The notes under the pieces were generated by a model. The model saw only the letters and a program-made list of their open reading frames with translations, was not told where the DNA came from and did not search any database. A stretch of 64,000 nt of DNA from Eubacteriales bacterium (lineage in GTDB: Bacteria > Bacillota > Clostridia > Oscillospirales > Oscillospiraceae), in contig JAUNNH010000006.1 of the NCBI GenBank assembly GCA_030531505.1, positions 38,733-102,732 on the forward strand, read 5' to 3'. The first letter of the stretch is position 1, and each line of letters opens with the position of its first letter. This document shows, piece after piece, positions 1 to 64,000 of this stretch. The translations under genes were made by a program, and so were the position numbers.

Positions 1-29
1 TTGTCAGGCCGGAGGAAATGCGGTACAAT
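1..29 (+). promoter_or_regulatory. Predicted sigma-A promoter of the first gene
   Basis: TTGTCA at 1-6 and TACAAT at 24-29 are separated by 17 bases. The predicted start lies about 25 bases before the GTG codon at 62. The window begins at the -35 box, so upstream control sites cannot be seen. Confidence 0.5.
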
Positions 30-61
30 GGATGCAGTTTACAGAGAAAGAGGGTCTTACC

Positions 62-667
62 GTGAATAAATGGAAAGTGATCGCGCCGCTCGCGCTGACC
101 GCCGCGGGCGCGCTGGCCGCGGGCCTTGCGAACCTGCGCAAGAAGCCCGAAGAGGCCGCCCCTGCCGCGGCTGCCCCCGGCGCTCCGGCCGCGCCCGGCA
201 ATCTTGTGACCGGCGCATACAGCTTTATCTCCGGTTACAAGGACCCCGCCACTGTGGAGCTCACACTGCGCTTCGATCCCGAGCGCGGCAGCTTCGCCGT
301 GATCGCGGAGGATTTCCTCAGCTACTCCAGCGCCTCGCACGTCGCCGTGTATGAGGACGAGGACGTGCAGGCCCAGATCGAGTATGTCCCCTACTTCACG
401 GGCGAGGACTTTGAGGCGCACACGAAGGCGCTTGCGGAGAAGTACACGGATCTGCGTCCGGCCGCATTCGCGGCGCTCAAGGGCGTGCGTTATACGGATG
501 GCGATGCGATCTGCCTCTGCTTCCCGATTCCGGGCGACGCGAGCAGCTGCGTGCTTTTCACGCTCTTCCGGGTGAAGAAGGACGACAAGCACCCGCTCGA
601 GGCGCTGCCCGACTGCCCGCCTGTCAAGGCGCTGCTCGACAGCGCACGGCTTGAGGTCCGGCGGTAA
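62..667 (+). CDS. Membrane-anchored hypothetical protein
   Basis: Function not recognised. The 201-residue product starts with a short positively charged segment and one hydrophobic helix (about residues 5-22), then a linker rich in Ala and Pro (about residues 28-52), then a compact domain of about 150 residues containing two cysteines (CLCF). This suggests a membrane-tethered domain outside the cytoplasm, but that is inference. The GTG at 62 is preferred over an ATG at 32 because AGAGGG lies just upstream and the hydrophobic helix begins right after it. It is a single-gene unit: a promoter precedes it and a strong bidirectional hairpin follows the stop codon. Confidence 0.6.
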   Translation: MNKWKVIAPLALTAAGALAAGLANLRKKPEEAAPAAAAPGAPAAPGNLVTGAYSFISGYKDPATVELTLRFDPERGSFAVIAEDFLSYSSASHVAVYEDEDVQAQIEYVPYFTGEDFEAHTKALAEKYTDLRPAAFAALKGVRYTDGDAICLCFPIPGDASSCVLFTLFRVKKDDKHPLEALPDCPPVKALLDSARLEVRR

Positions 668-672
668 AAAGC

Positions 673-725
673 AGCAAAAGAATACCGGGGCTGTGCTTTT
701 CGCACAGCCCCGGTATTCTTTTGCT
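673..725. terminator. Bidirectional terminator, 24-bp perfect stem
   Basis: Arms 673-696 and 702-725 are exact reverse complements with a 5-base loop (TTTTC). The stem ends in A-rich and T-rich tracts, so it can terminate both the plus-strand gene ending at 667 and the minus-strand gene ending at 732. Confidence 0.9.
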
Positions 726-731
726 CTTCGA

Positions 732-1778
732 TCAATAGACGGGCTTGATGAAGTGGGCGTTGACATAGCCGGTCAGCTCGCCGTACTGGATCAGGCAGAA
801 ATCACTCAGGTAGCTGAGCACGACCATCTGCTCGCCGTCGGGGATGTTCCCGATGGCCTCGGCCGAGGTGTTGGCCACCTTGCGGATATTGATGTACTCG
901 TTGCACTCGGACTCATATACGCGCGTCCCGTGTTCGGGCAGGACAGCGCTCTCAACGTCGGCGTAGTTGTAGCCGGTGTTGTCGCTGTAATGCCACCACT
1001 CGCCGAAGTAGCCGGTGAAGCCGTTGGCGGTCATGATCTGCTCGAGCAGGCGGGCGTTGGATGCGGCCTCGGCCGACACATCGCCGTAGTTGCGGTCGCC
1101 GAGGGCGGAGAACTCGTCAAAGCCGGAGGGCAGCTCGCACAGCTCCCCATCCTTCATCAGCGCCACATCCACCGTGCCGCCGTTGGTATGGGAGGAATGG
1201 CCGCCGCCATAGGGATTGGCCACGTAGTTTCCGTGCGGGAAGGCGTCAAAGAGGATGAACTGCGCCTCATTGGGACGGAAGGCGTCCCAGAGCACGAGCT
1301 CGTATCCGCGCTCTTTGAGCTGGGCCTGCGCCTGGATGAGCTTCCGCACCGTGCCGAGACGGAGATAGGGCTCGTCAAAGGTGTAGACCACCTTGTGGGT
1401 ATAGTTGTCCTCGGTGGCGTATTTGAGATCGACCTGCAGATCGGGCATATAGCTGAGCACGCGCACCAGCTCAAGGTCGCGCACAGCCGTGTTCTCCCCC
1501 GAGGGGGCATCTTCCGGCAGCGGAACGGGCGTGGGCATCGGGGTGGGAGCTGCCTCTTCCTCACTCTCCGGCTCCGCAGCAGGCTCATCCTCCACTTCGA
1601 CGGACGCGCTTTGGCCGCCGACGGTGGTGAACACCTGGACAGACGCCGTCGTCACAGGCTCCGCGATATCTTCCGGGGCCGGCGTCGGCGCAGGCGTCGG
1701 GGTTTGAGCCCCATTTGCACAGGCGCACAGCATCAGAACCAACAGCGCAAGCAGCAGGAGCAGCATTTTCTTTCTCAT
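732..1778 (-). CDS. VanX-like M15D D-Ala-D-Ala dipeptidase lipoprotein with SH3-like tail
   Basis: Predicted zinc dipeptidase of peptidase family M15D, which cleaves D-Ala-D-Ala or related peptidoglycan dipeptides. Residues 1-20 form a lipoprotein signal (LMLCAC, lipidated Cys 18 or 20), followed by a Pro/Thr/Glu-rich linker to about residue 100. The catalytic domain has DAFRP (Arg168), SSHTNGGTVD (His197, Asp204) and EWWHY (Glu260, His263), the usual zinc ligands and catalytic Glu of the family. The last 60 residues (NIRKVAN...GYVNAHFI) look like a bacterial SH3 wall-binding domain. It stands alone, with its own promoter and no vanS/R/H/A genes, so a housekeeping wall-recycling role is more likely than vancomycin resistance. 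Confidence 0.85.
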   Translation of the reverse strand: MRKKMLLLLLALLVLMLCACANGAQTPTPAPTPAPEDIAEPVTTASVQVFTTVGGQSASVEVEDEPAAEPESEEEAAPTPMPTPVPLPEDAPSGENTAVRDLELVRVLSYMPDLQVDLKYATEDNYTHKVVYTFDEPYLRLGTVRKLIQAQAQLKERGYELVLWDAFRPNEAQFILFDAFPHGNYVANPYGGGHSSHTNGGTVDVALMKDGELCELPSGFDEFSALGDRNYGDVSAEAASNARLLEQIMTANGFTGYFGEWWHYSDNTGYNYADVESAVLPEHGTRVYESECNEYINIRKVANTSAEAIGNIPDGEQMVVLSYLSDFCLIQYGELTGYVNAHFIKPVY

Positions 1779-1822
1779 AGGATCGTCCTACCTTTCGCAA
1801 GGGTGACATAATTTCTTATCTT

Positions 1823-1851
1823 ATTATATCTATTCGAGCGAAGTCTGTCAA
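1823..1851 (-). promoter_or_regulatory. Consensus sigma-A promoter for the VanX-like gene
   Basis: On the minus strand TTGACA (1851-1846) and TATAAT (1828-1823) are separated by exactly 17 bases. Both hexamers match the consensus. Confidence 0.8.
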
Positions 1852-1894
1852 TAAACTTAATAAAAATAAAGAAATGAGAAAACGAGCCCCTGTT

Positions 1895-2740
1895 TCAGAA
1901 GCGGGCGGTCCGGCGCGTCCTGCCGCCGAGCCAGGTCGCGCCGCCGTTCGGCGCGCTCTCGACCTGCAGCCATCCGCCCGGCTCGCGCAGCTCGAGCTGA
2001 ACGGGCTTGCCGGCGCGTGCGGCCAGCGCCATCCCCACGGCGGCGCTCCCGCTGGCGCAGGAGTTTTCCCAGAACACCGTCCCGCTCCCGGGGACATAGA
2101 CCAGCGGCGTCAGGTGCCAGGTTCCCTCCTCGTCGCTCAGGAACATCAGCCCCAGACCGTCCGCCTTCAGCTCCGCACACCAGGCACGCACGGCGCGTTC
2201 GGCAGCCGGGCGATCCCGCAGCAGCGGCGCGAACGCCGTGTCAGGCCCGACGAGCAGATGAGAGATCCCCTCCAGGCACACAAGCGGGAGCCGTCCCGAG
2301 ACACCCTCAAAAGCGAAAACACGCTCGCCGATCGACTGCGGGGTCGGCATGTGCACACGGGCACGGAAGGAGTTCAGCCCCTCCCGCCGCAGCCGCACCG
2401 TCACCGGCTCCTCGACGCCGGAGACGCGGATGCGCACAAGCTCCGGCATAGTCTCCGTTCCGCCCGGCGCACCCTGCCGCAACAGGCAGAGCGCCGCAGC
2501 GCTCATCGAGGCATTTCCGCAGAATTCTCCGCCAGCCATACGCAGCTCGGCCTGCACGCCGCTGTGGTCCGCCCTGTCCGGAAAACGCAAAAAGCCCACC
2601 TGCTCCACCTCCGGGTGACGCTGCATCAGCGCTGCCGCGGCAGTGGGCTGCTCCTCCACGGCAACGGTGCTCTCCACGAGGGCGGTGATGTTGCCCGTCG
2701 GATCCCAGATGCTGTATTGCAGGGTTTCTTTCTCTTCCAT
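1895..2740 (-). CDS. DapF-fold amino-acid racemase/epimerase
   Basis: A 281-residue protein with the two-cysteine signature of the diaminopimelate epimerase fold: GGEFCGNAS (Cys74) in the N-terminal half and ENSCASGSAAVG (Cys228) in the C-terminal half. These match the paired acid/base thiols of cofactor-independent racemases. The motifs differ from canonical DapF (GNGxRC / ACGTG), so the substrate is probably another amino acid; histidine racemase CntK is one known divergent member. The ATG at 2740 is chosen because GAGGAG lies 8 bases upstream; a TTG at 2746 is too close to it. It is the last gene of an amino-acid ABC transporter operon, 12 bases after the ATPase, which suggests it acts on the imported substrate. 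Confidence 0.75.
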   Translation of the reverse strand: MEEKETLQYSIWDPTGNITALVESTVAVEEQPTAAAALMQRHPEVEQVGFLRFPDRADHSGVQAELRMAGGEFCGNASMSAAALCLLRQGAPGGTETMPELVRIRVSGVEEPVTVRLRREGLNSFRARVHMPTPQSIGERVFAFEGVSGRLPLVCLEGISHLLVGPDTAFAPLLRDRPAAERAVRAWCAELKADGLGLMFLSDEEGTWHLTPLVYVPGSGTVFWENSCASGSAAVGMALAARAGKPVQLELREPGGWLQVESAPNGGATWLGGRTRRTARF

Positions 2741-2752
2741 CGTCAACGCTCC

Positions 2753-3535
2753 TCAGTGTTCGAACACACGCAGGAACTGCCTTGTACGCTCCTCACGCGG
2801 ATCGTCGAAAACCTCCCGCGGATCGCCCTGCTCGACGATCACACCGCCGGCCATGAAGATCACACGGTTGCTGACCGCCTTTGCAAAGGGCATCTCGTGG
2901 GTGACAACCACCATGGTCATCTTCTCCTCCGCGAGCTGCCGGATCACCTTGAGCACCTCGCCCGTGAGTTCCGGGTCCAGAGCCGAGGTCGGCTCGTCGA
3001 AATACAGGATCTCCGGCTTCATGGCGAGGGCGCGCGCGATGGCGACACGCTGCTGCTGCCCGCCGGAGAGCTGGTAGGGATAGGCTTTCTCCTTCCCCTC
3101 CAGGCCCATTTTCCGTATGAGTGAGAGAGCGCGCTCCTGCACCTCGTCCCGGTCCTCCCCGTGGAGGATCGGCGCTTCGGTGATGTTCTTCATCACCGAG
3201 TAGTGCGGGAAGAGCTGGAAGTTCTGGAACACCAGCCCAAAGCGGGAACGGAAGCGGTTCAGCTCCGCCTTGGAGGCGTAAACGCCGTTTTGCATGGCGT
3301 ACTGCCCGTCGTACAGGATGTCGCCGCCCTCGGCGCGCTCCAGGAAAGCCGCGCAGCGCAGCAGCGTCGACTTGCCCGAGCCGGAGGGCCCGATGATGGA
3401 GATGACGTTCCCCCGGTCCACCGAGAGAGAGATGTCCTTCAGCACCATGAGAGAGCCGAAGGATTTTTCCAGTGAGCAGATACCGAGGATGCTCGGCGCA
3501 TCCGTACTCTCCGCTCCGCGAACAAGCTCTGCCAT
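2753..3535 (-). CDS. Polar amino-acid ABC transporter ATP-binding protein
   Basis: A 260-residue ATPase of the GlnQ/HisP/ArtP type that powers uptake through the permease encoded just upstream. Visible motifs are Walker [11 protein letters not shown]-loop [12 protein letters not shown] signature [15 protein letters not shown], Walker [13 protein letters not shown] and the switch histidine in VVTHEM. The start has a strong GAGGAGGAG ribosome site. It is the third gene of the operon 5096 to 1895 on the minus strand. Confidence 0.93.
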
Positions 3536-3549
3536 ATCTTCTCCTCCTC

Positions 3550-4197
3550 TCAGCGATAGTAGTCCAGACGCTTCTCCACCCGGCCCATCAGGTAGTCGAC
3601 GATGGCGTTGAACAGATAGTAGAACACACCGGCGACCACGAATGGCAGGAAGCTCGTCTGAGAGTTCGCGATTTGTTTGCCGATGGTGAACATCTCCTGA
3701 TACGAGACCGTAAAAGCCATGGAGGTGTCCTTGACGAGCGTGACGACCTCGTTGGTGACGCTCGGCATGATGCGCTTTATTACCTGCGGCAGGATGATGC
3801 GCATAAAGGTCTGGACCTTCGAGTAGCCCAGGACCTCGGCCGCCTCATACTGCCCGATGGGGATCGACTCGATCCCGCCGCGGTAGATCTCGGCGAAGTA
3901 CGCCGCGTAGTTGATGGCGAAGGCCACCACGACCGGGATCAGCTTGTTGCGGGCGACGTTCGTTCCGAACAGATAGTAGGGCCCGTAGGTGACCGCCAGC
4001 AGCTGCAGCATCAGCGGCGTCCCGCGCAGCACCGTGATGAAAAAGCGGGTGATCGCGGAGACGACCTTGACCTTGCTCATGCGCAGCAGCGCCACGATCA
4101 TGCCCAGGGGCAGCGAGAAGAGCAGCGTCAGAAAAAAGATGGCGCAGGTCTTGCCGAGGCCCTCGCTCATCTTGACGATCATGGTCATTAACGTCAT
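3550..4197 (-). CDS. Polar amino-acid ABC transporter permease
   Basis: A 215-residue inner-membrane permease of the HisM/GlnP family, probably acting as a homodimer because no second permease is present. The family EAA loop is visible as [20 protein letters not shown], followed by FMRIILPQ. Several hydrophobic segments precede and follow it. It lies 15 bases upstream of the ATPase gene and is separated from the binding-protein gene by a stem-loop. Confidence 0.92.
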
Positions 4198-4231
4198 AGG
4201 GAATCCCTCATTTACGCATAACGAAGATTTG

Positions 4232-4261
4232 CCCGAAAGCGCAGCGAACTGCGCTTTCGGG
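4232..4261. terminator. Intercistronic stem-loop between binding protein and permease
   Basis: Arms 4232-4244 (CCCGAAAGCGCAG) and 4249-4261 are perfectly complementary around a CGAA loop. The T-run lies on the plus-strand side; on the coding minus strand the stem is followed by CAAATCTT. It may partly terminate or stabilise the binding-protein message, a common way to express the binding protein above the membrane subunits. Confidence 0.6.
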
Positions 4262-4295
4262 TCTTTTCACAGGATATGGAGCTTTCAGCCTGTTC

Positions 4296-5096
4296 TCAGT
4301 CCTGCAGGAAGAGGAGGTTCTCAACGATCTCGGCATAGTCCTCCTTGGCCGCGATCTCGGCATAGGTGCCGTCCTCGACCAGCGCCTGGACCGCCTCGTC
4401 GACCGCCGCGCAGAGCTCCGCGTCGCCGGAGCGGAAGGCGATGCCGTAATACTCGGCGCCCAGCTCCTCGTCGATGATCTTCAGCCCCTCGTTCTTGGCC
4501 ACATAGCTCGCCGCCACGGGCAGGTCGACAAAGACCGCGTCGACGGCGTTGCCCTGCAGCTCGGTGAAGCACTTGAGGAAGCTGTCGCAGGTGAGGATGC
4601 TGTCAAAGGTCCCGGCGAGCTCCGCCAGATCCTCGTTCAGCAGGGCCTCTCCGGAGGTGCCCAGCTGCACCGCCACGATCTTCCCGGCCAGATCCGCCGA
4701 AGAGTCGATGCCGCTGTCCTCTTTGACGACCAGGACCTGGGTGTTGTAATAGTAGGGCTCGGAAATCACATAGCCCGCTTCCTTCATGCTGTCGAGAATC
4801 GTCATGCCCGACCACACGCAGTCACACTCCATGGAGTCGAGCTGGATCAGCTTCTCGTCCCAGTTCACACCGAAGATCTCGAGCTCCCAGCCCAGATAAT
4901 CGCAGACGGCCTGGCAGACCTCCACGTCAAAGCCGGTGTACTTGCCGTCGTCGCCCAGATAGCTGAAGGGCGGGTATTCCGGATCGATGCCCATGATGAA
5001 GCTCGTCCGGTCGGCGGGCGCATCCGCGGCGAAGGCCACAGCGGACAGACTGAGCAGCATCAGCGCAGCCAGCAGCAGTGATATCGTTTTTTTCAT
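4296..5096 (-). CDS. Amino-acid ABC transporter substrate-binding protein
   Basis: A 266-residue family-3 solute-binding protein. MKKTISLLLAALMLLSLSAV is a signal peptide with an AFA cleavage site near residue 22. The mature part begins FIMGIDPEYPPFSYLGDDG and continues TGFDVEVCQAV, the typical opening of polar amino-acid binding proteins. The ATG at 5096 is preferred over longer in-frame starts because CAGGAGGG lies just upstream and the signal peptide begins there. There is no lipobox Cys, so it may be released or held by the transporter. First gene of the operon. Confidence 0.9.
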   Translation of the reverse strand: MKKTISLLLAALMLLSLSAVAFAADAPADRTSFIMGIDPEYPPFSYLGDDGKYTGFDVEVCQAVCDYLGWELEIFGVNWDEKLIQLDSMECDCVWSGMTILDSMKEAGYVISEPYYYNTQVLVVKEDSGIDSSADLAGKIVAVQLGTSGEALLNEDLAELAGTFDSILTCDSFLKCFTELQGNAVDAVFVDLPVAASYVAKNEGLKIIDEELGAEYYGIAFRSGDAELCAAVDEAVQALVEDGTYAEIAAKEDYAEIVENLLFLQD

Positions 5097-5135
5097 TGGG
5101 GGGACCCTCCTGATTCTCAGTTTGATTACTTTGTT

Positions 5136-5163
5136 ATGATAACACATTAGTGGGATAAAGCAA
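5136..5163 (-). promoter_or_regulatory. Predicted promoter of the amino-acid transporter operon
   Basis: On the minus strand TTGCTT (5163-5158) and TATCAT (5141-5136) are separated by 16 bases. A 13-bp palindrome ends 12 bases upstream of the -35 box. Confidence 0.5.
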
Positions 5164-5175
5164 GCGCTATTTCTC

Positions 5176-5206
5176 GCTTTGTTGTGCATATTTTGCACAA
5201 CAAAGC
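5176..5206. promoter_or_regulatory. 13-bp inverted repeat, candidate operator
   Basis: GCTTTGTTGTGCA at 5176-5188 is perfectly repeated in reverse complement at 5194-5206 around TATTT. It lies between the divergent transporter operon and the isc operon. On the plus strand it is followed by TTTTT, so it could also be read as a hairpin terminator, but no plus-strand gene ends here. An operator for a dimeric regulator is the better guess. Confidence 0.5.
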
Positions 5207-5284
5207 TTTTTCGGACAATTTGCTCTTTAATTCCTATCAAACGTGTAGTATATTGAGTGCGTACAGCAAAAGGAGGCGGACCGC

Positions 5285-5701
5285 ATGAATGTGACGAGCA
5301 AAGGGCGCTACGCGCTGCGGGTAATGATGGATCTGGCGCAGCACCCGGCGGACGGCTTCATCTCTCTCAAGACCGTGGCCGAGCGGCAGGATATCTCGAT
5401 GAAATATCTGGAGCTCATCGTCGGCCAGCTCAAGCGCGCGGAGCTCGTTGAGAGCAGCCGCGGCAAAGAGGGCGGCTACCGCCTGAACCGCGCCCCCGCC
5501 GCCTACAGCGTTGGGGAGATCCTCCGCTGCCTGGAGGACAATCTCGCTCCGGTCTCCTGTCTGCGCGACGGCGGTGTCACCTGCGACCACGCCGCTCTCT
5601 GCCTCACGATCCCGATGTGGAAAGAGCTCGACGAAATCACGAACCGCTACCTCGACTCTGTCACGCTGGAAGATCTGCTGACGGGTGATAAATGGAAATA
5701 A
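5285..5701 (+). CDS. iscR: Rrf2-family regulator, IscR-like
   Basis: A 138-residue winged-helix regulator. The N-terminal 60 residues (MNVTSKGRYALRVMMDLAQH, then ISMKYLELIVGQLKRAELV) match the Rrf2 DNA-binding domain. Cysteines 82, 92, 100 and 106 include a closely spaced trio at the position where IscR binds a 2Fe-2S cluster. It is the first gene of an operon with a cysteine desulfurase and an Fe-S scaffold, so it most likely senses Fe-S status and represses its own operon. CymR-type cysteine control is the alternative. AAAGGAGG precedes the ATG. Confidence 0.85.
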   Translation: MNVTSKGRYALRVMMDLAQHPADGFISLKTVAERQDISMKYLELIVGQLKRAELVESSRGKEGGYRLNRAPAAYSVGEILRCLEDNLAPVSCLRDGGVTCDHAALCLTIPMWKELDEITNRYLDSVTLEDLLTGDKWK

Positions 5702-5736
5702 TACCTATTACCATATAGAAAGGACCGATCCAAGAC

Positions 5737-6924
5737 ATGTTTGTATACGCCGACAACGCTGCGACCACCAGCGTCTCCAAGACCGCGCTGGACGCGATGC
5801 TGCCCTTCCTCACCGAGAGCTACGGCAACCCCTCGAGCCTCTATGCTTTCGGGCAGAAGGCCGCCGAAGCGCTGCAGGAGGCGCGCGAGACCGTCGCGCA
5901 CTTCATCAACGCCGACCCCCGCGAGATCTATTTCACCTCCGGCGGCTCTGAGGCTGACAACCAGGCCATCGTCTCCGCCGCCCGCCTCGGCGCGCGCAAG
6001 GGCAAAAAGCACCTGATCTCCACGAAGTTCGAGCACCACGCGGTGCTCCACACCCTCGCCAAGCTCGAGAAAGAGGGCTTCGAGGTCACGCTGCTGGACG
6101 TGCATGAAGACGGCGTCGTGCGTCTTGAGGATCTTGAGGCCGCGATCCGGCCCGACACCGCGCTCGTGACGATCATGTTCGCGAACAACGAGATCGGCAC
6201 CGTGCAGCCCATCGCCGAGATCGGCGCCCTCTGCCGCGAGAAGGGTATCCCCTTCCACTGCGACGCGGTCCAGGCCGCAGGGCATATGCCCATCGACGTG
6301 AAGGCCATGAACATCGACATGCTCGCCATGTCCGGCCACAAGTTCCACGCGCCCAAGGGCGTGGGCGTGCTCTATGCCCGGCGCGGCATGGTGCTCACCA
6401 GTATCATCGAGGGCGGCGCCCAGGAGCGCGGCAAGCGCGCCGGCACCGAGAACGTCGCCGGCATCGCAGCCCTCGCCGCGGCGCTCAAGGAAAGCTGCGA
6501 GCATATGGAAGAGAACACCGCGAAGATCATCCCCATGCGCGACAAGCTCTTTGCCGAGCTCTCCAAAATCCCCCACAGCAAGATCAACGGCTCGCTCGAG
6601 CACCACGTCCCCGGCACGGTGAACATGTGCTTTGAGGGTATCGAGGGCGAAAGCCTGCTGCTCATGCTCGACGATCAGGGCATCTGCGCGTCGTCCGGCA
6701 GCGCCTGCACCTCCGGCTCGCTCGATCCCAGCCATGTGCTGCTGGCCATCGGCCTGCCGCACGAGGTTGCGCACGGGTCGCTGCGCCTCTCGATCGGTGA
6801 GTACAACACGATGGAGGAGATCGATCACATTTGCGAGACGGTCCCGAAGGTGGTCGAATACCTGCGCGGGATGTCCCCGGTCTGGGACGAGCTGCAGAAG
6901 GGTGAACGCCCCCACCTCATTTAA
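5737..6924 (+). CDS. iscS: Cysteine desulfurase, NifS/IscS type
   Basis: A 395-residue pyridoxal-phosphate enzyme that takes sulfur from cysteine for Fe-S cluster assembly. The PLP lysine is Lys202 in SGHKFHAPKGVG, the cofactor histidine lies in EHHAVLHT (about residue 101), and the persulfide-forming cysteine is Cys324 in SSGSACTSGSLDPSHV. The flexible loop around Cys324 is long, as in group I enzymes. It sits between iscR (35 bases upstream) and iscU (27 bases downstream). Because iscU directly follows, the nifS-type clostridial label is equally valid. Confidence 0.93.
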   Translation: MFVYADNAATTSVSKTALDAMLPFLTESYGNPSSLYAFGQKAAEALQEARETVAHFINADPREIYFTSGGSEADNQAIVSAARLGARKGKKHLISTKFEHHAVLHTLAKLEKEGFEVTLLDVHEDGVVRLEDLEAAIRPDTALVTIMFANNEIGTVQPIAEIGALCREKGIPFHCDAVQAAGHMPIDVKAMNIDMLAMSGHKFHAPKGVGVLYARRGMVLTSIIEGGAQERGKRAGTENVAGIAALAAALKESCEHMEENTAKIIPMRDKLFAELSKIPHSKINGSLEHHVPGTVNMCFEGIEGESLLLMLDDQGICASSGSACTSGSLDPSHVLLAIGLPHEVAHGSLRLSIGEYNTMEEIDHICETVPKVVEYLRGMSPVWDELQKGERPHLI

Positions 6925-6951
6925 ACCATACACAAACAGGAGGATATCAAG

Positions 6952-7398
6952 ATGGCTCTCTACAGCGATAAGGTAATGGATCATTTCCGCAATCCCCGCA
7001 ACGTCGGTCAGATCGACGACGCGGACGGCGTCGGTGAAGTCGGCAACGCCAAGTGCGGCGACATCATGCGCATGTATATCAAGGTGAACGACGATCGCGT
7101 CATCACCGACATCAAGTTCAACACCTTCGGCTGCGGCAGCGCGATCGCCACCAGCTCCATGGCCACCGAGCTCATCAAGGGCAAGACCATCGACGAGGCG
7201 CTCACGCTCTCCAACCAGGCCGTGGTCGAGGCGCTCGACGGCTTGCCCACGCACAAGATCCACTGCAGTGTCCTGGCCGAGCAGGCCGTGCGCGCGGCGG
7301 TGAAGGACTACTACGACAAGAAGGGCATCGCCTACAACCCCGAGGACTTCAAGGAGATCGATCCCGAGGAAGAGCACGGCGATCACTGCGGTCTGTAA
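6952..7398 (+). CDS. iscU: Fe-S cluster scaffold protein IscU/NifU-N
   Basis: A 148-residue scaffold on which IscS-derived sulfur and iron form a cluster. The three ligand cysteines are Cys35 (NAKCGD, with Asp37), Cys61 (TFGCGSAIA) and Cys105 (HCSVLAE). The opening MALYSDKVMDHFRNPRNVG is typical of the family. AGGAGG lies just upstream of the ATG. It is the last gene of the isc operon, which ends in a strong terminator. No hscA/hscB/fdx genes follow, as is usual in Clostridia. Confidence 0.95.
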   Translation: MALYSDKVMDHFRNPRNVGQIDDADGVGEVGNAKCGDIMRMYIKVNDDRVITDIKFNTFGCGSAIATSSMATELIKGKTIDEALTLSNQAVVEALDGLPTHKIHCSVLAEQAVRAAVKDYYDKKGIAYNPEDFKEIDPEEEHGDHCGL

Positions 7399-7405
7399 TA
7401 CGAGC

Positions 7406-7457
7406 AAAACAGGACGGGACCCCTGCTGATGAAATAGCAGGGGTCCCGTCCTGTTTT
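7406..7457. terminator. Bidirectional terminator after iscU
   Basis: Arms 7406-7427 and 7436-7457 are a 22-bp perfect inverted repeat (AAAACAGGACGGG...), with AAAA and TTTT at the outer ends. It serves the isc operon and the convergent methyltransferase gene, whose stop codon it overlaps. Confidence 0.9.
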
Positions 7458-8610
7458 ATTCCTCTCCGCAGAGCTCGAGGAGCTTCTGGGTGAAACCGTA
7501 GCTCTCCGCGAGGCGGCGGGCCTCGGTGCGGCCCTTCGTTGAGCGCCGGCCGGTACGCCGGGCGCGGATCATCAGATTCTTCGGGCTGTGCTCGAAGTCG
7601 GTGAACTCGATCATGTCCACCGCATAGCCCATGTCCTCGAGCACCTTGCCGCGGATCGCGTCCGTGAGCAGGGCCGAGAGCCGCTCCTTCAGGAGCCCGT
7701 GCTCGAGCAGGATATCGAAGTCCCCGCCCTTATGGATCGTGGCATTCACTTCGTGCTGGCAGCAGGGGACGGAGAAAATGTACGCCGCGCCCTTCCCGAT
7801 CGCGTAATGCAGGGCGTAGTCGGTCGCGGTGTCGCAGGCGTGCAGCGTCACGACCATGTCCACCGCCTCGCCGTAGAGCGCGTCGCGGCTCACGTCCGCG
7901 TGCACGAAACGCAGCCCTGTGTAGCCATATTTCTCCGCGATCTGCCCGCAGCGCTCCACCACGTCAGCCTTGAGGTCGTATCCGATTATGTTAACTTCCA
8001 TCCCGCGCTTCACCGCGAAGTAGTAGTAGAGAATGAAGGTCAGGTAGCTCTTGCCGCAGCCGAAATCGAGGATGGTGATAGCTTTGCGGTCGCTCTCCGC
8101 GAAGGCCTGGTCCACCAGCTCGATGAAGCGGTTGATCTGCTTATACTTGTCGTAGCGCGCCTTGACCACGCGGAAATCCGGTGTGAAAACGCCGAGGTCC
8201 ACGAGCGCCGGGATGTTTTCCCCCTCGCGGAGGATGTAGCCTTTTTGCCGGTCGTGGCCCTCCGCCGTGCCCGGGCGCGGCAGCGCGGCGCCGCCCGCGC
8301 TCTTTTTATAGCGGCCGTTCGTCCGCAGGCTGTACTGCGCGTTCCCCCTCTCGGTGACGAGGAGGGCCTGGCGGTAGCGCCCGTCCCACTCCTCCCGGCA
8401 GAGGCGCAAGAGCGCCTCCCCGCTCAGGTTCTCATGAAAGACCTGCGCGCCGCGCTGGCGCTCAAGCTGGAAGAGGCGCTCGCCCCGCAGGCGGATCGGC
8501 CGGACACTGAGCTTTCCGTCGGCTGTCTTGTCGAGTGGCTGGCTGAACACCGCCTTGGAGAGCGCGTCCAGCGCGGCCTCGAGCTCGAGAGAGAGGCTCC
8601 GCTCAGTCAT
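7456..8610 (-). CDS. Class I SAM-dependent methyltransferase (Methyltransf_32 type)
   Basis: A protein of about 384 residues. The N-terminal 150 residues are an accessory region. The C-terminal half carries the SAM-binding Rossmann domain with ITILDFGCGKSYLTFILYYY as motif I and VDMVVTLHACDTATDYALH later. FSVPCCQHEVN is seen in homologues annotated as Methyltransf_32/GSTCD-like; the substrate (RNA or protein) is not known. The ATG at 8610 overlaps the rsmI stop codon, implying translational coupling; a GTG at 8619 is the alternative start. Being downstream of rsmI hints at rRNA or tRNA modification, but this is inference. Confidence 0.75.
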   Translation of the reverse strand: MTERSLSLELEAALDALSKAVFSQPLDKTADGKLSVRPIRLRGERLFQLERQRGAQVFHENLSGEALLRLCREEWDGRYRQALLVTERGNAQYSLRTNGRYKKSAGGAALPRPGTAEGHDRQKGYILREGENIPALVDLGVFTPDFRVVKARYDKYKQINRFIELVDQAFAESDRKAITILDFGCGKSYLTFILYYYFAVKRGMEVNIIGYDLKADVVERCGQIAEKYGYTGLRFVHADVSRDALYGEAVDMVVTLHACDTATDYALHYAIGKGAAYIFSVPCCQHEVNATIHKGGDFDILLEHGLLKERLSALLTDAIRGKVLEDMGYAVDMIEFTDFEHSPKNLMIRARRTGRRSTKGRTEARRLAESYGFTQKLLELCGEE

Positions 8611-9490
8611 CGGCGCCACCGAGGAGCTTTTTGAGCCGCAGCGCCGCGGCCTTCAGCTCGTTCTTCGAGTAGGAATTGTTCTCATCCGCGAGCACGGCGG
8701 CCACAGCTTCCTTCGCGCCGCAGTCCCCCGCTACCATCGCGTCAACCAGCATGGCCTCGGCGGAGACGGTGTGCTCGACCTTATTGAAGATATAGTCCTC
8801 ATCAATCTCGAGGACGAGCGCGTACTCGCCCTTGTCGTAATTGCCCTTGGCGAGCAGCTGCTCCTTTACCTCAACGGGCGTGCCGCGGAAGGTCAGCTCA
8901 TGGAGCTTGGTCATGTCGTTGCAGAGGCAGAGGCGGCAGCGCACGTCTTCCTCGATCAGGAAGTCCACAAGGTCCAGAATGCGCTTGGGGCTCTCATAAA
9001 AGGCGAAGGTGCGCGTGTCGCCGCGGCGGAGCTTTTCCACCAGCTTCCGGCGGTCCGCCCGCTCGCGCGGGAAAAAGCCGAAGAAGGTGAAGGAGCTCAG
9101 GTCGAAGCCCGAGATGGCCAGCGCGTTCACCGCCGCACAGCAGCCCGGCACGCCGACGACGCGGATGCCCGCCTCCACAGCCGCCTTGATGAGCTCGTTG
9201 CCGGGGTCGGAGATGCAGGGGGTTCCGGCGTCGGTGATGACGGCGACGCTCTGTCCCTCCTGCATAGCGCGGATGAAGAATTTCGCCTTGCCATATTCGT
9301 TGAACTTATGGTTCGAGACCAGCTTGTTGCGGATCTCGAGCTTGTTTAGCAGCACCATCGAGCGGCGCGTGTCCTCGGCGGCGATCATGTCCGCCTCCTC
9401 GAGGATCTGCCGCCCACGGGGGGACATGTCCCGCGAGTTGCCGATCGGCGTCGCGACGATGTAGAGGGTCCCGGTTTTGGCTTCGTCCAT
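8603..9490 (-). CDS. rsmI: 16S rRNA 2'-O-ribose C1402 methyltransferase RsmI
   Basis: A 295-residue tetrapyrrole-methylase-fold enzyme that methylates the ribose of C1402 in the decoding centre. The family signature is clear: GTLYIVATPIGNSRDMSPRG at the N-terminus, AAEDTRRS, then VAVITDAGTPCISDPG and VVGVPGCCAAVNALAISG. It has its own consensus promoter and is cotranscribed with the overlapping methyltransferase gene. Confidence 0.95.
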   Translation of the reverse strand: MDEAKTGTLYIVATPIGNSRDMSPRGRQILEEADMIAAEDTRRSMVLLNKLEIRNKLVSNHKFNEYGKAKFFIRAMQEGQSVAVITDAGTPCISDPGNELIKAAVEAGIRVVGVPGCCAAVNALAISGFDLSSFTFFGFFPRERADRRKLVEKLRRGDTRTFAFYESPKRILDLVDFLIEEDVRCRLCLCNDMTKLHELTFRGTPVEVKEQLLAKGNYDKGEYALVLEIDEDYIFNKVEHTVSAEAMLVDAMVAGDCGAKEAVAAVLADENNSYSKNELKAAALRLKKLLGGADD

Positions 9491-9525
9491 GCTGTGTCTC
9501 CGTTTCTGTGATGTGTTGCGGATAG

Positions 9526-9554
9526 ATTATACCGTCCGCCGCGGGGCGTGTCAA
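9526..9554 (-). promoter_or_regulatory. Consensus sigma-A promoter of rsmI
   Basis: On the minus strand TTGACA (9554-9549) and TATAAT (9531-9526) are separated by 17 bases, a perfect match to the consensus. Confidence 0.8.
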
Positions 9555-9590
9555 CGGGAAGCGGCGCTTTCTTAATTTCCCGGTCGTATC

Positions 9591-9619
9591 TTGTCAGAAA
9601 GGCATTTATTTGATAAAAT
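9591..9619 (+). promoter_or_regulatory. Predicted promoter of the 9668-12525 operon
   Basis: TTGTCA (9591-9596) and TAAAAT (9614-9619) are 17 bases apart, about 48 bases before the first ATG. Confidence 0.6.
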
Positions 9620-9667
9620 AAAGAATCCTGTTTTGAAATCTTCGTTTCACGATAAAGGAATCACGCC

Positions 9668-10294
9668 ATGAAGAAAAAAGTCAATCCCATCTGGGCGGCA
9701 CTCTCCGTCCTGCTGAGTCTTACGGCGCTCACGCTGTGCGTGATCGCCGGGCGCGGCGGCACGCTGTACCTGCAGCCGGACGGCGATCCGCAGGAGGTCG
9801 TCGCTCACTTCTTCAACTCCATCCTCTCCGGGGAATATCACAGCGCTTACGCCTGCCTGAGCGACTACAGCGAGCTCGGGCTCGAGCACGAGCCGGAGAG
9901 CGATACCGGGCGCACCCTCTACGCCGCGCTGCACCGGAGCTACGGCTTCTCCATGCCGGAGGCCTGCCGCGTCGACAAGCTCACGGCCGTGCAGCCGGTC
10001 CTTTTCCGCTATCTCGACGTGAAAGCCGTCGAGGCGCAGATCGCCGCGCGCGTGGAGGATATCGCCGCCGGCTTTGTTGCCGACCGGCCCGCGCCGGAAA
10101 TCTATGACGAGGACGGCGCTTATCTCGCGAGCTTTACCGATGAGGTCTACGCCACCGCGCTCGACGAGGTGCTGCGCGACGCGGAGGATTACTACAACAC
10201 CGTGCCGCTCGAGCTCTCGCTCTCCTACACCGGCGGGGCCTGGAAGCTGCAGACCTCCCCCGCGCTCTTCACCGCCCTGCAGGGCGGCATCTGA
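9668..10294 (+). CDS. Membrane-anchored hypothetical protein
   Basis: Function not recognised. The 208-residue product has a lysine-rich start and one hydrophobic helix (about residues 9-30), then a soluble domain presumed to lie outside the cytoplasm. The region DPQEVVAHFFNSILSGEYHSAYACLSDY resembles the NTF2/DUF4878-like layout of small envelope proteins, but the match is weak. It is the first gene of a three-gene operon, 12 bases before a phosphodiester-glycosidase-domain protein. Confidence 0.65.
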   Translation: MKKKVNPIWAALSVLLSLTALTLCVIAGRGGTLYLQPDGDPQEVVAHFFNSILSGEYHSAYACLSDYSELGLEHEPESDTGRTLYAALHRSYGFSMPEACRVDKLTAVQPVLFRYLDVKAVEAQIAARVEDIAAGFVADRPAPEIYDEDGAYLASFTDEVYATALDEVLRDAEDYYNTVPLELSLSYTGGAWKLQTSPALFTALQGGI

Positions 10295-10306
10295 GGAGGT
10301 GGCGGC

Positions 10307-11512
10307 ATGACAAGACGCAAACGCGAAAGCGCCGCGAAGCGCGCGGGCTATGTGGTTTTAAGCCTGGTCTTCGCCCTCGTGTGCCTGGCCCTGCTCGTCC
10401 AGCTCGGGCAGCATTTCCACCCGGGCGTGCAGCCTCCCGCCGCGGCGAGCCTCTCCTCGACCGACCTCGGAGCGCGGCTCGAGAACTCTCTCGCGAACTC
10501 CAAGGCCGACGCTCTCAGCGGCATCGCCGCGATCAAGAAGCATTACGTGATCCCTGAGGACGCAGCCGCGGCTCCGGTCCCCGACGAGCGGGCCTTCGGC
10601 ACGCTCTCGATCGACGAGGCGGACAAGGTCCTCCCCATCATTGAGAAGGCGCGCAAGTCCGGGCTGCTGGAGGGGCAGGACCTGATCTTTGACCCGAACG
10701 TCGAATTCTATCACGACTCCTTTATCGGTTATTACTACGACGAGACGATCCTGATGATTCTCTGGAAAGAGGTCATCGACGGGAGCACCTGCTCCTGCTG
10801 CGAGATCAAGATCGCGGACGCCTCGCAGTTCAGGCGCAAAATCGCCGAGGATACGCTCGGCTCCCCGGTCTGGCTCTACGCTTCGGAACTCGCTGCCGCA
10901 GTGAACCCGGTCATCGCCATGAATGCGGACTTCTATATGTTCCGCGACTTTGGGACCGTGGTCTATAACCGGCAGCTCTGGCGTATGGACGACAGCACCT
11001 ACACCGGGCAGTACAAGAAGTACAACTGCATCGACACCTGCTTCATCGACGCCTCCGGCAACTTCCACTTCACCCACCGCCTTGAGGAGCGCAGCCGCGC
11101 CGAGATGGAACAGTACCTGCTCGACAACGACATCCTCTTCTCGCTCTCCTTCGGCCCCGTGCTGGTGGAGGACGGGGTGCTCCAAACCTGTGACTGGTAT
11201 CCCGCCGGCGAGCCCACCCAGGGCTATTCCCGTGCCGGGATCGGGCAGGTCGATCATCTGCATTATTACTACATGTCCCTCAATCACGCGCCGGAGCGCG
11301 CTGCGACCTGGACCGTGGACCGCTTCGCCCAGGCCTTCTTCGACAAGGGCGTGCCGAACGCCTACTGTCTCGACGGTGGCCAGACGAGCGAGATTCTCTT
11401 CCGCGGCGAGCCCTTCAACCACATTGACAACGTCAACGGCGGCGGCGAACGCGCGGTCAGCGATATCATCTACTTCGCCTCGGCCATCCCGGAATCGGAG
11501 GTGCGCAAATGA
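10307..11512 (+). CDS. Phosphodiester glycosidase (NAGPA-domain) membrane protein
   Basis: A 401-residue protein with one N-terminal membrane helix (residues 15-34) and an extracytoplasmic NAGPA-type domain (DUF2233). Family features are VNPVIAMNADFYMFRDFGTV, LSFGPVLVEDGVLQ, and the C-terminal pair YCLDGGQTSEILFRGEPFN and NVNGGGERAVSDIIYF. Bacterial members are thought to act on glycan phosphodiesters such as those of wall polymers. Residues CSCCE near 165 are an unusual cysteine cluster. GAGGTGG precedes the start. It overlaps the next gene by 4 bases (ATGA), which indicates coupling. Confidence 0.8.
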   Translation: MTRRKRESAAKRAGYVVLSLVFALVCLALLVQLGQHFHPGVQPPAAASLSSTDLGARLENSLANSKADALSGIAAIKKHYVIPEDAAAAPVPDERAFGTLSIDEADKVLPIIEKARKSGLLEGQDLIFDPNVEFYHDSFIGYYYDETILMILWKEVIDGSTCSCCEIKIADASQFRRKIAEDTLGSPVWLYASELAAAVNPVIAMNADFYMFRDFGTVVYNRQLWRMDDSTYTGQYKKYNCIDTCFIDASGNFHFTHRLEERSRAEMEQYLLDNDILFSLSFGPVLVEDGVLQTCDWYPAGEPTQGYSRAGIGQVDHLHYYYMSLNHAPERAATWTVDRFAQAFFDKGVPNAYCLDGGQTSEILFRGEPFNHIDNVNGGGERAVSDIIYFASAIPESEVRK

Positions 11513-12525
11513 GTCAGATCGCCTATCTCTCCGGCGGGCTCGTGCTCTACTGGCCCTCTCTGATCCTCGCGCTGGGGCTTGCGGCAGGGCTCTGCCTCTC
11601 ACTTGCGCTCTATCCGCGCTATAACCGCCACAGCGCGGCAGTCTGGGTCTTTTTCCCCTTCGCGCTGCTCCTCGGTCTGCTTTTTTCCCGCATCGTCTAC
11701 TGGTACTGCCATATCGAACAGTTCAGCTCCTTCTGGGAGGCCATGGTGGCCTACAACACCGGCAGCTACGCGCTTTTCGGCGTGATCTTCGGCGTGTGGG
11801 CGGCAGCCTTCGCCGTGCGGCGGCTCGGCCTCGTGCAGCGCATGGGACGGCTGCTCGACGCAGTGGCGCCCGGCCTCTGCCTGAGCTTCGCTTTCATTCG
11901 GCTCTCCGAACTCTGGGGCAGCGCGTGCCGCAGCCGCATCACCGTGCCCGAGGGCTTCTTCCGTCGTCTGCCCTTCGCCGTACCGGGCGCGGAAGACGCC
12001 GGCAGCTGGCCGCTCGCCGTTTTCTTCTACTCCTTCCTGCTTCTGCTCGTCATCACCGTGCTGCTCGTGCGCTTCTATCTGCGCTACCGGCGCTTTCCGA
12101 TGGTCGACGGCAGCAGCCCCAACGGGAACGTCTTTCGGCTCTTCCTGCTGCTCTGGGGGCTGACGGAAGTCGTGATCGACTCCCTGCGCTACGACTCCTG
12201 CTTCATGCACTTTGTCTGGCTCAAGCGGCTCAACCCCTACGCCTCTTTTGTGAGCCTGGGGCAGATTTTCGCGGCAGTGACGATCCTTGCCGTGTTCATC
12301 CACTTCACGGCCATCCGTGTGCGCGGACACCGCGGCGGCTGGAAGCTTGTCCTCGCCTGGCTTCTGTATCTCGCGAGTCTTGTCGGCGCGGGGTACTTTG
12401 GGGAGTACAAGGTGCAGCGCAGCGCCAATTACGCTCTCTGCTATCCGATCCAGATCCTGTCCCTGCTCGTCATGGCGGGCGTCATCTGGTGGACGTATCA
12501 GGGCTGTCTGTATAAAGAGGACTGA
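11509..12525 (+). CDS. Lgt-like (prolipoprotein diacylglyceryl transferase family) membrane protein
   Basis: A 338-residue polytopic protein with about seven hydrophobic helices. The pattern of prolipoprotein diacylglyceryl transferases is visible: FSRIVYWYCHIEQF, a GSYALFGVIFGVWAAAFAVRR helix, LCLSFAFIRLSELWGSACR in place of the Lgt signature, and TEVVIDSLRYDSCFMHFVWL. The canonical catalytic Arg/Asn residues are poorly conserved, and the sequence is longer than Lgt (about 270), so it may be a divergent paralogue with another lipid-linked substrate. Its coupling to a NAGPA-domain gene suggests envelope glycolipid or wall-polymer chemistry. A terminator follows. Confidence 0.65.
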   Translation: MSQIAYLSGGLVLYWPSLILALGLAAGLCLSLALYPRYNRHSAAVWVFFPFALLLGLLFSRIVYWYCHIEQFSSFWEAMVAYNTGSYALFGVIFGVWAAAFAVRRLGLVQRMGRLLDAVAPGLCLSFAFIRLSELWGSACRSRITVPEGFFRRLPFAVPGAEDAGSWPLAVFFYSFLLLLVITVLLVRFYLRYRRFPMVDGSSPNGNVFRLFLLLWGLTEVVIDSLRYDSCFMHFVWLKRLNPYASFVSLGQIFAAVTILAVFIHFTAIRVRGHRGGWKLVLAWLLYLASLVGAGYFGEYKVQRSANYALCYPIQILSLLVMAGVIWWTYQGCLYKED

Positions 12526-12577
12526 AGCTTTTCCATAAACAGTCTACACTTTTTATGGAAAAGATGCCGAAAGGCGC

Positions 12578-12613
12578 AAAAACGTCGGGAAGCGTTCGCT
12601 TCCCGACGTTTTT
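12578..12613. terminator. Bidirectional terminator between convergent genes
   Basis: AAAAACGTCGGGAAGCG (12578-12594) pairs with its exact reverse complement at 12597-12613, with flanking A and T runs. It sits between the genes ending at 12525 (+) and 12629 (-). Confidence 0.9.
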
Positions 12614-12628
12614 GTCGGACACCTGTAT

Positions 12629-14002
12629 TCAGGCGTTCAGGCCAAGGATATGGCGCGCGACATGCACGCCGCTCGCCGAGGCGTGGGAGAGCGAGTGCGT
12701 CACACCCGAGCAGTCCCCGATCACGAAGAGGCCCTCGCATCTGGTCTCGAGGTTCCGGTCTATCTCGACCTCCATGTTGTAGAACTTGACCTCCACGCCG
12801 TAGAGCAGTGTGTCGTCGTTCGCAGTGCCCGGCGCGATCTTGTCCAGCGCGTAGATCATCTCGATGATGCCGTCGAGGATACGCTTGGGGATCACCAGGC
12901 TCAGGTCGCCCGGTGTTGCGGCGAGGGTCGGGGTCACGAAGCTGTCGCGGATGCGCGCCTCGTTCGAGCGCCGCCCGCGCACCAGATCCCCGAAGCGCTG
13001 CACGATCACGCCGCCTCCGAGCATGTTCGAGAGACGGGCGATGCTCTCGCCGTAGCCGTTGGAGTCCTTGAACGGCTCGGAGAAGTGCTTGGAGACGAGC
13101 AGGGCAAAGTTGGTGTTCTCGGTGTGCTTGGCCGGGTCCTCGTAGCTGTGGCCGTTCACGGTGACGATGCCGTTGGTGTTCTCATTCACCACGACGCCGT
13201 GGGGGTTCATGCAGAAGGTGCGCACCAGATCCTCGAACTTCTCGGTGCGGTAGACGATCTTGCTCTCATAGAGCTGGTCGGTCAGGTGGGACCAGATCTC
13301 CGCCGGGAGCTCGACGCGTACACCGATATCCACGCGATTCGACTTTGTGGGGATCTCCAGTTCGCGGCAGACCGTCTCCATCCACTTGCTGCCGCTGCGG
13401 CCCACGGAGATCACGCACCGCGTGCAGGTAAAGACCGCCTCATCCGTATGCAGGGCATAGCCGCCCTCCACGCGCGTGATGCTGTGCACGGCGGTGTTGA
13501 AGCGGAAGTCCACCTTCTCCTTCAGCTCGTCGTAGAGATTCTCGAGCACGACGTAGTTGATGTCCGTGCCGAGGTGGCGGACCTGCGCGTCCAGCAGGTG
13601 CAGGCCGTTTTCGAGGCACATGCGCTTGACGGCGCTGTTGGCGGTGGAGTAGAGGCGCGTGGCCTCACCGCCGTGGCTGCAGTTGATCTCATCCACGTAG
13701 TGCATCAGCTCGATGGCTTCCTGCTTGCCCACGTACTCGAAGAGCGTGCCGCCGAACTGGTTCGTGATGTTGTATTTTCCGTCGGAGAAAGCACCCGCAC
13801 CGCCGAAGCCGCTCATGATGCTGCACACCGGGCACTTGATGCAGCTCTTGACTTTCTTGCCGTCGATGGGGCACTTGCGCTGCGCCAGCGGGCGGCCGAG
13901 CTCCAGCACCGCGACCTTGAGTGCGCTGTTGCCCTTCATGAGCTCCCAGGCGGTGAAGATACCGCCGGGGCCCGCCCCGACGATGATAACGTCGTATTGC
14001 AT
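12629..14002 (-). CDS. FAD-dependent oxidoreductase (COG2509 type)
   Basis: A 457-residue flavoprotein of unknown substrate. The N-terminus YDVIIVGAGPGGIFTAWEL is the dinucleotide-binding fold, and GLFVIGDCSGVTHSLSHASASG near the end is the second FAD contact. Residues around 45-62 (CPIDGKKVKSCIKCPVCSIM) form a cysteine cluster characteristic of this uncharacterised dehydrogenase family and could hold a metal or take part in redox. GSGAFSDGK-type and VRGRRSNEARI motifs also fit. AAGGAAGCGAG precedes the ATG. It is a single gene between two terminators. Confidence 0.85.
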   Translation of the reverse strand: MQYDVIIVGAGPGGIFTAWELMKGNSALKVAVLELGRPLAQRKCPIDGKKVKSCIKCPVCSIMSGFGGAGAFSDGKYNITNQFGGTLFEYVGKQEAIELMHYVDEINCSHGGEATRLYSTANSAVKRMCLENGLHLLDAQVRHLGTDINYVVLENLYDELKEKVDFRFNTAVHSITRVEGGYALHTDEAVFTCTRCVISVGRSGSKWMETVCRELEIPTKSNRVDIGVRVELPAEIWSHLTDQLYESKIVYRTEKFEDLVRTFCMNPHGVVVNENTNGIVTVNGHSYEDPAKHTENTNFALLVSKHFSEPFKDSNGYGESIARLSNMLGGGVIVQRFGDLVRGRRSNEARIRDSFVTPTLAATPGDLSLVIPKRILDGIIEMIYALDKIAPGTANDDTLLYGVEVKFYNMEVEIDRNLETRCEGLFVIGDCSGVTHSLSHASASGVHVARHILGLNA

Positions 14003-14038
14003 AGTCTCGCTTCCTTTTTTGATACTGTGCGGACAAAA

Positions 14039-14070
14039 ACCGGACGCCTGGGTCTTCCCCGGCGTCCGGT
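14039..14070 (-). terminator. Terminator of the repeat-rich lipoprotein gene
   Basis: ACCGGACGCC (14039-14048) pairs with GGCGTCCGGT (14061-14070). On the minus strand the stem is followed directly by a T-run. It separates the gene ending at 14124 from the oxidoreductase gene starting at 14002. Confidence 0.8.
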
Positions 14071-14123
14071 CCGTTTTATCCTTGGCTTACTTTACCATAG
14101 CTGCCTGCCGCTGTCAAGTCGCG

Positions 14124-15773
14124 TCACTCGAGATTGCTCTCAAGTGTCATGCGGAAGCTGTAGCGGTAGTGGCCGCCGTCCTGCTCGCAGGCGAGCGTGT
14201 AGACAAAGCCGTTGTGGGTGAAGGACTGCTCATTGCCCTTGGCGTCGAAGAGGTCGAGCCCGTCCTTGAAGAAGGCAGTCATGCCCAGATCGGGGTCGAG
14301 GATCTTCGCAGCATAGTAGCCGAACTGTGCGACGCGGGCAGATATGCTGGTGTCGAACTCATCCGAATCGGAGACATAGCTGATCTCGATCAGGTTAAAG
14401 CGTTTGAGCTCCTGGAGCGAGCTGACAGGGCCGCGGTCGAACTCATCCGCGTGATAGAAGCGGATGGTCTCGTCGAGGCCGTTGCGGATGATCCGGTCGC
14501 CCTTAACGTGCAGCGTGAAGCCCTTGCCCTTTGTCGCATCGATGTACAGGAATCCGGGATACGCGTGATTGAAGGCATAGCGGTAATCCTTGAAGCGCAT
14601 GTCGAAATAGTGGATGGGCAGCGCCTCGCCCTCGGTTTTGCCGCACGCTTTGCAGGTCTGTGGCTGGGTGTGCGTGGCCTTGGCCCAGTCATGGCCGAGC
14701 GCTTCAATATCGGTCTCTGTGCGGTTCTGCGCCTCGAAAGCCTGATTCAGGAAGGAGGCAGAGTAGGCGGTTTCACCCTTCTCCTCACAGGTCGCGGGCT
14801 TCACGATCTCCGCGGTGACAGCCGCCGTCTCCGTCTCCACGTGCGATGCATCGTGGGCGCAGACGCGTGTCGCAGTGACGCTGCTCAGGTCCTCGGCCCA
14901 AACATATTCCGGCTCGCCCCACTCATGGCCGAGCGCCTCGATGTTCGATTCGGTACGGCTCTGTGCCTCGAAGCCCGGATTTTCGAAAACAGCGGTGTAG
15001 GCGGTTTCGCCCCGCTCCTCACAGGTCGCGGGCTTCACGATCTCCGCGGTGACAGCCGCCGTCTCCGTCTCCACGTGCGATGCATCGCGGGCGCAGACGC
15101 GCGTCGCGGTGACGCTGCTCATATCATCCGCCCATTCAAAGCTTGGCTGCTCCCAGAGATGGCCCAGAGGAGCGCCGTCCTCCACCAAGCGATCCAGCGG
15201 CTCAAAGGCCTCGTTCCCGAAGGTCACAGAATAGACACGCTCCCCCGCTTCGGTGCAGGTCGCAGCCTTTGTGACCTTCGACACGGTCTCGGCGATCTCC
15301 GTCTCAACATGGGAGGGGTCGTGTGTGCAGACACGCGTCGCGATGACACTGCTCAGATCCTCGGCCCATTCGTATTCGGGCTCGCCCCACGCGTGGCCAA
15401 GAGCCTCCGGCAGCGCTTCCGTACGGGACTGCGGCGCGAAAACACCGTTCGTAAACTGAGCGCTGAAAACGGTCTCTCCCGCCTCGGTACATGTCGGGCT
15501 TTTCGTCTCTTCTCTGGTCGTCTCAACGGTCTCACTCTCGGTGTGAGACGGATCATTCCCACAGATGCGCAGCGCCGTAACGCTGCTCAGATCCTCGGCC
15601 CACTCGTAGACAGGCTCTCCCCACTTATGGCCGAGCGGGTCTCCATCGGTCTTCCCGCATTCCGAACAGGTCTTCGGTTTATCGCAGGTGGCAGGCTCCC
15701 AGCTGTGCTTATGACAAGCACTCAGCGAGAGCGCCATGACGAGAACCAACAGCATGGCAAGGATCCTTTTCAC
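14124..15773 (-). CDS. Lipoprotein with four 78-residue Cys/His repeats
   Basis: A surface lipoprotein of 549 residues with unknown function. The signal MKRILAMLLVLVMALSLSAC ends in a lipobox Cys. A short C-x-x-C pair (TCSECGKTDG) follows, then four tandem units of about 78 residues, each starting LGHxWGEP and carrying a VCAHDASHVETE-like motif and ATCEEKGET. The last unit is followed by a second CKACGKTEG pair and a C-terminal domain of about 170 residues. Such CxxC/LGH repeats are common in secreted proteins of gut Clostridia. The GTG at 15773 is chosen because GAGGAG lies 8 bases upstream; a GTG at 15782 overlaps that site. Confidence 0.75.
   Translation of the reverse strand: MKRILAMLLVLVMALSLSACHKHSWEPATCDKPKTCSECGKTDGDPLGHKWGEPVYEWAEDLSSVTALRICGNDPSHTESETVETTREETKSPTCTEAGETVFSAQFTNGVFAPQSRTEALPEALGHAWGEPEYEWAEDLSSVIATRVCTHDPSHVETEIAETVSKVTKAATCTEAGERVYSVTFGNEAFEPLDRLVEDGAPLGHLWEQPSFEWADDMSSVTATRVCARDASHVETETAAVTAEIVKPATCEERGETAYTAVFENPGFEAQSRTESNIEALGHEWGEPEYVWAEDLSSVTATRVCAHDASHVETETAAVTAEIVKPATCEEKGETAYSASFLNQAFEAQNRTETDIEALGHDWAKATHTQPQTCKACGKTEGEALPIHYFDMRFKDYRYAFNHAYPGFLYIDATKGKGFTLHVKGDRIIRNGLDETIRFYHADEFDRGPVSSLQELKRFNLIEISYVSDSDEFDTSISARVAQFGYYAAKILDPDLGMTAFFKDGLDLFDAKGNEQSFTHNGFVYTLACEQDGGHYRYSFRMTLESNLE
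14700..15640 (-). repeat. Four tandem 234-bp coding repeats
   Basis: The region encodes four consecutive 78-residue units. Units three and four (for example around 14800-14860 and 15034-15094) are nearly identical at DNA level, which points to recent duplication or gene conversion; the outer units have diverged. Such repeats can expand or contract by recombination. Confidence 0.75.
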
Positions 15774-15816
15774 GTCGCTCACTCCTCTTTCGTATTATTT
15801 TCGTTTCCTTTTCTTA

Positions 15817-15845
15817 AGCATACACCAGCGCCCCTCAACATTCAA
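15817..15845 (-). promoter_or_regulatory. Predicted promoter of the Cys/His-repeat lipoprotein
   Basis: On the minus strand TTGAAT (15845-15840) and TATGCT (15822-15817) are 17 bases apart, followed by a leader of about 35-40 bases and a GAGGAG ribosome site. Confidence 0.55.
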
Positions 15846-15959
15846 GAAAAAAGTGGAAAATCCGGAGGAAAACCCTTCCCGCTGTATCTCAATCCGGGGA
15901 GAAGGGAAAAATTTCCTTTCAACTTATGAAAGATTAATAAAACTCTCGGCGTATAGGTC

Positions 15960-15988
15960 TTGTGTTTTGGTGGGAAGGATGCTACAAT
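15960..15988 (+). promoter_or_regulatory. Predicted promoter of the Ig-like repeat lipoprotein
   Basis: TTGTGT (15960-15965) and TACAAT (15983-15988) are 17 bases apart, with the start codon about 40 bases downstream. Confidence 0.6.
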
Positions 15989-16028
15989 ATCTACTAACCA
16001 TAGTACCCGGAAAGGGAGGGGTATAGAA

Positions 16029-18290
16029 ATGAAAAAGAAATCTCTCTGCACGGTATTGCTTATAATCTTATGCATGGTGCTTCTCCTGAGCGCCTGTGGG
16101 CGAAAAAGCACAAAGGCGGACCCGGCTGCGCCGGCCTTCGATCTGAAGTCCTACGAAGGGGTGTACGCCGAGGAGATCGCGCGCCGCGGCATCCTGGAGC
16201 TGACCGCGACGGACGCGACCAGCGCTGAGATCGCCATCGAGTGGCCGAGCAGCGCTTCCCAGACGTCCTACTGGAAGATGACCGGCACCTACGACGCTGA
16301 CAAGAACGCCATCGTCTATTCTGACGCCACCTTGACGGAGGCAAGCTTTGACGAGACCGGCAAGAAGACGGAGAACGTCGTGTACACCGACGGCAGCGGC
16401 AGCTTCTCGCTTGACAGCCGCAAGCTGAACTGGACCGACGATGCCTCGGTCATTCAGGGCAGCTCCTCCACTTTCGTCTACGTTATGACGAAGGAGGATT
16501 ACGCCAAACAGCAATCCGCGGTACAGACGAATATCCAGCCCGCGTCAGCTACCCCGACTCCGGCTCCGGTGGAGAGCACCGCCCCCGCAGCGAACACCCC
16601 GGATCCGGCGGTAACCTCTGCGCCCGCAGCAAGCGCACCGACTCCCGCCCCGGCGGAGACGCCGGCGCCGAGCCCGACGCCCGCAGCGGATCCCGCCCAG
16701 CTTCCGAAGATCACCAAGAGCCCCACGAATGAGACCGTGACCGAGGGCGGCCACTGCTACTTCCTGGCCAAGTACGAGAACGCAATCTGGGCCGTGTGGC
16801 ACTTCGTGAGCCCGGACGGCTCGCGCGACCTGACCTATGAAGAGGCCGACAAGGAGTTCCCGAAGATGCAGATCGAGGGCGGGCAGTACAGCCAGATGAA
16901 GCTCTCGAACATTCCGGTCGACATCAACGGCTGGAAGGTCTACTGCCAGTACAGCAACCGCAGCGGCGCCGTCAACACCGACACCGCCACCATCACCGTC
17001 AATGCCAAGGCCGCCGGGACGGCTGGCACAGCCGGCACGGCGACCACAGCGGCCGGCGGCAAACTGCCGACTGTCACCAAGAGCCCGACCGGTGAGACCG
17101 TGCCCGAAGGCGGCAACGCGATCTTCCAGGCGCGTTATGAGGACGCGATCTGGGCCGTGTGGCACTTCGTGAGCCCGGATGGCGCGCAGGATCTGACCTA
17201 CGAAGAAGCGGCGAAAGAATTCCCGACCCTTGAGATCCTCAACGGCAACTACAGCCAGCTGATGCTCAAGAAGATTCCGCTCGAGCTCAACGGCTGGAAG
17301 GTCTACTGCCGGTACAGCAACAACGCCGGCTATGTCGACACCGGCAGCGCCACGATCACCGTAACGGCGAAGGGCGCCGCCCCCGCGCAGACCGGCGCCG
17401 CTCAGGCCGGAACCACGCCGACCAATACAGATGCCAAGGCCCCGAAGATCACCAAGAGCCCCACGAGTGAGACCGTTGCGGAGGGCGGCACCTGCTACTT
17501 CGTTGCGAAGTATGAGGACGCGCTCTGGGCCGTGTGGCATTTCGTGAGTCCGGACGGCTCGCGCGACCTGACCTATGAGGAAGCCGCGGCGGAGTTCCCG
17601 ACCCTCGTGATCGAAAACGGCATGTACAGCCAGATGAAGCTTTCCAAGATTCCGGCTGCTCTCAACGGCTGGAAGGTCTATTGCCGCTACAGCAACCGCG
17701 ACGCCTCGGCGGATACCGGCAGCGCCACGATCACCGTGACTTCGCAGGGCACGCCTGTCCCGACGGCGACTCCCGTTCCGGCAGCCGCAGTCCAGACGCC
17801 CGCACCCGGGACTGCTGTGGTCATCACCACACCGGAACCGGCGGCCGTCGTTACTCCCGCGCCTGAGGCCGCGCCCTATGTGGCCGAGTGGACCGGTGCC
17901 AGCGATCTCTCCCAGGCGGTGAACGGCTCCGGCGTGAGCTTCAGCCCTCCCGTCGAGGGAGCGATCCCCGCCGGCATGAGTGTCCAGGGTTATCGCTATA
18001 AGACCGGCTCCGTTGAGGTGAGCTACAGCGGCAACGGTGATCTCGTGACCGTGCGCAAATCCACCACTGACAGCGGCAACGCGCTCTCCGGCGACACCAA
18101 CATCTACAGCTCCGCGTGGCAGACCAGCGTCAAGGGTCTGACCGTCACCTGCAAGGGCGATGGCAACACGATCAATGCTGCCACCTTCGGTTATAACGGT
18201 GCGAACTTCTCCGTCACCTGCAACACCGCCCAGGAGGGCAAGGGACTGACCGTGGATCAGCTCAGCTCCATCATCAACGGCATGCAGTAA
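16029..18290 (+). CDS. Lipoprotein with three Ig-like repeats
   Basis: A 753-residue predicted surface lipoprotein of unknown ligand. The signal ends in the lipobox LLLSAC. Residues of about 35-155 form an N-terminal beta-rich domain, followed by a long Pro/Ala/Thr linker. Then come three repeats of about 120 residues, each with KITKSPTxETVxEGG, the highly conserved WAVWHFVSPDG, DLTYEEA and NGWKVYCxYSN; the C...C spacing fits an Ig-like fold. A second Pro/Thr linker and a C-terminal 130-residue domain complete it. An adhesin or glycan binder is likely. The ATG at 16029 follows GGGAGGGG. Confidence 0.75.
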   Translation: MKKKSLCTVLLIILCMVLLLSACGRKSTKADPAAPAFDLKSYEGVYAEEIARRGILELTATDATSAEIAIEWPSSASQTSYWKMTGTYDADKNAIVYSDATLTEASFDETGKKTENVVYTDGSGSFSLDSRKLNWTDDASVIQGSSSTFVYVMTKEDYAKQQSAVQTNIQPASATPTPAPVESTAPAANTPDPAVTSAPAASAPTPAPAETPAPSPTPAADPAQLPKITKSPTNETVTEGGHCYFLAKYENAIWAVWHFVSPDGSRDLTYEEADKEFPKMQIEGGQYSQMKLSNIPVDINGWKVYCQYSNRSGAVNTDTATITVNAKAAGTAGTAGTATTAAGGKLPTVTKSPTGETVPEGGNAIFQARYEDAIWAVWHFVSPDGAQDLTYEEAAKEFPTLEILNGNYSQLMLKKIPLELNGWKVYCRYSNNAGYVDTGSATITVTAKGAAPAQTGAAQAGTTPTNTDAKAPKITKSPTSETVAEGGTCYFVAKYEDALWAVWHFVSPDGSRDLTYEEAAAEFPTLVIENGMYSQMKLSKIPAALNGWKVYCRYSNRDASADTGSATITVTSQGTPVPTATPVPAAAVQTPAPGTAVVITTPEPAAVVTPAPEAAPYVAEWTGASDLSQAVNGSGVSFSPPVEGAIPAGMSVQGYRYKTGSVEVSYSGNGDLVTVRKSTTDSGNALSGDTNIYSSAWQTSVKGLTVTCKGDGNTINAATFGYNGANFSVTCNTAQEGKGLTVDQLSSIINGMQ
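16699..17750 (+). repeat. Three tandem Ig-like coding repeats
   Basis: Three units begin near 16699, 17065 and 17443. Blocks such as those coding WAVWHFVSPDG are almost identical in all three, while the linkers differ. Confidence 0.75.
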
Positions 18291-18305
18291 AGCTCCCGAT
18301 ACCTC

Positions 18306-18337
18306 AACCGCCTCTCTGTTTTCGCAGAGAGGCGGTT
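18306..18337 (+). terminator. Terminator of the Ig-like lipoprotein gene
   Basis: AACCGCCTCTCTG (18306-18318) pairs with its reverse complement at 18325-18337 and is followed by TTT. Confidence 0.88.
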
Positions 18338-18345
18338 TTTCATGG

Positions 18346-18374
18346 TTGCCGCGAGAATGGTTCTTTGGTATAAT
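18346..18374 (+). promoter_or_regulatory. Predicted promoter reading into hairpin element A
   Basis: TTGCCG (18346-18351) and TATAAT (18369-18374) are 17 bases apart. The -10 box overlaps the left end of the 210-bp hairpin element, so a transcript would carry all six hairpins in its leader before reaching the hydrolase gene at 18609. A second TATAAT at the right end of the element (18571-18576) is a possible alternative without a clear -35. Confidence 0.45.
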
Positions 18375-18579
18375 GATTATCGGATGGCAAGAACGATCGC
18401 AAATTCGATCGTTCTCGCTGCCAAACGACAAGTTTGGCAGCGAATGACCCAAAGGGTCATTCGCCCGATGCTCATTGAAATGAATACATGGCCAAACAGC
18501 TAAGCTGTTTGGCTGCGCGGCAAAGCCGCGCGGCGAAAAGCTTTTTGGCTTTTCGCTATCATATAGTCATTATAATGAT
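18370..18579 (+). repeat. 210-bp multi-hairpin element, copy A
   Basis: The 210 bases are repeated in inverted orientation at 27666-27875 with a single mismatch (A/G at 18389). Inside are six successive palindromes: AGAACGATCG/CGATCGTTCT, GCTGCCAAAC/GTTTGGCAGC, GCGAATGACC/GGTCATTCGC, GCCAAACAGC/GCTGTTTGGC, GCGCGGC/GCCGCGC and GCGAAAAGC/GCTTTTCGC, each with a 3-6 base loop. The ends form an imperfect terminal inverted repeat (ATAATGAtTAT against ATAATGAcTAT). No ORF is present. It resembles a non-autonomous mobile element or a structured intergenic repeat; the family is not recognised. Confidence 0.85.
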
Positions 18580-18608
18580 CATCGGAAACAACACGGGGAG
18601 GGATCGCC

Positions 18609-19568
18609 ATGCACTGGATCAGCGAGGAACAGTACGCAGAACAGATGCGCGACCTGGTCGAACCGTATCTCGCCGCCCGGATAGAAGCGGGCTGCGACGA
18701 GCGGGTGAAGGGCCAGCCGATCTATTTCGAGCACTACCGGGCAGACGCGCCGAAGGGCGTGATCGTCCTCAGCCACGGCTTTACGGAGTCCATCGGGAAA
18801 TTCACGGAGAGCATCTATTATATGCTGCAGGCCGGCTATGAGGTCTGGGTCCCGGAGCACCGCGGTCACGGGAGGTCGTACCGCCCTAACAGCGACCCCT
18901 TTGTCGTGCATGTGGATCACTTTGAGGACTATGTGCTGGACCTGATCCACCTGACCGAGACGCGCGTCCGCCCGTCGGCGGGCGGGCTGCCGCTCTATCT
19001 CTACTGCCATTCCATGGGCGGCTGCATCGGGACGCTCTGCATCGAGCGCCGACCGGACCTGTTCCAGAAGGCGGTGCTCTCCTCCCCCATGCTGGGGGTG
19101 GTTCTCGGCAAGATCCCTGCTCCGCTCGCGAGCGCGATGCTGCATGTGAAGGGCGCCGGGGCCAGAGGACAGGAGCCACTCAGCCCGGTCGTGGGCTTTA
19201 CGGAGACGGAGGAGGATTATCCGCTCAGTGCCGCAAATTCTGACTGCCGTTATCGCTACTATACCCGGAGGCGGCTTGCGGATCAGCGTCTGCAGACCTG
19301 CGCGCCCTCCATGGGCTGGGTCCGGGAAGCTATCAAAGCCTGTCGCCGCGCCGGCTCCCGCCGGGAGACCGCGCGTATCCGCATCCCGGTGCTGCTCTTT
19401 CAGGCGGGGCAGGACACCTTTGTCCGCTGCGACGCACAGGATCGCTTTGCTGCACGGGTGCCGAGCTGTGAGCTGGTAAAAAAACCTGCGCTCCGGCACG
19501 AGCTTTACATGTGCGAGCTCAGCGAGCTGATCCCCTACTGGGAGAAGATCTTTGCGTTTCTCGGCTGA
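18609..19568 (+). CDS. Alpha/beta hydrolase (lysophospholipase / monoacylglycerol lipase type)
   Basis: A 319-residue cytoplasmic hydrolase. The nucleophile elbow is CHSMGG (the family usually has GHSMGG), the oxyanion region is VLSHGFTESIGKF, and EHRGHGRS follows as in PldB/monoacylglycerol lipases. The late acid (GQDTFVRCDAQ) and histidine (RHELYMC) complete a plausible Ser-Asp-His triad. GGGAGGG precedes the ATG. The whole upstream leader consists of the multi-hairpin element, which may influence its expression. Confidence 0.85.
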   Translation: MHWISEEQYAEQMRDLVEPYLAARIEAGCDERVKGQPIYFEHYRADAPKGVIVLSHGFTESIGKFTESIYYMLQAGYEVWVPEHRGHGRSYRPNSDPFVVHVDHFEDYVLDLIHLTETRVRPSAGGLPLYLYCHSMGGCIGTLCIERRPDLFQKAVLSSPMLGVVLGKIPAPLASAMLHVKGAGARGQEPLSPVVGFTETEEDYPLSAANSDCRYRYYTRRRLADQRLQTCAPSMGWVREAIKACRRAGSRRETARIRIPVLLFQAGQDTFVRCDAQDRFAARVPSCELVKKPALRHELYMCELSELIPYWEKIFAFLG

Positions 19569-19680
19569 GGCCGGCCGGGTTTTTAACGGAGCTCCGCGCC
19601 CGTCCCGGCGCCGTCCGGGAGGCGTTGCGCAAGTATGTTTGCAAGAAGCAAAAATGAAAGAATACAAGGAGGAAAGAAAC

Positions 19681-20778
19681 ATGGAATTGAATCTGAGATC
19701 GAAAGAAGAATGCCGCTTTGACGCCGTATCTTTGGGAGAGATCATGCTGCGCCTCGACCCCGGCGAGGGGCGGATCCGCACCGCGCGCTCCTTCCGCGCC
19801 TGGGAGGGCGGCGGCGAGTACAATGTCGTGCGCGGTCTGCACAAATGCTTCGGGCTCAACACCGGCGTTATCACTGCCTTTGCCGATAACGAGGTCGGCA
19901 AGCTGATGAAGGACTTCATCGAGCAGGGCGGCGTCTCCACCGATCTCATCTACTGGAAAAAAACCGACGGCATCGGTCGGATCTGCCGCAACGGCCTGAA
20001 CTTCACCGAGCGGGGCTTTGGCATCCGCGGCGCCGTCGGCTGCTCCGACCGCGCCAACACCGCCATCTCTCAGGCCACGCCGGAGGATTTTGATTTTGAG
20101 TATATCTTCGGCAAGCTGGGCGTGCGCTGGCTGCACACCGGCGGCATCTACGCGGCTCTGAGCGAGCAGAGCTGCCAGACGGTCATCGAGGCCTGCAAGG
20201 TTGCGAAGAAGTACGGCACCGTGATCTCCTACGATCTCAACTACCGTCCCTCCATGTGGAGCGCCATCGGCGGCCTTGAGAAGGCACGGGAGGTCAACCG
20301 TGAAGTCGCGAAGTACGTGGACGTCATGATCGGCAATGAGGAAGACTTCACGGCCTGCCTCGGCTTCGAGATCGAGGGCAACGACGAAAACCTCAAGGAA
20401 CTGAACCTGGATGGCTACAAGAAGATGATCGGCAAAGCGGCCGAGACCTACCCCAACTTCAAGGTCGTGGCGACGACGCTGCGCACCGTGAAGACCGCCA
20501 CCGTCAACGACTGGAAGGCCATCTGCTGGGCCGACGGCGAGATCTACCAGTCCAAGGAGTATAACGGTCTGGAGATTCTGGACCGCGTAGGCGGCGGCGA
20601 TTCCTTCGCCTCCGGACTGGTCTACGGTCTGATGACCACGGGCGACGCGGAGAAGGCCGTCAACTACGGCGCGGCTCACGGCGCGCTCGCCATGACCACC
20701 CCCGGCGACACCTCCATGGCTTCTCTCAAGGAAGTCGAGGCGATCATGGGCGGCGCCGGTGCCCGCGTCAAGCGCTGA
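19681..20778 (+). CDS. kdgK: PfkB-family sugar kinase, probable 2-keto-3-deoxygluconate kinase
   Basis: A 365-residue PfkB/ribokinase-fold kinase. N-terminal FDAVSLGEIMLRLDPGEGR and RTARSFRAWEGGGEYNVVRG match KDG kinases, and the C-terminal DRVGGGDSFASGLVYGL holds the anion hole and catalytic Asp. Substrate assignment to KDG is by overall similarity and is not certain. ACAAGGAGGAAAG directly precedes the ATG, which excludes longer in-frame starts. No aldolase gene is adjacent, so pathway context is missing here. A terminator follows. Confidence 0.8.
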   Translation: MELNLRSKEECRFDAVSLGEIMLRLDPGEGRIRTARSFRAWEGGGEYNVVRGLHKCFGLNTGVITAFADNEVGKLMKDFIEQGGVSTDLIYWKKTDGIGRICRNGLNFTERGFGIRGAVGCSDRANTAISQATPEDFDFEYIFGKLGVRWLHTGGIYAALSEQSCQTVIEACKVAKKYGTVISYDLNYRPSMWSAIGGLEKAREVNREVAKYVDVMIGNEEDFTACLGFEIEGNDENLKELNLDGYKKMIGKAAETYPNFKVVATTLRTVKTATVNDWKAICWADGEIYQSKEYNGLEILDRVGGGDSFASGLVYGLMTTGDAEKAVNYGAAHGALAMTTPGDTSMASLKEVEAIMGGAGARVKR

Positions 20779-20787
20779 GCCTCCCCG

Positions 20788-20821
20788 GGATCGCTGCAAA
20801 GCAAACGTTTTGCAGCGATCC
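20788..20821 (+). terminator. Terminator of the KDG kinase gene
   Basis: GGATCGCTGCAAA (20788-20800) pairs with TTTGCAGCGATCC (20809-20821), followed by TTCTTT. Confidence 0.8.
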
Positions 20822-20894
20822 TTCTTTGCACATGAGCAGATGAGGATCGCGGACGTCTCGTCTCTGTCTTCATAATCAAATTCCAACATAGGCG

Positions 20895-20934
20895 AAAGCA
20901 CCGGTCAGGTCCATCTGGACCTGACCGGTGCTTT
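20895..20934. terminator. Bidirectional terminator
   Basis: A 19-bp perfect inverted repeat (20895-20913 with 20916-20934, AAAGCACCGGTCAGGTCCA) with A and T runs outside. On the minus strand it follows the truncated alcohol-dehydrogenase fragment. Confidence 0.85.
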
Positions 20935-20973
20935 TCTTTCAGTGCTATTGGACAGCGCAGCCCGATGGGGGGA

Positions 20974-21180
20974 TCACATCAGGCTGCGGTAGAGGGCGGC
21001 GATCTCCTCCACACTGGTGTCGCGGGGGTTGCCCGGGCAGCAGGCGTCGGCAAAGGCGCTCTCGGACAGGAACTGCACGTCCTCATCCTTCACGATCTCC
21101 TTGAGATCAGCGGGGATGCCCACGTCAGCGCCCAGTTTCTTGACAGCGGCGATGGTGGCCTTCGCGGCGTCCTCATGAGT
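20974..21180 (-). pseudogene. C-terminal fragment of an Fe-dependent alcohol dehydrogenase
   Basis: The minus strand encodes 68 residues ending DACCPGNPRDTSVEEIAALYRSLM, the typical C-terminus of group III iron alcohol dehydrogenases (FucO-like). No start codon or N-terminal domain is attached. At about 21180 the reading passes into the N-terminal part of an AraC regulator in another frame. This is a deletion junction. A complete paralogue lies just upstream (21323-22426). Confidence 0.75.
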
Positions 21181-21326
21181 TTGCCCTTTTCCAGCAGCTT
21201 TTCCCCGCTGATCACGTCCCTGCTGCCGTCCATATACAGGCTGCGGTCGATGCTTTTCCGTCCGTTCAGAATGGCCTTTTCTTCGCCCGTTATGCCGGAG
21301 AGTCTGTCCATGATCATCGGATTCAT
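21177..21326 (-). pseudogene. N-terminal fragment of an AraC-family regulator
   Basis: About 50 residues from MNPMIMDRLSGITGEEKAIL to SGEKLLEKGKL match the start of AraC-family activators with an N-terminal cupin. The cupin and the two HTH motifs are missing. The ATG overlaps the stop codon of the alcohol dehydrogenase gene (ATGA), so an intact dehydrogenase-regulator operon once existed. The open frame continues as nonsense to 21090 across the junction. Confidence 0.6.
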
Positions 21327-22426
21327 GCGCTCACCAAAAGCTTTCTCAAAACGGAGAATATCTGTTCTTCGTCCACCGCTCCGACGGTATTTTGCACCGA
21401 GCCGTTGCTGCGCCAGCGGGGCAGCGCCTCCCGAAGCTCCTCCTCCGTCGCCGCAGCTTCAAGCGGCGGCAGGCACTTGTACAGAAGATCGCGGAGAGCT
21501 GCCTCTGTGATCCCGGCCTCCGCATAAAAGCCCTGCGCCATATCCGGCGCACAGCGTCCCACATGGTCCAGCAGATCCGGCATCAGGCAGGCGCAGGCGA
21601 AGCCGTGTGGAATGTGATAGCGCTCTGTCAGATAATAACCCACATTATGAGGGAAGACGGTGCCGGTGCGGTTGATGGCAAGGCCGCCGAAAATCGAAGC
21701 CTCATAGAGCTGTTCCCGCTGCGTCAAGCTGAGGTCGTCATCGTCTGCCGCCGCAGAGAGCACCGGGAACGCCAGGCGGACGCCTTGTGCCGAAAACAGC
21801 CGGGAGATCCGGTCCGCTTTTTTGCTGAAAGCGCTCTCCACACAGTGGGCCACCGCGTCGATCCCGGTGGAGAGAGTCACACTGCGCGGCAGGGACATCG
21901 TATATCTCGCGTCGCCGAGCGCAAGGGCGGCATAAAGCCGATCATCGTGGATGCTGTGCTTTCTCCCCGATGAGTCCGTCAGCACGGAGACCGAGGTGAC
22001 CTCGCTGCCCGTGCCGGCGGTCGTGCCGACGAGAACGACCGGCAGGGGCGGGGCCGGCCATTCGGCGGAATAGAAGGTCGCCTCACTCATCTCCGGATTC
22101 GCGGCAAAGACCCCGATCGCCTTGGCAGCGTCCAGGGGAGACCCGCCGCCGATCCCGACCACAAAGTCCGCACCAAAGGCAGCCGCAAGGCGTCCGCCCT
22201 TCTGGCAGTCCGCCAGGGCCGGGTTCGGCGTGATTTGATCGAAGATCGTATAAACGATCCTCCGCCCGTCCAAAATCGCCGTTACATCAGCCAGCGCGCC
22301 GGAGCGCTTGGCCGCGCTCCCACCCGTCACGATCAGACAGCGTTTGCCCAGCTTGTCAAGGCGCTGTCCGCTTTTTTGAACGGAGCCTGCGCCGGCAAGC
22401 AGGCGACTCGGCATAAAGAATTCCAT
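21323..22426 (-). CDS. Iron-containing alcohol dehydrogenase
   Basis: A 367-residue group III alcohol dehydrogenase, NAD(P)-dependent. The nucleotide-binding motif is VGIGGGSPLDAAKAIG, followed by GTTAGTGSEVT. Metal ligands fit the Asp/His pattern in GIDAVAHCVES and the later histidines (FPHNVGYYLTERYHIPHG). The ATG at 22426 is preceded by AAGGGGAG; a longer frame to 22456 lacks a ribosome site. The physiological aldehyde or alcohol is unknown. The following AraC gene is only a remnant. Confidence 0.87.
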   Translation of the reverse strand: MEFFMPSRLLAGAGSVQKSGQRLDKLGKRCLIVTGGSAAKRSGALADVTAILDGRRIVYTIFDQITPNPALADCQKGGRLAAAFGADFVVGIGGGSPLDAAKAIGVFAANPEMSEATFYSAEWPAPPLPVVLVGTTAGTGSEVTSVSVLTDSSGRKHSIHDDRLYAALALGDARYTMSLPRSVTLSTGIDAVAHCVESAFSKKADRISRLFSAQGVRLAFPVLSAAADDDDLSLTQREQLYEASIFGGLAINRTGTVFPHNVGYYLTERYHIPHGFACACLMPDLLDHVGRCAPDMAQGFYAEAGITEAALRDLLYKCLPPLEAAATEEELREALPRWRSNGSVQNTVGAVDEEQIFSVLRKLLVSA

Positions 22427-22454
22427 AACATCAACTCCCCTTCTATTGTAACGC

Positions 22455-22490
22455 AAAAACCGCCCCCGTTCAAGACGAAGGCGGCTTTCG
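22455..22490 (-). terminator. Probable terminator upstream of the alcohol dehydrogenase
   Basis: CCGCC (22460-22464) pairs with GGCGG (22480-22484), extended by AAA/TTT with one bulge. On the minus strand it is followed by TTTTT. It would end transcripts from the 22637-25417 gene. Confidence 0.5.
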
Positions 22491-22618
22491 TGATCGGATG
22501 ATGCCTGCCCGTATCGGGCGATTTGGCTATGGCTGCGCGGATATGTACATACAGAACACTCCGGAAGTGACTATGTCCTCGCTACATCCGAAAAGAAGGA
22601 TGGTATTGGAAAACCTGT

Positions 22619-22643
22619 TGCCTAAGCGCGTATCGCTTAGGCA
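22619..22643. repeat. 10-bp hairpin over the stop codon of the fusion lipoprotein
   Basis: TGCCTAAGCG (22619-22628) and CGCTTAGGCA (22634-22643) pair around CGTAT. The stop codon of the minus-strand gene lies in the stem. The T-run after it is weak. Confidence 0.45.
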
Positions 22644-25417
22644 GCGAGATCGAGCTCTTCCGTCTCCGTATAGCGGTAGATGTATTCCTCCGCCAGCTCA
22701 TCCAGACGACCGGAGGTCATCTCTTCCTCCAGGAAAGCGTTGACATAGGAGAGCAGCGCTTCGCTTCCCTTCGGCATCAGGACGCCGAGCTGGCCCTGGG
22801 TAAAGGGCTCGTGGATCAACGGGGCCGCCAGGCGGCTGTCCTGCCCGACATAGTATCCCGCTTCCATGATCTCCGTAATCATCACATCCGCCTCTCCAGA
22901 GGCGATCAGCCCGGGGATCTCTTGGTTGACCTCGTGGATGAGCAGCGTGGCATTGGGCAGTTTTTCCCGCGCAAAGGCTTCATTCAGCCCGCCGGGGTTC
23001 TCCATTACCCGCACCTCCGGCCGGTCGATCGCCTCCAGACTGGTGTATTTCCCGGCGTCTTCCGCGCGGCAGAGCACCGTCTTTCCGTTGCCGAGATAGC
23101 CGATCGACATCAGCGCCTGCTCCTGTCTGGCTTCGGTAATGGTTATGCCGCAGATCGCCAAATCAAACTTCCCGGCGAGGGTATCTTCCATCAGCGTGGG
23201 CCAGGAGGTCTCCACATATTCCAGCTCCACGCCCAGCGCAGCGGCCAGATCCTCCGCGAGCTCCGCATCAAGGCCGACATAGCGGCCGGTGTCGGGATCC
23301 CGATAAGACATAGGCTGATAGTCGCCCGCCGTCCCGACACACAGTACACCGCGCGCAAGGAGCGCGTCCAGACAACTTTGCGCCATGAACGCCTCAACAC
23401 GGGTTTTTACGTTCTGCTCCAGCGCCCGGAAGAAGAACTGGTAATCATATACATGGTAGGCGCCGTCCGGCAATCCCGGGACGATAGGAGGATAGTCCGT
23501 GCTGCTGATTCCGGTGACTTTCAGCGCGCCGCGAGTCTCATCGATGTAGCAGCCGCAGAGACCGACCGCTTCGGATTTGATTCCGCCGCTGTAATCGGTG
23601 AAGCAGGCGCCCGGGTTCTCGCTCGGGTCGGCTGGCACGGAATCCGTTCTCCAGTTCAGCGGATTGATGGCGTGCGCCTTGGTGTCCAGCGGCGTGATAA
23701 AGGTCTCCTCCACTTCGGGCGCTTCACAGTCGAAACTGACCACAACGCCCAGGTCGTCCTCACCGGCAGCGGGCCTGATCTGGGGATACTGCTCGACCAG
23801 CTCTTCCGTGCAGGGCCAGCCGATGGCATAGACAGCCACGAGCCGGGAGCTCAGCTCTTCATCCCCGAAGTATTCCTCCAGCAGCCGGTAGCACATATCA
23901 GCCCCCTGGGAAAAGCCCGCAAGCAGGATCGGACGGCCCTGGTTTTCCTCTTCCAGATACCGGGAGAAAGCCGCCGACACGTCGCGGTAGGCCAGCGCCA
24001 GATACTCCTCCTGTTCCGTGGGTTCCAGCGCGTAGACCTTCATGGAGGCCTGGCGGTAATAAGGGGCAAAGAGCCTCGCGTTGTCTTCGTAGATGCCGCG
24101 CTCCATGTTCAGTGCGCCGAGGAAATTCGCCTTCGTCTTCTCGTTTTCCAGGGACATGTTGTATTCAGACTTTGTATCCACCGTGGGGCAGACCAGGAAC
24201 ACGTCGACGGCCTTGTCATCCCCCTCGGCGTAGTAGGCCCAGTTCTCAGTCAGGCTGTAATCCGGCACGGCCGGCACAGTTTCTTCATCCTGGGCACTAA
24301 GCGTCTCCGCGTCCTCAGTTTCGGGCTTGGAGAGCACCGGCAGGGCCGGCTCTGTGAACTGCTGGTCCGCCTTCGTGATTCCTTCCGCATAGATTTGGGC
24401 GAAGTCATTTCTCATGGAAATCGGGATATAGCCCTTGGCTGCGTATTCCTCTGATTTGACCTCCCAGTCCTGCGTTCCCCACTCCCGCTCGTTGTCGTCG
24501 GCGACGACCATGTAGGCCTGGGCGGGATAGGGATTTCGACTGTCGAGCGTATAGTTCATCATGCTGGTGTCGCTGCCGCTGTTTCCGAAGGCCAGCACCG
24601 GCCGCTGTCCGATTTCCCGCTCGATGTAGATGGATTTATTGGCATTGAGGTTTTTCTGGATAAAGCCGCCGGTCAGCACCAGCTCGTCCCCGTCAGCATA
24701 CTTGAAGTCCATGTTGGAGGACTCGCTCTCATAGCCTCTCTGCTTGACCTCAAAGTCGGTTCCGATCACGTGGTTGGGCGTGACGTAATCCCGGATGGGG
24801 GAGCTGGCCACGATGGCCCGGGTCGTTGTCCGCTCCGTTCCGCTGATGACATAGATGGTGAAGCCGTTGTCGTACAGGTATTTCACAGCTTCCACCATGG
24901 GGAGATAGAAGTTGTCGATGTAGCGCATGTTCTGAAAGCTGCCGGTCTCCTTCTGGCCGAAGTCCACCGCATACTGGTACAGCTCCTCCACCGTCAGCCC
25001 GGTATAGGCCTTGGCAAAGTTTCTTGCCAGCGTCTCGTCCGCGACATAGCCCGGTCGGATCGCCGCCGCAACCTCTTTGAGTTCCTCCGAAACCCGATCC
25101 GGATGATCGTTCAGGCAGAACTCAATGAACATCATCGTGTCATAATAGGTGTAGTAGGTCTCACAGGTCAGAGTCCCGTCCATATCAAACACGGCGATCC
25201 GGTCCTTTTCCGGAATAAAATCTTCTGTGTTCTTCGGATCGGTGACCTTTCCGACGTAGGTACGGAGGCTCTGCGCCGCTTCGGAATCTGCAGTCCAGTA
25301 TTCCGACAGTGCAGCGGTCTTCTGCTCCTTGGCGCATCCCGTCGCGAGAAGCCCTGCCGCCACAAGCAGCAAAGCCATCACGATCAGGAGGATTCCTCTT
25401 TTTTTGAAGCCCTTCAT
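22637..25417 (-). CDS. Three-domain lipoprotein: HAD phosphatase + DUF3089 hydrolase + PheC-like SBP_3
   Basis: A 926-residue lipoprotein (lipobox LLATGC, Cys28). Residues 70-350 are a HAD phosphatase of the phosphoserine-phosphatase group: FDMDGTL (Asp78, Asp80), VISGTERTTTR (about 190-200) and FGNSGSDTSM (Asp283). Residues 385-680 match DUF3089, an alpha/beta-hydrolase-like domain with nucleophile motif GFSQG (Ser503). Residues 685-926 are a family-3 binding-protein domain (VGTAGDYQPMSYRDPDTGRY, TSWPTLMEDTLAGKFD) resembling the periplasmic cyclohexadienyl dehydratase PheC. All three domains keep their key motifs in one open frame. The combined reaction is unknown; extracellular phosphate-ester processing coupled to ligand sensing is conceivable. 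GAAGGAG precedes the ATG. Confidence 0.82.
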   Translation of the reverse strand: MKGFKKRGILLIVMALLLVAAGLLATGCAKEQKTAALSEYWTADSEAAQSLRTYVGKVTDPKNTEDFIPEKDRIAVFDMDGTLTCETYYTYYDTMMFIEFCLNDHPDRVSEELKEVAAAIRPGYVADETLARNFAKAYTGLTVEELYQYAVDFGQKETGSFQNMRYIDNFYLPMVEAVKYLYDNGFTIYVISGTERTTTRAIVASSPIRDYVTPNHVIGTDFEVKQRGYESESSNMDFKYADGDELVLTGGFIQKNLNANKSIYIEREIGQRPVLAFGNSGSDTSMMNYTLDSRNPYPAQAYMVVADDNEREWGTQDWEVKSEEYAAKGYIPISMRNDFAQIYAEGITKADQQFTEPALPVLSKPETEDAETLSAQDEETVPAVPDYSLTENWAYYAEGDDKAVDVFLVCPTVDTKSEYNMSLENEKTKANFLGALNMERGIYEDNARLFAPYYRQASMKVYALEPTEQEEYLALAYRDVSAAFSRYLEEENQGRPILLAGFSQGADMCYRLLEEYFGDEELSSRLVAVYAIGWPCTEELVEQYPQIRPAAGEDDLGVVVSFDCEAPEVEETFITPLDTKAHAINPLNWRTDSVPADPSENPGACFTDYSGGIKSEAVGLCGCYIDETRGALKVTGISSTDYPPIVPGLPDGAYHVYDYQFFFRALEQNVKTRVEAFMAQSCLDALLARGVLCVGTAGDYQPMSYRDPDTGRYVGLDAELAEDLAAALGVELEYVETSWPTLMEDTLAGKFDLAICGITITEARQEQALMSIGYLGNGKTVLCRAEDAGKYTSLEAIDRPEVRVMENPGGLNEAFAREKLPNATLLIHEVNQEIPGLIASGEADVMITEIMEAGYYVGQDSRLAAPLIHEPFTQGQLGVLMPKGSEALLSYVNAFLEEEMTSGRLDELAEEYIYRYTETEELDLAA

Positions 25418-25456
25418 GTTGTTTCTCCTTCGTGTTCATTAGGATTGAAATTCTGT

Positions 25457-25519
25457 ATTATAATAAATATAACACGAATCCCCCGCCGCGTAAATCGTTC
25501 TACTGCCTTTTTACGCGGC
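25457..25519 (-). promoter_or_regulatory. Possible promoter and inverted repeat upstream of the fusion lipoprotein
   Basis: A TATAAT lies on the minus strand at 25462-25457, about 40 bases before the start codon; no convincing -35 is seen. Upstream, GCCGCGTAAA (25485-25494) and TTTACGCGGC (25510-25519) form a 10-bp inverted repeat that could be an operator. Confidence 0.4.
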
Positions 25520-25564
25520 AGAGGCAGTATGGCCCACGTTTTCTTCTGTCAATTTCCATGATGA

Positions 25565-26442
25565 TTATACATCCGCGCAGTAGGGCACATAGATGTCCGG
25601 GCCGAATGCGAAGAGAGAGGGCGCCGCCACGCGCCAGATGGGCTGCACCCGCTCCACAGGGCCGCCGGAGGGATAGGAGCCGGGGAACCAGGGGCTCTGC
25701 CGCAGCCAGGCGTTGGCATAGCAGGGCAGGTCATATTCCTTCTTGCCGGAGGCGGCGATGGTCTCCACAGCGGAGGCAAAGTGCCAGGCCATAAAGGCTT
25801 CACCTGCGTCCTCGCCAAAGGCCTCTTTCCAGGTGCCGCTCTTGCCAAGGGCGGCGGAGAGCTTTTCGGGGATAGGGGCGAAGAAGGCCTTCTGGGCGGT
25901 CTCACTGTAATCCCGGTCGGTGCCGAGCAGGCCGATCTCGTTTTCCACCTGCATGACGACGACGGTGTTCTCTTCGCTGTCGATCTCCCGGATGCGGCGC
26001 ATCACGGCGGTGAAGGCTTGCCGGTCCTTCTCCACGGCGGCAGCGCAGAGAGGAGAGATGGTGGTCATCTTCTCGCCGTTGACCTTTTCGGCGCAGAAAT
26101 AGGTCTCGGTGTCCCGCTTCATCCAGGCGGGGACATACATGGACTCAGCATTCTTCCACAGGCCGAACCAGAGGAAGCAGAGCTTCAGCCCCTCGCGCCG
26201 GGCGGAGGACACGATCTGCTCCAACAGGGAGAAGTCGTACTTGCCCTCTTCGGGCTCGATGAGCTCCCAGTGACGGAGTTCATGTTCAGACCCTGCAGGG
26301 CGGGCCAGAGCTTTTCTTCGAGGAAAACGGGGTCGGAGGCGGAGGAGTTGTGGATCTCGCCGCTTTTCATGAAGAAGGGCTTGTCATGGACGTAGAGGGT
26401 GGGGATGCCTTTTTCATCGCGCTTGACAACAGGAAGACTCAT
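25565..26442 (-). pseudogene. Broken glycoside hydrolase (GH35/DUF5597-type beta-galactosidase)
   Basis: Two frames together encode one glycosidase. The first (from ATG 26442 after AAAGGAG) runs MSLPVVKRDEKGIPTLYVHD to LNMNSVT; the second begins WELIEPEEGKYDFSLLEQ and continues to VVVMQVENEIGLLG, which holds the acid/base Glu of GH-A enzymes. At about 26270 a short deletion has removed the residues normally between them and shifted the frame. The gene is also truncated: it stops at 25565 after DIYVPYCADV, where family members continue for a further domain. The divergent AraC gene 26644-27483 is probably its former regulator. Confidence 0.75.
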
Positions 26443-26475
26443 GGGGATGCTCCTTTCAAATTCTTTTTTCAACAT

Positions 26476-26550
26476 AAAAAGACCCGACGCCGGGATACAG
26501 GGTTGCGTTCGCTGGGAGCGGAGGAAAACCTGCCGGGTTCGGGTCTTTTT
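26476..26550. repeat. Terminator-like inverted repeat in the glycosidase/AraC intergenic region
   Basis: AAAAAGACCCGA (26476-26487) and TCGGGTCTTTTT (26539-26550) pair perfectly around a 51-base centre that has its own short complementary pieces (CGCCGGG/CCTGCCGGG). It could act as a terminator or leader attenuator for the glycosidase transcript. No T-box or riboswitch core was recognised. Confidence 0.5.
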
Positions 26551-26572
26551 GCTTTTCTAATTCTATTTTAGC

Positions 26573-26616
26573 TTGACAAAGGCGTCGGAGTAATCTTAAT
26601 ATACTAATAAGTATAT
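26573..26616 (+). promoter_or_regulatory. Promoter of the AraC regulator with overlapping inverted repeat
   Basis: TTGACA (26573-26578) and TTAATA (26596-26601) are 17 bases apart. ATATAC-TAATAA-GTATAT (26599-26616) overlaps the -10 and start site and could be a self-regulatory operator. Confidence 0.6.
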
Positions 26617-26643
26617 AAATATTTTAAGATCCAGGAGGCCGCC

Positions 26644-27483
26644 ATGCGGTATTCCATCTCTGTCACCAAACGGCAGTACGCCAAAACGCCCCTGCTTCTT
26701 CGCTCGCTGGGGATCGACCATGTTCAGGATCCCATCTATCGCCCCGCCGGCTTTCCGGTCTGGCAGCTGTTTTACGGCGTGTCCGGCAGCGGCGAATTCC
26801 TGCTGGACGGCGGACGGGGCATTCTCCGGCCGGGGCAGGCGGCCCTGCTGGCCGCGGGCGAGCCCCACAGCTACCACAGTCTGGGGGGCGAGTGGGTGAT
26901 GCACTATGTGGGCTTTGAGGGCAAGCTCTGCCAAAAGCTGATGGTCGGCCTTGGTCTGGGCCAGTCCGGGCTTTATAGTCTGGCCCAACCGGAGGTCCTG
27001 TTGGGGCACATAAAGGCCCTTGAGCGCATTCAGCTCGAAGCGCATACGGATGCCAGCCTTTTCAGTTCCAAGGAACTCTATTCTCTGCTGCTGGACTTTT
27101 CCCAGTCGCTCACTCCCCTGCCGGACAGCCGCTATACCGAGGCAACGGGCATAGAAAAAGAAATGATCCTGTTTTTGGAGGATCATTACGGAGAGGATAT
27201 TTCATTGGACGATCTTGCCGCCCAATTCCGGCGCACGCCGGAGTATCTCTGCAGCATCTTCAAGGCCGCCACCGGGGAGACCATCTTACACTATCTCCGG
27301 CGTGTCCGCATCCACCGGGCCAAGGTGCTGCTGATGGACCAGCCGGACGCGCCGCTGCGGGAGATCGCGGAGGCCTGCGGCTTCCGCAGCCTCAGCTATT
27401 TCGGCAAGGTCTTTCGCGAAGCAACCGGCTTCACGCCCCAGGGCTACCGTCTTGGCGCGGCGGCGGAGCCCGGCAGATTCTGA
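26644..27483 (+). CDS. AraC-family transcriptional regulator
   Basis: A 279-residue regulator. Residues 20-130 are a cupin-type sensing domain (FPVWQLFYGVSGSGEFLLDG, GQAALLAAGEPHSYH). The C-terminal 100 residues carry two helix-turn-helix motifs: DISLDDLAAQFRRTPEYLCS and APLREIAEACGFRSLSYFGK, ending FREATGFTPQGYR. This is the layout of sugar-responsive activators such as MsmR/RhaS. It is divergent from the broken glycosidase, so its main target may be lost. CAGGAGG precedes the ATG. Confidence 0.9.
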   Translation: MRYSISVTKRQYAKTPLLLRSLGIDHVQDPIYRPAGFPVWQLFYGVSGSGEFLLDGGRGILRPGQAALLAAGEPHSYHSLGGEWVMHYVGFEGKLCQKLMVGLGLGQSGLYSLAQPEVLLGHIKALERIQLEAHTDASLFSSKELYSLLLDFSQSLTPLPDSRYTEATGIEKEMILFLEDHYGEDISLDDLAAQFRRTPEYLCSIFKAATGETILHYLRRVRIHRAKVLLMDQPDAPLREIAEACGFRSLSYFGKVFREATGFTPQGYRLGAAAEPGRF

Positions 27484-27572
27484 TTGAAAAAAAGGCGCCC
27501 CCTAACCGGGGCTTTCTTTCCCCCATGCAGGCCAGGTGGGTGAATACTATTAGCAATAAGAAACAAAAAACA

Positions 27573-27618
27573 AAACAGGAGATCGATATCTTGCATCAAT
27601 CTCCTGTTCCTGATCTGG
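27573..27618 (-). terminator. Terminator-like hairpin homologous to the one after tRNA-Leu
   Basis: AACAGGAGAT (27574-27583) pairs with ATCTCCTGTT (27599-27608); on the minus strand a long T-rich run follows. The 46 bases match 39 of 46 with 60284-60329, which run from the CCA end of tRNA-Leu through its terminator. Here the tRNA itself is absent, so this appears to be a relic of a tRNA 3' flank. Confidence 0.65.
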
Positions 27619-27657
27619 CAAAGGAACAGTACTTTGATACAATGAATCATTTTCTGT
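27615..27657 (+). repeat. 43-bp direct repeat, left copy
   Basis: A perfect 43-base match with 32910-32952, starting CTGGCAAAGGAACAGTACTT. In both copies it could encode LAKEQYFDTMNHFL near a stop codon. The pair flanks the 5.3-kb segment with hairpin element B and the thiol-redox cluster. Confidence 0.8.
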
Positions 27658-27665
27658 CCCGGTGA

Positions 27666-27875
27666 ATCATTATAATGACTATATGATAGCGAAAAGCCAA
27701 AAAGCTTTTCGCCGCGCGGCTTTGCCGCGCAGCCAAACAGCTTAGCTGTTTGGCCATGTATTCATTTCAATGAGCATCGGGCGAATGACCCTTTGGGTCA
27801 TTCGCTGCCAAACTTGTCGTTTGGCAGCGAGAACGATCGAATTTGCGATCGTTCTCGCCATCCGATAATCATTAT
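27666..27875 (-). repeat. 210-bp multi-hairpin element, copy B (inverted)
   Basis: The reverse complement of 18370-18579 with one mismatch. It carries the same six hairpins and TATAAT-containing ends. It lies just upstream of a gene whose N-terminus seems to be missing, which suggests insertion at or into that gene's 5' region. Confidence 0.85.
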
Positions 27876-27922
27876 CTCCTATCAAAAGAACAAATAAAAG
27901 GGACTCCGAAGACGAGAAAAAT

Positions 27923-28318
27923 GTGATCCGCTACCTGGTCTTCTATCTCTCGATGGCGCGGAACATGGTCGACGGCAAGCTCTCCCTGTTCTATGGGATC
28001 ATTGCTTTGGATCTGGGGATGTTCGCCTACACCCTGCAGGATATCCCGCCGATCTATATCGTCCTCTATCTGCTGATCACGCATCTGTTCTCGGGCGTTA
28101 TCGACGTGCTCCGGGCGATGGAGGCCCGGCGGCTGGGCAGCCGCTGGAGGCTGAGCACGGCCATCGGGGTCGCGAATATCCTGCTGGCTGTCGTCTGCGG
28201 CTTCTGCCTTCACAGGCTGTCGCTGCTTACCTATGTGTATGCGATCGGCCTGGTGTACGCGGCATGCCTGCGCATGGCACAGGCGTTTCGGAGAACAGCG
28301 ATCATTTACATTCCTTAA
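27923..28318 (+). CDS. Small membrane protein, possibly 5'-truncated
   Basis: Function not recognised. The 131 residues have four hydrophobic segments (LFYGIIALDLGMFAY, IYIVLYLLITHLFSGVIDVL, STAIGVANILLAVVCGF, LLTYVYAIGLVYAACL), reminiscent of the small HdeD/DUF308 membrane family. The GTG at 27923 has no good ribosome site, and the frame stays open upstream to the end of hairpin element B (27875), so an original N-terminus may have been cut off by it. It precedes the redox genes by 15 bases and may be cotranscribed. Confidence 0.5.
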   Translation: MIRYLVFYLSMARNMVDGKLSLFYGIIALDLGMFAYTLQDIPPIYIVLYLLITHLFSGVIDVLRAMEARRLGSRWRLSTAIGVANILLAVVCGFCLHRLSLLTYVYAIGLVYAACLRMAQAFRRTAIIYIP

Positions 28319-28333
28319 CGTAAGGAGGTCAAT

Positions 28334-29104
28334 ATGAACAGAAAAAAAGTACTCTTGACCGCACAGTCGATCCTGTGTGCCGTCCTTGTCGTGATGCTCG
28401 TCATGGCGGCGCTTGGGATCTACCGGGAGGGTCTCGCCCTGAAGGCCGCCAATCCTTTGAGCTGGATCTACACCAGCGAGAAAGCGGCCGCGGCCTTGCG
28501 CCCGACGCTCCCGCTGATTGCCCTGGGCCTCGTGTTGACGGCCGTGGGGCTGGTGCTGGGGATCCGCGATGAGAAGGCGGAAAAGGGCGTGAACGATACG
28601 GAATGTCTGCGGGATCTGACGGTGGCCCGGGTGGCCGCCGCCAGCGCGGAGATGAACGCGGAGCGGGCAAAGCAGAAGCGGCTGCTCTATGGCGGCTGGG
28701 CGGTGTTTGCCCTCTGCATGGTCCCCATCCTGCTTTACGTCAGCAACGGCGAGCATTTCCCGAACGGCGATCTGGAGCCGGTGTTCCTGGCGCTGATCGG
28801 GCATGTGCTCCCCTGGATCGCCCTGGGCCTGGCCGCGCTGATGATCTCCACCGTCCTGCAGGAGAAGAGCATGCAGCGGGAGCTCGAGGCGGCGAAGGAA
28901 CAGATCAAGCTCGAAAAAAACAGCGGTGTTCAGCCGAAAGCTGAGAGAAAAGAAGCGAAAGCGCGCGTCCATGTGCGGACGCTGCGCGTGGTGCTGCTGG
29001 TCCTTGCCGTGGCGCTGATCGTGGCGGGCGTCTTCAACGGCAGCGCCCGCGACGTGTTCGGCAAGGCGGTAAAAATCTGTACGGAGTGTGTTGGCCTTGG
29101 ATAA
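28334..29104 (+). CDS. Membrane protein with C-terminal CD1871A-type CxxC segment
   Basis: A 256-residue protein with an N-terminal helix (residues 8-29), further helices near 58-78, 115-135 and 148-170, a charged coiled segment, and a last unit VRTLRVVLLVLAVALIVAGV ... VKICTECVGLG. This last unit matches small clostridial CD1871A-family proteins, which have one helix and a terminal CxxC (here CTEC) and are encoded next to 4Fe-4S membrane proteins. The CxxC probably passes electrons to or from the fusion protein encoded next, whose start overlaps this gene. TAAGGAGG precedes the ATG. Confidence 0.7.
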   Translation: MNRKKVLLTAQSILCAVLVVMLVMAALGIYREGLALKAANPLSWIYTSEKAAAALRPTLPLIALGLVLTAVGLVLGIRDEKAEKGVNDTECLRDLTVARVAAASAEMNAERAKQKRLLYGGWAVFALCMVPILLYVSNGEHFPNGDLEPVFLALIGHVLPWIALGLAALMISTVLQEKSMQRELEAAKEQIKLEKNSGVQPKAERKEAKARVHVRTLRVVLLVLAVALIVAGVFNGSARDVFGKAVKICTECVGLG

Positions 29105-31895
29105 TATCAAAAATACGGGACGTCCGTCGCTCCGTCCCTCCACCAGAAGACTGATCCAGCTCTACAGCGCGCTGCTGCACAACGCGCACCTGAAGGGCTT
29201 TATCGACGGTGAGATCTACCAGGGCAAGGCCAAGTACGCCTGTGTTCCCGGCTTCAACTGTTATTCCTGCCCCGGCGCCGTGGGCGCCTGCCCCCTGGGC
29301 TCCATCCAGAACGCGCTGGCCTCCACAGGCCACCGGGCGGGCTGGTACGTGATGGGCATCATCATGCTTTTCGGCGTCGTCCTGGGCCGCACCATCTGCG
29401 GCTGGCTCTGCCCGCTGGGGCTGATCCAGGAGCTGCTGCACAAGATCCCCACATACAAGCTCAAGAAGAGCAGGATCACCCGGGCCCTATCCTGGCTGAA
29501 ATACGTGCTCCTGGCGGTTTTCGTCGTGGCGATCCCGCTCTGGTACGGGCTGAGGCACGACATTCCCGTTCCGGGCTTCTGCAAGTACATCTGTCCGGCC
29601 GGCACCTTCGAGGGCGCCATCGGCCTGCTCTCCAACCCCAACAACACGGGCCTTTTCGGTATGCTGGGCATCCTCTTCACCCGCAAGTTCACCATCATGC
29701 TGATCATCGGCCTGGCCTGCGTTTTCTGCTATCGCAGCTTCTGCCGCTTCATCTGCCCCCTGGGCGCCATTTACGGTCTCTTCAACCGCTTCTGCCTGGT
29801 GGGCGTGCGGGTGGACGAGGACCGCTGCAACCACTGCGGCGCCTGCGTGCGCAACTGCGGCATGGACGTGCGGCATGTGGGCGACCATGAGTGCATCCAC
29901 TGCGCCCGCTGCATGGACAGCTGCGCCCAGAAGGCCATCTCCCTCAAAGCCGGAAAAGCGGTGCTCAAGGCCCCGGCGGCCACGCTGAACGAGGGCGAGC
30001 AGACCAAACGCAAGAAGAACGGCCGGATCGCCTGGGGTGTCGCCCTGGCGGTGCTGTGCTTTGCGCTGGCCTGGTTCAACTTCCTGGATCCGGCGGTCCG
30101 CGCCGAAAAGGGTGCCGGGATGGCGCCTCCCCAGGCCGCTGTAACGGCGGAAGAGGTGCCCGTGGGCTTCGAGGTCGGCCAACGGCTGCAGGACTTCACC
30201 CTGGAGTGCCTGGACGGCTCGGAGTTCCGCCTGGCGGACACCCGGGGCAAGCCCGTCTTCCTGAACCTCTGGGCCACCTACTGCACGCCCTGCGTGCAGG
30301 AGCTGCCGCATTTCAACGCGCTGTACAAGGAGCACGAGGGCGACATCGCGATGCTGGCGGTGCACTCCTCCATCGTGACGGACGACCCGGCGGACTTCCT
30401 GACCGACAAGGGCTGGGAGATTCCCTTCGCCCTAGATACGGACAACGATACGCTGTGGGCGATCGTCAACGGCTCGTCCACGCTGCCCCAGACCATCGTA
30501 CTGGATCGAAACGGCGTGGTGATCTACAACCAGAAGGGCTCCGTGACGCCGGAGGCGCTGGCCGCGCTCTATGAGCAGGCCGCCGGTGCGGGCGCGGCCC
30601 CCGCCGAGCAGAGCGCTGCCGCGGAGGAAGCGGAAAGCGTCTACTCCGTCATCGTCAACGACGAGGCGGGCAAGCCCGTCCCCGGCGTGACGGTACAGTT
30701 TTGCTCGGACACGGAGTGCTTGACCGGTGTCACCGGAGCGAACGGCACGGCGTGCTTTGAGCGGGAGGCGGGGGCCTATACGGTCCATCTCCTCAAGGTC
30801 CCGGCGGGCTATGCGGCTGACGATACGGAATACAACGCGCCGGCGCAGCCGGGCACCGTGACCCTGGTGCTCGGAGCAGAAGAGAGTCCGGCGGCGGACG
30901 AGGATTCCGCGGTGATCGACGTGCCGAAGCTGGGCCTGCACTATGAGCGGCCGGAAAAGTACGAGAATCTCAAGGGCACGCTCATGCCCGGCGGCGGCTT
31001 CCCGGGCCCGGGGCTCCTGCGCCTGGAGTGGGAGTATTACGCTGTCGCCCCGGATCGGATAGAGGACTACGACGCCTACGGCGAAGCTTACCTGGACGCG
31101 CTTGAGCAGGACGAAGATCCTCCCGAGGCGCCCGACCCCTCCTGGATGAGCGGACGGGAGCAGGCATGCCTCTTTGCCATCTTCGGTATCAACGGCGGGC
31201 GCGGAGAGGACGAGCTGCGCGCGCTGCTGCGGGAGTATAACGCCCCCTTCGACGATAACTTGACCACTCTGGAGAAGATCTGCACCGACGGCGACACCAG
31301 CTTTTATCTGGGGCAGTACAGCCGCGTTGCGGAACGGATGGACGAATACCGGGAGGTCATGGGCGATTTCTTCCCGGAGTTTGAGGATCTTTACAAGGAC
31401 AAGGAAACCTTCCTGTCCGCCTTTACGCTCAGAAGGCCGATGTGGCCGGCCGGCCTGGAGATCGGAGACACTCTCAGCTTTGAGACGACCGATCTGGACG
31501 GAAACCCGGTCAGCAGCGCAGAGCTCTTCGCTGAGAGCAAGGTCACCATGATCAACCTCTGGGGCACCTGGTGCGGGCCCTGCAGGAACGAGCTGCCGGA
31601 GCTGGGACGGATGGCCGGGGAATTTGAAGCCCAGGGCGTCCAGGTCATCGGCATCTGCAATGACGCCTTTGAGGCGGAGAATGCGGAACTGGCCAAGAGC
31701 CTGCTGCAGGACGCGGGAGCTGAATACCTGTGCCTGGTGGGTTCAGAGGACTTGGACGACTATTTCTCGGTCACCGCTTTCCCGACCACCTTCTTTGTGG
31801 ACAGCGAGGGCAGACTGCTGCTGGAGCCCGTGGTGGGCGCGAATGTGGACTACTATCCCCAGGCCATGGCCGAAGCCCTGGCCGCAGTCGAATAA
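29088..31895 (+). CDS. Fusion: NapH-like 4Fe-4S membrane protein + two TlpA-type thioredoxin domains
   Basis: A 935-residue predicted membrane-to-exterior thiol-redox protein. Residues 50-240 are a NapH/CcdA-like membrane part with cysteine pairs (CYSCPG, CGWLCPLG, CKYICPAG, CRFICPLG). Two 4Fe-4S motifs follow (CNHCGACVRNC at 247-257; CIHCARCMDSC at 269-279). After a helix (about 315-333) comes thioredoxin domain 1 (WATYCTPC, Cys399/Cys402). Residues 518-597 form a Cna-B-like beta domain (VPGVTVQFCSDTECL), then a linker domain with thioredoxin domain 2 (WGTWCGPC, Cys829/Cys832) at the end. Such units are usually separate genes. The start is uncertain: GTG 29088 overlaps the previous gene, but TTG 29097 sits better behind GGAG. 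Confidence 0.85.
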   Translation: MLALDNIKNTGRPSLRPSTRRLIQLYSALLHNAHLKGFIDGEIYQGKAKYACVPGFNCYSCPGAVGACPLGSIQNALASTGHRAGWYVMGIIMLFGVVLGRTICGWLCPLGLIQELLHKIPTYKLKKSRITRALSWLKYVLLAVFVVAIPLWYGLRHDIPVPGFCKYICPAGTFEGAIGLLSNPNNTGLFGMLGILFTRKFTIMLIIGLACVFCYRSFCRFICPLGAIYGLFNRFCLVGVRVDEDRCNHCGACVRNCGMDVRHVGDHECIHCARCMDSCAQKAISLKAGKAVLKAPAATLNEGEQTKRKKNGRIAWGVALAVLCFALAWFNFLDPAVRAEKGAGMAPPQAAVTAEEVPVGFEVGQRLQDFTLECLDGSEFRLADTRGKPVFLNLWATYCTPCVQELPHFNALYKEHEGDIAMLAVHSSIVTDDPADFLTDKGWEIPFALDTDNDTLWAIVNGSSTLPQTIVLDRNGVVIYNQKGSVTPEALAALYEQAAGAGAAPAEQSAAAEEAESVYSVIVNDEAGKPVPGVTVQFCSDTECLTGVTGANGTACFEREAGAYTVHLLKVPAGYAADDTEYNAPAQPGTVTLVLGAEESPAADEDSAVIDVPKLGLHYERPEKYENLKGTLMPGGGFPGPGLLRLEWEYYAVAPDRIEDYDAYGEAYLDALEQDEDPPEAPDPSWMSGREQACLFAIFGINGGRGEDELRALLREYNAPFDDNLTTLEKICTDGDTSFYLGQYSRVAERMDEYREVMGDFFPEFEDLYKDKETFLSAFTLRRPMWPAGLEIGDTLSFETTDLDGNPVSSAELFAESKVTMINLWGTWCGPCRNELPELGRMAGEFEAQGVQVIGICNDAFEAENAELAKSLLQDAGAEYLCLVGSEDLDDYFSVTAFPTTFFVDSEGRLLLEPVVGANVDYYPQAMAEALAAVE

Positions 31896-31905
31896 CGACC
31901 TTTAT

Positions 31906-31924
31906 CCGGCCTCTTGAAGGCCGG
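31906..31924 (+). terminator. Short stem-loop after the fusion gene
   Basis: CCGGCCT (31906-31912) pairs with AGGCCGG (31918-31924). The following T content is low, so it may only reduce read-through into the small lipoprotein gene. Confidence 0.4.
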
Positions 31925-31962
31925 CGGGTATTTCAAACATTTATGACAGATCGGAGGAAAAA

Positions 31963-32286
31963 ATGAAAAACATGAAAAAAGCGATCGCACTGTGCCTGGT
32001 GCTGATTCTGGCCCTGAGCGTCCTTGCCGGCTGCGGCAAGCCGGCGAAGTATGAAGTGCTGGTGAAGGACGAGGCCGGAAAGCCCGTGGCCGGGGTCACG
32101 ATCCAGTTCTGCTCGGATACCGAGTGCCTCATGGGCACGACGGACGGAAACGGTTCCGCTGTTTTTGATCAGAAGGCGGGCAGCTATACCATCCATGTGC
32201 TCAAGGTCCCGGAAGGCTATGCTCCTGACAGCACGGAATATGCCGCTCCGGCCCAGCCCGGCCAGGTGACCATCGTCCTCAAGTGA
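31963..32286 (+). CDS. Small Cna-B-like lipoprotein of the thiol-redox cluster
   Basis: A 107-residue lipoprotein (lipobox LSVLAGC) whose whole mature part, YEVLVKDEAGKPVAGVTIQF to QVTIVLK, is homologous to residues 518-597 of the 935-residue fusion protein, including the conserved cysteines in FCSDTECL. The domain looks like a single beta-sandwich of the Cna-B/carboxypeptidase-regulatory type. The paired cysteines could be a substrate for the thioredoxin domains; this is inference. GGAGG precedes the ATG at 31963. Confidence 0.75.
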   Translation: MKNMKKAIALCLVLILALSVLAGCGKPAKYEVLVKDEAGKPVAGVTIQFCSDTECLMGTTDGNGSAVFDQKAGSYTIHVLKVPEGYAPDSTEYAAPAQPGQVTIVLK

Positions 32287-32326
32287 AACGGCCTTTGGGC
32301 TGTGTGACAGAGCTGTAACAGTTCCT

Positions 32327-32734
32327 GTGCTATCGTATAATCACAAAAAACCGAAACGAAAGGAACAACCTACCATCAAGGAGGCAATCCTTGATATGCG
32401 CGCAAACAAGGTTACGATCACAAAAACATCTTTGGCAGAAGAACTTGGTTTGTCCAGGCAGGCCATGAACGCAGACTACATTAAAGAATTCCTTCAGAGT
32501 TTCGTGGAGTTTAACCCAAATCTCGAAAATGTTGCACCTTCTCATGAGATTGAGTATTTAAAGAACGAAGCGGCAGCCTTGCGTGCCAAGATCAAAGACC
32601 TAACCACCAAAAACAAGCAGCTGAAAAATGATCTTGCACTTACAAAGCAGCAGCTCAATGACATCGAAAAGCAGTATGAGTATCTCCTTGGACAATATCA
32701 AGTGGAAGTCGGAGATAAGATTATTCACTTCTAA
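32327..32734 (+). CDS. DUF6262-like coiled-coil protein, probably truncated
   Basis: A helical DNA-binding-like segment (VTITKTSLAEELGLSRQAMN) is followed by a long coiled coil (about residues 75-120). This order resembles the small TnpC/DUF6262 proteins encoded with tyrosine recombinases of Tn554-like elements. The likely start is ATG 32396 behind AGGAGG, but the conserved-looking part begins before it, and no recombinase gene is next to it. It is best read as a remnant of a mobile element at the edge of the 43-bp direct-repeat segment. Confidence 0.5.
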   Translation: MLSYNHKKPKRKEQPTIKEAILDMRANKVTITKTSLAEELGLSRQAMNADYIKEFLQSFVEFNPNLENVAPSHEIEYLKNEAAALRAKIKDLTTKNKQLKNDLALTKQQLNDIEKQYEYLLGQYQVEVGDKIIHF

Positions 32735-32747
32735 ATTCCGTCCAGAA

Positions 32748-32786
32748 AATATAAGAGCGTGCCCCAAAAAGGCACGCTCTTATATT
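32748..32786 (+). terminator. Strong terminator
   Basis: AATATAAGAGCGTGCC (32748-32763) pairs perfectly with its reverse complement at 32771-32786 around CCAAAAA. Confidence 0.85.
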
Positions 32787-32790
32787 ATAC

Positions 32791-32904
32791 TGTCAACTAT
32801 TCAAGTGTTTTTCGATGTAAAGTATAGTTGTAAATCACAAAAGTCTCAGAAACTCGGGCTTTTTGACCATGCTTTACACTATACTTTACACTCAAATGTT
32901 GACA
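32791..32904. repeat. Imperfect inverted repeat, transposon-end-like
   Basis: TGTCAAC at 32791-32797 mirrors GTTGACA at 32898-32904, and GTAAAGTATAG (32817-32827) mirrors CTATACTTTAC (32879-32889). Between them the arms are partly complementary (TTCAAGTGT / ACACTCAAA). It lies next to the 43-bp direct repeat and may be the end structure of a lost element. Confidence 0.5.
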
Positions 32905-32909
32905 TTCAA

Positions 32910-32952
32910 CTGGCAAAGGAACAGTACTTTGATACAATGAATCATTTTCTGT
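32910..32952 (+). repeat. 43-bp direct repeat, right copy
   Basis: A perfect copy of 27615-27657; the similarity continues weakly for about 12 more bases. Confidence 0.8.
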
Positions 32953-33069
32953 TCGGGTGAAGCATCCCGGCGGACACAGAGAATGCGTATCCCGTTATGG
33001 AACAGGATTCATGCGGCTCATCACGCAGGATAAAAGCAAGTTCGTTTCCAAACAGTCCCCGATTCCGAA

Positions 33070-33197
33070 TATAAAATGGCCCTCCGATGGACCAAATCGG
33101 AGGGCGACATGTGGAGAGAGATTTTGGCTGTCTTGTGCCGAGAGGTGAACAGCACAGCGGATTGAGGGAAATCCATAACAGCCTGAAGCATCTGATC
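33070..33197 (-). ncRNA. Predicted short transcript from a C/G-tract promoter
   Basis: A promoter (TTCCGT 33233-33228, 17 bases, TATGCT 33210-33205) points to a start near 33197. The transcript begins GATCAGATGCT. About 95 bases downstream a stem (GCCCTCCGAT paired with ATCGGAGGGC, 33079-33105) is followed by CATTTTAT, which would end the RNA near 33070. No convincing ORF with a ribosome site is seen in it. The same 11 starting bases occur behind the promoter at 46316-46345. It may be a regulatory RNA or a leader left after gene loss. Confidence 0.45.
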
Positions 33198-33204
33198 TGT
33201 GCAA

Positions 33205-33246
33205 AGCATAGCAGTTTTTCGCCTTTTACGGAAGCCCCCCGGGGGG
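33205..33246 (-). promoter_or_regulatory. C/G-tract operator with orphan promoter
   Basis: CCCCCCGGGGGG at 33235-33246 is followed on the minus strand by one C and then the -35 TTCCGT, a 17-base spacer and -10 TATGCT. This is the same layout as at the fec-type and nik-type operons. Related tracts CCCCCTCGGGGG (33282-33293) and CCCCCGCCGGGGG (33405-33417) lie nearby. Confidence 0.6.
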
Positions 33247-33441
33247 ATGAAATTTACCTGTTTTTGTGCGCGCTTCCCTATCCCCCTCGGGGGTTTTTTC
33301 TTCAAAGTGCCGCTGATCGGAGCGCAGCCCGCTCATTTGCTGCCCGTTTCTTATGCGTTTTTCACAGTTTTTTCTTTAAATATTCGTCAGTATACACAAG
33401 AAAACCCCCGCCGGGGGATGCCTTGCAAGACCGGCACAAAG

Positions 33442-33481
33442 AATAAAGCGGTCAGCGACTGATGCCGCTCACCGCTTTATT
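33442..33481 (-). terminator. Terminator of the FecBCD/methyltransferase operon
   Basis: AATAAAGCGGT (33442-33452) pairs with ACCGCTTTATT (33471-33481), overlapping the stop codon of the last methyltransferase gene. Confidence 0.7.
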
Positions 33482-34256
33482 CCCACGTTTTCCAATAGAT
33501 CCAGGCCACTTTTGTATTGACGTTGTCGATCACGCTGCCGTTCTCCGCCGCATGAGCCCTCGCAAGGCGCAGCGTTTCCCGTGCCAGTTCCTCTCGGTTT
33601 TCATCCTCGGCAAAGTAGTTGCGCCGCATATAATCCGCCATCTGCTCCGGCGTCCGTTCGTCGGACCAGTTGTAGTCCACATAGTTCATCTGCGGCACAT
33701 AACCCACCTCGCTGACCGCCTGAATCATGGAGGCGCAGTCGGCACGCAGATCGACAAACAGGCGGCGCGGCCGCAGGCCCATCTGCTGCATCAGCCGATC
33801 CCGAAAGGGCTGCTGCCAGTCATAGAATCTTGCCAGGAAACACCAGCCGTGCGTCATGGCGCTCATCTTCCGCACCGTCTCAGCATCGTGGACTGCGGGC
33901 GACATGGTGGAGATCGACAAATCAAAGCCGCCTGCGAAGACCGGTTCGTTGCCCGTAACCTCATTGAAATCACAGCAGTACACGGCCCACGGTGTTCGGC
34001 ACTTCCCCATATTCTCCCGGGCGTGACGGAGCATCTCGTCGGAGATATCCGTCAGCGTCACGTCACAGCCCAGCTCAGCAAAGCATCTGCCGTATCTCCC
34101 GACGCCGCAGCCGATATCCAATACCCGCGCGCCGGGAAAAAGCATCCCATTCTCCGTCCAGAAGCTCAGAAGCTCCCGATTATAGTCGCTCAGGCCCAGA
34201 CGAAACACCGCCTGATAATCCACTGCCGCCTGATCCCATCGTTCTTTTTCTGTCAT
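33477..34256 (-). CDS. Class I SAM-dependent methyltransferase
   Basis: A 259-residue methyltransferase. Motif I is ARVLDIGCGVGRYGRCFAEL, then DVTLTDISDEMLRHAREN binds the SAM ribose, and GGFDLSISTMSPAVHD is motif II-like. The substrate is unknown. The ATG at 34256 follows AAGGGGGA. It is the last gene of the FecBCD-type metal-uptake operon, 16 bases after another methyltransferase gene, so it probably modifies a metal chelator or a metal-linked metabolite; this is inference. Confidence 0.8.
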   Translation of the reverse strand: MTEKERWDQAAVDYQAVFRLGLSDYNRELLSFWTENGMLFPGARVLDIGCGVGRYGRCFAELGCDVTLTDISDEMLRHARENMGKCRTPWAVYCCDFNEVTGNEPVFAGGFDLSISTMSPAVHDAETVRKMSAMTHGWCFLARFYDWQQPFRDRLMQQMGLRPRRLFVDLRADCASMIQAVSEVGYVPQMNYVDYNWSDERTPEQMADYMRRNYFAEDENREELARETLRLARAHAAENGSVIDNVNTKVAWIYWKTWE

Positions 34257-34272
34257 TACATCTGTCCCCCTT

Positions 34273-34848
34273 TTATTTTGCCTCACCGGAGATCATGTAG
34301 AAGCTCTCGTTATCACAGACACAGTCCACATGAAACAGTTCGCTCCAGAAGACGATCTCCTCGTCCGCCGGCAAAAGGCCGCGGGCCAGTCCGGCCGGGA
34401 GGATGGCGCTGAGGGTGTTCATGCGCTCCCGGTCAAAGGGGAAGGCCACCGTCAGCCGTCCATGGGGGCGCAGCAGCTCCCTTGCCTTTTGCAGGAACAG
34501 GCGCGGCTGCAGGAAGTGCTGGTAGGAGTTGAATGCCAGCAGTACATCGTAACCCGGCTGCTCGTGGGCGAGGAAATCCTCCTGCACGATATGGATGCGG
34601 GGATCAAAGCAAAACTTTTCTCTGGCCACGTCTGTCATGCCCTTGGAGAGATCCACCCCTTCGATCTCGCAGGCGCCGGCCTCCAGCAGATCCAGGAACA
34701 TGGAGCCGCTGCCGCAGCCGATATCCAATACGCAAGCGCCGCCCCGGGGGATCGAAACGGTGGCGGCAACAATCCGGGCCGCCTTTGCCTCGGAATAGTC
34801 ATCGTCCCAGAAGGACGCGACGGAATCAAAATATGCGGCAATGTCCAT
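34273..34848 (-). CDS. Class I SAM-dependent methyltransferase
   Basis: A 191-residue methyltransferase with motif I ACVLDIGCGSGSMFLDLLEA, EGVDLSKGMTDVAREKF and LLAFNSYQHFLQPRLFLQKA. It is small for the family and has a short C-terminal half. CAAGGAG precedes the ATG. It sits 15 bases after the ABC ATPase gene in the same operon and directly before a second methyltransferase. The substrate is unknown. Confidence 0.8.
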   Translation of the reverse strand: MDIAAYFDSVASFWDDDYSEAKAARIVAATVSIPRGGACVLDIGCGSGSMFLDLLEAGACEIEGVDLSKGMTDVAREKFCFDPRIHIVQEDFLAHEQPGYDVLLAFNSYQHFLQPRLFLQKARELLRPHGRLTVAFPFDRERMNTLSAILPAGLARGLLPADEEIVFWSELFHVDCVCDNESFYMISGEAK

Positions 34849-34863
34849 GGTACACTCCTTGCT

Positions 34864-35655
34864 TCAGATTCGCATGTTGAGGGACGACATCGGGATGCAC
34901 ACACGCATTCGGTCGTCCATCAAGCTCTCCACCTGTGCCTCGATCCCGTATAGTTCACGAATCAGGGCAGCATCCATGACTTCGTTGGGGCTTCCGCGCG
35001 CGGCGATCGTTCCGTCCTTCACGGCCAGCACCTCATCGGCGTAGAGGAAGGCCTGCTCCGGGTTGTGCGTGGACTGGATCACGGTATAGCCGCTGCCGGA
35101 GAGCCGCCGCACCTGCTCCAGCACGCGTACCTGGTTGCCGTAGTCCAGGTTGGCCGTCGGCTCATCCATGAAGAGGATCCCCGCCTGCTGGGCCAGGGCA
35201 CGGGCTACCAGGACGAGCTGCCGCTCGCCGCCGGAGATATTCATAAACATACGGTCCCGCAGATGCTGGATGTTCAGCGTCTCCAGCGCCTGTGTCACAT
35301 AAGCCCGCTCCTTTTCCCCGGGCGAGGAAAAACCGGAGGTCAGCGAGGTCGTGCCCATCAGCACCACGTCGGCCACCGTGTAATTGAACACCGGGGCGGT
35401 GGACTGCGGGATATAGGCAACCTTTCGTGCCAGCTGTTTTTGCGTCAGGCTCCGGGTGTTTTCCCCGTCGATCAAAATCTCGCCGGTATAGTTTCGCAGA
35501 AGCCCCAGCATGCACTTGAAGAGCGTGGATTTTCCAACGCCGTTCGGCCCCAGCAGGCAGATAAACTTGCCGCTTTGGAGCTGAAAGTTCACATCGTGCA
35601 GGACGGGGATCCCTTTTTTATAAGAGAAGGAGAGGTTCTTCACTTCGATCCCCAT
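34864..35655 (-). CDS. FecE/BtuD-type ABC transporter ATP-binding protein
   Basis: A 263-residue ATPase of the iron-siderophore/cobalamin/metal-chelate importer class. Motifs are Walker A GPNGVGKST, YIPQST (Q-loop), signature ISGGERQLVLVARALAQQ, Walker B ILFMDEPTANLD and switch VIQSTHN. The start codon overlaps the permease stop codon (TGATG), so translation is coupled. Confidence 0.93.
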   Translation of the reverse strand: MGIEVKNLSFSYKKGIPVLHDVNFQLQSGKFICLLGPNGVGKSTLFKCMLGLLRNYTGEILIDGENTRSLTQKQLARKVAYIPQSTAPVFNYTVADVVLMGTTSLTSGFSSPGEKERAYVTQALETLNIQHLRDRMFMNISGGERQLVLVARALAQQAGILFMDEPTANLDYGNQVRVLEQVRRLSGSGYTVIQSTHNPEQAFLYADEVLAVKDGTIAARGSPNEVMDAALIRELYGIEAQVESLMDDRMRVCIPMSSLNMRI

Positions 35656-36671
35656 CAGCTCACCGCCCCTTTCCTTGCCATCAGATAGATGAAAAACGGG
35701 GCTCCGACAAAGGCGGTCAGGATACCCAGCGGCAGCTCGGTCGTATAGAGATTGCGCGCCACATCGTCCACCAGGAGCAGGAAAATGCCCCCGGTCAGGC
35801 CCGCCGTCGGGATCAGGATGCGGCAGTCGTTGCCAACCATGCGGCGGGCCAGGTGCGGGATCACCAGCCCGACCCAGCCGATCATCCCGCTGACGGAGAC
35901 ACTGGCCGCCGTCAGGAGCGTCGCGCAGATGATGACGATGACGCGCACGCGCCCGGTGTTGATGCCCATGGTTTTGGCCTCCTCGTCGTCCATGGTGAGG
36001 AGGTTGATCTTCCAGCGCAGCACAACGATCGGTACCAGGGCGATCAGCATGGGGATCCACACATACCGAAGCTTCGCCATGTTGGCCCCGGCGATGGAGC
36101 CCATCATCCAGTAAGTGATGGCTGGCAGGGTGTTGTGGGGGTCGGCGATCAGCTTGAGATAGGAGGTGGAGGCGGAGAAGAGCGAGCCAATCATGATGCC
36201 GGCCAGTACCAGATTGACGATAGGATTGCCCCGGCAAATTTTCGCGCACAGCAGCACCAGCGCCACACAGGCAATGCTGGAGAGGAAGGCCCAGGCCGTG
36301 ATCTCGGTATTGCTGCGGCCCATCAGGATGGCCAGTGCCGCCCCGAAGGCGGCCCCGGTGGAGGCGCCGAGAATATCCGGCGCGGCCATGGGATTGCGAA
36401 AGATGCACTGATAGGACGTGCCCGCAACGGAGAGCGCCATGCCCACCAGCACCGCAATGCCGATGCGCGGAACGCGCACCAGCCAGAGCATGTTGTCCTG
36501 CACCTGGGTCCAATAGGGCTCCACAGGGAGGATCTTGGAGGCCAGGATCCCGAGGCACTCCCGCACGCTGATCGAAAAGCGGCCGAGCAGCAGCGAGACC
36601 AGCATGACGCCCAGCAGCAGTATCACGAGTATGACAACTATAAGCGCGTGTTTGTTCTTGTCTTTTTTCAT
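35655..36671 (-). CDS. FecCD/BtuC-type ABC transporter permease
   Basis: A 338-residue permease with about ten membrane segments. Recognisable FecCD features are the ALSVAGTSYQCIFRNPMAAPDILGASTGAA block, NLVLAGIMIG and VSGMIGWVGLVIPHLARRMVGNDCR near the end, which forms the contact to the ATPase. The ATG at 36671 is chosen because AAGGA lies 8 bases upstream. It is the second gene of the operon. Substrate by family: ferric siderophore, cobalamin or another metal chelate. Confidence 0.92.
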   Translation of the reverse strand: MKKDKNKHALIVVILVILLLGVMLVSLLLGRFSISVRECLGILASKILPVEPYWTQVQDNMLWLVRVPRIGIAVLVGMALSVAGTSYQCIFRNPMAAPDILGASTGAAFGAALAILMGRSNTEITAWAFLSSIACVALVLLCAKICRGNPIVNLVLAGIMIGSLFSASTSYLKLIADPHNTLPAITYWMMGSIAGANMAKLRYVWIPMLIALVPIVVLRWKINLLTMDDEEAKTMGINTGRVRVIVIICATLLTAASVSVSGMIGWVGLVIPHLARRMVGNDCRILIPTAGLTGGIFLLLVDDVARNLYTTELPLGILTAFVGAPFFIYLMARKGAVS

Positions 36672-36730
36672 ATGGGACATCCTTGAAAGGGAAACGGGCG
36701 GCACTTTGGCCGCCCGTCCTTATCGTTTCT

Positions 36731-37795
36731 TTATTCCGTCGGGAGCGTGTGGCCGGGGCTCATGAGCGCGTCATACAGTTCATCGGTCATATCGCAGTGA
36801 TAGAACATCTTGTAATAGGTAAAGACCTCGTCCTTGATGTTCCAGTCGAATTCGTCCGGATACATCAGCTCGCCCAGCCACATGATGCCCAGGTAGCGGT
36901 TGACCGAGGGAGAGAAGCAGAAGTCGATGGGCTGCTGGGGAATGGTGTAGCAGTTGCCGCTCTTGACCGCCTGCAGCTCACTCCAGGCGGGATCGCTGAC
37001 AGCGTTCTGATAGGCGTCCTCGGAGTAGAAGAACATGAACTCCGGATCCCAGAGCTGCAGCTGCTCGAGCCCCACGGTGGAGAACCAGTACATCTGCCCG
37101 TCGTCCACGACGGCGACGTTATCGCCCATGTAGCTCCAGATCTCGTCAAAGTAGGTGCCCTTTGCGATGCAGCCCAGGCCGTCGGAGCCGTTGATGAAAG
37201 CCAGGGTCTTTTTATCGGTTTTTTCAAAGACCTCGGCGGTCTTGTCCATGATGCCTTCGATATACTGGGCGACTTTCTCGGCCTCCTCCGGCATGTTCAG
37301 GAGCTGGCCCAGCATGCGGTAGGCGTCGGCCGTGTTGGTGAAGGATCCCTCAATGAAGACGCAGGGGATGCCGAGCAGCGCCTGCAGATTGTCCAGATCC
37401 TCAGTGATATTCTCCTTCGGCTCGCCGAAGTCGATGATGATCTGGGCGTCGAGGGAGGCGACTTCCTCAATGTTCAGTTCGCTGCCGGTCTGATAGAGGT
37501 TGCCGGTGACAGGCAGATCGGCATACTGCTCGCCGATGTAGACCAGCTGCTCGGGCGTGTACTCCCGGTTGGTGGAGATGATACGGTCCGCCGCCAGGGG
37601 CCACATAAAGGTCTGGGCCAGAGAGCCGGAAGGCAGGATGCGCTGGATGTCCTTCGGGACTTCGACCTCGCGCCCGGCGGAATCCGTAAAGATCCAGGTC
37701 TCCTCCGCGTCATCCGCGAAGGCGGCCGCGCCGCCCACCAGAGAAACGGAGAGCAGCATCACAAAAGCGAGAAGAAAAGCAAGTGTCTTTTTCAT
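36731..37795 (-). CDS. Metal-chelate (FepB/BtuF-type) substrate-binding protein
   Basis: A 354-residue class III binding protein. The signal peptide MKKTLAFLLAFVMLLSVSLVG ends near AAAFA. The mature protein begins WIFTDSAGREVEVPKDIQRI, the standard start of siderophore/cobalamin binding proteins, followed by SLDAQIIIDFGEP and the long central helix. There is no lipobox. Upstream lies a -10/-35 pair abutted by a CCCCCCGGGGGG tract, so the operon is probably metal-regulated. Which metal or chelate is bound cannot be told from the sequence. Confidence 0.9.
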   Translation of the reverse strand: MKKTLAFLLAFVMLLSVSLVGGAAAFADDAEETWIFTDSAGREVEVPKDIQRILPSGSLAQTFMWPLAADRIISTNREYTPEQLVYIGEQYADLPVTGNLYQTGSELNIEEVASLDAQIIIDFGEPKENITEDLDNLQALLGIPCVFIEGSFTNTADAYRMLGQLLNMPEEAEKVAQYIEGIMDKTAEVFEKTDKKTLAFINGSDGLGCIAKGTYFDEIWSYMGDNVAVVDDGQMYWFSTVGLEQLQLWDPEFMFFYSEDAYQNAVSDPAWSELQAVKSGNCYTIPQQPIDFCFSPSVNRYLGIMWLGELMYPDEFDWNIKDEVFTYYKMFYHCDMTDELYDALMSPGHTLPTE

Positions 37796-37842
37796 GTTGT
37801 CTGTCCTTTCTGTTTGTTTGCCCGAAGGCGTTATCTGTAAAA

Positions 37843-37884
37843 AGTATAGCACCGTGTTTCGGGCATTTTAAGCCCCCCGGGGGG
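37843..37884 (-). promoter_or_regulatory. C/G-tract operator and promoter of the FecBCD-type operon
   Basis: CCCCCCGGGGGG at 37873-37884 is followed on the minus strand by one C, then -35 TTAAAA (37871-37866), 17 bases, and -10 TATACT (37848-37843). The G/C tract flanked by A/T bases resembles operators of the CsoR/RcnR metal-sensing repressors. Confidence 0.7.
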
Positions 37885-37913
37885 ATAATAACGCCAAAAA
37901 AGTTCGACGGATT

Positions 37914-38672
37914 TTACAGTTCACTGACCGGTTTTTTCCGCAGGGAGGCCTTTTTCCCGGCGGCGAACATCTTCTTGACCGCCGTGCCGCAGGCGGATTC
38001 AAAGGCCATGTCTGCGTCGGTGATCACAAGGCCCGCGAGATCGAAGGCGCCATAGTCGAACAGCAGCGGCGACATGGTGATCGAAGGGCCGCATACCACC
38101 GCCACGGTGTTTTGGCAGAGGGAGAGATAGCGCGGAAGCTCCTTGGTGATTTCGGAGTAGCAGGGCAGATAGACCAGGTCCTGCTCCGGCAGCAGATAGT
38201 CCGCCGCCTGCACGGGGAAGCTGCCGAATTCCTCCCCGAGCAGAGACACCTCGGCCACGTTCTTGAGCAGCGATTCTACCACGGTGGAATTGCTGCCGAT
38301 GCAGGCGACCTTTTTATCCCGGACGAAATTGCGATAGACGATGTACGGGTCGTTCAACCGGTCGTCCCCCTCGTCGAAGAGGACGCCGTTTTTCTTGGCG
38401 ATCTCCGGGCTGTTATAATAGGCGTTGAGGGCCGCTACGCCGATGGACGCCTCCACAAAGTTCCAGGATTTGGAGAGAGCAGCCACCTGTTTCAGCGGCG
38501 CACCCTCCAGTGTAATGCGTGCCAGCGGCGGCCTCGTCATGCTCTTGGCCGTGCCTGAGACGCCGACGCCCAGCTCGCTCTCCACCGCGGTCCAGAAGCT
38601 CCCCGCTACGGCGCGCTTGACGTGCAGTTCCTCCGGGACCCCTGCGATCAGTCTGTCGTATAGTTCCCACAT
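37914..38672 (-). CDS. DUF364/DUF4213 putative heavy-metal chelation protein
   Basis: A 252-residue protein of the DUF4213 + DUF364 type (Pfam calls the second part a putative heavy-metal chelation domain). Visible family features are ARITLEGAPLKQVAALSKSW and ASIGVAALNAYYNSP in the first part, and a Rossmann-like second part with VACIGSNSTVVESL, YLPCYSEITKELPRYLSLC and VVCGPSITMSPLLFDYG. The function is not established. It overlaps the preceding ATPase gene by 25 bases and is the last gene of the long nik-type operon. Confidence 0.8.
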   Translation of the reverse strand: MWELYDRLIAGVPEELHVKRAVAGSFWTAVESELGVGVSGTAKSMTRPPLARITLEGAPLKQVAALSKSWNFVEASIGVAALNAYYNSPEIAKKNGVLFDEGDDRLNDPYIVYRNFVRDKKVACIGSNSTVVESLLKNVAEVSLLGEEFGSFPVQAADYLLPEQDLVYLPCYSEITKELPRYLSLCQNTVAVVCGPSITMSPLLFDYGAFDLAGLVITDADMAFESACGTAVKKMFAAGKKASLRKKPVSEL

Positions 38673-39658
38673 AGTCCGATCCTTTCTCCTGCCCGGAGGA
38701 CCCGGCGCAGGTCCGCATTTCTCTTTTCCGCTTCCCGCAGCTCCCGGAGCGTCTTCCGCTCCGCCTCGTTCGTCTCCAGGACCGCCCGGATCCCGCCGTT
38801 CTGGAGCACGATCCGCCGGGAGGCGGAGAGCGCCAGCAGCGGATCGTGGGTGGCCAGCAGCACGATCTTGTCGCCGCCGGTCAACAGCTCCACCGCGCGT
38901 ACGCGGTCGATCCCCGCGTTTTCGATCTCGTCGATCAGCAGGATCGGCGAAGGGCTGATGCAGGCCGCGTCCGCGATCATCAGGGCGCGGCTCTGTCCGC
39001 CGGAGAGGCGCGTGACCTTGGTATCCTTTGTAAAGGGCTCGCCGGAGAGGGCGTTGGCCGTCTCAAAGCAGCGCTCGATCAGTTCCTCCGGCTGCGGCAG
39101 CATGCGGCTGCGGGCGTGCATCTGCAGGAAATCCTGCACCGACACGTCGATCACGAAGTTCATGTTCTGCGTCAGCTGCGCGATACGCTGGTTTCCCAGG
39201 GAGAAGCGCTCCTCGTCCGAAAGCGCCCTGCCGTCAAAGAGCACCACGCGGCCGGTGGGCGTGTCGCCGCGGGCAGCGCACTCGATGTCCGCGAGCAGCT
39301 GGCTCTTGCCGGAGCCGGTGGGTCCCACGAGACTCACGATCTCCCCGGTCCGGATTGTCACATTCAGGTTTTCGGCGTTCCCATCCTTGTCCGTACCGCC
39401 GCGGATCTCAATGCTGTTGATCGTCTCTTCCACGCGGCGGGAGGCCTGCAGCAGATCGTTCAGCAGGTCCGTCAGATCCAGGGCGCTCAGTCCCAGGTCC
39501 GCTGTCAGCCCTCCGGCGTCGTGTTCCAGGGCCTTTGGCAGAGGCAGCGACAGGTCGAGCTTCTCCAGCCCATAGGTTTGAAGAAAGTCCCGGCAGACCG
39601 GGTATCGTTCCAGCAGCGCCCCCAGCGGGGCGCTCATGATTTCCAGCGTATAGTCCAT
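38648..39658 (-). CDS. Soluble ABC-type ATPase with N-terminal DUF1858-like segment
   Basis: A 336-residue protein. The first 70 residues (LERYPVCRDFLQTYGLEKLD) look like DUF1858, a small domain often fused to redox or ATPase proteins. The rest is an ABC ATPase: Walker A GPTGSGKSQ, signature LSGGQSRAL, Walker B ILLIDEIENAGID and switch LLATHD. No permease is paired with it, so a cytosolic role such as metal-cofactor insertion is more likely than transport. A TTG at 39667 is possible, but ATG 39658 directly follows the stop codon of the GTPase gene (TGATATG). Confidence 0.75.
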   Translation of the reverse strand: MDYTLEIMSAPLGALLERYPVCRDFLQTYGLEKLDLSLPLPKALEHDAGGLTADLGLSALDLTDLLNDLLQASRRVEETINSIEIRGGTDKDGNAENLNVTIRTGEIVSLVGPTGSGKSQLLADIECAARGDTPTGRVVLFDGRALSDEERFSLGNQRIAQLTQNMNFVIDVSVQDFLQMHARSRMLPQPEELIERCFETANALSGEPFTKDTKVTRLSGGQSRALMIADAACISPSPILLIDEIENAGIDRVRAVELLTGGDKIVLLATHDPLLALSASRRIVLQNGGIRAVLETNEAERKTLRELREAEKRNADLRRVLRAGERIGLCGNYTTD

Positions 39659-39659
39659 A

Positions 39660-40340
39660 TCAGTCAAACACCATAGGCCTTGTCATGCCCAATTGATACT
39701 CCATGCCGATCCGCTTCTCCCCCGTGCAGTAGGCGCAGACCGAGGAGGGCGTGGTGAAGCGCAGCTGCATCCCGCTCAGCGTCTCGATCTCCCGCGCCTT
39801 TTCCACGGCCTTGGCCAGCAGAAAGGCACCCTGCCCGGTGATGCCGTTGAGGCGCAGCAGCGTCGCGCGCGGGTTCATCTGCCGGATGTTGTAGGCAAAG
39901 ACCTCCCGCTCCGCCTGGCTCACGATATCGCCCTTGGTCACCGCCACCACGTCGGCCAGGCGCAGCATGGGGCCGAGCTTGCGCGGGGTGTTGATGCCGG
40001 CGAGATTGTCGATCACGCACACGGCGGGGACGCCGCGGATGTGCGGCGAGCAGCGGTTGCAGAGCCCCGCGCTCTCCGTGATGAGCAGGTCAAAGCCCTT
40101 TCGCTGTCCCCACTCGAAGGCCTCCTGCACATTGGTCACGAAGAAGTGGTCCGGGCAGAGCTTTCCGGCGTAGCCCACCACCACGGGGAGGCCGGCCGCC
40201 TCATACCGCTCTTCGTCGTAGGAGGTCAGACAGTCAAACTTCACCACGCCGATGTGCAGATCTGGCAGGTTCTTCGCCAGCTGCAGCACCACCGAGGTCT
40301 TCCCGGCGGAGGGCGGGCCGGATACGGTCAGCATTTTCAT
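39660..40340 (-). CDS. HypB/UreG/CobW-like P-loop GTPase, metallochaperone candidate
   Basis: A 226-residue SIMIBI-class NTPase. The P-loop is GPPSAGKTS and the guanine-specificity loop is VTKGD. The switch region LLITESAGLCNRCSPHIRG carries a CxxC pair, and a second CxxC (CAYC) lies near the C-terminus; both could bind metal. It is encoded after a nickel/peptide-type binding protein and before an orphan ABC ATPase and a DUF364 protein, which fits maturation of a nickel or cobalt enzyme. Exact client unknown. Confidence 0.8.
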   Translation of the reverse strand: MKMLTVSGPPSAGKTSVVLQLAKNLPDLHIGVVKFDCLTSYDEERYEAAGLPVVVGYAGKLCPDHFFVTNVQEAFEWGQRKGFDLLITESAGLCNRCSPHIRGVPAVCVIDNLAGINTPRKLGPMLRLADVVAVTKGDIVSQAEREVFAYNIRQMNPRATLLRLNGITGQGAFLLAKAVEKAREIETLSGMQLRFTTPSSVCAYCTGEKRIGMEYQLGMTRPMVFD

Positions 40341-40361
40341 GGTTTCTCATCCTTTTTGAAA

Positions 40362-40388
40362 CAGGGCCCTCCGTGATGGAGGGCCCTG
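40362..40388 (-). terminator. Intercistronic stem-loop after the binding-protein gene
   Basis: CAGGGCCCTCC (40362-40372) and its reverse complement (40378-40388) form an 11-bp stem. On the minus strand TTTCAAAAA follows. It may be a partial terminator that reduces expression of the three downstream genes. Confidence 0.55.
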
Positions 40389-40409
40389 CCGTTTGTTGTG
40401 GTTTTTGGA

Positions 40410-41939
40410 TCAGTCGATGTCGAGATCCACGGTGACCTCGTAGTAGTCGCAGGCGTGGGCATTCCAGTTGTGGACGTTGGCCTTGGAGATCATGCTCATT
40501 TCGAGGAAGGAGCAGAAGACGTAGCCGTTGTCGTCCAGGATGGTCTGCTGCAGCTCAATGGCGAGCTCGGCGCGCTTGGCGGTGTCGAACTCGGTGGAGA
40601 GCTCATGGAGCAGATCGTTCACGTGCTCGTTCTCATAGGCGCCGAAGTTGTAGCTCATGCCGGGCACGCAGCTGGTGGTGAAGAAGTACTGCGGGTCGCC
40701 GGAGGGAGCGGTCACGAGGGCGGAGGCGTAGACGTCAAAGTCCATGGTGGCCAGGAACTCGCGGCGGTTGGCGGTGCAGTTGATGTCCACGTCAATGCCG
40801 ATGTCCTTCAGAGAGGCCTGGGCGGACTCAGCCAGCAGGGGCAGCTCGGCGCGGCTGGGATAGGTCAGCCAGCGGATCGCGAGCTTCTGACCGTCCTTCT
40901 CGCGGATGCCGTCGCCGTCCGTGTCGACCCAGCCGGCGGCCTCCAGAACGGCCTTGGCGCCCTCGGGATCATAGCCCAGGGTGTTCAGGTGCTCGCTGCC
41001 GAAGGTGCTGAAGCCCTCGGGGAAGGGACCGTAGCCCGGCACGCCGTGGCCGTCCAGCAGGGCGATGACGAAGCCCTCGCGGTCAATGCCCATGACGATG
41101 GCCTGACGCACGGCGGGATCCTGGATGATCTCGCTCTGCATGTTCATGCAGCCGAAGAAGGCGCGGGAGGTCTGGATGCTGGAGAACTGGAAGTTGGGAT
41201 TCTCAAACTTGGAGTAGGCGTCGTAGGCCACGCCGTAGGCCGCGTCAACCTCGCCGCCCTCCAGGGCCAGAGCCAGGGTGTTGCGGTCGGAAATGGTGCG
41301 GATGGTCAGCTCGTCCAGTTTGGGGGTGCCGTCCCAGTAGTACTCGTTGGGAACCAGGGTGATGTGATCGTCCATCAGCATGTCAACGGCCTTGTAGGGG
41401 CCGGTGCCGACGGAGATGCCGGTCTCGAAGTCAGAGGCGTCCACGTCGATGATGCAGGCGTAGGGGTCGCCCAGGTAGTTCATCAGGGCGGGGTTCGGCT
41501 CAGAGGTGACGATGGTCAGGACCTGGCCGTCGGCCTCCATGCTGACGATCTTGGTGTCGCCGGGGGCGCGGTCGTGGTTTTCGAGCAGATGCTCAAAGCA
41601 CTGCTTGACAGCCTCGGCGTCCATGTCGCGGCCGGAAGAGAACTTGATGCCGTCACGCAGGGTGATGGTCCAGGTGTTGTTGCCGTCGTTCGTCCACTCG
41701 GTGGCGAGCCAGGGCTCCAGCTCCATGTTGTCGGTGTAGTGCACCAGGGTCTCGCCCACGCCGTAGCGGATGCAGGGCCAGCCGTTGTAGGTGCGGTGCG
41801 GGTCGATGGTCTCTTCCCAGTTTTCTGCGTTAAAGGTAGTGTCGCCGATGACCATCTTCTTCCCCTCCGCCGAAGCGGTGACCGAGAAGAGGCTGAGCAT
41901 CAGGATCAGGATCAGCGCCAGAGACAGCAGTTTCTTCAT
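40410..41939 (-). CDS. Nickel/oligopeptide-type (family 5) substrate-binding protein
   Basis: A 509-residue SBP_5 protein like NikA/DppA/CntA. The signal is MKKLLSLALILILMLSLFSV with cleavage after TASA. Family features include ENWEETIDPHRTYNGWPCIRYGVGE, LEPWLATEWTNDGNNTWTITL and RDGIKFSSGRDMDAEAVKQCF. No lipobox is present. The ATG at 41939 lies behind GGAGG. Being in an operon with a HypB-like GTPase and metal-type operators favours nickel or cobalt (possibly chelated) over peptides as ligand; that is inference. Confidence 0.88.
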   Translation of the reverse strand: MKKLLSLALILILMLSLFSVTASAEGKKMVIGDTTFNAENWEETIDPHRTYNGWPCIRYGVGETLVHYTDNMELEPWLATEWTNDGNNTWTITLRDGIKFSSGRDMDAEAVKQCFEHLLENHDRAPGDTKIVSMEADGQVLTIVTSEPNPALMNYLGDPYACIIDVDASDFETGISVGTGPYKAVDMLMDDHITLVPNEYYWDGTPKLDELTIRTISDRNTLALALEGGEVDAAYGVAYDAYSKFENPNFQFSSIQTSRAFFGCMNMQSEIIQDPAVRQAIVMGIDREGFVIALLDGHGVPGYGPFPEGFSTFGSEHLNTLGYDPEGAKAVLEAAGWVDTDGDGIREKDGQKLAIRWLTYPSRAELPLLAESAQASLKDIGIDVDINCTANRREFLATMDFDVYASALVTAPSGDPQYFFTTSCVPGMSYNFGAYENEHVNDLLHELSTEFDTAKRAELAIELQQTILDDNGYVFCSFLEMSMISKANVHNWNAHACDYYEVTVDLDID

Positions 41940-42038
41940 GGTTTCTTTTTCCTCCATTTTTTCTTGCTTGTTTCCGCAGAATCTTTTATACTGGAGGCGG
42001 CAGAGGCGGATTCTCCGCCGCTCGCCAGTCCTTTTTGG

Positions 42039-42080
42039 GCGGCTTCCCTGTTGCTTTGCGACGGCTCACAGGGAAGTCGC
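42039..42080 (-). repeat. Intercistronic stem-loop before the binding-protein gene
   Basis: GCGGCTTCCCTGT (42039-42051) and ACAGGGAAGTCGC (42068-42080) pair with one wobble. Together with a small GC hairpin near 42005-42020 it fills the 150-base gap between the methyltransferase and the binding-protein gene. It may be a processing or attenuation site; an AGTATAAAAG sequence on the minus strand near 41990 could be an internal -10. Confidence 0.45.
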
Positions 42081-42089
42081 TTTTTGGCT

Positions 42090-42815
42090 TTACTTATAGG
42101 CTGCGATGGTGAAGATCGGCGTGGGATTGAAAAACTCATCGATCTCCCGATAGATGCGCTTATATACGCCCATGTCCACCGTGACGCGCTCAAAGCCCGC
42201 CTCCACCAGCAGCTCCACGTCCCACTGGGGCCGGGGGCCGTGGTAGGCGCCGATCTCCATGGTGATGGCGTCGTTCTCGGCGCGCATATAATCGGGTACC
42301 AGCTTGTGGGCGTGGTTTTCCGGCAGCTCGTGCTCCTCCTCATCGTCCAGCGCGGCGCTGTAATCCGCGTCGAAATTGATGAGTACGCCGCCCGGTTTCA
42401 GGAGCTTGTACCACTCCCGGTAGGCCTTGGCGATGTGGGGCAGGGTCCAGGTGAGGTTGCGCGTGACCAGCACATCGAAGCTCTCCGGCTCGAACTCCGG
42501 TTCCTCCGCGTCCATGATCTGAAAGCTCGCGTCCAGCCCGAGGACGGCGGCCATGTGCTCCGCGTGTTCGATCATGTCCGGCGTCAGGTCGATGCCGGTG
42601 GTCTCATGGCCCTGCTCGGCCAGAACGCAGGCAAAAAAGCCCGTGCCCGTGCCGATGTCCAGAACGCGCAGCGTTTTGTCCCGGGGCAGATATTTCCGAA
42701 ATTCCGCGAGCCAGCGGTCCTTCTTTTCACTCTCAAATTCGCGCAGTCGTTGGGTCTCAAAGCCCTCGGCCCGGTGAGACCAGTAGTGGGTGACCCGATG
42801 CTTGATCCGTTCCAT
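42090..42815 (-). CDS. Class I SAM-dependent methyltransferase of the nik-type operon
   Basis: A 241-residue methyltransferase with LRVLDIGTGTGFFACVLAEQ, TGIDLTPDMIEHAEHMAAV and a striking family block LVTRNLTWTLPHIAKAYREW followed by LLKPGGVLINFDADY. The same block (SRNLTWNLPHPGKAYAEW) occurs in the protein encoded at 47393-48190, so the two are paralogues. Its location inside a metal-transporter operon suggests methylation of a chelator or metal-linked metabolite. Confidence 0.83.
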   Translation of the reverse strand: MERIKHRVTHYWSHRAEGFETQRLREFESEKKDRWLAEFRKYLPRDKTLRVLDIGTGTGFFACVLAEQGHETTGIDLTPDMIEHAEHMAAVLGLDASFQIMDAEEPEFEPESFDVLVTRNLTWTLPHIAKAYREWYKLLKPGGVLINFDADYSAALDDEEEHELPENHAHKLVPDYMRAENDAITMEIGAYHGPRPQWDVELLVEAGFERVTVDMGVYKRIYREIDEFFNPTPIFTIAAYK

Positions 42816-42830
42816 GTTTCGTTTTCCCTC

Positions 42831-43598
42831 TTACAGAATAGAATCGATCAGACGTTTGGTGTAGGGATCCTGCGGATTGCGGATGACCTCGTCCGGGACG
42901 CCCTGTTCCACGATTTTCCCCTTGTACAGCACCAGCACGCGATTGCAGAACTGCTGCACCAGGGCAATATCGTGACAGATAAAGAGAATGGAGAGCTCGC
43001 TGCCGCGATGGGAGCGCAGCTCGTTTAAGAGCGCGATGATCTCCTTCTGGATGGTCACGTCCAGGGAGGAGGTCGCCTCGTCACAGATCAGGAGCTTGGG
43101 CTTCACCGCGAGGGCGCGGGCAATCGCCGCCCGCTGGCACTGGCCGCCGCTGACCTGATGGGGAAAGCGCTTGGCAAACTCCGGCGTGAGGCCGCACTCG
43201 GTGAGCAGGCGGGCAACTTCCTGCTTCGTCTCCGCCCGGCTCATACCGCTGTTGCGCAGGCTCTCGCCGATGCCGTCGCCCAGGGTGCAGCGCGGGTCGA
43301 AGGAATCTGTCGGCGTCTGGAAGACCATCTGCATCTCGCTGTAGGCCTTGCGCAGTCCTTTTCCGCTCAGGCGGGTGATGTCCTCGCCGTCGAGCAGGAT
43401 GCGGCCCTCGGTAGAATCCAGCAGGCGGGTGATCATGTTGACCACCGTGGTCTTGCCGCTGCCGCTCTCGCCGATCAGGCCCAGGCACTCACCGGGGTAG
43501 AGTTCAAAGTTAATGTGGTCTACGGCCGTGAAATCCGGCTGCCCCTTGCGGGTGAAGACTTTGGTGAGATTTTCAACTTTTAAAACAGCTTCCATCAT
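42831..43598 (-). CDS. Nik/Dpp-type ABC transporter ATP-binding protein (second ATPase)
   Basis: A 255-residue ATPase of the NikE/DppF type. Motifs are Walker A GESGSGKTT, FQTPTDSFDPR (the Q-loop typical of the class), signature VSGGQCQRAAIARALAV, Walker B LLICDEATSSLD and FICHD. It pairs with the ATPase encoded just upstream as a heterodimer. Several start codons overlap (GTG 43604, ATG 43598, ATG 43595); ATG 43598 is chosen by spacing to AGAGG. Confidence 0.9.
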   Translation of the reverse strand: MMEAVLKVENLTKVFTRKGQPDFTAVDHINFELYPGECLGLIGESGSGKTTVVNMITRLLDSTEGRILLDGEDITRLSGKGLRKAYSEMQMVFQTPTDSFDPRCTLGDGIGESLRNSGMSRAETKQEVARLLTECGLTPEFAKRFPHQVSGGQCQRAAIARALAVKPKLLICDEATSSLDVTIQKEIIALLNELRSHRGSELSILFICHDIALVQQFCNRVLVLYKGKIVEQGVPDEVIRNPQDPYTKRLIDSIL

Positions 43599-43600
43599 TC

Positions 43601-44380
43601 TCACCTCTTCAGTTTGGGCACGGCGGACATGAGCAGACGGGTGTAGTCCTCTTTCGGGTTGTTCAGCACCTGCTGCGTCTCGCCATACTCCACCATCTCG
43701 CCGTTTTTCATGACCAGGACCTTGTCCGCCATGGCGCCGATGACGCCGATGTTGTGGGTCACCAGAACGATGGAGGTGCCGAAGGTCTTGCGCACCAGCA
43801 GCATCTCCTCCACCACCTGCTTCTGCACGGAGACGTCCAGAGCCGAGGTCGGCTCGTCCGCCAGCAGGACGCTGGGATTGAGGAGCATCGCCACGGCGAT
43901 GCCGACGCGCTGCTGCATGCCGCCGGAGAGCTCGAAGGGATAGCTGTCCAGGATGCGCCGGGCATTCTCAAAGCCGATCTTCTCCAGAAGCTCGGTCGCG
44001 CGGCGTGAAAATTCCTCTTTGGAGACCGATTCGTGCTCCGCCATGCTCTCGTAGAGCTGGGCGCCCACGGTGCGGATCGGGCAGAAGGAACTGCCGGCAT
44101 ACTGGAAGATCATGCCCAGCTCCGGGCCGTTGAGCTTTCTGAGCTCGGCTTTGGAGAGGTCAGGCAGGTTTTTGCCCTTGTACCAGATATCGCCCCGGGT
44201 GACAAGGCCGGTCTCACCCAGCAGGCCCATGGCCGCCTTGATGAGCGTGGACTTGCCGGAGCCCGATTCGCCCACAATGCCGAGGATCTCCCCCTCGTCC
44301 ACCGTAAAGCTCACGTCCTTGATGACTTTGACGCCGTTATAGGAGATGTCGACGTGTTCGTAACGTAAAATTTCACTCAT
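43601..44380 (-). CDS. Nik/Dpp-type ABC transporter ATP-binding protein (first ATPase)
   Basis: A 259-residue ATPase of the NikD/DppD type: Walker A GESGSGKST, FQYAGSSFCPIRTVG, signature LSGGMQQRVGIAVAML, Walker [13 protein letters not shown] and LVTHNIGV. The usual C-terminal extension of DppD is short here. The ATG at 44380 immediately follows the permease stop codon and has AAGGGGGCG upstream. Confidence 0.9.
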   Translation of the reverse strand: MSEILRYEHVDISYNGVKVIKDVSFTVDEGEILGIVGESGSGKSTLIKAAMGLLGETGLVTRGDIWYKGKNLPDLSKAELRKLNGPELGMIFQYAGSSFCPIRTVGAQLYESMAEHESVSKEEFSRRATELLEKIGFENARRILDSYPFELSGGMQQRVGIAVAMLLNPSVLLADEPTSALDVSVQKQVVEEMLLVRKTFGTSIVLVTHNIGVIGAMADKVLVMKNGEMVEYGETQQVLNNPKEDYTRLLMSAVPKLKR

Positions 44381-44381
44381 A

Positions 44382-45233
44382 TCAACGCCCCCTTGACTTC
44401 GGATCCGCATAGTCCCGGATGGTATCGCCCAGGAGGTTGAAGATCATGACGGAGATAAAAATGGCAAAGCCGGGGGCCAGGGTGACCCAGGGCACGGAGG
44501 ACAGGAGGCTGCGCGCGTCGCTCATCATGCTGCCCCACTCCGCCGTGGGCGGTTTGGCGCCGAGGCCGAGGAAGCTCAGTCCCGCAAGCTCCATCATCAT
44601 GGTGCCGATGTCCAGCATGGAGGTGACAAGGATCGGGCCGATGATGTTGGGGAGGATATGCTTGAAGATGATCTTCCAGGTGCCGCTGCCGGAGAGGCGC
44701 GCGGCTTTCAGGTACGGTGTCTCCTTCTGGGCCAGGGTCTGACTTCGGGCGATGCGGGCGTATTTCGGCCACGAGATCGCTACCAGAGCGATGATCGCGT
44801 TCTGCAGGCCGCCGCCCAAAACGCCGGCCACAGCCATGGCAAACACCAGGCCGGGGAAAGCCAGGAACATATCCGAAATGCGCATCAGCACCGTGTCAAT
44901 CCATTTGCCGTGCCAGCCGCAGAAGACGCCCACCATGGTGCCGAGGGCGGTCACGATGCCCACCAGCAGAAGGGTAGAGAAAATGCTCGTCTTGCTGCCG
45001 ACGATCACGCGGGAGAGCATGTCCCGCCCGTAGCGGTCAGTGCCGAAGAGGTGCTCCAGAGAAGGGGGCGCCTTGGCGTTCTTCAGATCCTGCAGATAGG
45101 GATCGTAGGGCGTCAGGTGCTCGCAGAAGACGGAGCAGAGCAGAAGGACCAGCGCAAGGATCCCGAAGATGATGAGCCGGGTCTTGATGGTATCCTTTTT
45201 GATCTTTTGGATCCGGACAGTCGGTTCGTTCAT
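44382..45233 (-). CDS. Nik/Dpp-type ABC transporter permease (NikC-like)
   Basis: A 283-residue permease. The N-terminal cytoplasmic stretch and first helix are followed by HLFGTDRYGRDMLSRVIVGS, the signature of the DppC/NikC subfamily, and later by YLKAARLSGSGTWKIIFKHILPN, the EAA loop that contacts the ATPases. The ATG at 45233 overlaps the stop codon of the first permease gene (ATGA). Confidence 0.92.
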   Translation of the reverse strand: MNEPTVRIQKIKKDTIKTRLIIFGILALVLLLCSVFCEHLTPYDPYLQDLKNAKAPPSLEHLFGTDRYGRDMLSRVIVGSKTSIFSTLLLVGIVTALGTMVGVFCGWHGKWIDTVLMRISDMFLAFPGLVFAMAVAGVLGGGLQNAIIALVAISWPKYARIARSQTLAQKETPYLKAARLSGSGTWKIIFKHILPNIIGPILVTSMLDIGTMMMELAGLSFLGLGAKPPTAEWGSMMSDARSLLSSVPWVTLAPGFAIFISVMIFNLLGDTIRDYADPKSRGR

Positions 45234-46171
45234 CCCTCGCTCACCCCCAGTCGGATCCGCGGATCCAGTGCGTGATACAAAAGGTCCGTGATCAGGTTCA
45301 CCAGCACATAGATGATCGCCATCCAGACCACGTAGGACTGGATCAGCGGATAGTCGCGCATGGTGATGGCGTCCACCGCAAGCTTGCCCACGCCGTCCCA
45401 CATGAAGATGCTCTCAATGATGGCCGTGCCGCCGAGCAGAGAGCCGATGGAGAGGGCCAGCAGGGTGATGATCGTGAGCATGGAGGACTTGAGCACACTC
45501 CGCCAGAGGATCACGCGATTGCGGACGCCGCGCGCCTGCGCGCCCGCCACATAGTCCTTGTTCAGCTCCTCCAGCACCGTCGCCCGCACCTGGCGCATGT
45601 ACTTGGCGGACATGGCAATGGCGAGGGTCAAGGTCGGCATGATGGCGCTGCGCACGGTGGTGCCGTTGGAGATGACCGGCAGCCAGCCCAGCTTGATGGC
45701 CAGCACTTCCATCAGCAGCATTGCCACAAAAAAGTTCGGCAGAGAGTTGCCGATAAAGCTCAGAAATCGCAGCAGATAGTCCGTCAGCTTGTCGTGCCGC
45801 ACCGCGGCCAGGACCCCCAGCGGGATCGAGATCACAATGGTCGCCACAATGGAGAGGGCGGTCAGCAGCAGAGTCGCCGGGAGCTTGGAGGTGAAGGTCT
45901 TGAACACGTCCCGGCCGGAGACATAGCTTGTCCCCATGTCGCCGGTGAGCATGCCGCCCAGCCACGAGAAGTACTGCTGGATAAAGGGCTTGTCCAGCCC
46001 CAGCTCGGCGCGCTTGGCGTCGATGACCTCCTGGGCCACCGCGCCCTTATCCCCATACATCTCCGTGATCGCGTCGCTGCCCGCCATGCGCATCATGGCA
46101 AAGGACAGAAAGGTGATCCCGATCAAGACCGGGATCAGCTGAAGGAATCTTTGAATGACATACTTTCTCAT
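45230..46171 (-). CDS. Nik/Dpp-type ABC transporter permease (NikB-like)
   Basis: A 313-residue permease of the DppB/NikB subfamily. It begins MRKYVIQRFLQLIPVLIGIT, carries the TGDMGTSYVSGRDVF loop, and has YVAGAQARGVRNRVILWRSVLK as the EAA loop. It is the first gene of a nine-gene operon that runs to 37914. The promoter upstream is abutted by a C/G tract. Confidence 0.92.
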   Translation of the reverse strand: MRKYVIQRFLQLIPVLIGITFLSFAMMRMAGSDAITEMYGDKGAVAQEVIDAKRAELGLDKPFIQQYFSWLGGMLTGDMGTSYVSGRDVFKTFTSKLPATLLLTALSIVATIVISIPLGVLAAVRHDKLTDYLLRFLSFIGNSLPNFFVAMLLMEVLAIKLGWLPVISNGTTVRSAIMPTLTLAIAMSAKYMRQVRATVLEELNKDYVAGAQARGVRNRVILWRSVLKSSMLTIITLLALSIGSLLGGTAIIESIFMWDGVGKLAVDAITMRDYPLIQSYVVWMAIIYVLVNLITDLLYHALDPRIRLGVSEG

Positions 46172-46188
46172 ATCTCTCACCTGTGCCT

Positions 46189-46230
46189 ATTTTAACCTCC
46201 GCACACTTCTCTCACAAGCCCCCGGGGGGG
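46189..46230 (-). promoter_or_regulatory. C/G-tract operator and promoter of the nik-type operon
   Basis: On the minus strand a CCCCCCCGGGGG tract (46230-46219) is followed by one C, then -35 TTGTGA (46217-46212), 17 bases and -10 TAAAAT (46194-46189). A further tract CCCCCCGGGGG lies at 46261-46271 and may be a second binding site. Confidence 0.7.
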
Positions 46231-46302
46231 ATATGAATCGGCAGAAAACCGTGCAAACATCCCCCCGGGGGTGATGTTTTTAAGAAAAACTCCGATTTTT
46301 AT

Positions 46303-46345
46303 CCCCCTGGGGGGCTTGCACTCTGCTTGTCCGCCATGCTACACT
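46303..46345 (+). promoter_or_regulatory. C/G-tract operator and divergent promoter
   Basis: CCCCCTGGGGGG (46303-46314) is followed by one C, then -35 TTGCAC (46316-46321), 18 bases and -10 TACACT (46340-46345). It faces the deacylase gene, but the transcript meets a terminator before reaching it. Confidence 0.7.
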
Positions 46346-46352
46346 GCTCTCG

Positions 46353-46432
46353 GATCAGATGCTATAGATCTCTCAAACACCTCTCTCTTGCTCGCGCCCT
46401 GCGTTCCGGTCAAGCGCAGGGCGTGCGCTTTT
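46353..46432 (+). ncRNA. Predicted short leader RNA ending in a terminator
   Basis: The transcript from the C/G-tract promoter should start at GATCAGATGCT (46353-46363), seven bases after the -10 box. CGCCCTGCG (46395-46403) pairs with CGCAGGGCG (46415-46423), followed by TTTT, which would end it near 46432. The starting 11 bases are identical to those of the predicted transcript at 33197. It could be an independent small RNA or an attenuated leader of the deacylase gene. Confidence 0.45.
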
Positions 46433-46439
46433 GTATCCA

Positions 46440-46467
46440 TTGACTTGTCGGAAAGGCGGTGTAAAAT
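46440..46467 (+). promoter_or_regulatory. Second promoter directly before the deacylase gene
   Basis: TTGACT (46440-46445) and TAAAAT (46462-46467) are 16 bases apart. The predicted start is only a few bases before the TTG start codon at 46480, so the message would be nearly leaderless. Confidence 0.45.
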
Positions 46468-46479
46468 ATAAGCGGAAAG

Positions 46480-47421
46480 TTGATCGCCGGGCATGAGCTG
46501 ACGCCCGGCAAAACCGTCAAAGATCATATCCATGTGGAGGGCACGGAACTGCATGTGCCCCACGTTCTGCTCTGCGGCGAGCAGACGGGGCCCACGGTAC
46601 TGATCACCGCCGGCATTCACAACGCCGAGTATGTGGGCATCCAGGCGGCGATCGAGCTTTCCAATGAACTGGAGGTCTCCGCGCTCCATGGCAACGTGAT
46701 CATTCTGCCGCTTGCCAATCGCTCCGGCTTTGAAAACCGCACCATGTCCATGGTCTACGAGGACGGGAAGAACCTCAACCGCGTCTTTCCCGGCGACCGG
46801 GAGGGCAGTGCGGCCGACAAGCTTGCCCATATGCTCTTTGAGGTGTTTATCAAGAATGTGGATGCCTACGTCGACTTGCACAGCGGCGACGGGTATGAGA
46901 CGCTCGTTCCCTTCTGCTACTACCTGGGCGATACGCCTGCCGAGGTGACGGCCCGACAGATGGTGGACTGTGTCAACGTCAAGTATGTGGTGCGATCCCG
47001 CTGCCGCACCGGCGGGGCCTACAACCTGGCCTCCATCCACGGCGTTCCCAGCGTGCTGATCGAGCGCGGGCAGCTCTCTCTTTTCAGCCGGGAGGAGATC
47101 GAGGCGGACAAGGCCGATGTGCGGAACATCCTCCGCTGTCTCGGCGTGCTGGAGGGGGACTGGACGGCCTACCCCAAGCAGGAACTCTCGGAGTACGGCG
47201 ACGACGCCCCCTGTACCGGCTGCTGGTATCCGGAGAAAAAGCCGGGAGACTGGTTCCGAAAGGGCGAGAAGCTGGGGGAAATCCGCGACTACTTCGGCCG
47301 CAGTCTCTTCACGGAAGTCGCATCCACAGACGGCGTGCTGCTGTACCAGTGCGCGTCGCTGAATATCATTGAGAAAGGCCCGATGGTGAGCTATGGGGTC
47401 CCAACAGACCATTCTATCTGA
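46480..47421 (+). CDS. AstE/AspA-type M14 deacylase (succinylglutamate desuccinylase family)
   Basis: A 313-residue zinc amidohydrolase. Zinc and catalytic motifs are AGIHNAEYVG (H..E) and YVDLHSGDG (H), with NLNRVFPGD between them, as in succinylglutamate desuccinylase/aspartoacylase proteins. The C-terminal beta domain WFRKGEKLGEIRDYFGRSL is typical. The substrate is an N-acyl amino acid or similar, not defined here. It starts with TTG and lacks a clear ribosome site. It overlaps the following methyltransferase gene by 29 bases and is divergent from the nik-type operon. Confidence 0.82.
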   Translation: MIAGHELTPGKTVKDHIHVEGTELHVPHVLLCGEQTGPTVLITAGIHNAEYVGIQAAIELSNELEVSALHGNVIILPLANRSGFENRTMSMVYEDGKNLNRVFPGDREGSAADKLAHMLFEVFIKNVDAYVDLHSGDGYETLVPFCYYLGDTPAEVTARQMVDCVNVKYVVRSRCRTGGAYNLASIHGVPSVLIERGQLSLFSREEIEADKADVRNILRCLGVLEGDWTAYPKQELSEYGDDAPCTGCWYPEKKPGDWFRKGEKLGEIRDYFGRSLFTEVASTDGVLLYQCASLNIIEKGPMVSYGVPTDHSI

Positions 47422-48190
47422 AAACAAATCTTACTGGACCGGCCGCGCCGCGTCCTATTCTGAGGTCAATCAGCTGGAGCTTGCCACGCAGCAGCGGCAG
47501 AAGTGGAGCGACTGTCTCCATACCGAGATCGCGCGGCAGTTTCCGGAGCGCACGCCGGGCTCCCTGCGCGTGCTGGAGGTGGGTACCGGCCCGGGCTTTT
47601 TTGCCATCCTCCTGCGAGAGCTGGGCTATGACGTGACCGCCATCGACCTGACGCCCGCCATGCTGGAGGAAGCGAAGAAAAATGCCGGCGAGCTTGCCGA
47701 CAGGATCTGCTGGATGGAAATGAACGCGGAGGCGCTGCGCTTTAAGAATGAGAGCTTCGACGTGGTGGTCAGCCGCAACCTGACCTGGAACCTGCCACAT
47801 CCCGGCAAAGCCTATGCCGAGTGGGCACGGGTGCTGAAGCCGGGCGGACTGCTGTTGAACTTTGACGCCAACTGGTACGCCTATCTTTTTGACGACGAGG
47901 CCCAGGCCGCCTATGACCGGGATCGGGCCAACAGCGCCGAGCAGGGCGTGTGGGATCAGAACGTGGGAGAGAACTTCGACGTGATGGAGGACATCGCCCG
48001 CCGCGTGCCGCTGTCGAGTATCCGCCGCCCGGACTGGGATCTCACGCTCCTGCAGGGGCTCGGCCTGCACGCGGAGGCGGACGAGCAGATCTGGCAGCGC
48101 GTCTGGTCAGAGGAGGAAAAGCTGAATTTCTCCTCCACCCCGCTGTTCCTGGTGAGGGGACAGAAGAGACAGGGATCATTATTCTCATAA
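47393..48190 (+). CDS. Class I SAM-dependent methyltransferase, paralogue of the nik-operon enzyme
   Basis: A 265-residue methyltransferase with LRVLEVGTGPGFFAILLREL, AIDLTPAMLEEAKKNAGE and SRNLTWNLPHPGKAYAEW followed by LKPGGLLLNFDANWYAY. The last two blocks match the enzyme at 42090-42815 closely. The start overlaps the deacylase gene, implying coupling. It is the fourth methyltransferase of the metal island. An approximately 240-base AT-rich gap with one hairpin follows. Confidence 0.83.
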   Translation: MGSQQTILSENKSYWTGRAASYSEVNQLELATQQRQKWSDCLHTEIARQFPERTPGSLRVLEVGTGPGFFAILLRELGYDVTAIDLTPAMLEEAKKNAGELADRICWMEMNAEALRFKNESFDVVVSRNLTWNLPHPGKAYAEWARVLKPGGLLLNFDANWYAYLFDDEAQAAYDRDRANSAEQGVWDQNVGENFDVMEDIARRVPLSSIRRPDWDLTLLQGLGLHAEADEQIWQRVWSEEEKLNFSSTPLFLVRGQKRQGSLFS

Positions 48191-48320
48191 CAAAGAAATC
48201 GACTGTTGTTATTCAATCTGAAAGAAGTCACTAAATGTCCCTATTTGTCCTTGCTTTTATGTAGTATTATTATACTGCAAAGAATTATAGAACGGTTTCC
48301 AAGGAGCTATTCTATATAAC

Positions 48321-48366
48321 AGAAAGCGCGGGTTGAGGATTACCGATCTCCTCTTCCGCGCTTTCT
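48321..48366. terminator. Bidirectional terminator-like hairpin
   Basis: AGAAAGCGCG (48321-48330) pairs with CGCGCTTTCT (48357-48366); GAGGAT/GATCTCCTC pieces inside extend the stem. It lies between convergent genes ending at 48190 (+) and 48431 (-). Confidence 0.7.
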
Positions 48367-48430
48367 CCTTGCTAATGGTTTTTTATTTGGACTTTTTCTG
48401 GTTGAAGTGTTCAAGTCATTTCTGGCCTTG

Positions 48431-49522
48431 TCATCCCTTCTTTATCTGTGCTCTCTCCCGCCGCTTGTTTCTTTTCGTCCGTTCACGGTTGCATTCAAGT
48501 TTCCCGCAGGTGATTTGACGGTTACTGTTTTGGACAAAGGCAGCTCCGCAGAAAGGACATACTTTTATTCGCCCGTTTGTTCCCCTGCTTTTCCCCTTTT
48601 CCTCCGGAGTTACGTCGTCCGCTATTTTTCTTGCCAGTGTCAGCCAGGCAATGTCGAAAACAGATTCAACCTCCGCAGCAAACACTGTCCGCTGCGTTTT
48701 GGGATCCCTGCGAACCCGGATCGTAAAGCTAGGCATGATATCCAGCAGATCGTCGTACAAAGTTTCATAATCATCATAAGGAACCCCAGCAAAAATACCA
48801 TCATCCTCTTCCTCCGACACGTCTTCATCCGCCTCAGGTTCGGGATGCTTTTTTCGGTATTCAGCCAATAACATGATCTCTTTTCTGAGATCTCCATCTG
48901 CTGCTGACAGGTCTATTTCTTCATCTTGTGAATCATCATAATACTTGTATTTGTCAAAGAAGGGAAGGCCCTCAAAGAATCGCCCTTCCTCACTCAGATA
49001 ATATGCCATGTCGTCTTCGCCGAGCGCAACGTTTTCAAGGGCAAAATAGTATGCCGTTGTCGTGTACAGGCGTCGGAGGTCACGCATAAACTGGCTTAAT
49101 TCAAACGTGCCCGTTTTTTCGACCTGATTGTTTAGCGAGGCATCAAACTCTGAGTCTGTGACCAACGCATAAAGCTCATCCACAGCATACGGATTCCCAT
49201 AATGCTTGCACCAATCCAGAATACAGTACAGAAACGATCTCTCCTCCTGGAAATCGTTTATTTTTTTTGCCAAATTATACAGGCTGACAAGGAGCTCTTT
49301 TCCAGTCGGGGATTTCTCGTTTGGAAGAATAAAAGCATGGTTCTTGTCGCACAACGGAATGATCACATCACGGTCTCCGATATTATCCCAGTCGTATTCT
49401 TCAAATCGAACGAGATTATATACGATCTGTCCTGCTCCGCTAATGTCGCCGAATCCAAGAACTGGCTTTCTTTTTTTTCTTCTGCTTGTTTCGTTTTCAT
49501 ACTCATCATACTCGTCAAACAT
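48431..49522 (-). CDS. Hypothetical protein with C-terminal zinc ribbon
   Basis: Function not recognised. A 363-residue acidic protein with low-complexity Asp/Glu runs near residues 195-240. The C-terminal 45 residues, VCPFCGAAFVQNSNRQITCG and KLECNRERTKRNKRRERAQ, form a four-Cys zinc ribbon with a basic tail; it resembles the tail of DUF6076-type proteins found around mobile elements of gut Clostridia. Base composition is lower in GC than the neighbouring operons, which fits acquired DNA. It has its own promoter and GGAGGGATAATC before the ATG. Confidence 0.6.
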   Translation of the reverse strand: MFDEYDEYENETSRRKKRKPVLGFGDISGAGQIVYNLVRFEEYDWDNIGDRDVIIPLCDKNHAFILPNEKSPTGKELLVSLYNLAKKINDFQEERSFLYCILDWCKHYGNPYAVDELYALVTDSEFDASLNNQVEKTGTFELSQFMRDLRRLYTTTAYYFALENVALGEDDMAYYLSEEGRFFEGLPFFDKYKYYDDSQDEEIDLSAADGDLRKEIMLLAEYRKKHPEPEADEDVSEEEDDGIFAGVPYDDYETLYDDLLDIMPSFTIRVRRDPKTQRTVFAAEVESVFDIAWLTLARKIADDVTPEEKGKSRGTNGRIKVCPFCGAAFVQNSNRQITCGKLECNRERTKRNKRRERAQIKKG

Positions 49523-49589
49523 GATTATCCCTCCTTGTCTCCATTAGCGTCGCCGTTAGGTCGCTATTAGAAGTGTTTACATTGGCGAC

Positions 49590-49618
49590 ATTATACTCTA
49601 TAATTGCATTGAAAACAA
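49590..49618 (-). promoter_or_regulatory. Promoter of the zinc-ribbon protein gene
   Basis: On the minus strand TTGTTT (49618-49613) and TATAAT (49595-49590) are 17 bases apart. Confidence 0.65.
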
Positions 49619-49667
49619 GAGGCAACTTGCAAATTGTTTTCAACCCTTTCCCCGGCGCCTGCAGATG

Positions 49668-49676
49668 TCGATTCGA
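49668..49676. other. Candidate left attachment site of the phage-satellite-like element
   Basis: TCGATTCGA occurs here, 65 bases before the first element gene, and again at 58564-58572, just after the last recombinase gene. Large serine recombinases leave short shared cores. The match is only nine bases, so chance is possible. Confidence 0.35.
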
Positions 49677-49740
49677 AAATCGTTTCCTGGAGGTTACAAG
49701 GGATTAGTCTATCCAAAAGCAGAAAGAGAGGAGACGGATT

Positions 49741-49896
49741 ATGAAAAACCGGGATCGTCAGCGAAAGAATCGGAGACTAAAGCAAACGGAGGAGCGAATC
49801 GACAAACGCAATGCTTACGGCGTAAGGGATCTGACAGCATATAACGCAGTCGAACAGATCCGCACAGGCGGTCAGGCAGTAATCGTACTCAGGTGA
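49741..49896 (+). CDS. Small conserved hypothetical protein, 51 residues
   Basis: A 51-residue basic protein: MKNRDRQRKNRRLKQTEERI, then RNAYGVRDLTAYNAV and a short tail ending IVLR. GAGGAG lies seven bases before the ATG. Similar small ORFs precede excisionase-like genes in integrative elements of Clostridia. It is probably the first gene of the element's leftward module; function unknown. Confidence 0.6.
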   Translation: MKNRDRQRKNRRLKQTEERIDKRNAYGVRDLTAYNAVEQIRTGGQAVIVLR

Positions 49897-49978
49897 ATAC
49901 AGATCAGCCACCAAACGGACATGTGTTCGGCTGGTGGCTTTTGTATACCCATTAATAAGAAAGAGAGGAAGGAAAGAG

Positions 49979-50155
49979 ATGGAGAAAGCAACGATGAGCG
50001 TACAGGAACTGGCTTCGCAGCTCGGCATCAGTCTTCCGAAAGCCTATGAGCTGGTCAAGAGGCCGGGTTTTCCGGTCCTGCGGATCGGGACAAGGATCCT
50101 GATCCCGGTGGACGCGTTTCGGGAGTGGCTGTCGGACAATGCCACGCGGGAATAA
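49979..50155 (+). CDS. Excisionase-like helix-turn-helix protein
   Basis: A 58-residue MerR-like/HTH_17 domain: MSVQELASQLGISLPKAYEL, then PGFPVLRIGTRILIPVDAFREWL. This is the common form of excisionases and small regulators on phages and integrative elements. The ATG at 49979 follows AGGAAGGAAAG. It lies 36 bases before the primase gene and is probably cotranscribed. Confidence 0.85.
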   Translation: MEKATMSVQELASQLGISLPKAYELVKRPGFPVLRIGTRILIPVDAFREWLSDNATRE

Positions 50156-50191
50156 GCACAGCCGTATTCTGTCGGGAAGGAGGTGGAAGAA

Positions 50192-52483
50192 ATGGAAGAC
50201 TTCATGCAGGAACTGAAAGAACAGCGGATCTGGATGTTGTGGCGCTTTGAGATCCGGAAGGAAAAGCGAACCAAGGTGCCCAAGTCTGCCGTGGACGGCC
50301 GCGCCTCCGGTACAGATGAAAGCTGGCGGCAGACTTGGGTCACATACGAAGAAGCTGTAGCCGCAAAAGATACGTTTGGTATGGACGGCGTCGGCTTCAT
50401 GATTCCGGACGGGTACTTCTTCCTGGATGTGGATCACAGGGATCTGGATGATCCGCTGGTGCAGAAACTCCTGACCCGCTTTGACTCCTATGCTGAACGC
50501 TCTGTGAGCGGCGGTGGGATCCATATTTATGGACACTGTGTTACATCCCTAATCCCGGCCAACACGGACGCGAACGGCAAGGTCAAGCTGGACAGGGCCT
50601 ACTATATGAAGAATCCCCATAACGGTGTGGAGCTGTACTACGGCGGGATCACCAACCGCTTCGCAGTCTTCACCGGGAACGTCATATGGGGAAAGCCGCT
50701 GCGGGATTGCACAGAAGCTCTGCTGGCGACGCTGGATGAGGATATGCGGCGGCAAGAAAAGCCGGCTGAAAAGAAGCTGGCAAAAAGCCATGACGCCGTG
50801 TTCGACGTCGTGGGCAATCTGCTCCGGCAGGGCAACGCGGACAAGTTCCGGAAGCTGTATCAGGACGGGGATTTCTCAGATTACGGCTCCCAGTCCGAGG
50901 CCGACTGCGCGCTCTGCGCCATGATCGCATTCCGTACCGGCCCGGATCCGGACATGATCGACCGGGTCTTCCGCGCCTCCGCCCTGATGCGGGAGAAATG
51001 GGAGCGGGAGGATTACCGGGAAGCGACGATCCAGAAAGGCATCGAGGCCTGCAACGGAACCTTCCACCGCTCCAAGATGGAGCATCCGTACTTCATCCGC
51101 TTCAACGAAGTTTCCGGGGAAGCGTATGTGGTACCTTCGCTCCTGGCCCGGTACGTCCGGGAGAATGTGAAATACCTGCTTGTCCGGGACAGCGGTAAAC
51201 AGGCGCTCATGAAATATGTCTATGAGGGCGGCGTGTATAGGCTCTATGCGGAGGATATGTTTAAGGGCATGATCAAGGGCTTCGTGGAGGAGTATGATCC
51301 GGAACTCGTCAAGATGCGCATCATCACAGAGGTATACCAGCAGATCATCACAGATTTACAGTACATCGGGCAGGAAGAACTGGACGCCTGTGAGACCCTG
51401 ATCAATTTCAAAAACTGTCTCCTCCGGGTGGATGCGCGCGGGACGAACACAGTACCTCATACGCCCGCGGTCTACAGCACTATCCAGATCCCCTGCCGAT
51501 GGACGGGGAAGCCCGCGCCCACGCCGGTCTTTGACCAGTATCTGCACACCCTGACCAACGGGGACAAAGCGGTTGAACAGCTCCTGCTGGAGTTTATCGG
51601 CGCCTGCATCTCCAATGTGAAGGGCTGGCGTATGAAAAAGGCCCTGTTCCTCGTCGGCGCAGGGGACACCGGCAAGTCCCAGCTCAAGAGCCTGGTCGAA
51701 CGTCTGCTCGGGAAAGAGAACTTCATCGGGATCGACCTGAAGGAGATCGAGGCCCGGTTTGGCACCGGCGCCATCTACGGCACCCGGCTGGCTGGCAGCT
51801 CAGACATGAGTTTCCTGACGGTGGATGAACTGAAGACCTTCAAGAAGATTACCGGCGGCGACAGCCTGTTTGCCGAGTTCAAGGGACAACAGGGGTTCCA
51901 GTACACCTACAACGGGCTCCTCTGGTTCTGCATGAACCGGCTGCCGAAGTTCGGCGGCGACGACGGCCAATGGGTCTACAACCGGATCATGGTGGTCGAC
52001 TGCCCCAACGTCATCCCGCTGGAGAAACAGGATAAGGAGCTGCTGGACAAAATGTACGCCGAGCGGGAAGGGATCGTTTTCAAAGCGATCACAGCGTTGC
52101 AGACCGTCATCGCCAACGGATATCGCTTCTCGGAGCCGGAAAGCGTGACCGCCGCTCGGCAGAAGTATAAGGACACCAACAGCACGGTTGTGAGCTTCTT
52201 TGAGGAGTGCATGTGCCCCTGGCCGCAGGGAAAGATCGTCCGTCACTGCACTACAGGCCGGATCTACAAGGTCTACCAGGCCTGGTGCCGGGAAAACAAC
52301 AACGGCTATGCCAAGACAGCCCGTGAGTTCCGGGAGGATCTGGCGGAGCATCTCGGTGCCGGCTTTGCTGACATCACCACGCGGCAGAAGGGCAATACCT
52401 ACTATAAAGAATATACGCTGACGCTCGAGACCAAGGAAATGTATGCAAGGGAGTATGGCTGTGACGGCCTGGAATTCCTGTGA
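50192..52483 (+). CDS. P4-type primase-helicase (PrimPol-like + D5/SF3 helicase)
   Basis: A 763-residue replication protein. Residues 1-130 are the primase-like part with FFLDVDHRD (metal-binding Asp near 78/80) and SVSGGGIHIYGH. The middle is a D5_N-type region. The SF3 helicase carries Walker A GAGDTGKSQ (about 488-496), GSSDMSFLTVDELKTFKKIT and the arginine/sensor region LLWFCMNRLPKFGGDDGQWV. The C-terminal part resembles the winged DNA-binding tail of P4 alpha proteins (YKVYQAWCRENNNGYAKTAR). The ATG at 50192 follows AAGGAGG. Iteron repeats begin five bases after its stop codon, so it probably initiates replication there. Confidence 0.9.
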   Translation: MEDFMQELKEQRIWMLWRFEIRKEKRTKVPKSAVDGRASGTDESWRQTWVTYEEAVAAKDTFGMDGVGFMIPDGYFFLDVDHRDLDDPLVQKLLTRFDSYAERSVSGGGIHIYGHCVTSLIPANTDANGKVKLDRAYYMKNPHNGVELYYGGITNRFAVFTGNVIWGKPLRDCTEALLATLDEDMRRQEKPAEKKLAKSHDAVFDVVGNLLRQGNADKFRKLYQDGDFSDYGSQSEADCALCAMIAFRTGPDPDMIDRVFRASALMREKWEREDYREATIQKGIEACNGTFHRSKMEHPYFIRFNEVSGEAYVVPSLLARYVRENVKYLLVRDSGKQALMKYVYEGGVYRLYAEDMFKGMIKGFVEEYDPELVKMRIITEVYQQIITDLQYIGQEELDACETLINFKNCLLRVDARGTNTVPHTPAVYSTIQIPCRWTGKPAPTPVFDQYLHTLTNGDKAVEQLLLEFIGACISNVKGWRMKKALFLVGAGDTGKSQLKSLVERLLGKENFIGIDLKEIEARFGTGAIYGTRLAGSSDMSFLTVDELKTFKKITGGDSLFAEFKGQQGFQYTYNGLLWFCMNRLPKFGGDDGQWVYNRIMVVDCPNVIPLEKQDKELLDKMYAEREGIVFKAITALQTVIANGYRFSEPESVTAARQKYKDTNSTVVSFFEECMCPWPQGKIVRHCTTGRIYKVYQAWCRENNNGYAKTAREFREDLAEHLGAGFADITTRQKGNTYYKEYTLTLETKEMYAREYGCDGLEFL

Positions 52484-52487
52484 TCGG

Positions 52488-52801
52488 GGTAGCAGAGGTA
52501 GCAGTCGGGGTAGCAGCAAAACCACGTACTGCTACCCGCTGAAAGCCTTGTGCCGCAAGGGTTTGACGGCCCTGGGTAGCAGAGGTAGCAGTTCTTTCAA
52601 CTTCTCAGCGGGTTTTGAGAAAAAAAGAGAAAAGAATAATAGAATAGAAAGAAAAAGAAGAAAAAGAAATATGTATGTGTATACGGAGTTGGATTTACTG
52701 CTACCTCTGCTACCCGTAAGGCTGAAAGCCCTGGTATGACTGGATTTTTCGGGGTAGCAGTACTCAACGGAACTGCTACCCGTACTGCTACCTCTGCTAC
52801 C
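52488..52801 (+). repeat. Iteron array around an A-rich tract, probable replication origin
   Basis: GGTAGCAG occurs 12 times in 314 bases: on the plus strand at 52488, 52497, 52509, 52575, 52584 and 52753, and inverted (CTGCTACC) at 52529, 52698, 52707, 52773, 52785 and 52794. Four pairs are spaced exactly nine bases apart. Between the left and right groups, 52620-52680 is almost pure A/G and very A-rich, suitable for unwinding. P4-family alpha proteins bind iterons of similar length beside their primase gene. No ORF with a ribosome site lies within it. Confidence 0.8.
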
Positions 52802-52833
52802 CAGAGCGTGGTCATGAAGGGAGGTGAAAAAAC

Positions 52834-53208
52834 ATGAGCAATATCTGGACGGTGCCCCAGCCGACGACGCATATGCGGCAGCTCTGCCGTGAGCTCGGCC
52901 CGGAGTACATCATCCGGGAGCTGGACCTGGAGCGTGTGATCTACCGGGATTTCGGCAACGGCTACAACGTGGAGATCTCCGCCGCGAACACGAGCAGCAA
53001 GCGCAAGCCTGTGAACCTGTATCTCTGGCGCGGAGAGGACCGAAAGATCGGGAGCAGGCTTCGGGTCCCGCAGGATAGTATCCACGAAGAGGTTGAAAGG
53101 TTGCGCGCATTCACGGAAACGATTCTGCCGGAAGATTTTGATGAGCACGGCTTCTTTAGCCGTGACCTGTACGAAAAGAATCATGCCGGCAGCGCGGAGA
53201 AGCGTTAA
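52834..53208 (+). CDS. Hypothetical element-encoded protein
   Basis: Function not recognised. The 124-residue protein begins MSNIWTVPQPTTHMRQLCRE and contains FGNGYNVEISAANTSSKRKP and VNLYLWRGEDRKIGSRL, suggesting a small alpha/beta fold. GGGAGGTG precedes the ATG. It sits between the origin-like repeats and the small terminase gene, a position where satellites often carry regulatory or packaging genes. The next 210 bases (53209-53419) hold no gene that could be supported. Confidence 0.65.
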   Translation: MSNIWTVPQPTTHMRQLCRELGPEYIIRELDLERVIYRDFGNGYNVEISAANTSSKRKPVNLYLWRGEDRKIGSRLRVPQDSIHEEVERLRAFTETILPEDFDEHGFFSRDLYEKNHAGSAEKR

Positions 53209-53419
53209 ACCATCGCAGAGAGCCTCTGGCCGGTTGCGTGCGGCAGATAGGGATTATACGTCCGATCGCGTACAGAAGCGTTAAACGACCAACAGGCCCC
53301 ATAGGGGGGTCTCAATCTCTACGGCTGCTGATGTGGGCAACGGCGCGGGGTCACGCGCGCAAAAAAAGCGAAATCAAACGCAAAAAACAGGGAAATCAAT
53401 CCCGGAATGGAGGAAAAGT

Positions 53420-53977
53420 ATGTCAAAAGACGGAACGAATCGAGGCGGTCCCCGTCCCAGTTCCGGCCGAAAGGCCAAAGCGGTATGCGAAAAGCTCGCC
53501 AGCGGAAACCCCGGCGGCAGGAAGCTGTCCGTGATTGACTTCGGAGACGAAGCTGTCAATCTGGACGGCGCGGAAATGCCGCCGATCAAGGAGTATCTTC
53601 GGAAGAAGCAGAAGGACGGGAGCGTCACCTGCGCCGAGGCGATCTTCAAAGAGACCTGGGAATGGCTGCGGGAACGCCGGTGCGATCATCTGGTCACCAC
53701 CCAACAGATCGAACAATACGCCATGAGCGTTGCCCGCTGGGTGCAGTGCGAAGAAGCGGTCTCGGATTACGGCTTTCTGGCAAAGAAGCCGACCGGGACC
53801 GTAGTTTCCTCCCCCTATGTCACTATGGGCAGGGAGTACATGAAGCAGGCCAATGCTGCCTGGTTCCAGATCTTCCAAGTCGTGAAAGAAAACTGTTCTG
53901 TGGAGCTCAGCGGCCCGACTCCGCAGGATGATGTGATGGAGCGTCTGCTCCGCGCACGCGAGGGCCGGAGATTCTAA
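53420..53977 (+). CDS. P27-family phage terminase small subunit
   Basis: A 185-residue protein. The opening MSKDGTNRGGPRPSSGRKAK is typical of P27-type small terminases, which recognise packaging sites on phage DNA; the helical part RRCDHLVTTQQIEQYAMSVA and YMKQANAAWFQIFQVVKENC also fits. TGGAGG precedes the ATG at 53420. No large terminase gene follows, so DNA packaging would depend on a helper phage. Confidence 0.8.
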   Translation: MSKDGTNRGGPRPSSGRKAKAVCEKLASGNPGGRKLSVIDFGDEAVNLDGAEMPPIKEYLRKKQKDGSVTCAEAIFKETWEWLRERRCDHLVTTQQIEQYAMSVARWVQCEEAVSDYGFLAKKPTGTVVSSPYVTMGREYMKQANAAWFQIFQVVKENCSVELSGPTPQDDVMERLLRAREGRRF

Positions 53978-54001
53978 ACAGAGATGAGAGGTGAAAAGAC
54001 A

Positions 54002-55006
54002 ATGGAAAATGTAAAAACGGTTGACGAACTGATGGAGAAGCTGAATTCGCTGGCGGATGAGATGTCCGGAAAAAAGAAAACGCCCTCGGCGGTGGAACTC
54101 CGTAAGGCAGAAAACTATAGGCGAGCTTTTTGGGAACATATGCATACCGGCCTTCCGGAGAACGACCTGAAAGAAGGGAGCGACGGCTCCGGGGGCTACC
54201 TGGTCCCCGATGAGTATGAGACGAAGCTGGTACAGGCGCTGGAGGAACAGAACATTCTCCGTAAGCTCGGGCATGTGTTCCCGACCACACGGAAGATCAA
54301 GATCCCCATTGTGCTCGGGGAAGGCAACGCCACCTGGATGCCGGAGAATGCTCCGTACCGGGTAAGCGACATTGACTTTGGCCAGGTGGAGATCAGCGCA
54401 CACAAGCTGGCAGCTCGGCTCCTTGTGTCGGACGAGCTGCTGGAGGATTCCGCTGTGGACCTGGAAAGCCTGATCACAGAACTGTTCAAGGCGGAAATGA
54501 ACGACGCAGAAGAGGCAGCGTTCTTTACCGGGGACGGGAACGGGAAGCCACTGGGGCTGGTCTACCAGACGCCCGTCGGTACGGAAACAGAGGAAGCCGG
54601 CAAGATCTCCATGGATGATATCCTGGATCTGATTTACTCCGTCACAAAGCCGTTCCGGGATAAGTCGGTCCTGGTTATGTCCGAGAGAACGTATTGGGAT
54701 CTGAGAAAGATCCGGGTTCACAACGGTCGGTATGTCTGGAATCCGGATCTTCAGAAAGATGGCTATGACACGCTGTTCGGATACCGCGTGTACACGACGA
54801 AAAACCTGCCCGATCCGGAATCCGGCGCCCGGCCGGTCCTGTTCGGTTATTTCGATTACTATTGGATTGGCGATCGGGGCAAGCGTGTGATCAAACGTCT
54901 GGTGGAGCGTTACGCCGATCACGGACAGGTCGGGTACCTGGTGTCCCAGCGGGTCGATGCGAAGCTCGTCTTCCCGGAAGCCATCAAGGCGCTGGAAGTC
55001 CGTTAA
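54002..55006 (+). CDS. HK97-type phage major capsid protein
   Basis: A 334-residue HK97-fold capsid protein. The N-terminal 70 residues form a short delta-domain helix (DELMEKLNSLADEMSG), then GSGGYLVPDEYETKLVQALE, PTTRKIKIPIVLGEGNATWM, LAARLLVSDELLEDSAVDLE and AAFFTGDGNGKPLGLVYQTP are classic HK97 capsid blocks. No prohead protease or portal gene is next to it. AGAGGTG precedes the ATG at 54002. It lies 24 bases after the small terminase gene. Confidence 0.92.
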   Translation: MENVKTVDELMEKLNSLADEMSGKKKTPSAVELRKAENYRRAFWEHMHTGLPENDLKEGSDGSGGYLVPDEYETKLVQALEEQNILRKLGHVFPTTRKIKIPIVLGEGNATWMPENAPYRVSDIDFGQVEISAHKLAARLLVSDELLEDSAVDLESLITELFKAEMNDAEEAAFFTGDGNGKPLGLVYQTPVGTETEEAGKISMDDILDLIYSVTKPFRDKSVLVMSERTYWDLRKIRVHNGRYVWNPDLQKDGYDTLFGYRVYTTKNLPDPESGARPVLFGYFDYYWIGDRGKRVIKRLVERYADHGQVGYLVSQRVDAKLVFPEAIKALEVR

Positions 55007-55065
55007 CTGGTTTGGGGAGGAGAGTCAATATGGCTTTCCTCCCCCTTGGGAAATGAGAGGGCAAA

Positions 55066-55449
55066 ATGAAAACTCAGATCAAAAATGAGATCAACGCCAT
55101 GCGGCTGGCCGGCGCAAAGGCCTCGGAGATCGCTTCGCACTTAGGGATTCCGGCCAGCACCGTGCGCACCCATATCCGTCGGCACCCGGAGATCCCGAAC
55201 ACGGTCGTCTGTCCGACCTGCGGAAAGAGAGTCATGCTGGGTGCCAACGGCCGGAAGAAGAAATACTGTTCTGACCGATGCCGCATGGCCTGGTGGAACA
55301 GCCATCCGGAGGCGATCCGCCGGAAAGCATACTACACGCTGACATGCCTGTACTGCGGAAAGGAGTATGAGAGCTATGGGAATCAAAAGAGGAAGTACTG
55401 CAGCCGCGCCTGCTACGACGCCGTGCGACGATCCATACAGGCCGGATAA
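55066..55449 (+). CDS. HTH and double zinc-ribbon DNA-binding protein
   Basis: A 127-residue protein. Residues 1-45 contain an HTH (AGAKASEIASHLGIPASTVR), followed by two zinc motifs: CPTCGKRV ... KYCSDRCRMAWW and CLYCGKEYESYGNQKRKYCSRAC. Proteins with this plan are commonly encoded next to serine recombinases in clostridial elements and are often labelled sigma-70-like. A role as regulator or recombination accessory factor is likely. Confidence 0.75.
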   Translation: MKTQIKNEINAMRLAGAKASEIASHLGIPASTVRTHIRRHPEIPNTVVCPTCGKRVMLGANGRKKKYCSDRCRMAWWNSHPEAIRRKAYYTLTCLYCGKEYESYGNQKRKYCSRACYDAVRRSIQAG

Positions 55450-55597
55450 CCTGATTCAATACCATGTGTCTCTCGGACTGGTAGAAAAGCTGGTCACACG
55501 CGGCGATCTGAGCAAGTCCGATTACCGCAAAGCCTGCCAGATTCTGACCCTGAAATACGGCCTTCCCGCTGACAGCATTTTCGCAGAAATTGCTTGA
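55376..55597 (+). CDS. SHOCT-domain small protein
   Basis: A 73-residue protein whose C-terminal half, RGDLSKSDYRKACQILTLKY followed by GLPADSIFAEIA, is a SHOCT-type short helical domain. It starts inside the 3' end of the zinc-ribbon gene in another frame (74-base overlap); AAGGAG lies ten bases before the ATG at 55376. Such SHOCT proteins regularly precede serine recombinase pairs. Confidence 0.7.
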   Translation: MGIKRGSTAAAPATTPCDDPYRPDNLIQYHVSLGLVEKLVTRGDLSKSDYRKACQILTLKYGLPADSIFAEIA

Positions 55598-55657
55598 TAT
55601 TCCGCGGATTCTATGGCTTAATCCTACTACAAGATTGATACAAAGGAGGCGGCAGAA

Positions 55658-57106
55658 TTGGCAAGAGAGATCACGCAGGTGCCCTTTGCGCCGATCCTGA
55701 AGAAGCGAAAGCGCGTGGCGGCCTATGCGCGCGTCTCGTCCGGGAAGGACGCGATGCTCCATTCGCTCTCCGCCCAGATCAGCTACTACAGCGAACTGAT
55801 TCAAAAACACCCTTGCTGGGAGTTTGCAGGTGTGTATGCAGATGAAGCGAAAACCGGCACCCGCGACAGTCGGGAGCAGTTCCAAAAACTCCTGCAGGAC
55901 TGTCGGAACGGAAAAGTGAATATGGTGATTACGAAGTCCATCTCACGCTTCGCCCGAAACACGGTGACGCTGCTGTCAACCATCCGGGATCTGAAAGCGC
56001 TCGGGGTGGACGTCTTCTTTGAAGAGCAGAATATTCATACATTGAGCGCCGATGGTGAACTCATGATCACCGTACTTGCCAGCTATGCACAGGAAGAAAG
56101 CCTGTCTGCCAGCGAGAACCAGAAGTGGCGGATCCGGAAGAACTTTGAGGCCGGGATCCCATGCGACGGAACGATATTAGGGTACCGTTACAAGGACGGG
56201 AGCTATGTGATCGAGCCGACAGAGGCCGAGACCGTCCGCCGCATATATGGAATGTATCTTTCCGGGATGGGGGAACGGAGCATTGCCAAGAAACTTAATT
56301 CGGAAGAGCTCTCCACGCGCTATGGGAACTGCTGGACGAAAAACAGCATCGCCAGCGTCCTGAAAAACTACACCTACACTGGCAATCTGCTTCTGCAGAA
56401 GACATTCCGCGAGAATCATCTGACCAAGCACGACGTAAAGAACCACGGGCAACTGCCTCAGTATCATGCCGCCGACACCCATGAGGCCATCATCAGCATG
56501 GAAGACTATAACGCAGTACAGGAAGAAATGGTTCGGCGGGCTGCAAGATATGCGCCGCCGACAAAGGACTACACCAAACGGTATCCATATTCCAGCCTGA
56601 TCACCTGTGGCTGCTGCGGTGCGCGGTATTCCAGAAAGGTAACCCACGGCGGGCCTGTCTGGATCTGCACGACATACAATACGCAGGGCAAATCTGTCTG
56701 CCCGTCAAAAGCAGTTCCGGAGCGCGTACTGGATTCCCTGACAGCAGACATCTCCCTCGATGATTTAACGGCACTCAGAGCAGAGAACGGCAACCGGCTG
56801 GTGTTCTGCTTCAAGGACGGTTCCGAAAGCGTTAAACGATGGGAAGACCGTTCCCGCGTGGAGAGCTGGACGCCGGAGATGAAGGAAGCTGCCCGTCAGA
56901 AAAGCAAAATGGCACGGTCAAAAGCCGTGCCCAAACTATACCATTCCCCAAGGAGGCGTCCCCATGCAGATAGCGAAGAATGTGACCGTAATTCCAGCAA
57001 CCTTTCATGCCCAGACACATCAGCCGGCAACCCAGAAAGCGTGCCGCCGTGTCGCCGGGTATGCCCGTGTGAGCACCGACAGCGACGAGCAGTTCACCAG
57101 CTATGA
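55658..57106 (+). CDS. Large serine recombinase (first of pair)
   Basis: A 482-residue site-specific recombinase. Catalytic Ser27 lies in AAYARVSS; the resolvase domain continues with SISRFARNT and ASYAQEESLSASENQKWRIR. A recombinase domain (ILGYRYKDGSYVIEPTEAET) and a zinc ribbon (CGCCGARYSR ... CPSK) follow. It starts with TTG at 55658, supported by AAAGGAGG eight bases upstream. The last 48 residues overlap the next recombinase gene in another frame and are low in recognisable structure. Probably drives integration or excision with its partner. Confidence 0.92.
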   Translation: MAREITQVPFAPILKKRKRVAAYARVSSGKDAMLHSLSAQISYYSELIQKHPCWEFAGVYADEAKTGTRDSREQFQKLLQDCRNGKVNMVITKSISRFARNTVTLLSTIRDLKALGVDVFFEEQNIHTLSADGELMITVLASYAQEESLSASENQKWRIRKNFEAGIPCDGTILGYRYKDGSYVIEPTEAETVRRIYGMYLSGMGERSIAKKLNSEELSTRYGNCWTKNSIASVLKNYTYTGNLLLQKTFRENHLTKHDVKNHGQLPQYHAADTHEAIISMEDYNAVQEEMVRRAARYAPPTKDYTKRYPYSSLITCGCCGARYSRKVTHGGPVWICTTYNTQGKSVCPSKAVPERVLDSLTADISLDDLTALRAENGNRLVFCFKDGSESVKRWEDRSRVESWTPEMKEAARQKSKMARSKAVPKLYHSPRRRPHADSEECDRNSSNLSCPDTSAGNPESVPPCRRVCPCEHRQRRAVHQL

Positions 57107-58553
57107 GGCGCAGGTGGATTACTACACCAGCTATATACGCTCCCACACAGAATGGGAGTTCGTAGGAGTGTATACGGATGAGGGAGTCAGCGGTTTGGGC
57201 ACCCGCAAGAGGGACGGATTCAACGCCATGATTCGCGACGCGCTTGCCGGAAAGATCGATCTCATCGTCACGAAAAGTGTAAGCCGCTTTGCCCGCAACA
57301 CGGTCGACAGCCTGACAACGATTCGCAAGCTGAAAGAGCACGGGACAGAAGTATACTTTGAAAAAGAGGCTATCTGGACCTTCGATGGCAAAGGGGAACT
57401 TCTCCTGACGATCATGTCCAGCCTCGCCCAGGAAGAATCCCGCTCCATCTCGGAAAACGTCACCTGGGGCCAGCGAAAGCGTATGGCCGATGGGAAGGTG
57501 ACGATCCCGTACAAACACTTCCTCGGTTACCGCAAAGGGCCAGATGGTCTGCCGGAGATCGTGCCGGAAGAAGCTGAGCTGGTGCGGCGGATCTACCGGA
57601 TGTTCATCGAAGGGATGGCTGTCAGCCGGATCGCACGGACGCTTACAGATGAAGGGATCCCGACGCCGGGCGGAAAGCAGAAATGGCAGAACAGCGTGAT
57701 CGAAAGCATCCTGACCAATGAAAAATACAAGGGGGACGCCCGCCTTCAGAAGAAGTTCACAACCGACTTTCTGACCAAGAAAATGAAGGTGAACGAAGGC
57801 GAGGTCCCCCAGTATTATGTCCGAAACAGCCACCCTGCCATCATAGAGCCGGGAGCCTGGGATCAAGTGCAGAAGGAGATGCAGAAACGCAAGGCGAATC
57901 CCCGGCAGCGGTACTGCAGCAGCCCCTTCTCCGGCAAGATCATCTGCGGGGATTGCGGCTGCGTGTACGGCTCCAAGGTATGGCACAGTACGGATCAGTA
58001 CAGGCGTGTGATCTGGCAGTGCAATGGGAAATTCAAGGGCGATGAAAAATGCACGACGCCACACCTGACGGAAGATCAGATCCGGGATGCGTTCCGGGAA
58101 GCGGTCAGCAAACTGATTCAGGATCGGACGGCGCTTCTGGAAGATGGAAGGATCATAAAAAATGCGCTAACGGACTGCACCGGCATCGATGAAAAGTTGA
58201 ATGAGATCTCACGGGAAATGGAGATCATCGCCGGAATGATCGAAAGCTGTGTCCGAGAAAACGCCGCCACCGCTCAGGATCAGTGCCAGTACAAAAGCAG
58301 ATATGACGATCTGATCAATCGCTTTGAAACATTGCAGGCAAAGCAGGCGGCCTTGCAGAAGGAACGCTCCGAGCGGGAGCGGAAAGCCGATGCGCTGGAT
58401 GCCTTCCTGTTTGAGCTAAACGAACTGGACGATCTGGATATAGAGTTCAGCCCGCGCCGGTGGAACGCAATCGTCGATCGTGTGACCGTGCACAGCGACG
58501 GCAGGATCATATTCAGCTTCCAGAACGGGTGTGATGTGACGGTGATTATTTGA
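56964..58553 (+). CDS. Large serine recombinase (second of pair)
   Basis: A 529-residue recombinase. Catalytic Ser37 lies in AGYARVSTDSD; VTKSVSRFARNTVDSL and SSLAQEESRSISENVTWGQR follow. The recombinase domain, a zinc ribbon (CGDCGCVYGSK ... CTTPH) and a long coiled coil (about residues 420-495) typical of large serine integrases are all present. AAGGAGG precedes the ATG. It overlaps the first recombinase gene by 143 bases and ends 11 bases before the candidate right attachment core. Confidence 0.93.
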   Translation: MQIAKNVTVIPATFHAQTHQPATQKACRRVAGYARVSTDSDEQFTSYEAQVDYYTSYIRSHTEWEFVGVYTDEGVSGLGTRKRDGFNAMIRDALAGKIDLIVTKSVSRFARNTVDSLTTIRKLKEHGTEVYFEKEAIWTFDGKGELLLTIMSSLAQEESRSISENVTWGQRKRMADGKVTIPYKHFLGYRKGPDGLPEIVPEEAELVRRIYRMFIEGMAVSRIARTLTDEGIPTPGGKQKWQNSVIESILTNEKYKGDARLQKKFTTDFLTKKMKVNEGEVPQYYVRNSHPAIIEPGAWDQVQKEMQKRKANPRQRYCSSPFSGKIICGDCGCVYGSKVWHSTDQYRRVIWQCNGKFKGDEKCTTPHLTEDQIRDAFREAVSKLIQDRTALLEDGRIIKNALTDCTGIDEKLNEISREMEIIAGMIESCVRENAATAQDQCQYKSRYDDLINRFETLQAKQAALQKERSERERKADALDAFLFELNELDDLDIEFSPRRWNAIVDRVTVHSDGRIIFSFQNGCDVTVII

Positions 58554-58563
58554 GGCACTATAT

Positions 58564-58572
58564 TCGATTCGA
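58564..58572. other. Candidate right attachment site of the phage-satellite-like element
   Basis: TCGATTCGA, identical to 49668-49676, lies directly after the recombinase stop codon, the usual place of an att site for a serine integrase. Evidence is limited to this nine-base match. Confidence 0.35.
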
Positions 58573-58607
58573 CTCGTATTATTATTGGCTGCTTCGACAA
58601 AAGAAAG

Positions 58608-58629
58608 CCGGGGACATTACTGTCCCCGG
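58608..58629 (-). terminator. Terminator of the Abi gene
   Basis: CCGGGGACA (58608-58616) pairs with TGTCCCCGG (58621-58629) around TTAC; on the minus strand CTTTCTTTT follows. Confidence 0.7.
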
Positions 58630-58716
58630 TAAACAGATGGCCCACAGTTGCGCCATATAGGCTTGTGGGAACTGTCAAGAGCATTATATGCATGTAATTG
58701 AGTACTATTCTCATTA

Positions 58717-59598
58717 TTAAAGCAGTTGCTCCCAATCATCTCGGAACCCATAGTATCTCATGGATACAAAGGGATATTTCTTGTGCAGCGCGATTACCTC
58801 CGCTTTCATTTCTTCAAAGCTGGTATGATCAATTAACCGGCGCATCATGATCACAAATCCATACAAATGAGAATTGTCGATCGTTCCATCATCAGATTTA
58901 ATTAGTAATCCTTTTTCTTTGCTGTTTAGTGATGGTTTTCGAATGAATAGACGGTTAAACAGGCGATTCCCGTGGGCACAGAAATTACGAATAGTTGTCA
59001 TGGAGTACAGGTATTCCCCCAAAATAACAGGCCCCATATTCATGTGTAAGCCAAACTGGTTGGCAATCACGGTTTTTAGTTCTGGGAGTGAAATATGGTA
59101 TAGCTTTGAAATGTCGCCTAAGGTAAAAAGCTCAATATATGCCCATATCGGCATATCTTCTTGAAGATCAATTACATAATGCTGAATAAAGGCCTCGTGC
59201 TGTAAACTCCGTGTTTTTTGATCATTTGCTTTTGCCATTATTCCAACGTATTCAAGGGGGTCAGTAAAATGCGAGCTGTTCATGTACTCAAGAGAACCAT
59301 ACATTCTTGCAAATTCATATGCATATATTGATTTGATTCTGACTTCTATCTGCTCAATATACTTTAGAAGCACATGCCGTAGTTCATGATCGAATCGATA
59401 GATATCAACAATGTTCTGAAAAGAAGCACTTTCATAAAAAACATCATGATTTCGGAGTGTCAGGGAATACCCACTAACGCGGTAATAGTTGGTATTACGC
59501 AGAAACTCCTCTGCAAGCTGCTCATCTGTTATCTGCAAACCTCGAGATTTTAGTAATTCAATCTGCTCCGCTATAGTCTTGAATTCTTTAGTACCCAT
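58717..59598 (-). CDS. Abi_2 (AbiD/AbiF-type) abortive infection protein
   Basis: A 293-residue anti-phage protein of the Abi_2 family. Typical blocks are IAEQIELLKSRGLQITDEQL, NTNYYRVSGY, IYRFDHELRHVLLKYIEQIE and MTTIRNFCAHGNRLFN. The last contains an R-x4-H motif (Arg204, His209) as in HEPN ribonucleases. Such proteins are thought to halt growth of infected cells. TAGGAGC precedes the ATG. Directly upstream lies a small hairpin RNA with its own promoter, the arrangement known for AbiF systems. GC content is much lower than the chromosome, a sign of transfer. Confidence 0.88.
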   Translation of the reverse strand: MGTKEFKTIAEQIELLKSRGLQITDEQLAEEFLRNTNYYRVSGYSLTLRNHDVFYESASFQNIVDIYRFDHELRHVLLKYIEQIEVRIKSIYAYEFARMYGSLEYMNSSHFTDPLEYVGIMAKANDQKTRSLQHEAFIQHYVIDLQEDMPIWAYIELFTLGDISKLYHISLPELKTVIANQFGLHMNMGPVILGEYLYSMTTIRNFCAHGNRLFNRLFIRKPSLNSKEKGLLIKSDDGTIDNSHLYGFVIMMRRLIDHTSFEEMKAEVIALHKKYPFVSMRYYGFRDDWEQLL

Positions 59599-59611
59599 AA
59601 AAAGCTCCTAA

Positions 59612-59671
59612 ATAAACAGAAAGCCCCCAAGTGTGCATACGGTAAAACCGCAGAGGCCCGGGGGATTTGTT
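59612..59671 (-). ncRNA. AbiF-like structured RNA upstream of the Abi gene
   Basis: The minus-strand transcript predicted from 59671 folds with CCCCC (59628-59624 side) pairing GGGGG (59664-59660 side in complement) as outer stem and CGGT-TTT-ACCG as inner hairpin, followed by CTTTCTGTTT. Position and shape fit the AbiF RNA motif listed in Rfam, found upstream of AbiF-type genes. This was not checked by a covariance search. It may serve as antitoxin for the Abi protein. Confidence 0.6.
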
Positions 59672-59677
59672 GTAATG

Positions 59678-59706
59678 ATCATAGCATCAGAAGATCCTAT
59701 TGTCAA
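59678..59706 (-). promoter_or_regulatory. Near-consensus promoter of the Abi RNA and gene
   Basis: On the minus strand TTGACA (59706-59701) and TATGAT (59683-59678) are 17 bases apart; the start would fall about seven bases later, at the base of the RNA stem. Confidence 0.8.
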
Positions 59707-59722
59707 TAGTTGCTAATCAAAT

Positions 59723-60031
59723 TCACAAAAAAGTCATGATAAATAGAAGGTCAGTTGTTCTATTTGCAGATAAGGCGAGACTGTTAATCAATCTCGCCCT
59801 ATCGCCTTTATTCCATTCATCTTCTGTGTTTGCTTTAATATATCGAAGGCATTCTTCAATAAACGGGTAGAACAGATCACATGAAGCCTGATTGTCGCCC
59901 AAATCAAAAGTACCATCTGTTACGATAGTGTTTTTCTTTCCAAAGGTACTAAAGAATGATGTCCGTTTCAGCGCTGCTTGTACTGCTTCTACAGTATATA
60001 TTTCTACAAAATAAAAGTATAGCATACTCAT
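59723..60031 (-). CDS. Hypothetical protein fragment
   Basis: Not recognised. A 102-residue frame, with EECLRYIKANTEDEWNKGDR and ARLINSLALSANRTTDLLFI at its end, which read like a real helical C-terminus. The N-terminal part is poor and no ribosome site precedes the ATG, so it is probably the 3' remnant of a longer gene in this AT-rich accessory stretch. Confidence 0.35.
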   Translation of the reverse strand: MSMLYFYFVEIYTVEAVQAALKRTSFFSTFGKKNTIVTDGTFDLGDNQASCDLFYPFIEECLRYIKANTEDEWNKGDRARLINSLALSANRTTDLLFIMTFL

Positions 60032-60100
60032 TTCGATATTTACAGATCAAATTTGCACAATAGGCTGGTTTTTTGATCTCTTTTTCTTCATCGGCGGCAG

Positions 60101-60144
60101 TTTAACAAATGCTATCATAGTTTAACGATTCTCCATAATTTAAC
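60101..60144. repeat. Three spaced TTTAAC repeats
   Basis: TTTAAC occurs at 60101, 60121 and 60139, about two helical turns apart, just upstream of the 17-bp inverted repeat and 190 bases from the 3' end of tRNA-Leu. They could be binding sites for a recombinase accessory protein, or chance in AT-rich DNA. The rest of 60032-60280 holds no gene that can be supported. Confidence 0.3.
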
Positions 60145-60149
60145 GAAAA

Positions 60150-60214
60150 GAAAGCACAGTATATGGTAGTTCGGCTGCAATTCAGCGAATCCTTAAGCCA
60201 TATATTGTGCTTTC
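60150..60214. repeat. 17-bp inverted repeat
   Basis: GAAAGCACAGTATATGG (60150-60166) pairs with 60198-60214 with one mismatch, around a 31-base loop. It may be a terminator or an element end. Confidence 0.5.
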
Positions 60215-60283
60215 GATTATTCAAATGAATCGCCCGCGGTTCAAAATGCCTGCCGTATCGGCCTTTCCGGGCATAAAAAAACG

Positions 60284-60319
60284 AAACAGCAGATCGACAC
60301 ATTGTATCAATCTACTGTT
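60284..60319 (-). terminator. Terminator of tRNA-Leu
   Basis: On the minus strand AAACAGTAGAT pairs with ATCTGCTGTTT (one mismatch), followed by CGTTTTTTT. It begins eight bases after the CCA end. A diverged copy without a tRNA lies at 27573-27618. Confidence 0.8.
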
Positions 60320-60326
60320 TCTGATC

Positions 60327-60412
60327 TGGTGCCGGCGACCGGACTCGAACCGGTACGGTCTTGCGGCCAAGGGATTTTAAGTCCCTGGTGTCTACCATTC
60401 CACCACGCCGGC
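60327..60412 (-). tRNA. tRNA-Leu (anticodon TAA)
   Basis: The 86-base minus-strand sequence begins GCCGGCG, pairs with CGCCGGC before the discriminator A, and ends in an encoded CCA. The anticodon loop CTTAAAA lies between AGGGA and TCCCT, giving anticodon TAA. A long variable arm (TTGGCCGCAAGACCGT) marks a class II tRNA, and GGTTCGAGTCC is the T arm. It lies next to the mobile region, where tRNA 3' ends are frequent insertion points. Confidence 0.95.
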
Positions 60413-60422
60413 GTGCCAAGAT

Positions 60423-60452
60423 ATTGTACTACGAGCCACGGGCCGGTGTCAA
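60423..60452 (-). promoter_or_regulatory. Promoter of tRNA-Leu
   Basis: On the minus strand TTGACA (60452-60447) and TACAAT (60428-60423) are 18 bases apart, 10 bases before the tRNA 5' end. Confidence 0.75.
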
Positions 60453-60515
60453 GAGTGCCGGGCGGCCAAGGACTGGCACGCCGGGAAACCGTCCTTTTCT
60501 CTGTTCTTCGAACGC

Positions 60516-60544
60516 TTGACAAGCCTCACCGCGCATGTTAGCAT
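60516..60544 (+). promoter_or_regulatory. Promoter of the polysaccharide deacetylase gene
   Basis: TTGACA (60516-60521) and TAGCAT (60539-60544) are 17 bases apart, about 35 bases before the GTG start. Confidence 0.65.
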
Positions 60545-60579
60545 AATTTACATAACAACACAAAGTGAGGTAACGTTGT

Positions 60580-61728
60580 GTGAAACATGTTCTTTTTTCG
60601 CGCAAAACGCTCTCGCAGGTCCTCAGCATGCTGATGGTGCTCATCCTGTTCTGCTCGATCCTGCCCATTGCCTCGGCCGAGGAGTCGGTGCTGCAGCCCG
60701 GCGGGCCGGTGACCGTGGACGGCGTTGAGCTTCCGAGCGGCGCGTTCCGCCTGAATGAGCTCCCCTATGCCCGACTCTCAGAGATCACGGATGCACTCGG
60801 CGTCCCGCTTGAACATGAAGGTGACGCTTTCGGCTTTGACTGGCGCAAAGATCATGTCTCTCTTGCAAGCGGGAGCGCTGCTCTCCGCTATCTTGAAGAC
60901 GATCACACGCTCGCGGCGGATACTGTTCCGTACGAGGATGGGACTGACCTGCTTGTGCCGATCGAGTCCTTCTGCGAAGGCGTGCAGATCGGTTATCTCT
61001 ACGACGAGAAGTACGATCACATCTACTGCACGCCGGCCGCCGGGAACTGGGAGGTCCCGGAAGGCTACAACGTGCCGGTCATGATGTACCACTCCGTGAG
61101 CCACGGCTGGCCCAACTCCAGCATCTGCGTGACGCCCCAGACTCTGGAGCACCACTTCCGCTACCTGCTCGAACACGGCTACACGCCAATCTGGTTCGAA
61201 GACCTCGAACACGTCGAGGACTATGAAAAGCCGGTTATCCTGACCTTCGACGACGGCTGGCAGAACAACTACACCAATCTCCTGCCGCTGGTCAAGAAGT
61301 ATCAGGTGAAGGTGACGATCTTTGCCGTGTGCCGCTACCTGGAGAAGAAGGGCGGCAACCACATGACCAAGGCCGAGGCGCTCGAGATGTACGAGTGCGG
61401 CTATGTCTCCTTCCAGAGCCACATGTATAAGCACGTGGACCTGCGCCTCTACTCCCCTGAGCAGCAGGAGAAGCAGATGAAGCGCTCTCGCCTCTATCTG
61501 ACGCGGCTCTTCGGCAAGGAACCCTGCGCCATGAGCTATCCCTATGGCGGAAGCAACAAGGACATCGAAGCTCTCGCCCGGGAGTACTACCACTTCGCGG
61601 TGAAGATGGATCGAAGCCGCCCCTACAACACCAGCGAGGACCCGGTGCTGATCTACCGTTTCTTCCCGCACAAGAACACGCCCATGCGCCAGTACAAGAG
61701 CTGGCTCAAATCGGCCTTCCCCGACTGA
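60580..61728 (+). CDS. Secreted polysaccharide deacetylase (NodB/CE4)
   Basis: A 382-residue exported enzyme that removes acetyl groups from a wall polysaccharide. The signal peptide runs to about residue 33 (LPIASA). A beta-rich region of about 110 residues resembling a copper-amine-oxidase-type N domain follows. The NodB domain has VMMYHSVS (motif with first His), LTFDDGWQNNY (catalytic and metal Asp), SHMYKHVD (H-x3-H metal ligands) and SYPYGGSNKDI. The GTG at 60580 is supported by GTGAGG nine bases upstream. Single gene, with its own promoter and terminator. Confidence 0.9.
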   Translation: MKHVLFSRKTLSQVLSMLMVLILFCSILPIASAEESVLQPGGPVTVDGVELPSGAFRLNELPYARLSEITDALGVPLEHEGDAFGFDWRKDHVSLASGSAALRYLEDDHTLAADTVPYEDGTDLLVPIESFCEGVQIGYLYDEKYDHIYCTPAAGNWEVPEGYNVPVMMYHSVSHGWPNSSICVTPQTLEHHFRYLLEHGYTPIWFEDLEHVEDYEKPVILTFDDGWQNNYTNLLPLVKKYQVKVTIFAVCRYLEKKGGNHMTKAEALEMYECGYVSFQSHMYKHVDLRLYSPEQQEKQMKRSRLYLTRLFGKEPCAMSYPYGGSNKDIEALAREYYHFAVKMDRSRPYNTSEDPVLIYRFFPHKNTPMRQYKSWLKSAFPD

Positions 61729-61745
61729 GCCGTTTTACAGGCAGC

Positions 61746-61780
61746 AAAAAAGGACTGTGGCTATTGCCACAGTCCTTTTT
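61746..61780. terminator. Bidirectional terminator after the deacetylase and rplQ
   Basis: AAAAAGGACTGTGGC (61747-61761) pairs with its reverse complement (61766-61780) around TATT, with A and T runs on both sides. It ends the deacetylase transcript and the ribosomal operon on the minus strand. Confidence 0.9.
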
Positions 61781-61790
61781 CTTATACGGT

Positions 61791-62132
61791 TCAGATCAGC
61801 TCGATGACCGCGACCTCGGCGGCGTCGCCGCGGCGAACGCCAACGCGGGTGATGCGGGTGTAGCCGCCGTTGCGGTCGGCATACTTCTTCGCGAGCTCAT
61901 CCTTGACCTTCTTGGCCACGTCCTCGCGGGTGATGAAGCTGAGCATCTGACGATAGGAAGCCAGATCCGCAGCCTTGCCAAGAGTGATCATTTTCTCGGC
62001 CATGGGGGCGATCTCCTTGCAGCGGGAGACAGTGGTCTCCATACGGCCCTTGTCGAGCAGGTCGGTCACCTGCTGACGCAGCATCGCCATACGCTGATCG
62101 GTGGTCTTTCCGAGCTTTCTTGTTCCGGGCAT
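61791..62132 (-). CDS. rplQ: 50S ribosomal protein L17
   Basis: A 113-residue protein starting MPGTRKLGKTTDQRMAMLRQ and containing TTVSRCKEIAPMAEKMITLG, both typical of bacterial L17. It is the last gene of the alpha operon, 14 bases after rpoA, and is followed by a strong terminator. Confidence 0.97.
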   Translation of the reverse strand: MPGTRKLGKTTDQRMAMLRQQVTDLLDKGRMETTVSRCKEIAPMAEKMITLGKAADLASYRQMLSFITREDVAKKVKDELAKKYADRNGGYTRITRVGVRRGDAAEVAVIELI

Positions 62133-62146
62133 AGTAGCATTTCCTC

Positions 62147-63100
62147 CTATTGCTGGTTGTCCTCGTCTGCCAGAGACAAGCCCATCATCGTCAGCTTATG
62201 CTCGACTTCTTCCAGGGACTTGCGGCCGAGGTTGCGGACCTTGATCATCTCTTCCTGCGTCTTGCTGACCAGGTCCTCGACAGTATTGATATTCGCACGC
62301 TTGAGGCAGTTGAAGCTTCTGACGGACAGGTCGAGCTCTTCGATAGTCATCTTGAGCACGGTGTCCGGCTCTTTCTCGACCTTCTCGACGACCGTGGAGC
62401 TGTTGGCCACGTTCTCGGAGAGATCGGTGAAGAGCGTAAAGTGATCGCAGAGGATCTTGGCCCCGAGAGACACGGCGTCACGGGAGCTCATGGTCTTGTT
62501 GGTCCAGACCTCCAGCGTCAGCTTGTCATAGTCGGTCTGGTTGCCCACACGCGTGTTCTCCACGGTGTAGTTGACCTTCAGGACCGGGGTATAGATGGAG
62601 TCGACGGGAATAGTCCCGATCGCCATCTGCGGGTTCTTGTTCTTCTCGGCGGATACATAGCCTCTGCCGTGGTCCAGAACGAGCTCCATATTCAGAGCGC
62701 CGTCCGGGCCGAGCGTAGCGATCGGCTGCTCCGGATTCAAGATCTCCACCTCCGCATCGGGCTTGATGTCACCGGCGGTGACGACGCCCTCGCCGGCGGC
62801 CTCGATGTAGACGGTCTTGGGACCGGTGGAGTTGAGACGGGCAATGATGCTCTTGACGTTCAAAACGATCTCGGTGACGTCTTCCTTGACGCCGGGGATC
62901 GTGGAAAACTCATGCTGTACACCGGCGATCTTGATGCTGGTGCAGGCAGAGCCGGGAAGAGAGGACAGGAGTACCCTACGCAGAGAGTTGCCAAGTGTGG
63001 TGCCGTAGCCGCGTTCCAGGGGCTCGATGATGAACTTGCCATACGACGGGTCGGCCTGGGTTTCGATGCATTCGATGCGCGGCTTTTTGATTTCGATCAT
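62147..63100 (-). CDS. rpoA: DNA-directed RNA polymerase subunit alpha
   Basis: A 317-residue alpha subunit. The N-terminal dimerisation domain has [20 protein letters not shown] and [16 protein letters not shown]; after a linker the C-terminal domain has [20 protein letters not shown] and [16 protein letters not shown], which contact UP elements and activators. Position between rpsD and rplQ is the usual Gram-positive order. Confidence 0.98.
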
Positions 63101-63183
63101 ATAGTTGCAGTACCCTCCTTACAGTCTTTGCACGGTCGGGCCGTGCGCGGTGTTTCAGCTTACCAATTGATGAGGGTCTCTTT

Positions 63184-63783
63184 TTACTTGGAGTACAACT
63201 CGACGATGAGGTGCTCTTCCACCGGGAAATCGACGTCCTCTCTCGTGGGGGCAGCGACGACCTTGCCGATCATGTTCTGGGCGTCGAACTCGAGCCACTT
63301 GGGAATGACGTGGTAGGCATTGGCCTCAAGATTCATCTTGAAGCGCTCGATGCTGCGGCTGCTCTCCTTGATCTCAATCACCATGCCGGGCTTGACCTGA
63401 TAGCTGGGGATGTTGACCTTGCGGCCGTTGACGGTGAAGTGACCGTGGTTGACCATCTGACGGGCTTCGCGGCGGGTAGCGGCGTAGCCGAGACGGAACA
63501 CGACGTTATCCAGACGGCTCTCGAGCTGAATGAGCAGGTTGTCGCCGGCCTTGCCGGGCATACGGACGGCCTTCTCATAGTAGCCGCGGAACTGCTTCTC
63601 CAGAACGCCGTAGACAAACTTGACCTTCTGCTTCTCCTGCAGCTGGCCGGCGTACTCGGACTTTTTGCGGCGGGTCTGCGTGTTGCTGTTGCGGGTGGTC
63701 TCCTTCTTGTAATAGCCCATTGCGGCGGGGCTGATGCCCAGAGCCTTGGCGTGCTTCGCAATCGGCTGTCTGTTTTTAGCCAT
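63184..63783 (-). CDS. rpsD: 30S ribosomal protein S4
   Basis: A 199-residue S4 of the zinc-free type. Typical blocks are [40 protein letters not shown] and [20 protein letters not shown] (the S4 RNA-binding domain). S4 usually represses its own operon by binding the message. An 83-base gap without a gene separates it from rpoA. Confidence 0.97.
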
Positions 63784-63803
63784 AACAGTCTATCCTCCCT
63801 TCC

Positions 63804-64000
63804 TTATACGCGACGACGTTTCGGAGGACGGCAGCCATTGTGAGGAATGGGGGTAACGTCCTTGATCATCGTGACTTCGAGACCGGCGGTCTGCAGCGCG
63901 CGGATCGCAGCCTCACGACCGGAGCCGGGGCCCTTGACAAAGACCTCGACGGTCTTCAGGCCGTGCTCCATGGCCGCCTTCGCGGCAGTCTCAGCGGCGG
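63804..64000 (-). CDS. rpsK: 30S ribosomal protein S11 (partial)
   Basis: The window holds the last 64 codons plus stop. The reading [20 protein letters not shown] and [20 protein letters not shown] followed by RRV is the S11 C-terminus. The N-terminal half lies beyond the end of the window. Confidence 0.95.

Follow-up and report, generated by a model that had tools for sequence, protein, structure and literature searches.

A compact integrative element of Clostridia with the anatomy of a phage satellite and a single short-delta capsid gene

The window analyzed here, a stretch of 64,000 nucleotides from an Oscillospiraceae genome, contains an inserted element of ~12 kb that is probably an integrative phage satellite of Clostridia. 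The element has its own replicon, a terminase small subunit (TerS) and a putative capsid-redirecting protein, and would take the remaining particle parts from a helper phage. It is integrated and is devoid of the genes for a complete particle, as are 40 related satellite sources, many of which are partial contigs.

Results

Extent of the element and its insertion site

48158..60120 (.): whole inserted element, ~12 kb; ends approximate, based on the G034 empty site and the right-end comparison
60114..60326 (.): TTTAACGA-repeat block at the right end, lying between the element and the tRNA; of either host or element origin
60327..60412 (-): tRNA-Leu (taa), next to the right end of the element

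As the initial annotation had proposed, the occupied site was compared with an empty one. In the same-genus genome G034, ~34 nt replaces ~12 kb between a methyltransferase gene and the tRNA-Leu side. The left end of the element lies between 48158 and 48430, and the right end falls in the interval from about 60024 to 60120. The right boundary carries an uncertainty of ~100 bp because the similarity of a site without the element (G036) to the right flank of the window extends leftward to position 60024. The block of TTTAACGA repeats is also present beside tRNA genes at sites without the element. The limits first assigned, 49,668 and 58,572, had to be abandoned, since the divergent gene and the G034 empty site place neither end there; the divergent gene, the AbiD cargo and the right end had all been missed. 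In an Rfam scan the tRNA is the sole match above threshold, and a sub-threshold MIR5048 match falls on the symmetric iteron array described below.

Integration, regulation and cargo genes

48431..49522 (-): divergent conserved protein with a Cys-rich basic C-terminal tail; 36–45% identity to six relatives
49934..50155 (+): excisionase-type HTH, probably starting at 49979; exceeds the cut-offs of TIGR01764 and HTH_17
55066..55449 (+): protein with an HTH and a zinc ribbon; phrog_2308, 118 bits; 54–60% in many relatives
55367..55597 (+): small conserved SHOCT-like protein, below cut-off; in many relatives its gene comes next after the zinc-ribbon gene
55658..57106 (+): large serine recombinase 1; PF00239, PF07508, PF13408
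56964..58553 (+): large serine recombinase 2; PF00239, PF07508, PF13408; 143-bp overlap with recombinase 1
58717..59598 (-): AbiD-type abortive-infection protein, cargo; Abi_2 155 bits versus a cut-off of 25.6, PADLOC AbiD 258 bits
59723..60031 (-): 102-aa protein, cargo; no match in the domain and defense profile scans

HMM scans bear out most of the gene calls of the initial annotation, namely the excisionase HTH, the primase-helicase, TerS, the capsid protein, the zinc-ribbon protein and the two overlapping recombinases. The SHOCT label is weak, as its score of 16.6 falls below the Pfam cut-off of 24. The divergent gene, which precedes that of the excisionase in several related loci, sits where a master regulator would and is a candidate switch. 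Scans of Pfam, PHROGs and NCBIfam at E values up to 0.01 gave no match to its protein, whose AlphaFold model (pLDDT 53) is too weak for use. The excisionase-type HTH scores 41.6 bits with TIGR01764 (cut-off 28.8) and is found at 67–73% identity in many relatives. Overlapping recombinase matches were also found in L002, L003, L027, L029, L034, L037 and L131; in the relative L106, a tyrosine integrase and an excisionase stand in place of the serine recombinases. Four of the six elements inspected carry defense cargo.

Replication module

50183..52483 (+): P4-family primase-helicase; TIGR01613 above cut-off, phrog_1829 across residues 4–751
52484..52805 (.): probable origin of replication, with 12 GGTAGCAG iterons that are dyad-symmetric around an A-rich core
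52834..53208 (+): 124-aa conserved protein; 45–51% in L041, L043, L044, L107, L108 and L132

The primase-helicase scores 158.5 bits with TIGR01613 (versus 108.7) and 413.8 bits with phrog_1829. All 12 copies of GGTAGCAG lie within 52488–52801 and none is found elsewhere in the 64 kb, where 1.35 copies are expected per window and 0 of 100 shuffles reach 12; the array is thus stronger than had been claimed. The order of the iterons is mirror-symmetric about the A-rich center. The same iteron, CTGCTACC, is located 3´ of the primase gene in L003, L105, L106 and L107. The 124-aa protein has no family match in the Pfam, PHROGs and NCBIfam scans.

TerS and a short-delta capsid protein

53420..53977 (+): terminase small subunit (Terminase_4/phrog_83); PF05119, phrog_83
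54002..55006 (+): HK97-fold capsid protein with a short (~63 aa) delta region; PF05065, TIGR01554

TerS scores 32.5 with PF05119 (versus 24.7) and 115 bits with phrog_83, and is 69–84% identical to that of 14 satellite relatives. Its initial designation as a P27 small terminase stands at the level of PF05119, where it exceeds the cut-off, and of phrog_83, but not in the narrower NCBIfam P27 model (19.4 versus 45.6). The capsid protein scores 229 with PF05065 (versus 24) and 286 bits with TIGR01554, and likely starts at 54002, which has AGGTGA upstream, rather than at 53984. The median length of the delta region is 63 residues in the satellite capsids (29 rows; 65 with the longest possible start) versus 119 residues in phages of the nearest group, which serve as the reference here rather than an identified helper. 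One of the 29 rows, L108 160–1347, is a capsid of the phage type (118 residues) from a satellite contig; it leaves the median of 63 unaffected. A search of PDB chains with the family profile matched the phi12 capsid protein (7rwz_B) at an E value of 5e-12. Ccm, the capsid homologue of SaPIbov5, is absent from the matched chains; the link to Ccm is therefore by architecture, not by close descent.

Conservation of the gene order in related loci

The search for this gene order elsewhere, also suggested by the initial annotation, revealed that the order TerS, capsid, zinc-ribbon gene and two recombinases recurs in viral-catalog contigs and named Clostridia MAGs, often with a divergent gene and an excisionase gene upstream. 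The records of the relatives are named for three bacterial families, and many loci come from IMG/VR. The satellite-like combination first proposed, an own replicon, TerS and one capsid gene with no TerL, portal or protease, is thus conserved. In nine loci TerS is followed directly by the zinc-ribbon gene, without a capsid gene, and L105 has a capsid gene without TerS; since such relatives exist, neither gene is indispensable. The capsid gene of L117 is placed before the primase gene, and L129 contains TerS and capsid genes in 10.6 kb, with the zinc-ribbon gene and the recombinases missing. A capsid-independent marker led to two more elements that have a lone capsid gene and are without TerL, portal and protease in the stretch fetched. 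L109–L114 were treated as phages (TerL match in L109, L111, L112 and L113; primase about 56%, TerS 44–46%), and L017, first counted as a phage, has a satellite-like lone capsid in its context (L288). Exact terminal repeats were found in 0 of 25 viral contigs checked. A TerS match was also found in MT837391.1 (6,986 bp, human faeces), a record without annotation. Literature text searches returned no paper on this Clostridia satellite family.

Satellite loci compared with related phages

Profiles for TerL, portal and protease matched 76, 65 and 55 of 153 phage-side loci, respectively, partly by construction, as these loci had supplied the sequences for the profiles. No match to any of the three was found in the 40 satellite sources, many of which are partial contigs; these are the genes that the relatives' elements should contain if the element were what is left of a prophage. 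The search for tail genes covered the proteins of the window itself. The gap between TerS and the capsid gene is ~30 bp in 22 satellite loci. In 37 phage loci, TerS and capsid are 5.8–14.3 kb apart, with TerL, portal and protease in between, and the TerS homologue of related phages lies kilobases away from TerL.

In the capsid tree, the majority of satellite capsids form a satellite-only clade of 26 rows (100/99), and 28 of the 29 satellite TerS form a satellite-only clade (SH-aLRT 96). A second, separate satellite capsid clade comprises five rows (100/99). Two independent origins of the satellite capsids are not claimed, as a single origin is not rejected (p-AU 0.286). The second capsid tree was built without row L025, which has a very long branch. 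Selection was estimated on chosen sequences (13 capsid, 11 TerS, 8 zinc-ribbon and 7 recombinase) from pairs with dS <2 and pS >0.05. The dN/dS values are 0.055–0.273 across the listed capsid pairs, and the estimates indicate that the satellite capsids and TerS are under purifying selection. The host assembly (74% complete) yielded neither a portal (PF04860) nor a TerL (PF03354), and no additional capsid or TerS; hence no resident helper is seen.

Discussion

A model for the satellite life cycle

From the anatomy of the element and by analogy with characterized satellites, the following cycle can be proposed. The chromosomal element would be kept quiet, with the divergent gene as the candidate switch. 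Once a helper phage acts, the serine recombinases and the excisionase-type HTH, judged by their families, would excise the element, and the P4-type primase-helicase would replicate it from the adjacent dyad-symmetric iteron origin. The satellite TerS may steer the helper TerL onto satellite DNA, as in pac SaPIs, while the short-delta capsid protein may co-assemble with the helper capsid protein to give a smaller shell for ~12 kb, like Ccm. The helper would give portal, TerL, protease and tail, and AbiD and other defense genes would travel as cargo when the element is transferred. Likely helpers are the phages nearest in TerS and capsid, e.g. the Oscillospirales phage PV036458.1, listed as Ca. 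Heliusvirales.

Alternative explanations

The initial annotation held that the element supplies its own capsid subunit. The capsid gene is real; in the sense of building a shell, the short delta region and the missing protease fit a Ccm-like redirector at least as well. We consider it rather unlikely that the satellite capsid protein alone forms a whole small capsid and that the helper contributes no more than portal, TerL, protease and tail, given a delta region that is about halved and no protease found. In the available parts of the sources, Ccm, the lone satellite capsid homologue, forms pentamers only and no capsids by itself, and no protease is identified in SaPIbov5 (PMC8569155, PMC5052747); the cf-PICIs, which do make shells, are described with portal, protease, connectors and both terminase subunits (PMC10690885). 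Redirection of helper assembly is favored because the short delta region parallels that of SaPIbov5 Ccm, which redirects helper assembly. A broader proposal, which we regard as unlikely, is a distinct and old class of Clostridia satellites, with TerS and one short-delta capsid protein as its hallmark, in which the capsid protein would build or force a tailed capsid of ~T=3 for ~12 kb and the loose modules would show the pick-up of a single head gene. The modules do vary among the relatives: the integration genes are of the serine or the tyrosine type, the primases differ, the capsids fall into two clades, and either TerS or the capsid gene may be missing. It has been described as puzzling that tailed phages lack a very small capsid of this kind (about T=3).

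TerS and the short capsid protein could instead be mainly decoys that poison helper packaging and assembly and protect the host, with mobility otherwise achieved. Defense genes adjoin the module, and ccm expressed alone lowered phi12 titers 10^3- to 10^4-fold in the portion of the report available (PMC5052747). The own replicon, excisionase, recombinases, variable cargo and three-family spread nevertheless point to a transferred element, and interference and piracy can coexist, so this reading is improbable. A degraded prophage that chanced to retain TerS and capsid was rejected as highly improbable. Its genes are phage-derived, and one deletion in a phage head operon, from TerS into the delta region, would yield the adjacency. 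Against this stand the same reduced content across many loci, the satellite-only clades, the low dN/dS, the intact frames, the own origin and the recurrent TerS-capsid adjacency. It is equally hard to credit an integrative mobilizable element whose capsid protein has been domesticated as an encapsulin-like compartment: the protein is close in sequence to the capsid proteins of phages (identity up to 46%), TerS is adjacent, and profile scans found no relaxase match among the element proteins of the window.

A redirecting satellite in Clostridia would add a separate family to Ccm of the cos-type staphylococcal islands, which is the one lone capsid homologue of a satellite whose role was found to be worked out in our literature search, as far as the sources were available. 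The variants that occur naturally, with both the capsid and TerS genes or with either one alone, would provide a comparative test of capsid-size and packaging redirection. Some short viral-catalog contigs would then be satellites rather than phage fragments, and the cargo slot would also carry anti-phage genes about.

Comparison with known systems

P4 has origin repeats by its primase-helicase and carries defense cargo; Sid and Psu are present, and it is not known to have a TerS of its own. The element resembles P4 in its P4-family primase-helicase with adjacent origin repeats, and profile scans of its proteins found no match to Sid, Psu or Delta. SaPI-like PICIs of Gram-positive bacteria have a tyrosine integrase at one end, and a divergent regulator with an AlpA/Xis-type protein upstream of the replication module. 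The latter layout is present here as divergent gene (-), xis (+) and primase, the regulator role of the divergent gene being putative, whereas the integration genes are two serine recombinases instead of a terminal tyrosine integrase. TerS (PF05119 above cut-off) and the short-delta capsid homologue would together form a PICI-type packaging module. P4 encodes no major capsid protein, as far as the available text of the source goes (PMC7762592).

Pac-type SaPIs also have their own TerS, which redirects the helper TerL, in the part of the source available (PMC5052747). In contrast to the capsid homologue found here, their capsid size is set by CpmA/CpmB, which are described there as sequence-unrelated to Ccm. 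Unlike the cf-PICIs, whose accessible description lists portal, protease, connectors, both terminase subunits and HNH (PMC10690885), the element does not have the full head and packaging set; the profile searches gave neither a TerL nor a portal or protease. Phages with a phrog_83 TerS and a phrog_10 capsid, such as PV036458.1 and Erysipelothrix phage phi1605, share up to 64% identity in TerS and up to 46% in the capsid across the phage-side loci and records, but in these phages TerS and capsid are split by TerL, portal and protease, and the delta region is full-length.

The closest parallel is SaPIbov5 and other cos-type SaPIs with Ccm, which, in the accessible parts of the papers, are likewise small integrated satellites with one short-delta HK97 homologue and no protease identified. 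Ccm of SaPIbov5 has 355 aa and an 87-residue delta region, versus 402 and 128 in the helper, according to the same partial sources (PMC8569155, PMC5052747). SaPIbov5 is described there as relying on helper structural proteins, and the same dependence is suggested here by the gene content. SaPIbov5 carries a phi12 cos site, whereas here the TerS gene lies directly upstream of the capsid gene, two serine recombinases serve integration, and the hosts are Clostridia.

Content and extent of the element

The satellite-like insertion occupies about 48,158 to 60,120 of the window, and its host assembly comprises 2.24 Mb in 42 contigs and is 74% complete. Profile scans and comparison with relatives give the following gene order over 48,431–58,553:

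48,431–49,522, minus strand: divergent gene, opposite to the main gene run
excisionase-type HTH gene
P4-family primase-helicase gene
52,488–52,801: iteron array
gene for a conserved protein of 124 aa
small terminase (TerS) gene
HK97 capsid protein gene
zinc-ribbon/HTH protein gene
gene for a small SHOCT-like protein
55,658–58,553: two large serine recombinase genes, overlapping by 143 bp

The recombinases are followed by an AbiD-type gene, a 102-aa gene and then tRNA-Leu. Overlapping recombinase matches occur in many relatives; in loci L030, L031 and L038, the match to the first gene stops before the second starts. The G+C content is 0.54–0.58 over 50–58 kb, compared with mostly 0.57–0.67 in the first 48 kb of the window. 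In G034, a genome of the same genus, the methyltransferase gene whose end lies at window position 48,190 is followed by ~34 nt and then by sequence starting at window position 60,114, such that ~12 kb of the window is missing. The divergent gene is 36–45% identical to six aligned relatives and, in several loci, precedes the excisionase gene, which assigns it to the element. The genes listed in the initial annotation are supported by the scans, with the SHOCT-like one below the cut-off, whereas its bounds (49,668 and 58,572) are too tight, because G034 lacks ~12 kb and the divergent gene belongs to the element.

The window contains 12 copies of the iteron GGTAGCAG, each of them within the array (1.35 expected; 0/100 shuffles reach 12), and the copies are mirror-symmetric around 52,644, on both sides of an A-rich stretch. 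Inspection of the region after the primase in nine relatives revealed the same CTGCTACC iteron in four (L003, L105, L106 and L107), a different repeat in L115, whose primase is more distant (55%), and doublets at most in L108, L116, L117 and L118. The array could serve as a primase-specific origin.

Relatives and gene order

Viral contigs were scanned with the capsid (7 loci), TerS (best 80 of 244) and primase (15 loci), and genomes were scanned with the TerS alignment (best 80 of 460 loci); the proteins of the window were then mapped onto these loci by tblastn. The order TerS, capsid, zinc ribbon, SHOCT-like protein and recombinases recurs in many loci, including records named Oscillospiraceae (L130) and Clostridiaceae (L132), and in L032–L035 the divergent gene and excisionase stand upstream of TerS and capsid. 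The window-type primase accompanies this order in L003 (gene end only) and L105 (without TerS); the primases of other members are too divergent for tblastn as used. Several loci depart from the pattern: the zinc-ribbon gene is absent from the TerS-capsid-recombinase loci L008, L043, L133 and L134, L129 (Lachnospiraceae) holds TerS and capsid only, and L117 has the capsid gene ahead of the primase. In nine loci, not all distinct elements (L030, L031, L036–L040, L042 and L131), the capsid is absent and the zinc-ribbon gene directly follows TerS. These gene orders argue that the element is a member of a family, not a single wreck. L106 (15254–16534) has an excisionase and a tyrosine integrase after its capsid gene, which belongs to the other clade, yet it shares the divergent gene, excisionase and primase; exchange affects both the integration and the head modules. 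Locus L288 (G006:C25, same genus) is also satellite-like; it combines a primase and a single serine recombinase with a short lone capsid gene and has no TerS of the window's family.

A search with the divergent gene instead of capsid or TerS matched 5/394 genomes of the order and 4/99 near relatives, both counts including the window's genome. Among the five regions fetched, G412 and G312 contain excisionase, a lone capsid (30% identical) and serine recombinase, and large terminase (TerL), portal and protease were not found in the fetched stretch of either. The G092 and G041 regions are truncated by contig ends (the G041 primase is 89% identical to that of the window), and G364 holds only a fragment of the divergent gene. 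TerS matched 17/394 genomes, with a satellite-level score only in the window's own (386 bits; others ≤275). The element is uncommon.

Integration site and cargo

TTTAACGA repeats lie at the right ends of the window's element, L027, L030, L037, L130, L131 and L132. In all seven, a Leu, Arg or Ala tRNA has its 3´ end at a distance of 187–188 nt from them. The same block stands beside tRNAs at element-free sites, and the two-repeat pattern is present in 11/99 genomes, the window's own included. The block is probably either a favoured landing zone or a mobile terminus that stayed behind. This conserved block, ~200 nt long (window 60,114–60,326; L263–L267 and L270), contains an inverted repeat and a hairpin resembling a terminator in addition to the repeats; the tRNA gene beside it varies between genomes (Leu, Glu, Arg or Ala), satellite-free sites included, and the block is partly duplicated in G036 and G013. 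In the 7.2-kb contig L267 (G005), a C-terminal piece of the divergent gene (5776–6501; 39% identity) directly abuts the TTTAACGA block and no further satellite gene matched; this piece is likely the remnant of a deleted satellite.

Defence-type genes lie to the right of the recombinases in 4/6 elements inspected:

window: AbiD
L037: AbiH
L027: PDC-S31 candidate
L130: AbiL-like ATPase

PADLOC gave no match for 5 of the ten cargo proteins scanned, and only a weak match for the L034 cargo.

Head genes of satellites and phages

TerL, portal and protease profiles were built iteratively from the 153 phage-side loci analysed, among which they match 76, 65 and 55 loci, respectively, partly by construction; many of the others are short contigs. 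At E up to 0.01, the 46 sources initially listed as satellites gave only TerL matches, in L109 and L111–L113, and none for portal or protease. L109 and L111–L113 are phages with a related primase, and L109–L114 were set aside; none of the three genes was matched in the 40 remaining sources, many of them partial contigs. TerS and capsid are 5.8–14.3 kb apart in 37 phage loci (41 rows), with TerL between them in 40/41 rows and portal and protease in 41/41. In 22 satellite loci (23 rows), TerS and capsid are separated by a median of 29 bp, with none of these three genes between them.

The capsid tree of 70 rows contains two satellite clades, each with bootstrap/SH-aLRT values of 100/99: one holds 26 satellite capsids and the other five, that of G006 among them. 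The tree test does not reject a single origin (p-AU 0.286). One clade of the TerS tree holds 28/29 satellite rows (SH-aLRT 96), with L116 outside. The dN/dS values of the listed pairs are 0.055–0.273 for capsid and 0.038–0.231 for TerS. The satellite capsid and TerS genes are under purifying selection and have their own satellite history.

Likely helpers and comparison with known satellites

In phage-side loci and phage records, most of them with Clostridia names, identity reaches 64% for TerS and 46% for capsid; some phages, such as the Oscillospirales phage PV036458.1, hold relatives of both. Searches of the host assembly (74% complete) for the portal (PF04860) and TerL (PF03354) families were negative, and neither a further capsid nor a further TerS resembling those of the element was found there. 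In the related phages PV036458.1 (L209) and L151, a phrog_83 'terminase small subunit', annotated as hypothetical in PV036458.1, lies kilobases from TerL beside an HNH or DNA-methyltransferase gene; judged by profiles, it is a putative TerS.

No description of this satellite family was found by a text search of titles and abstract openings, which reached few subscription papers and not bioRxiv as a whole. One report describes small circular contigs from the gut that carry capsid genes, and predicts ~11.8 kb for a tailed capsid of T=3 (PMC7762592). The initial annotation had proposed that the satellite supplies its own capsid subunit and packaging specificity. By analogy, capsid redirection together with packaging redirection is the most likely function, and a self-made shell from the satellite capsid protein ranks second, because the Ccm and pac SaPI precedents exist and their two parts occur together in the window's element. 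Of the cases met, Ccm, the HK97 homologue of SaPIbov5, is the nearest one that is understood; its delta region has 87 residues versus 128 in the helper. Ccm makes pentamers of the small capsid, the helper supplies the hexamers, Ccm alone forms no shells, and no protease has been identified in the island (PMC8569155, PMC5052747). In pac SaPIs, the island's own TerS is described as pairing with the helper TerL (PMC5052747). The element of the window has both kinds of part, a lone HK97 capsid protein and a TerS, side by side.
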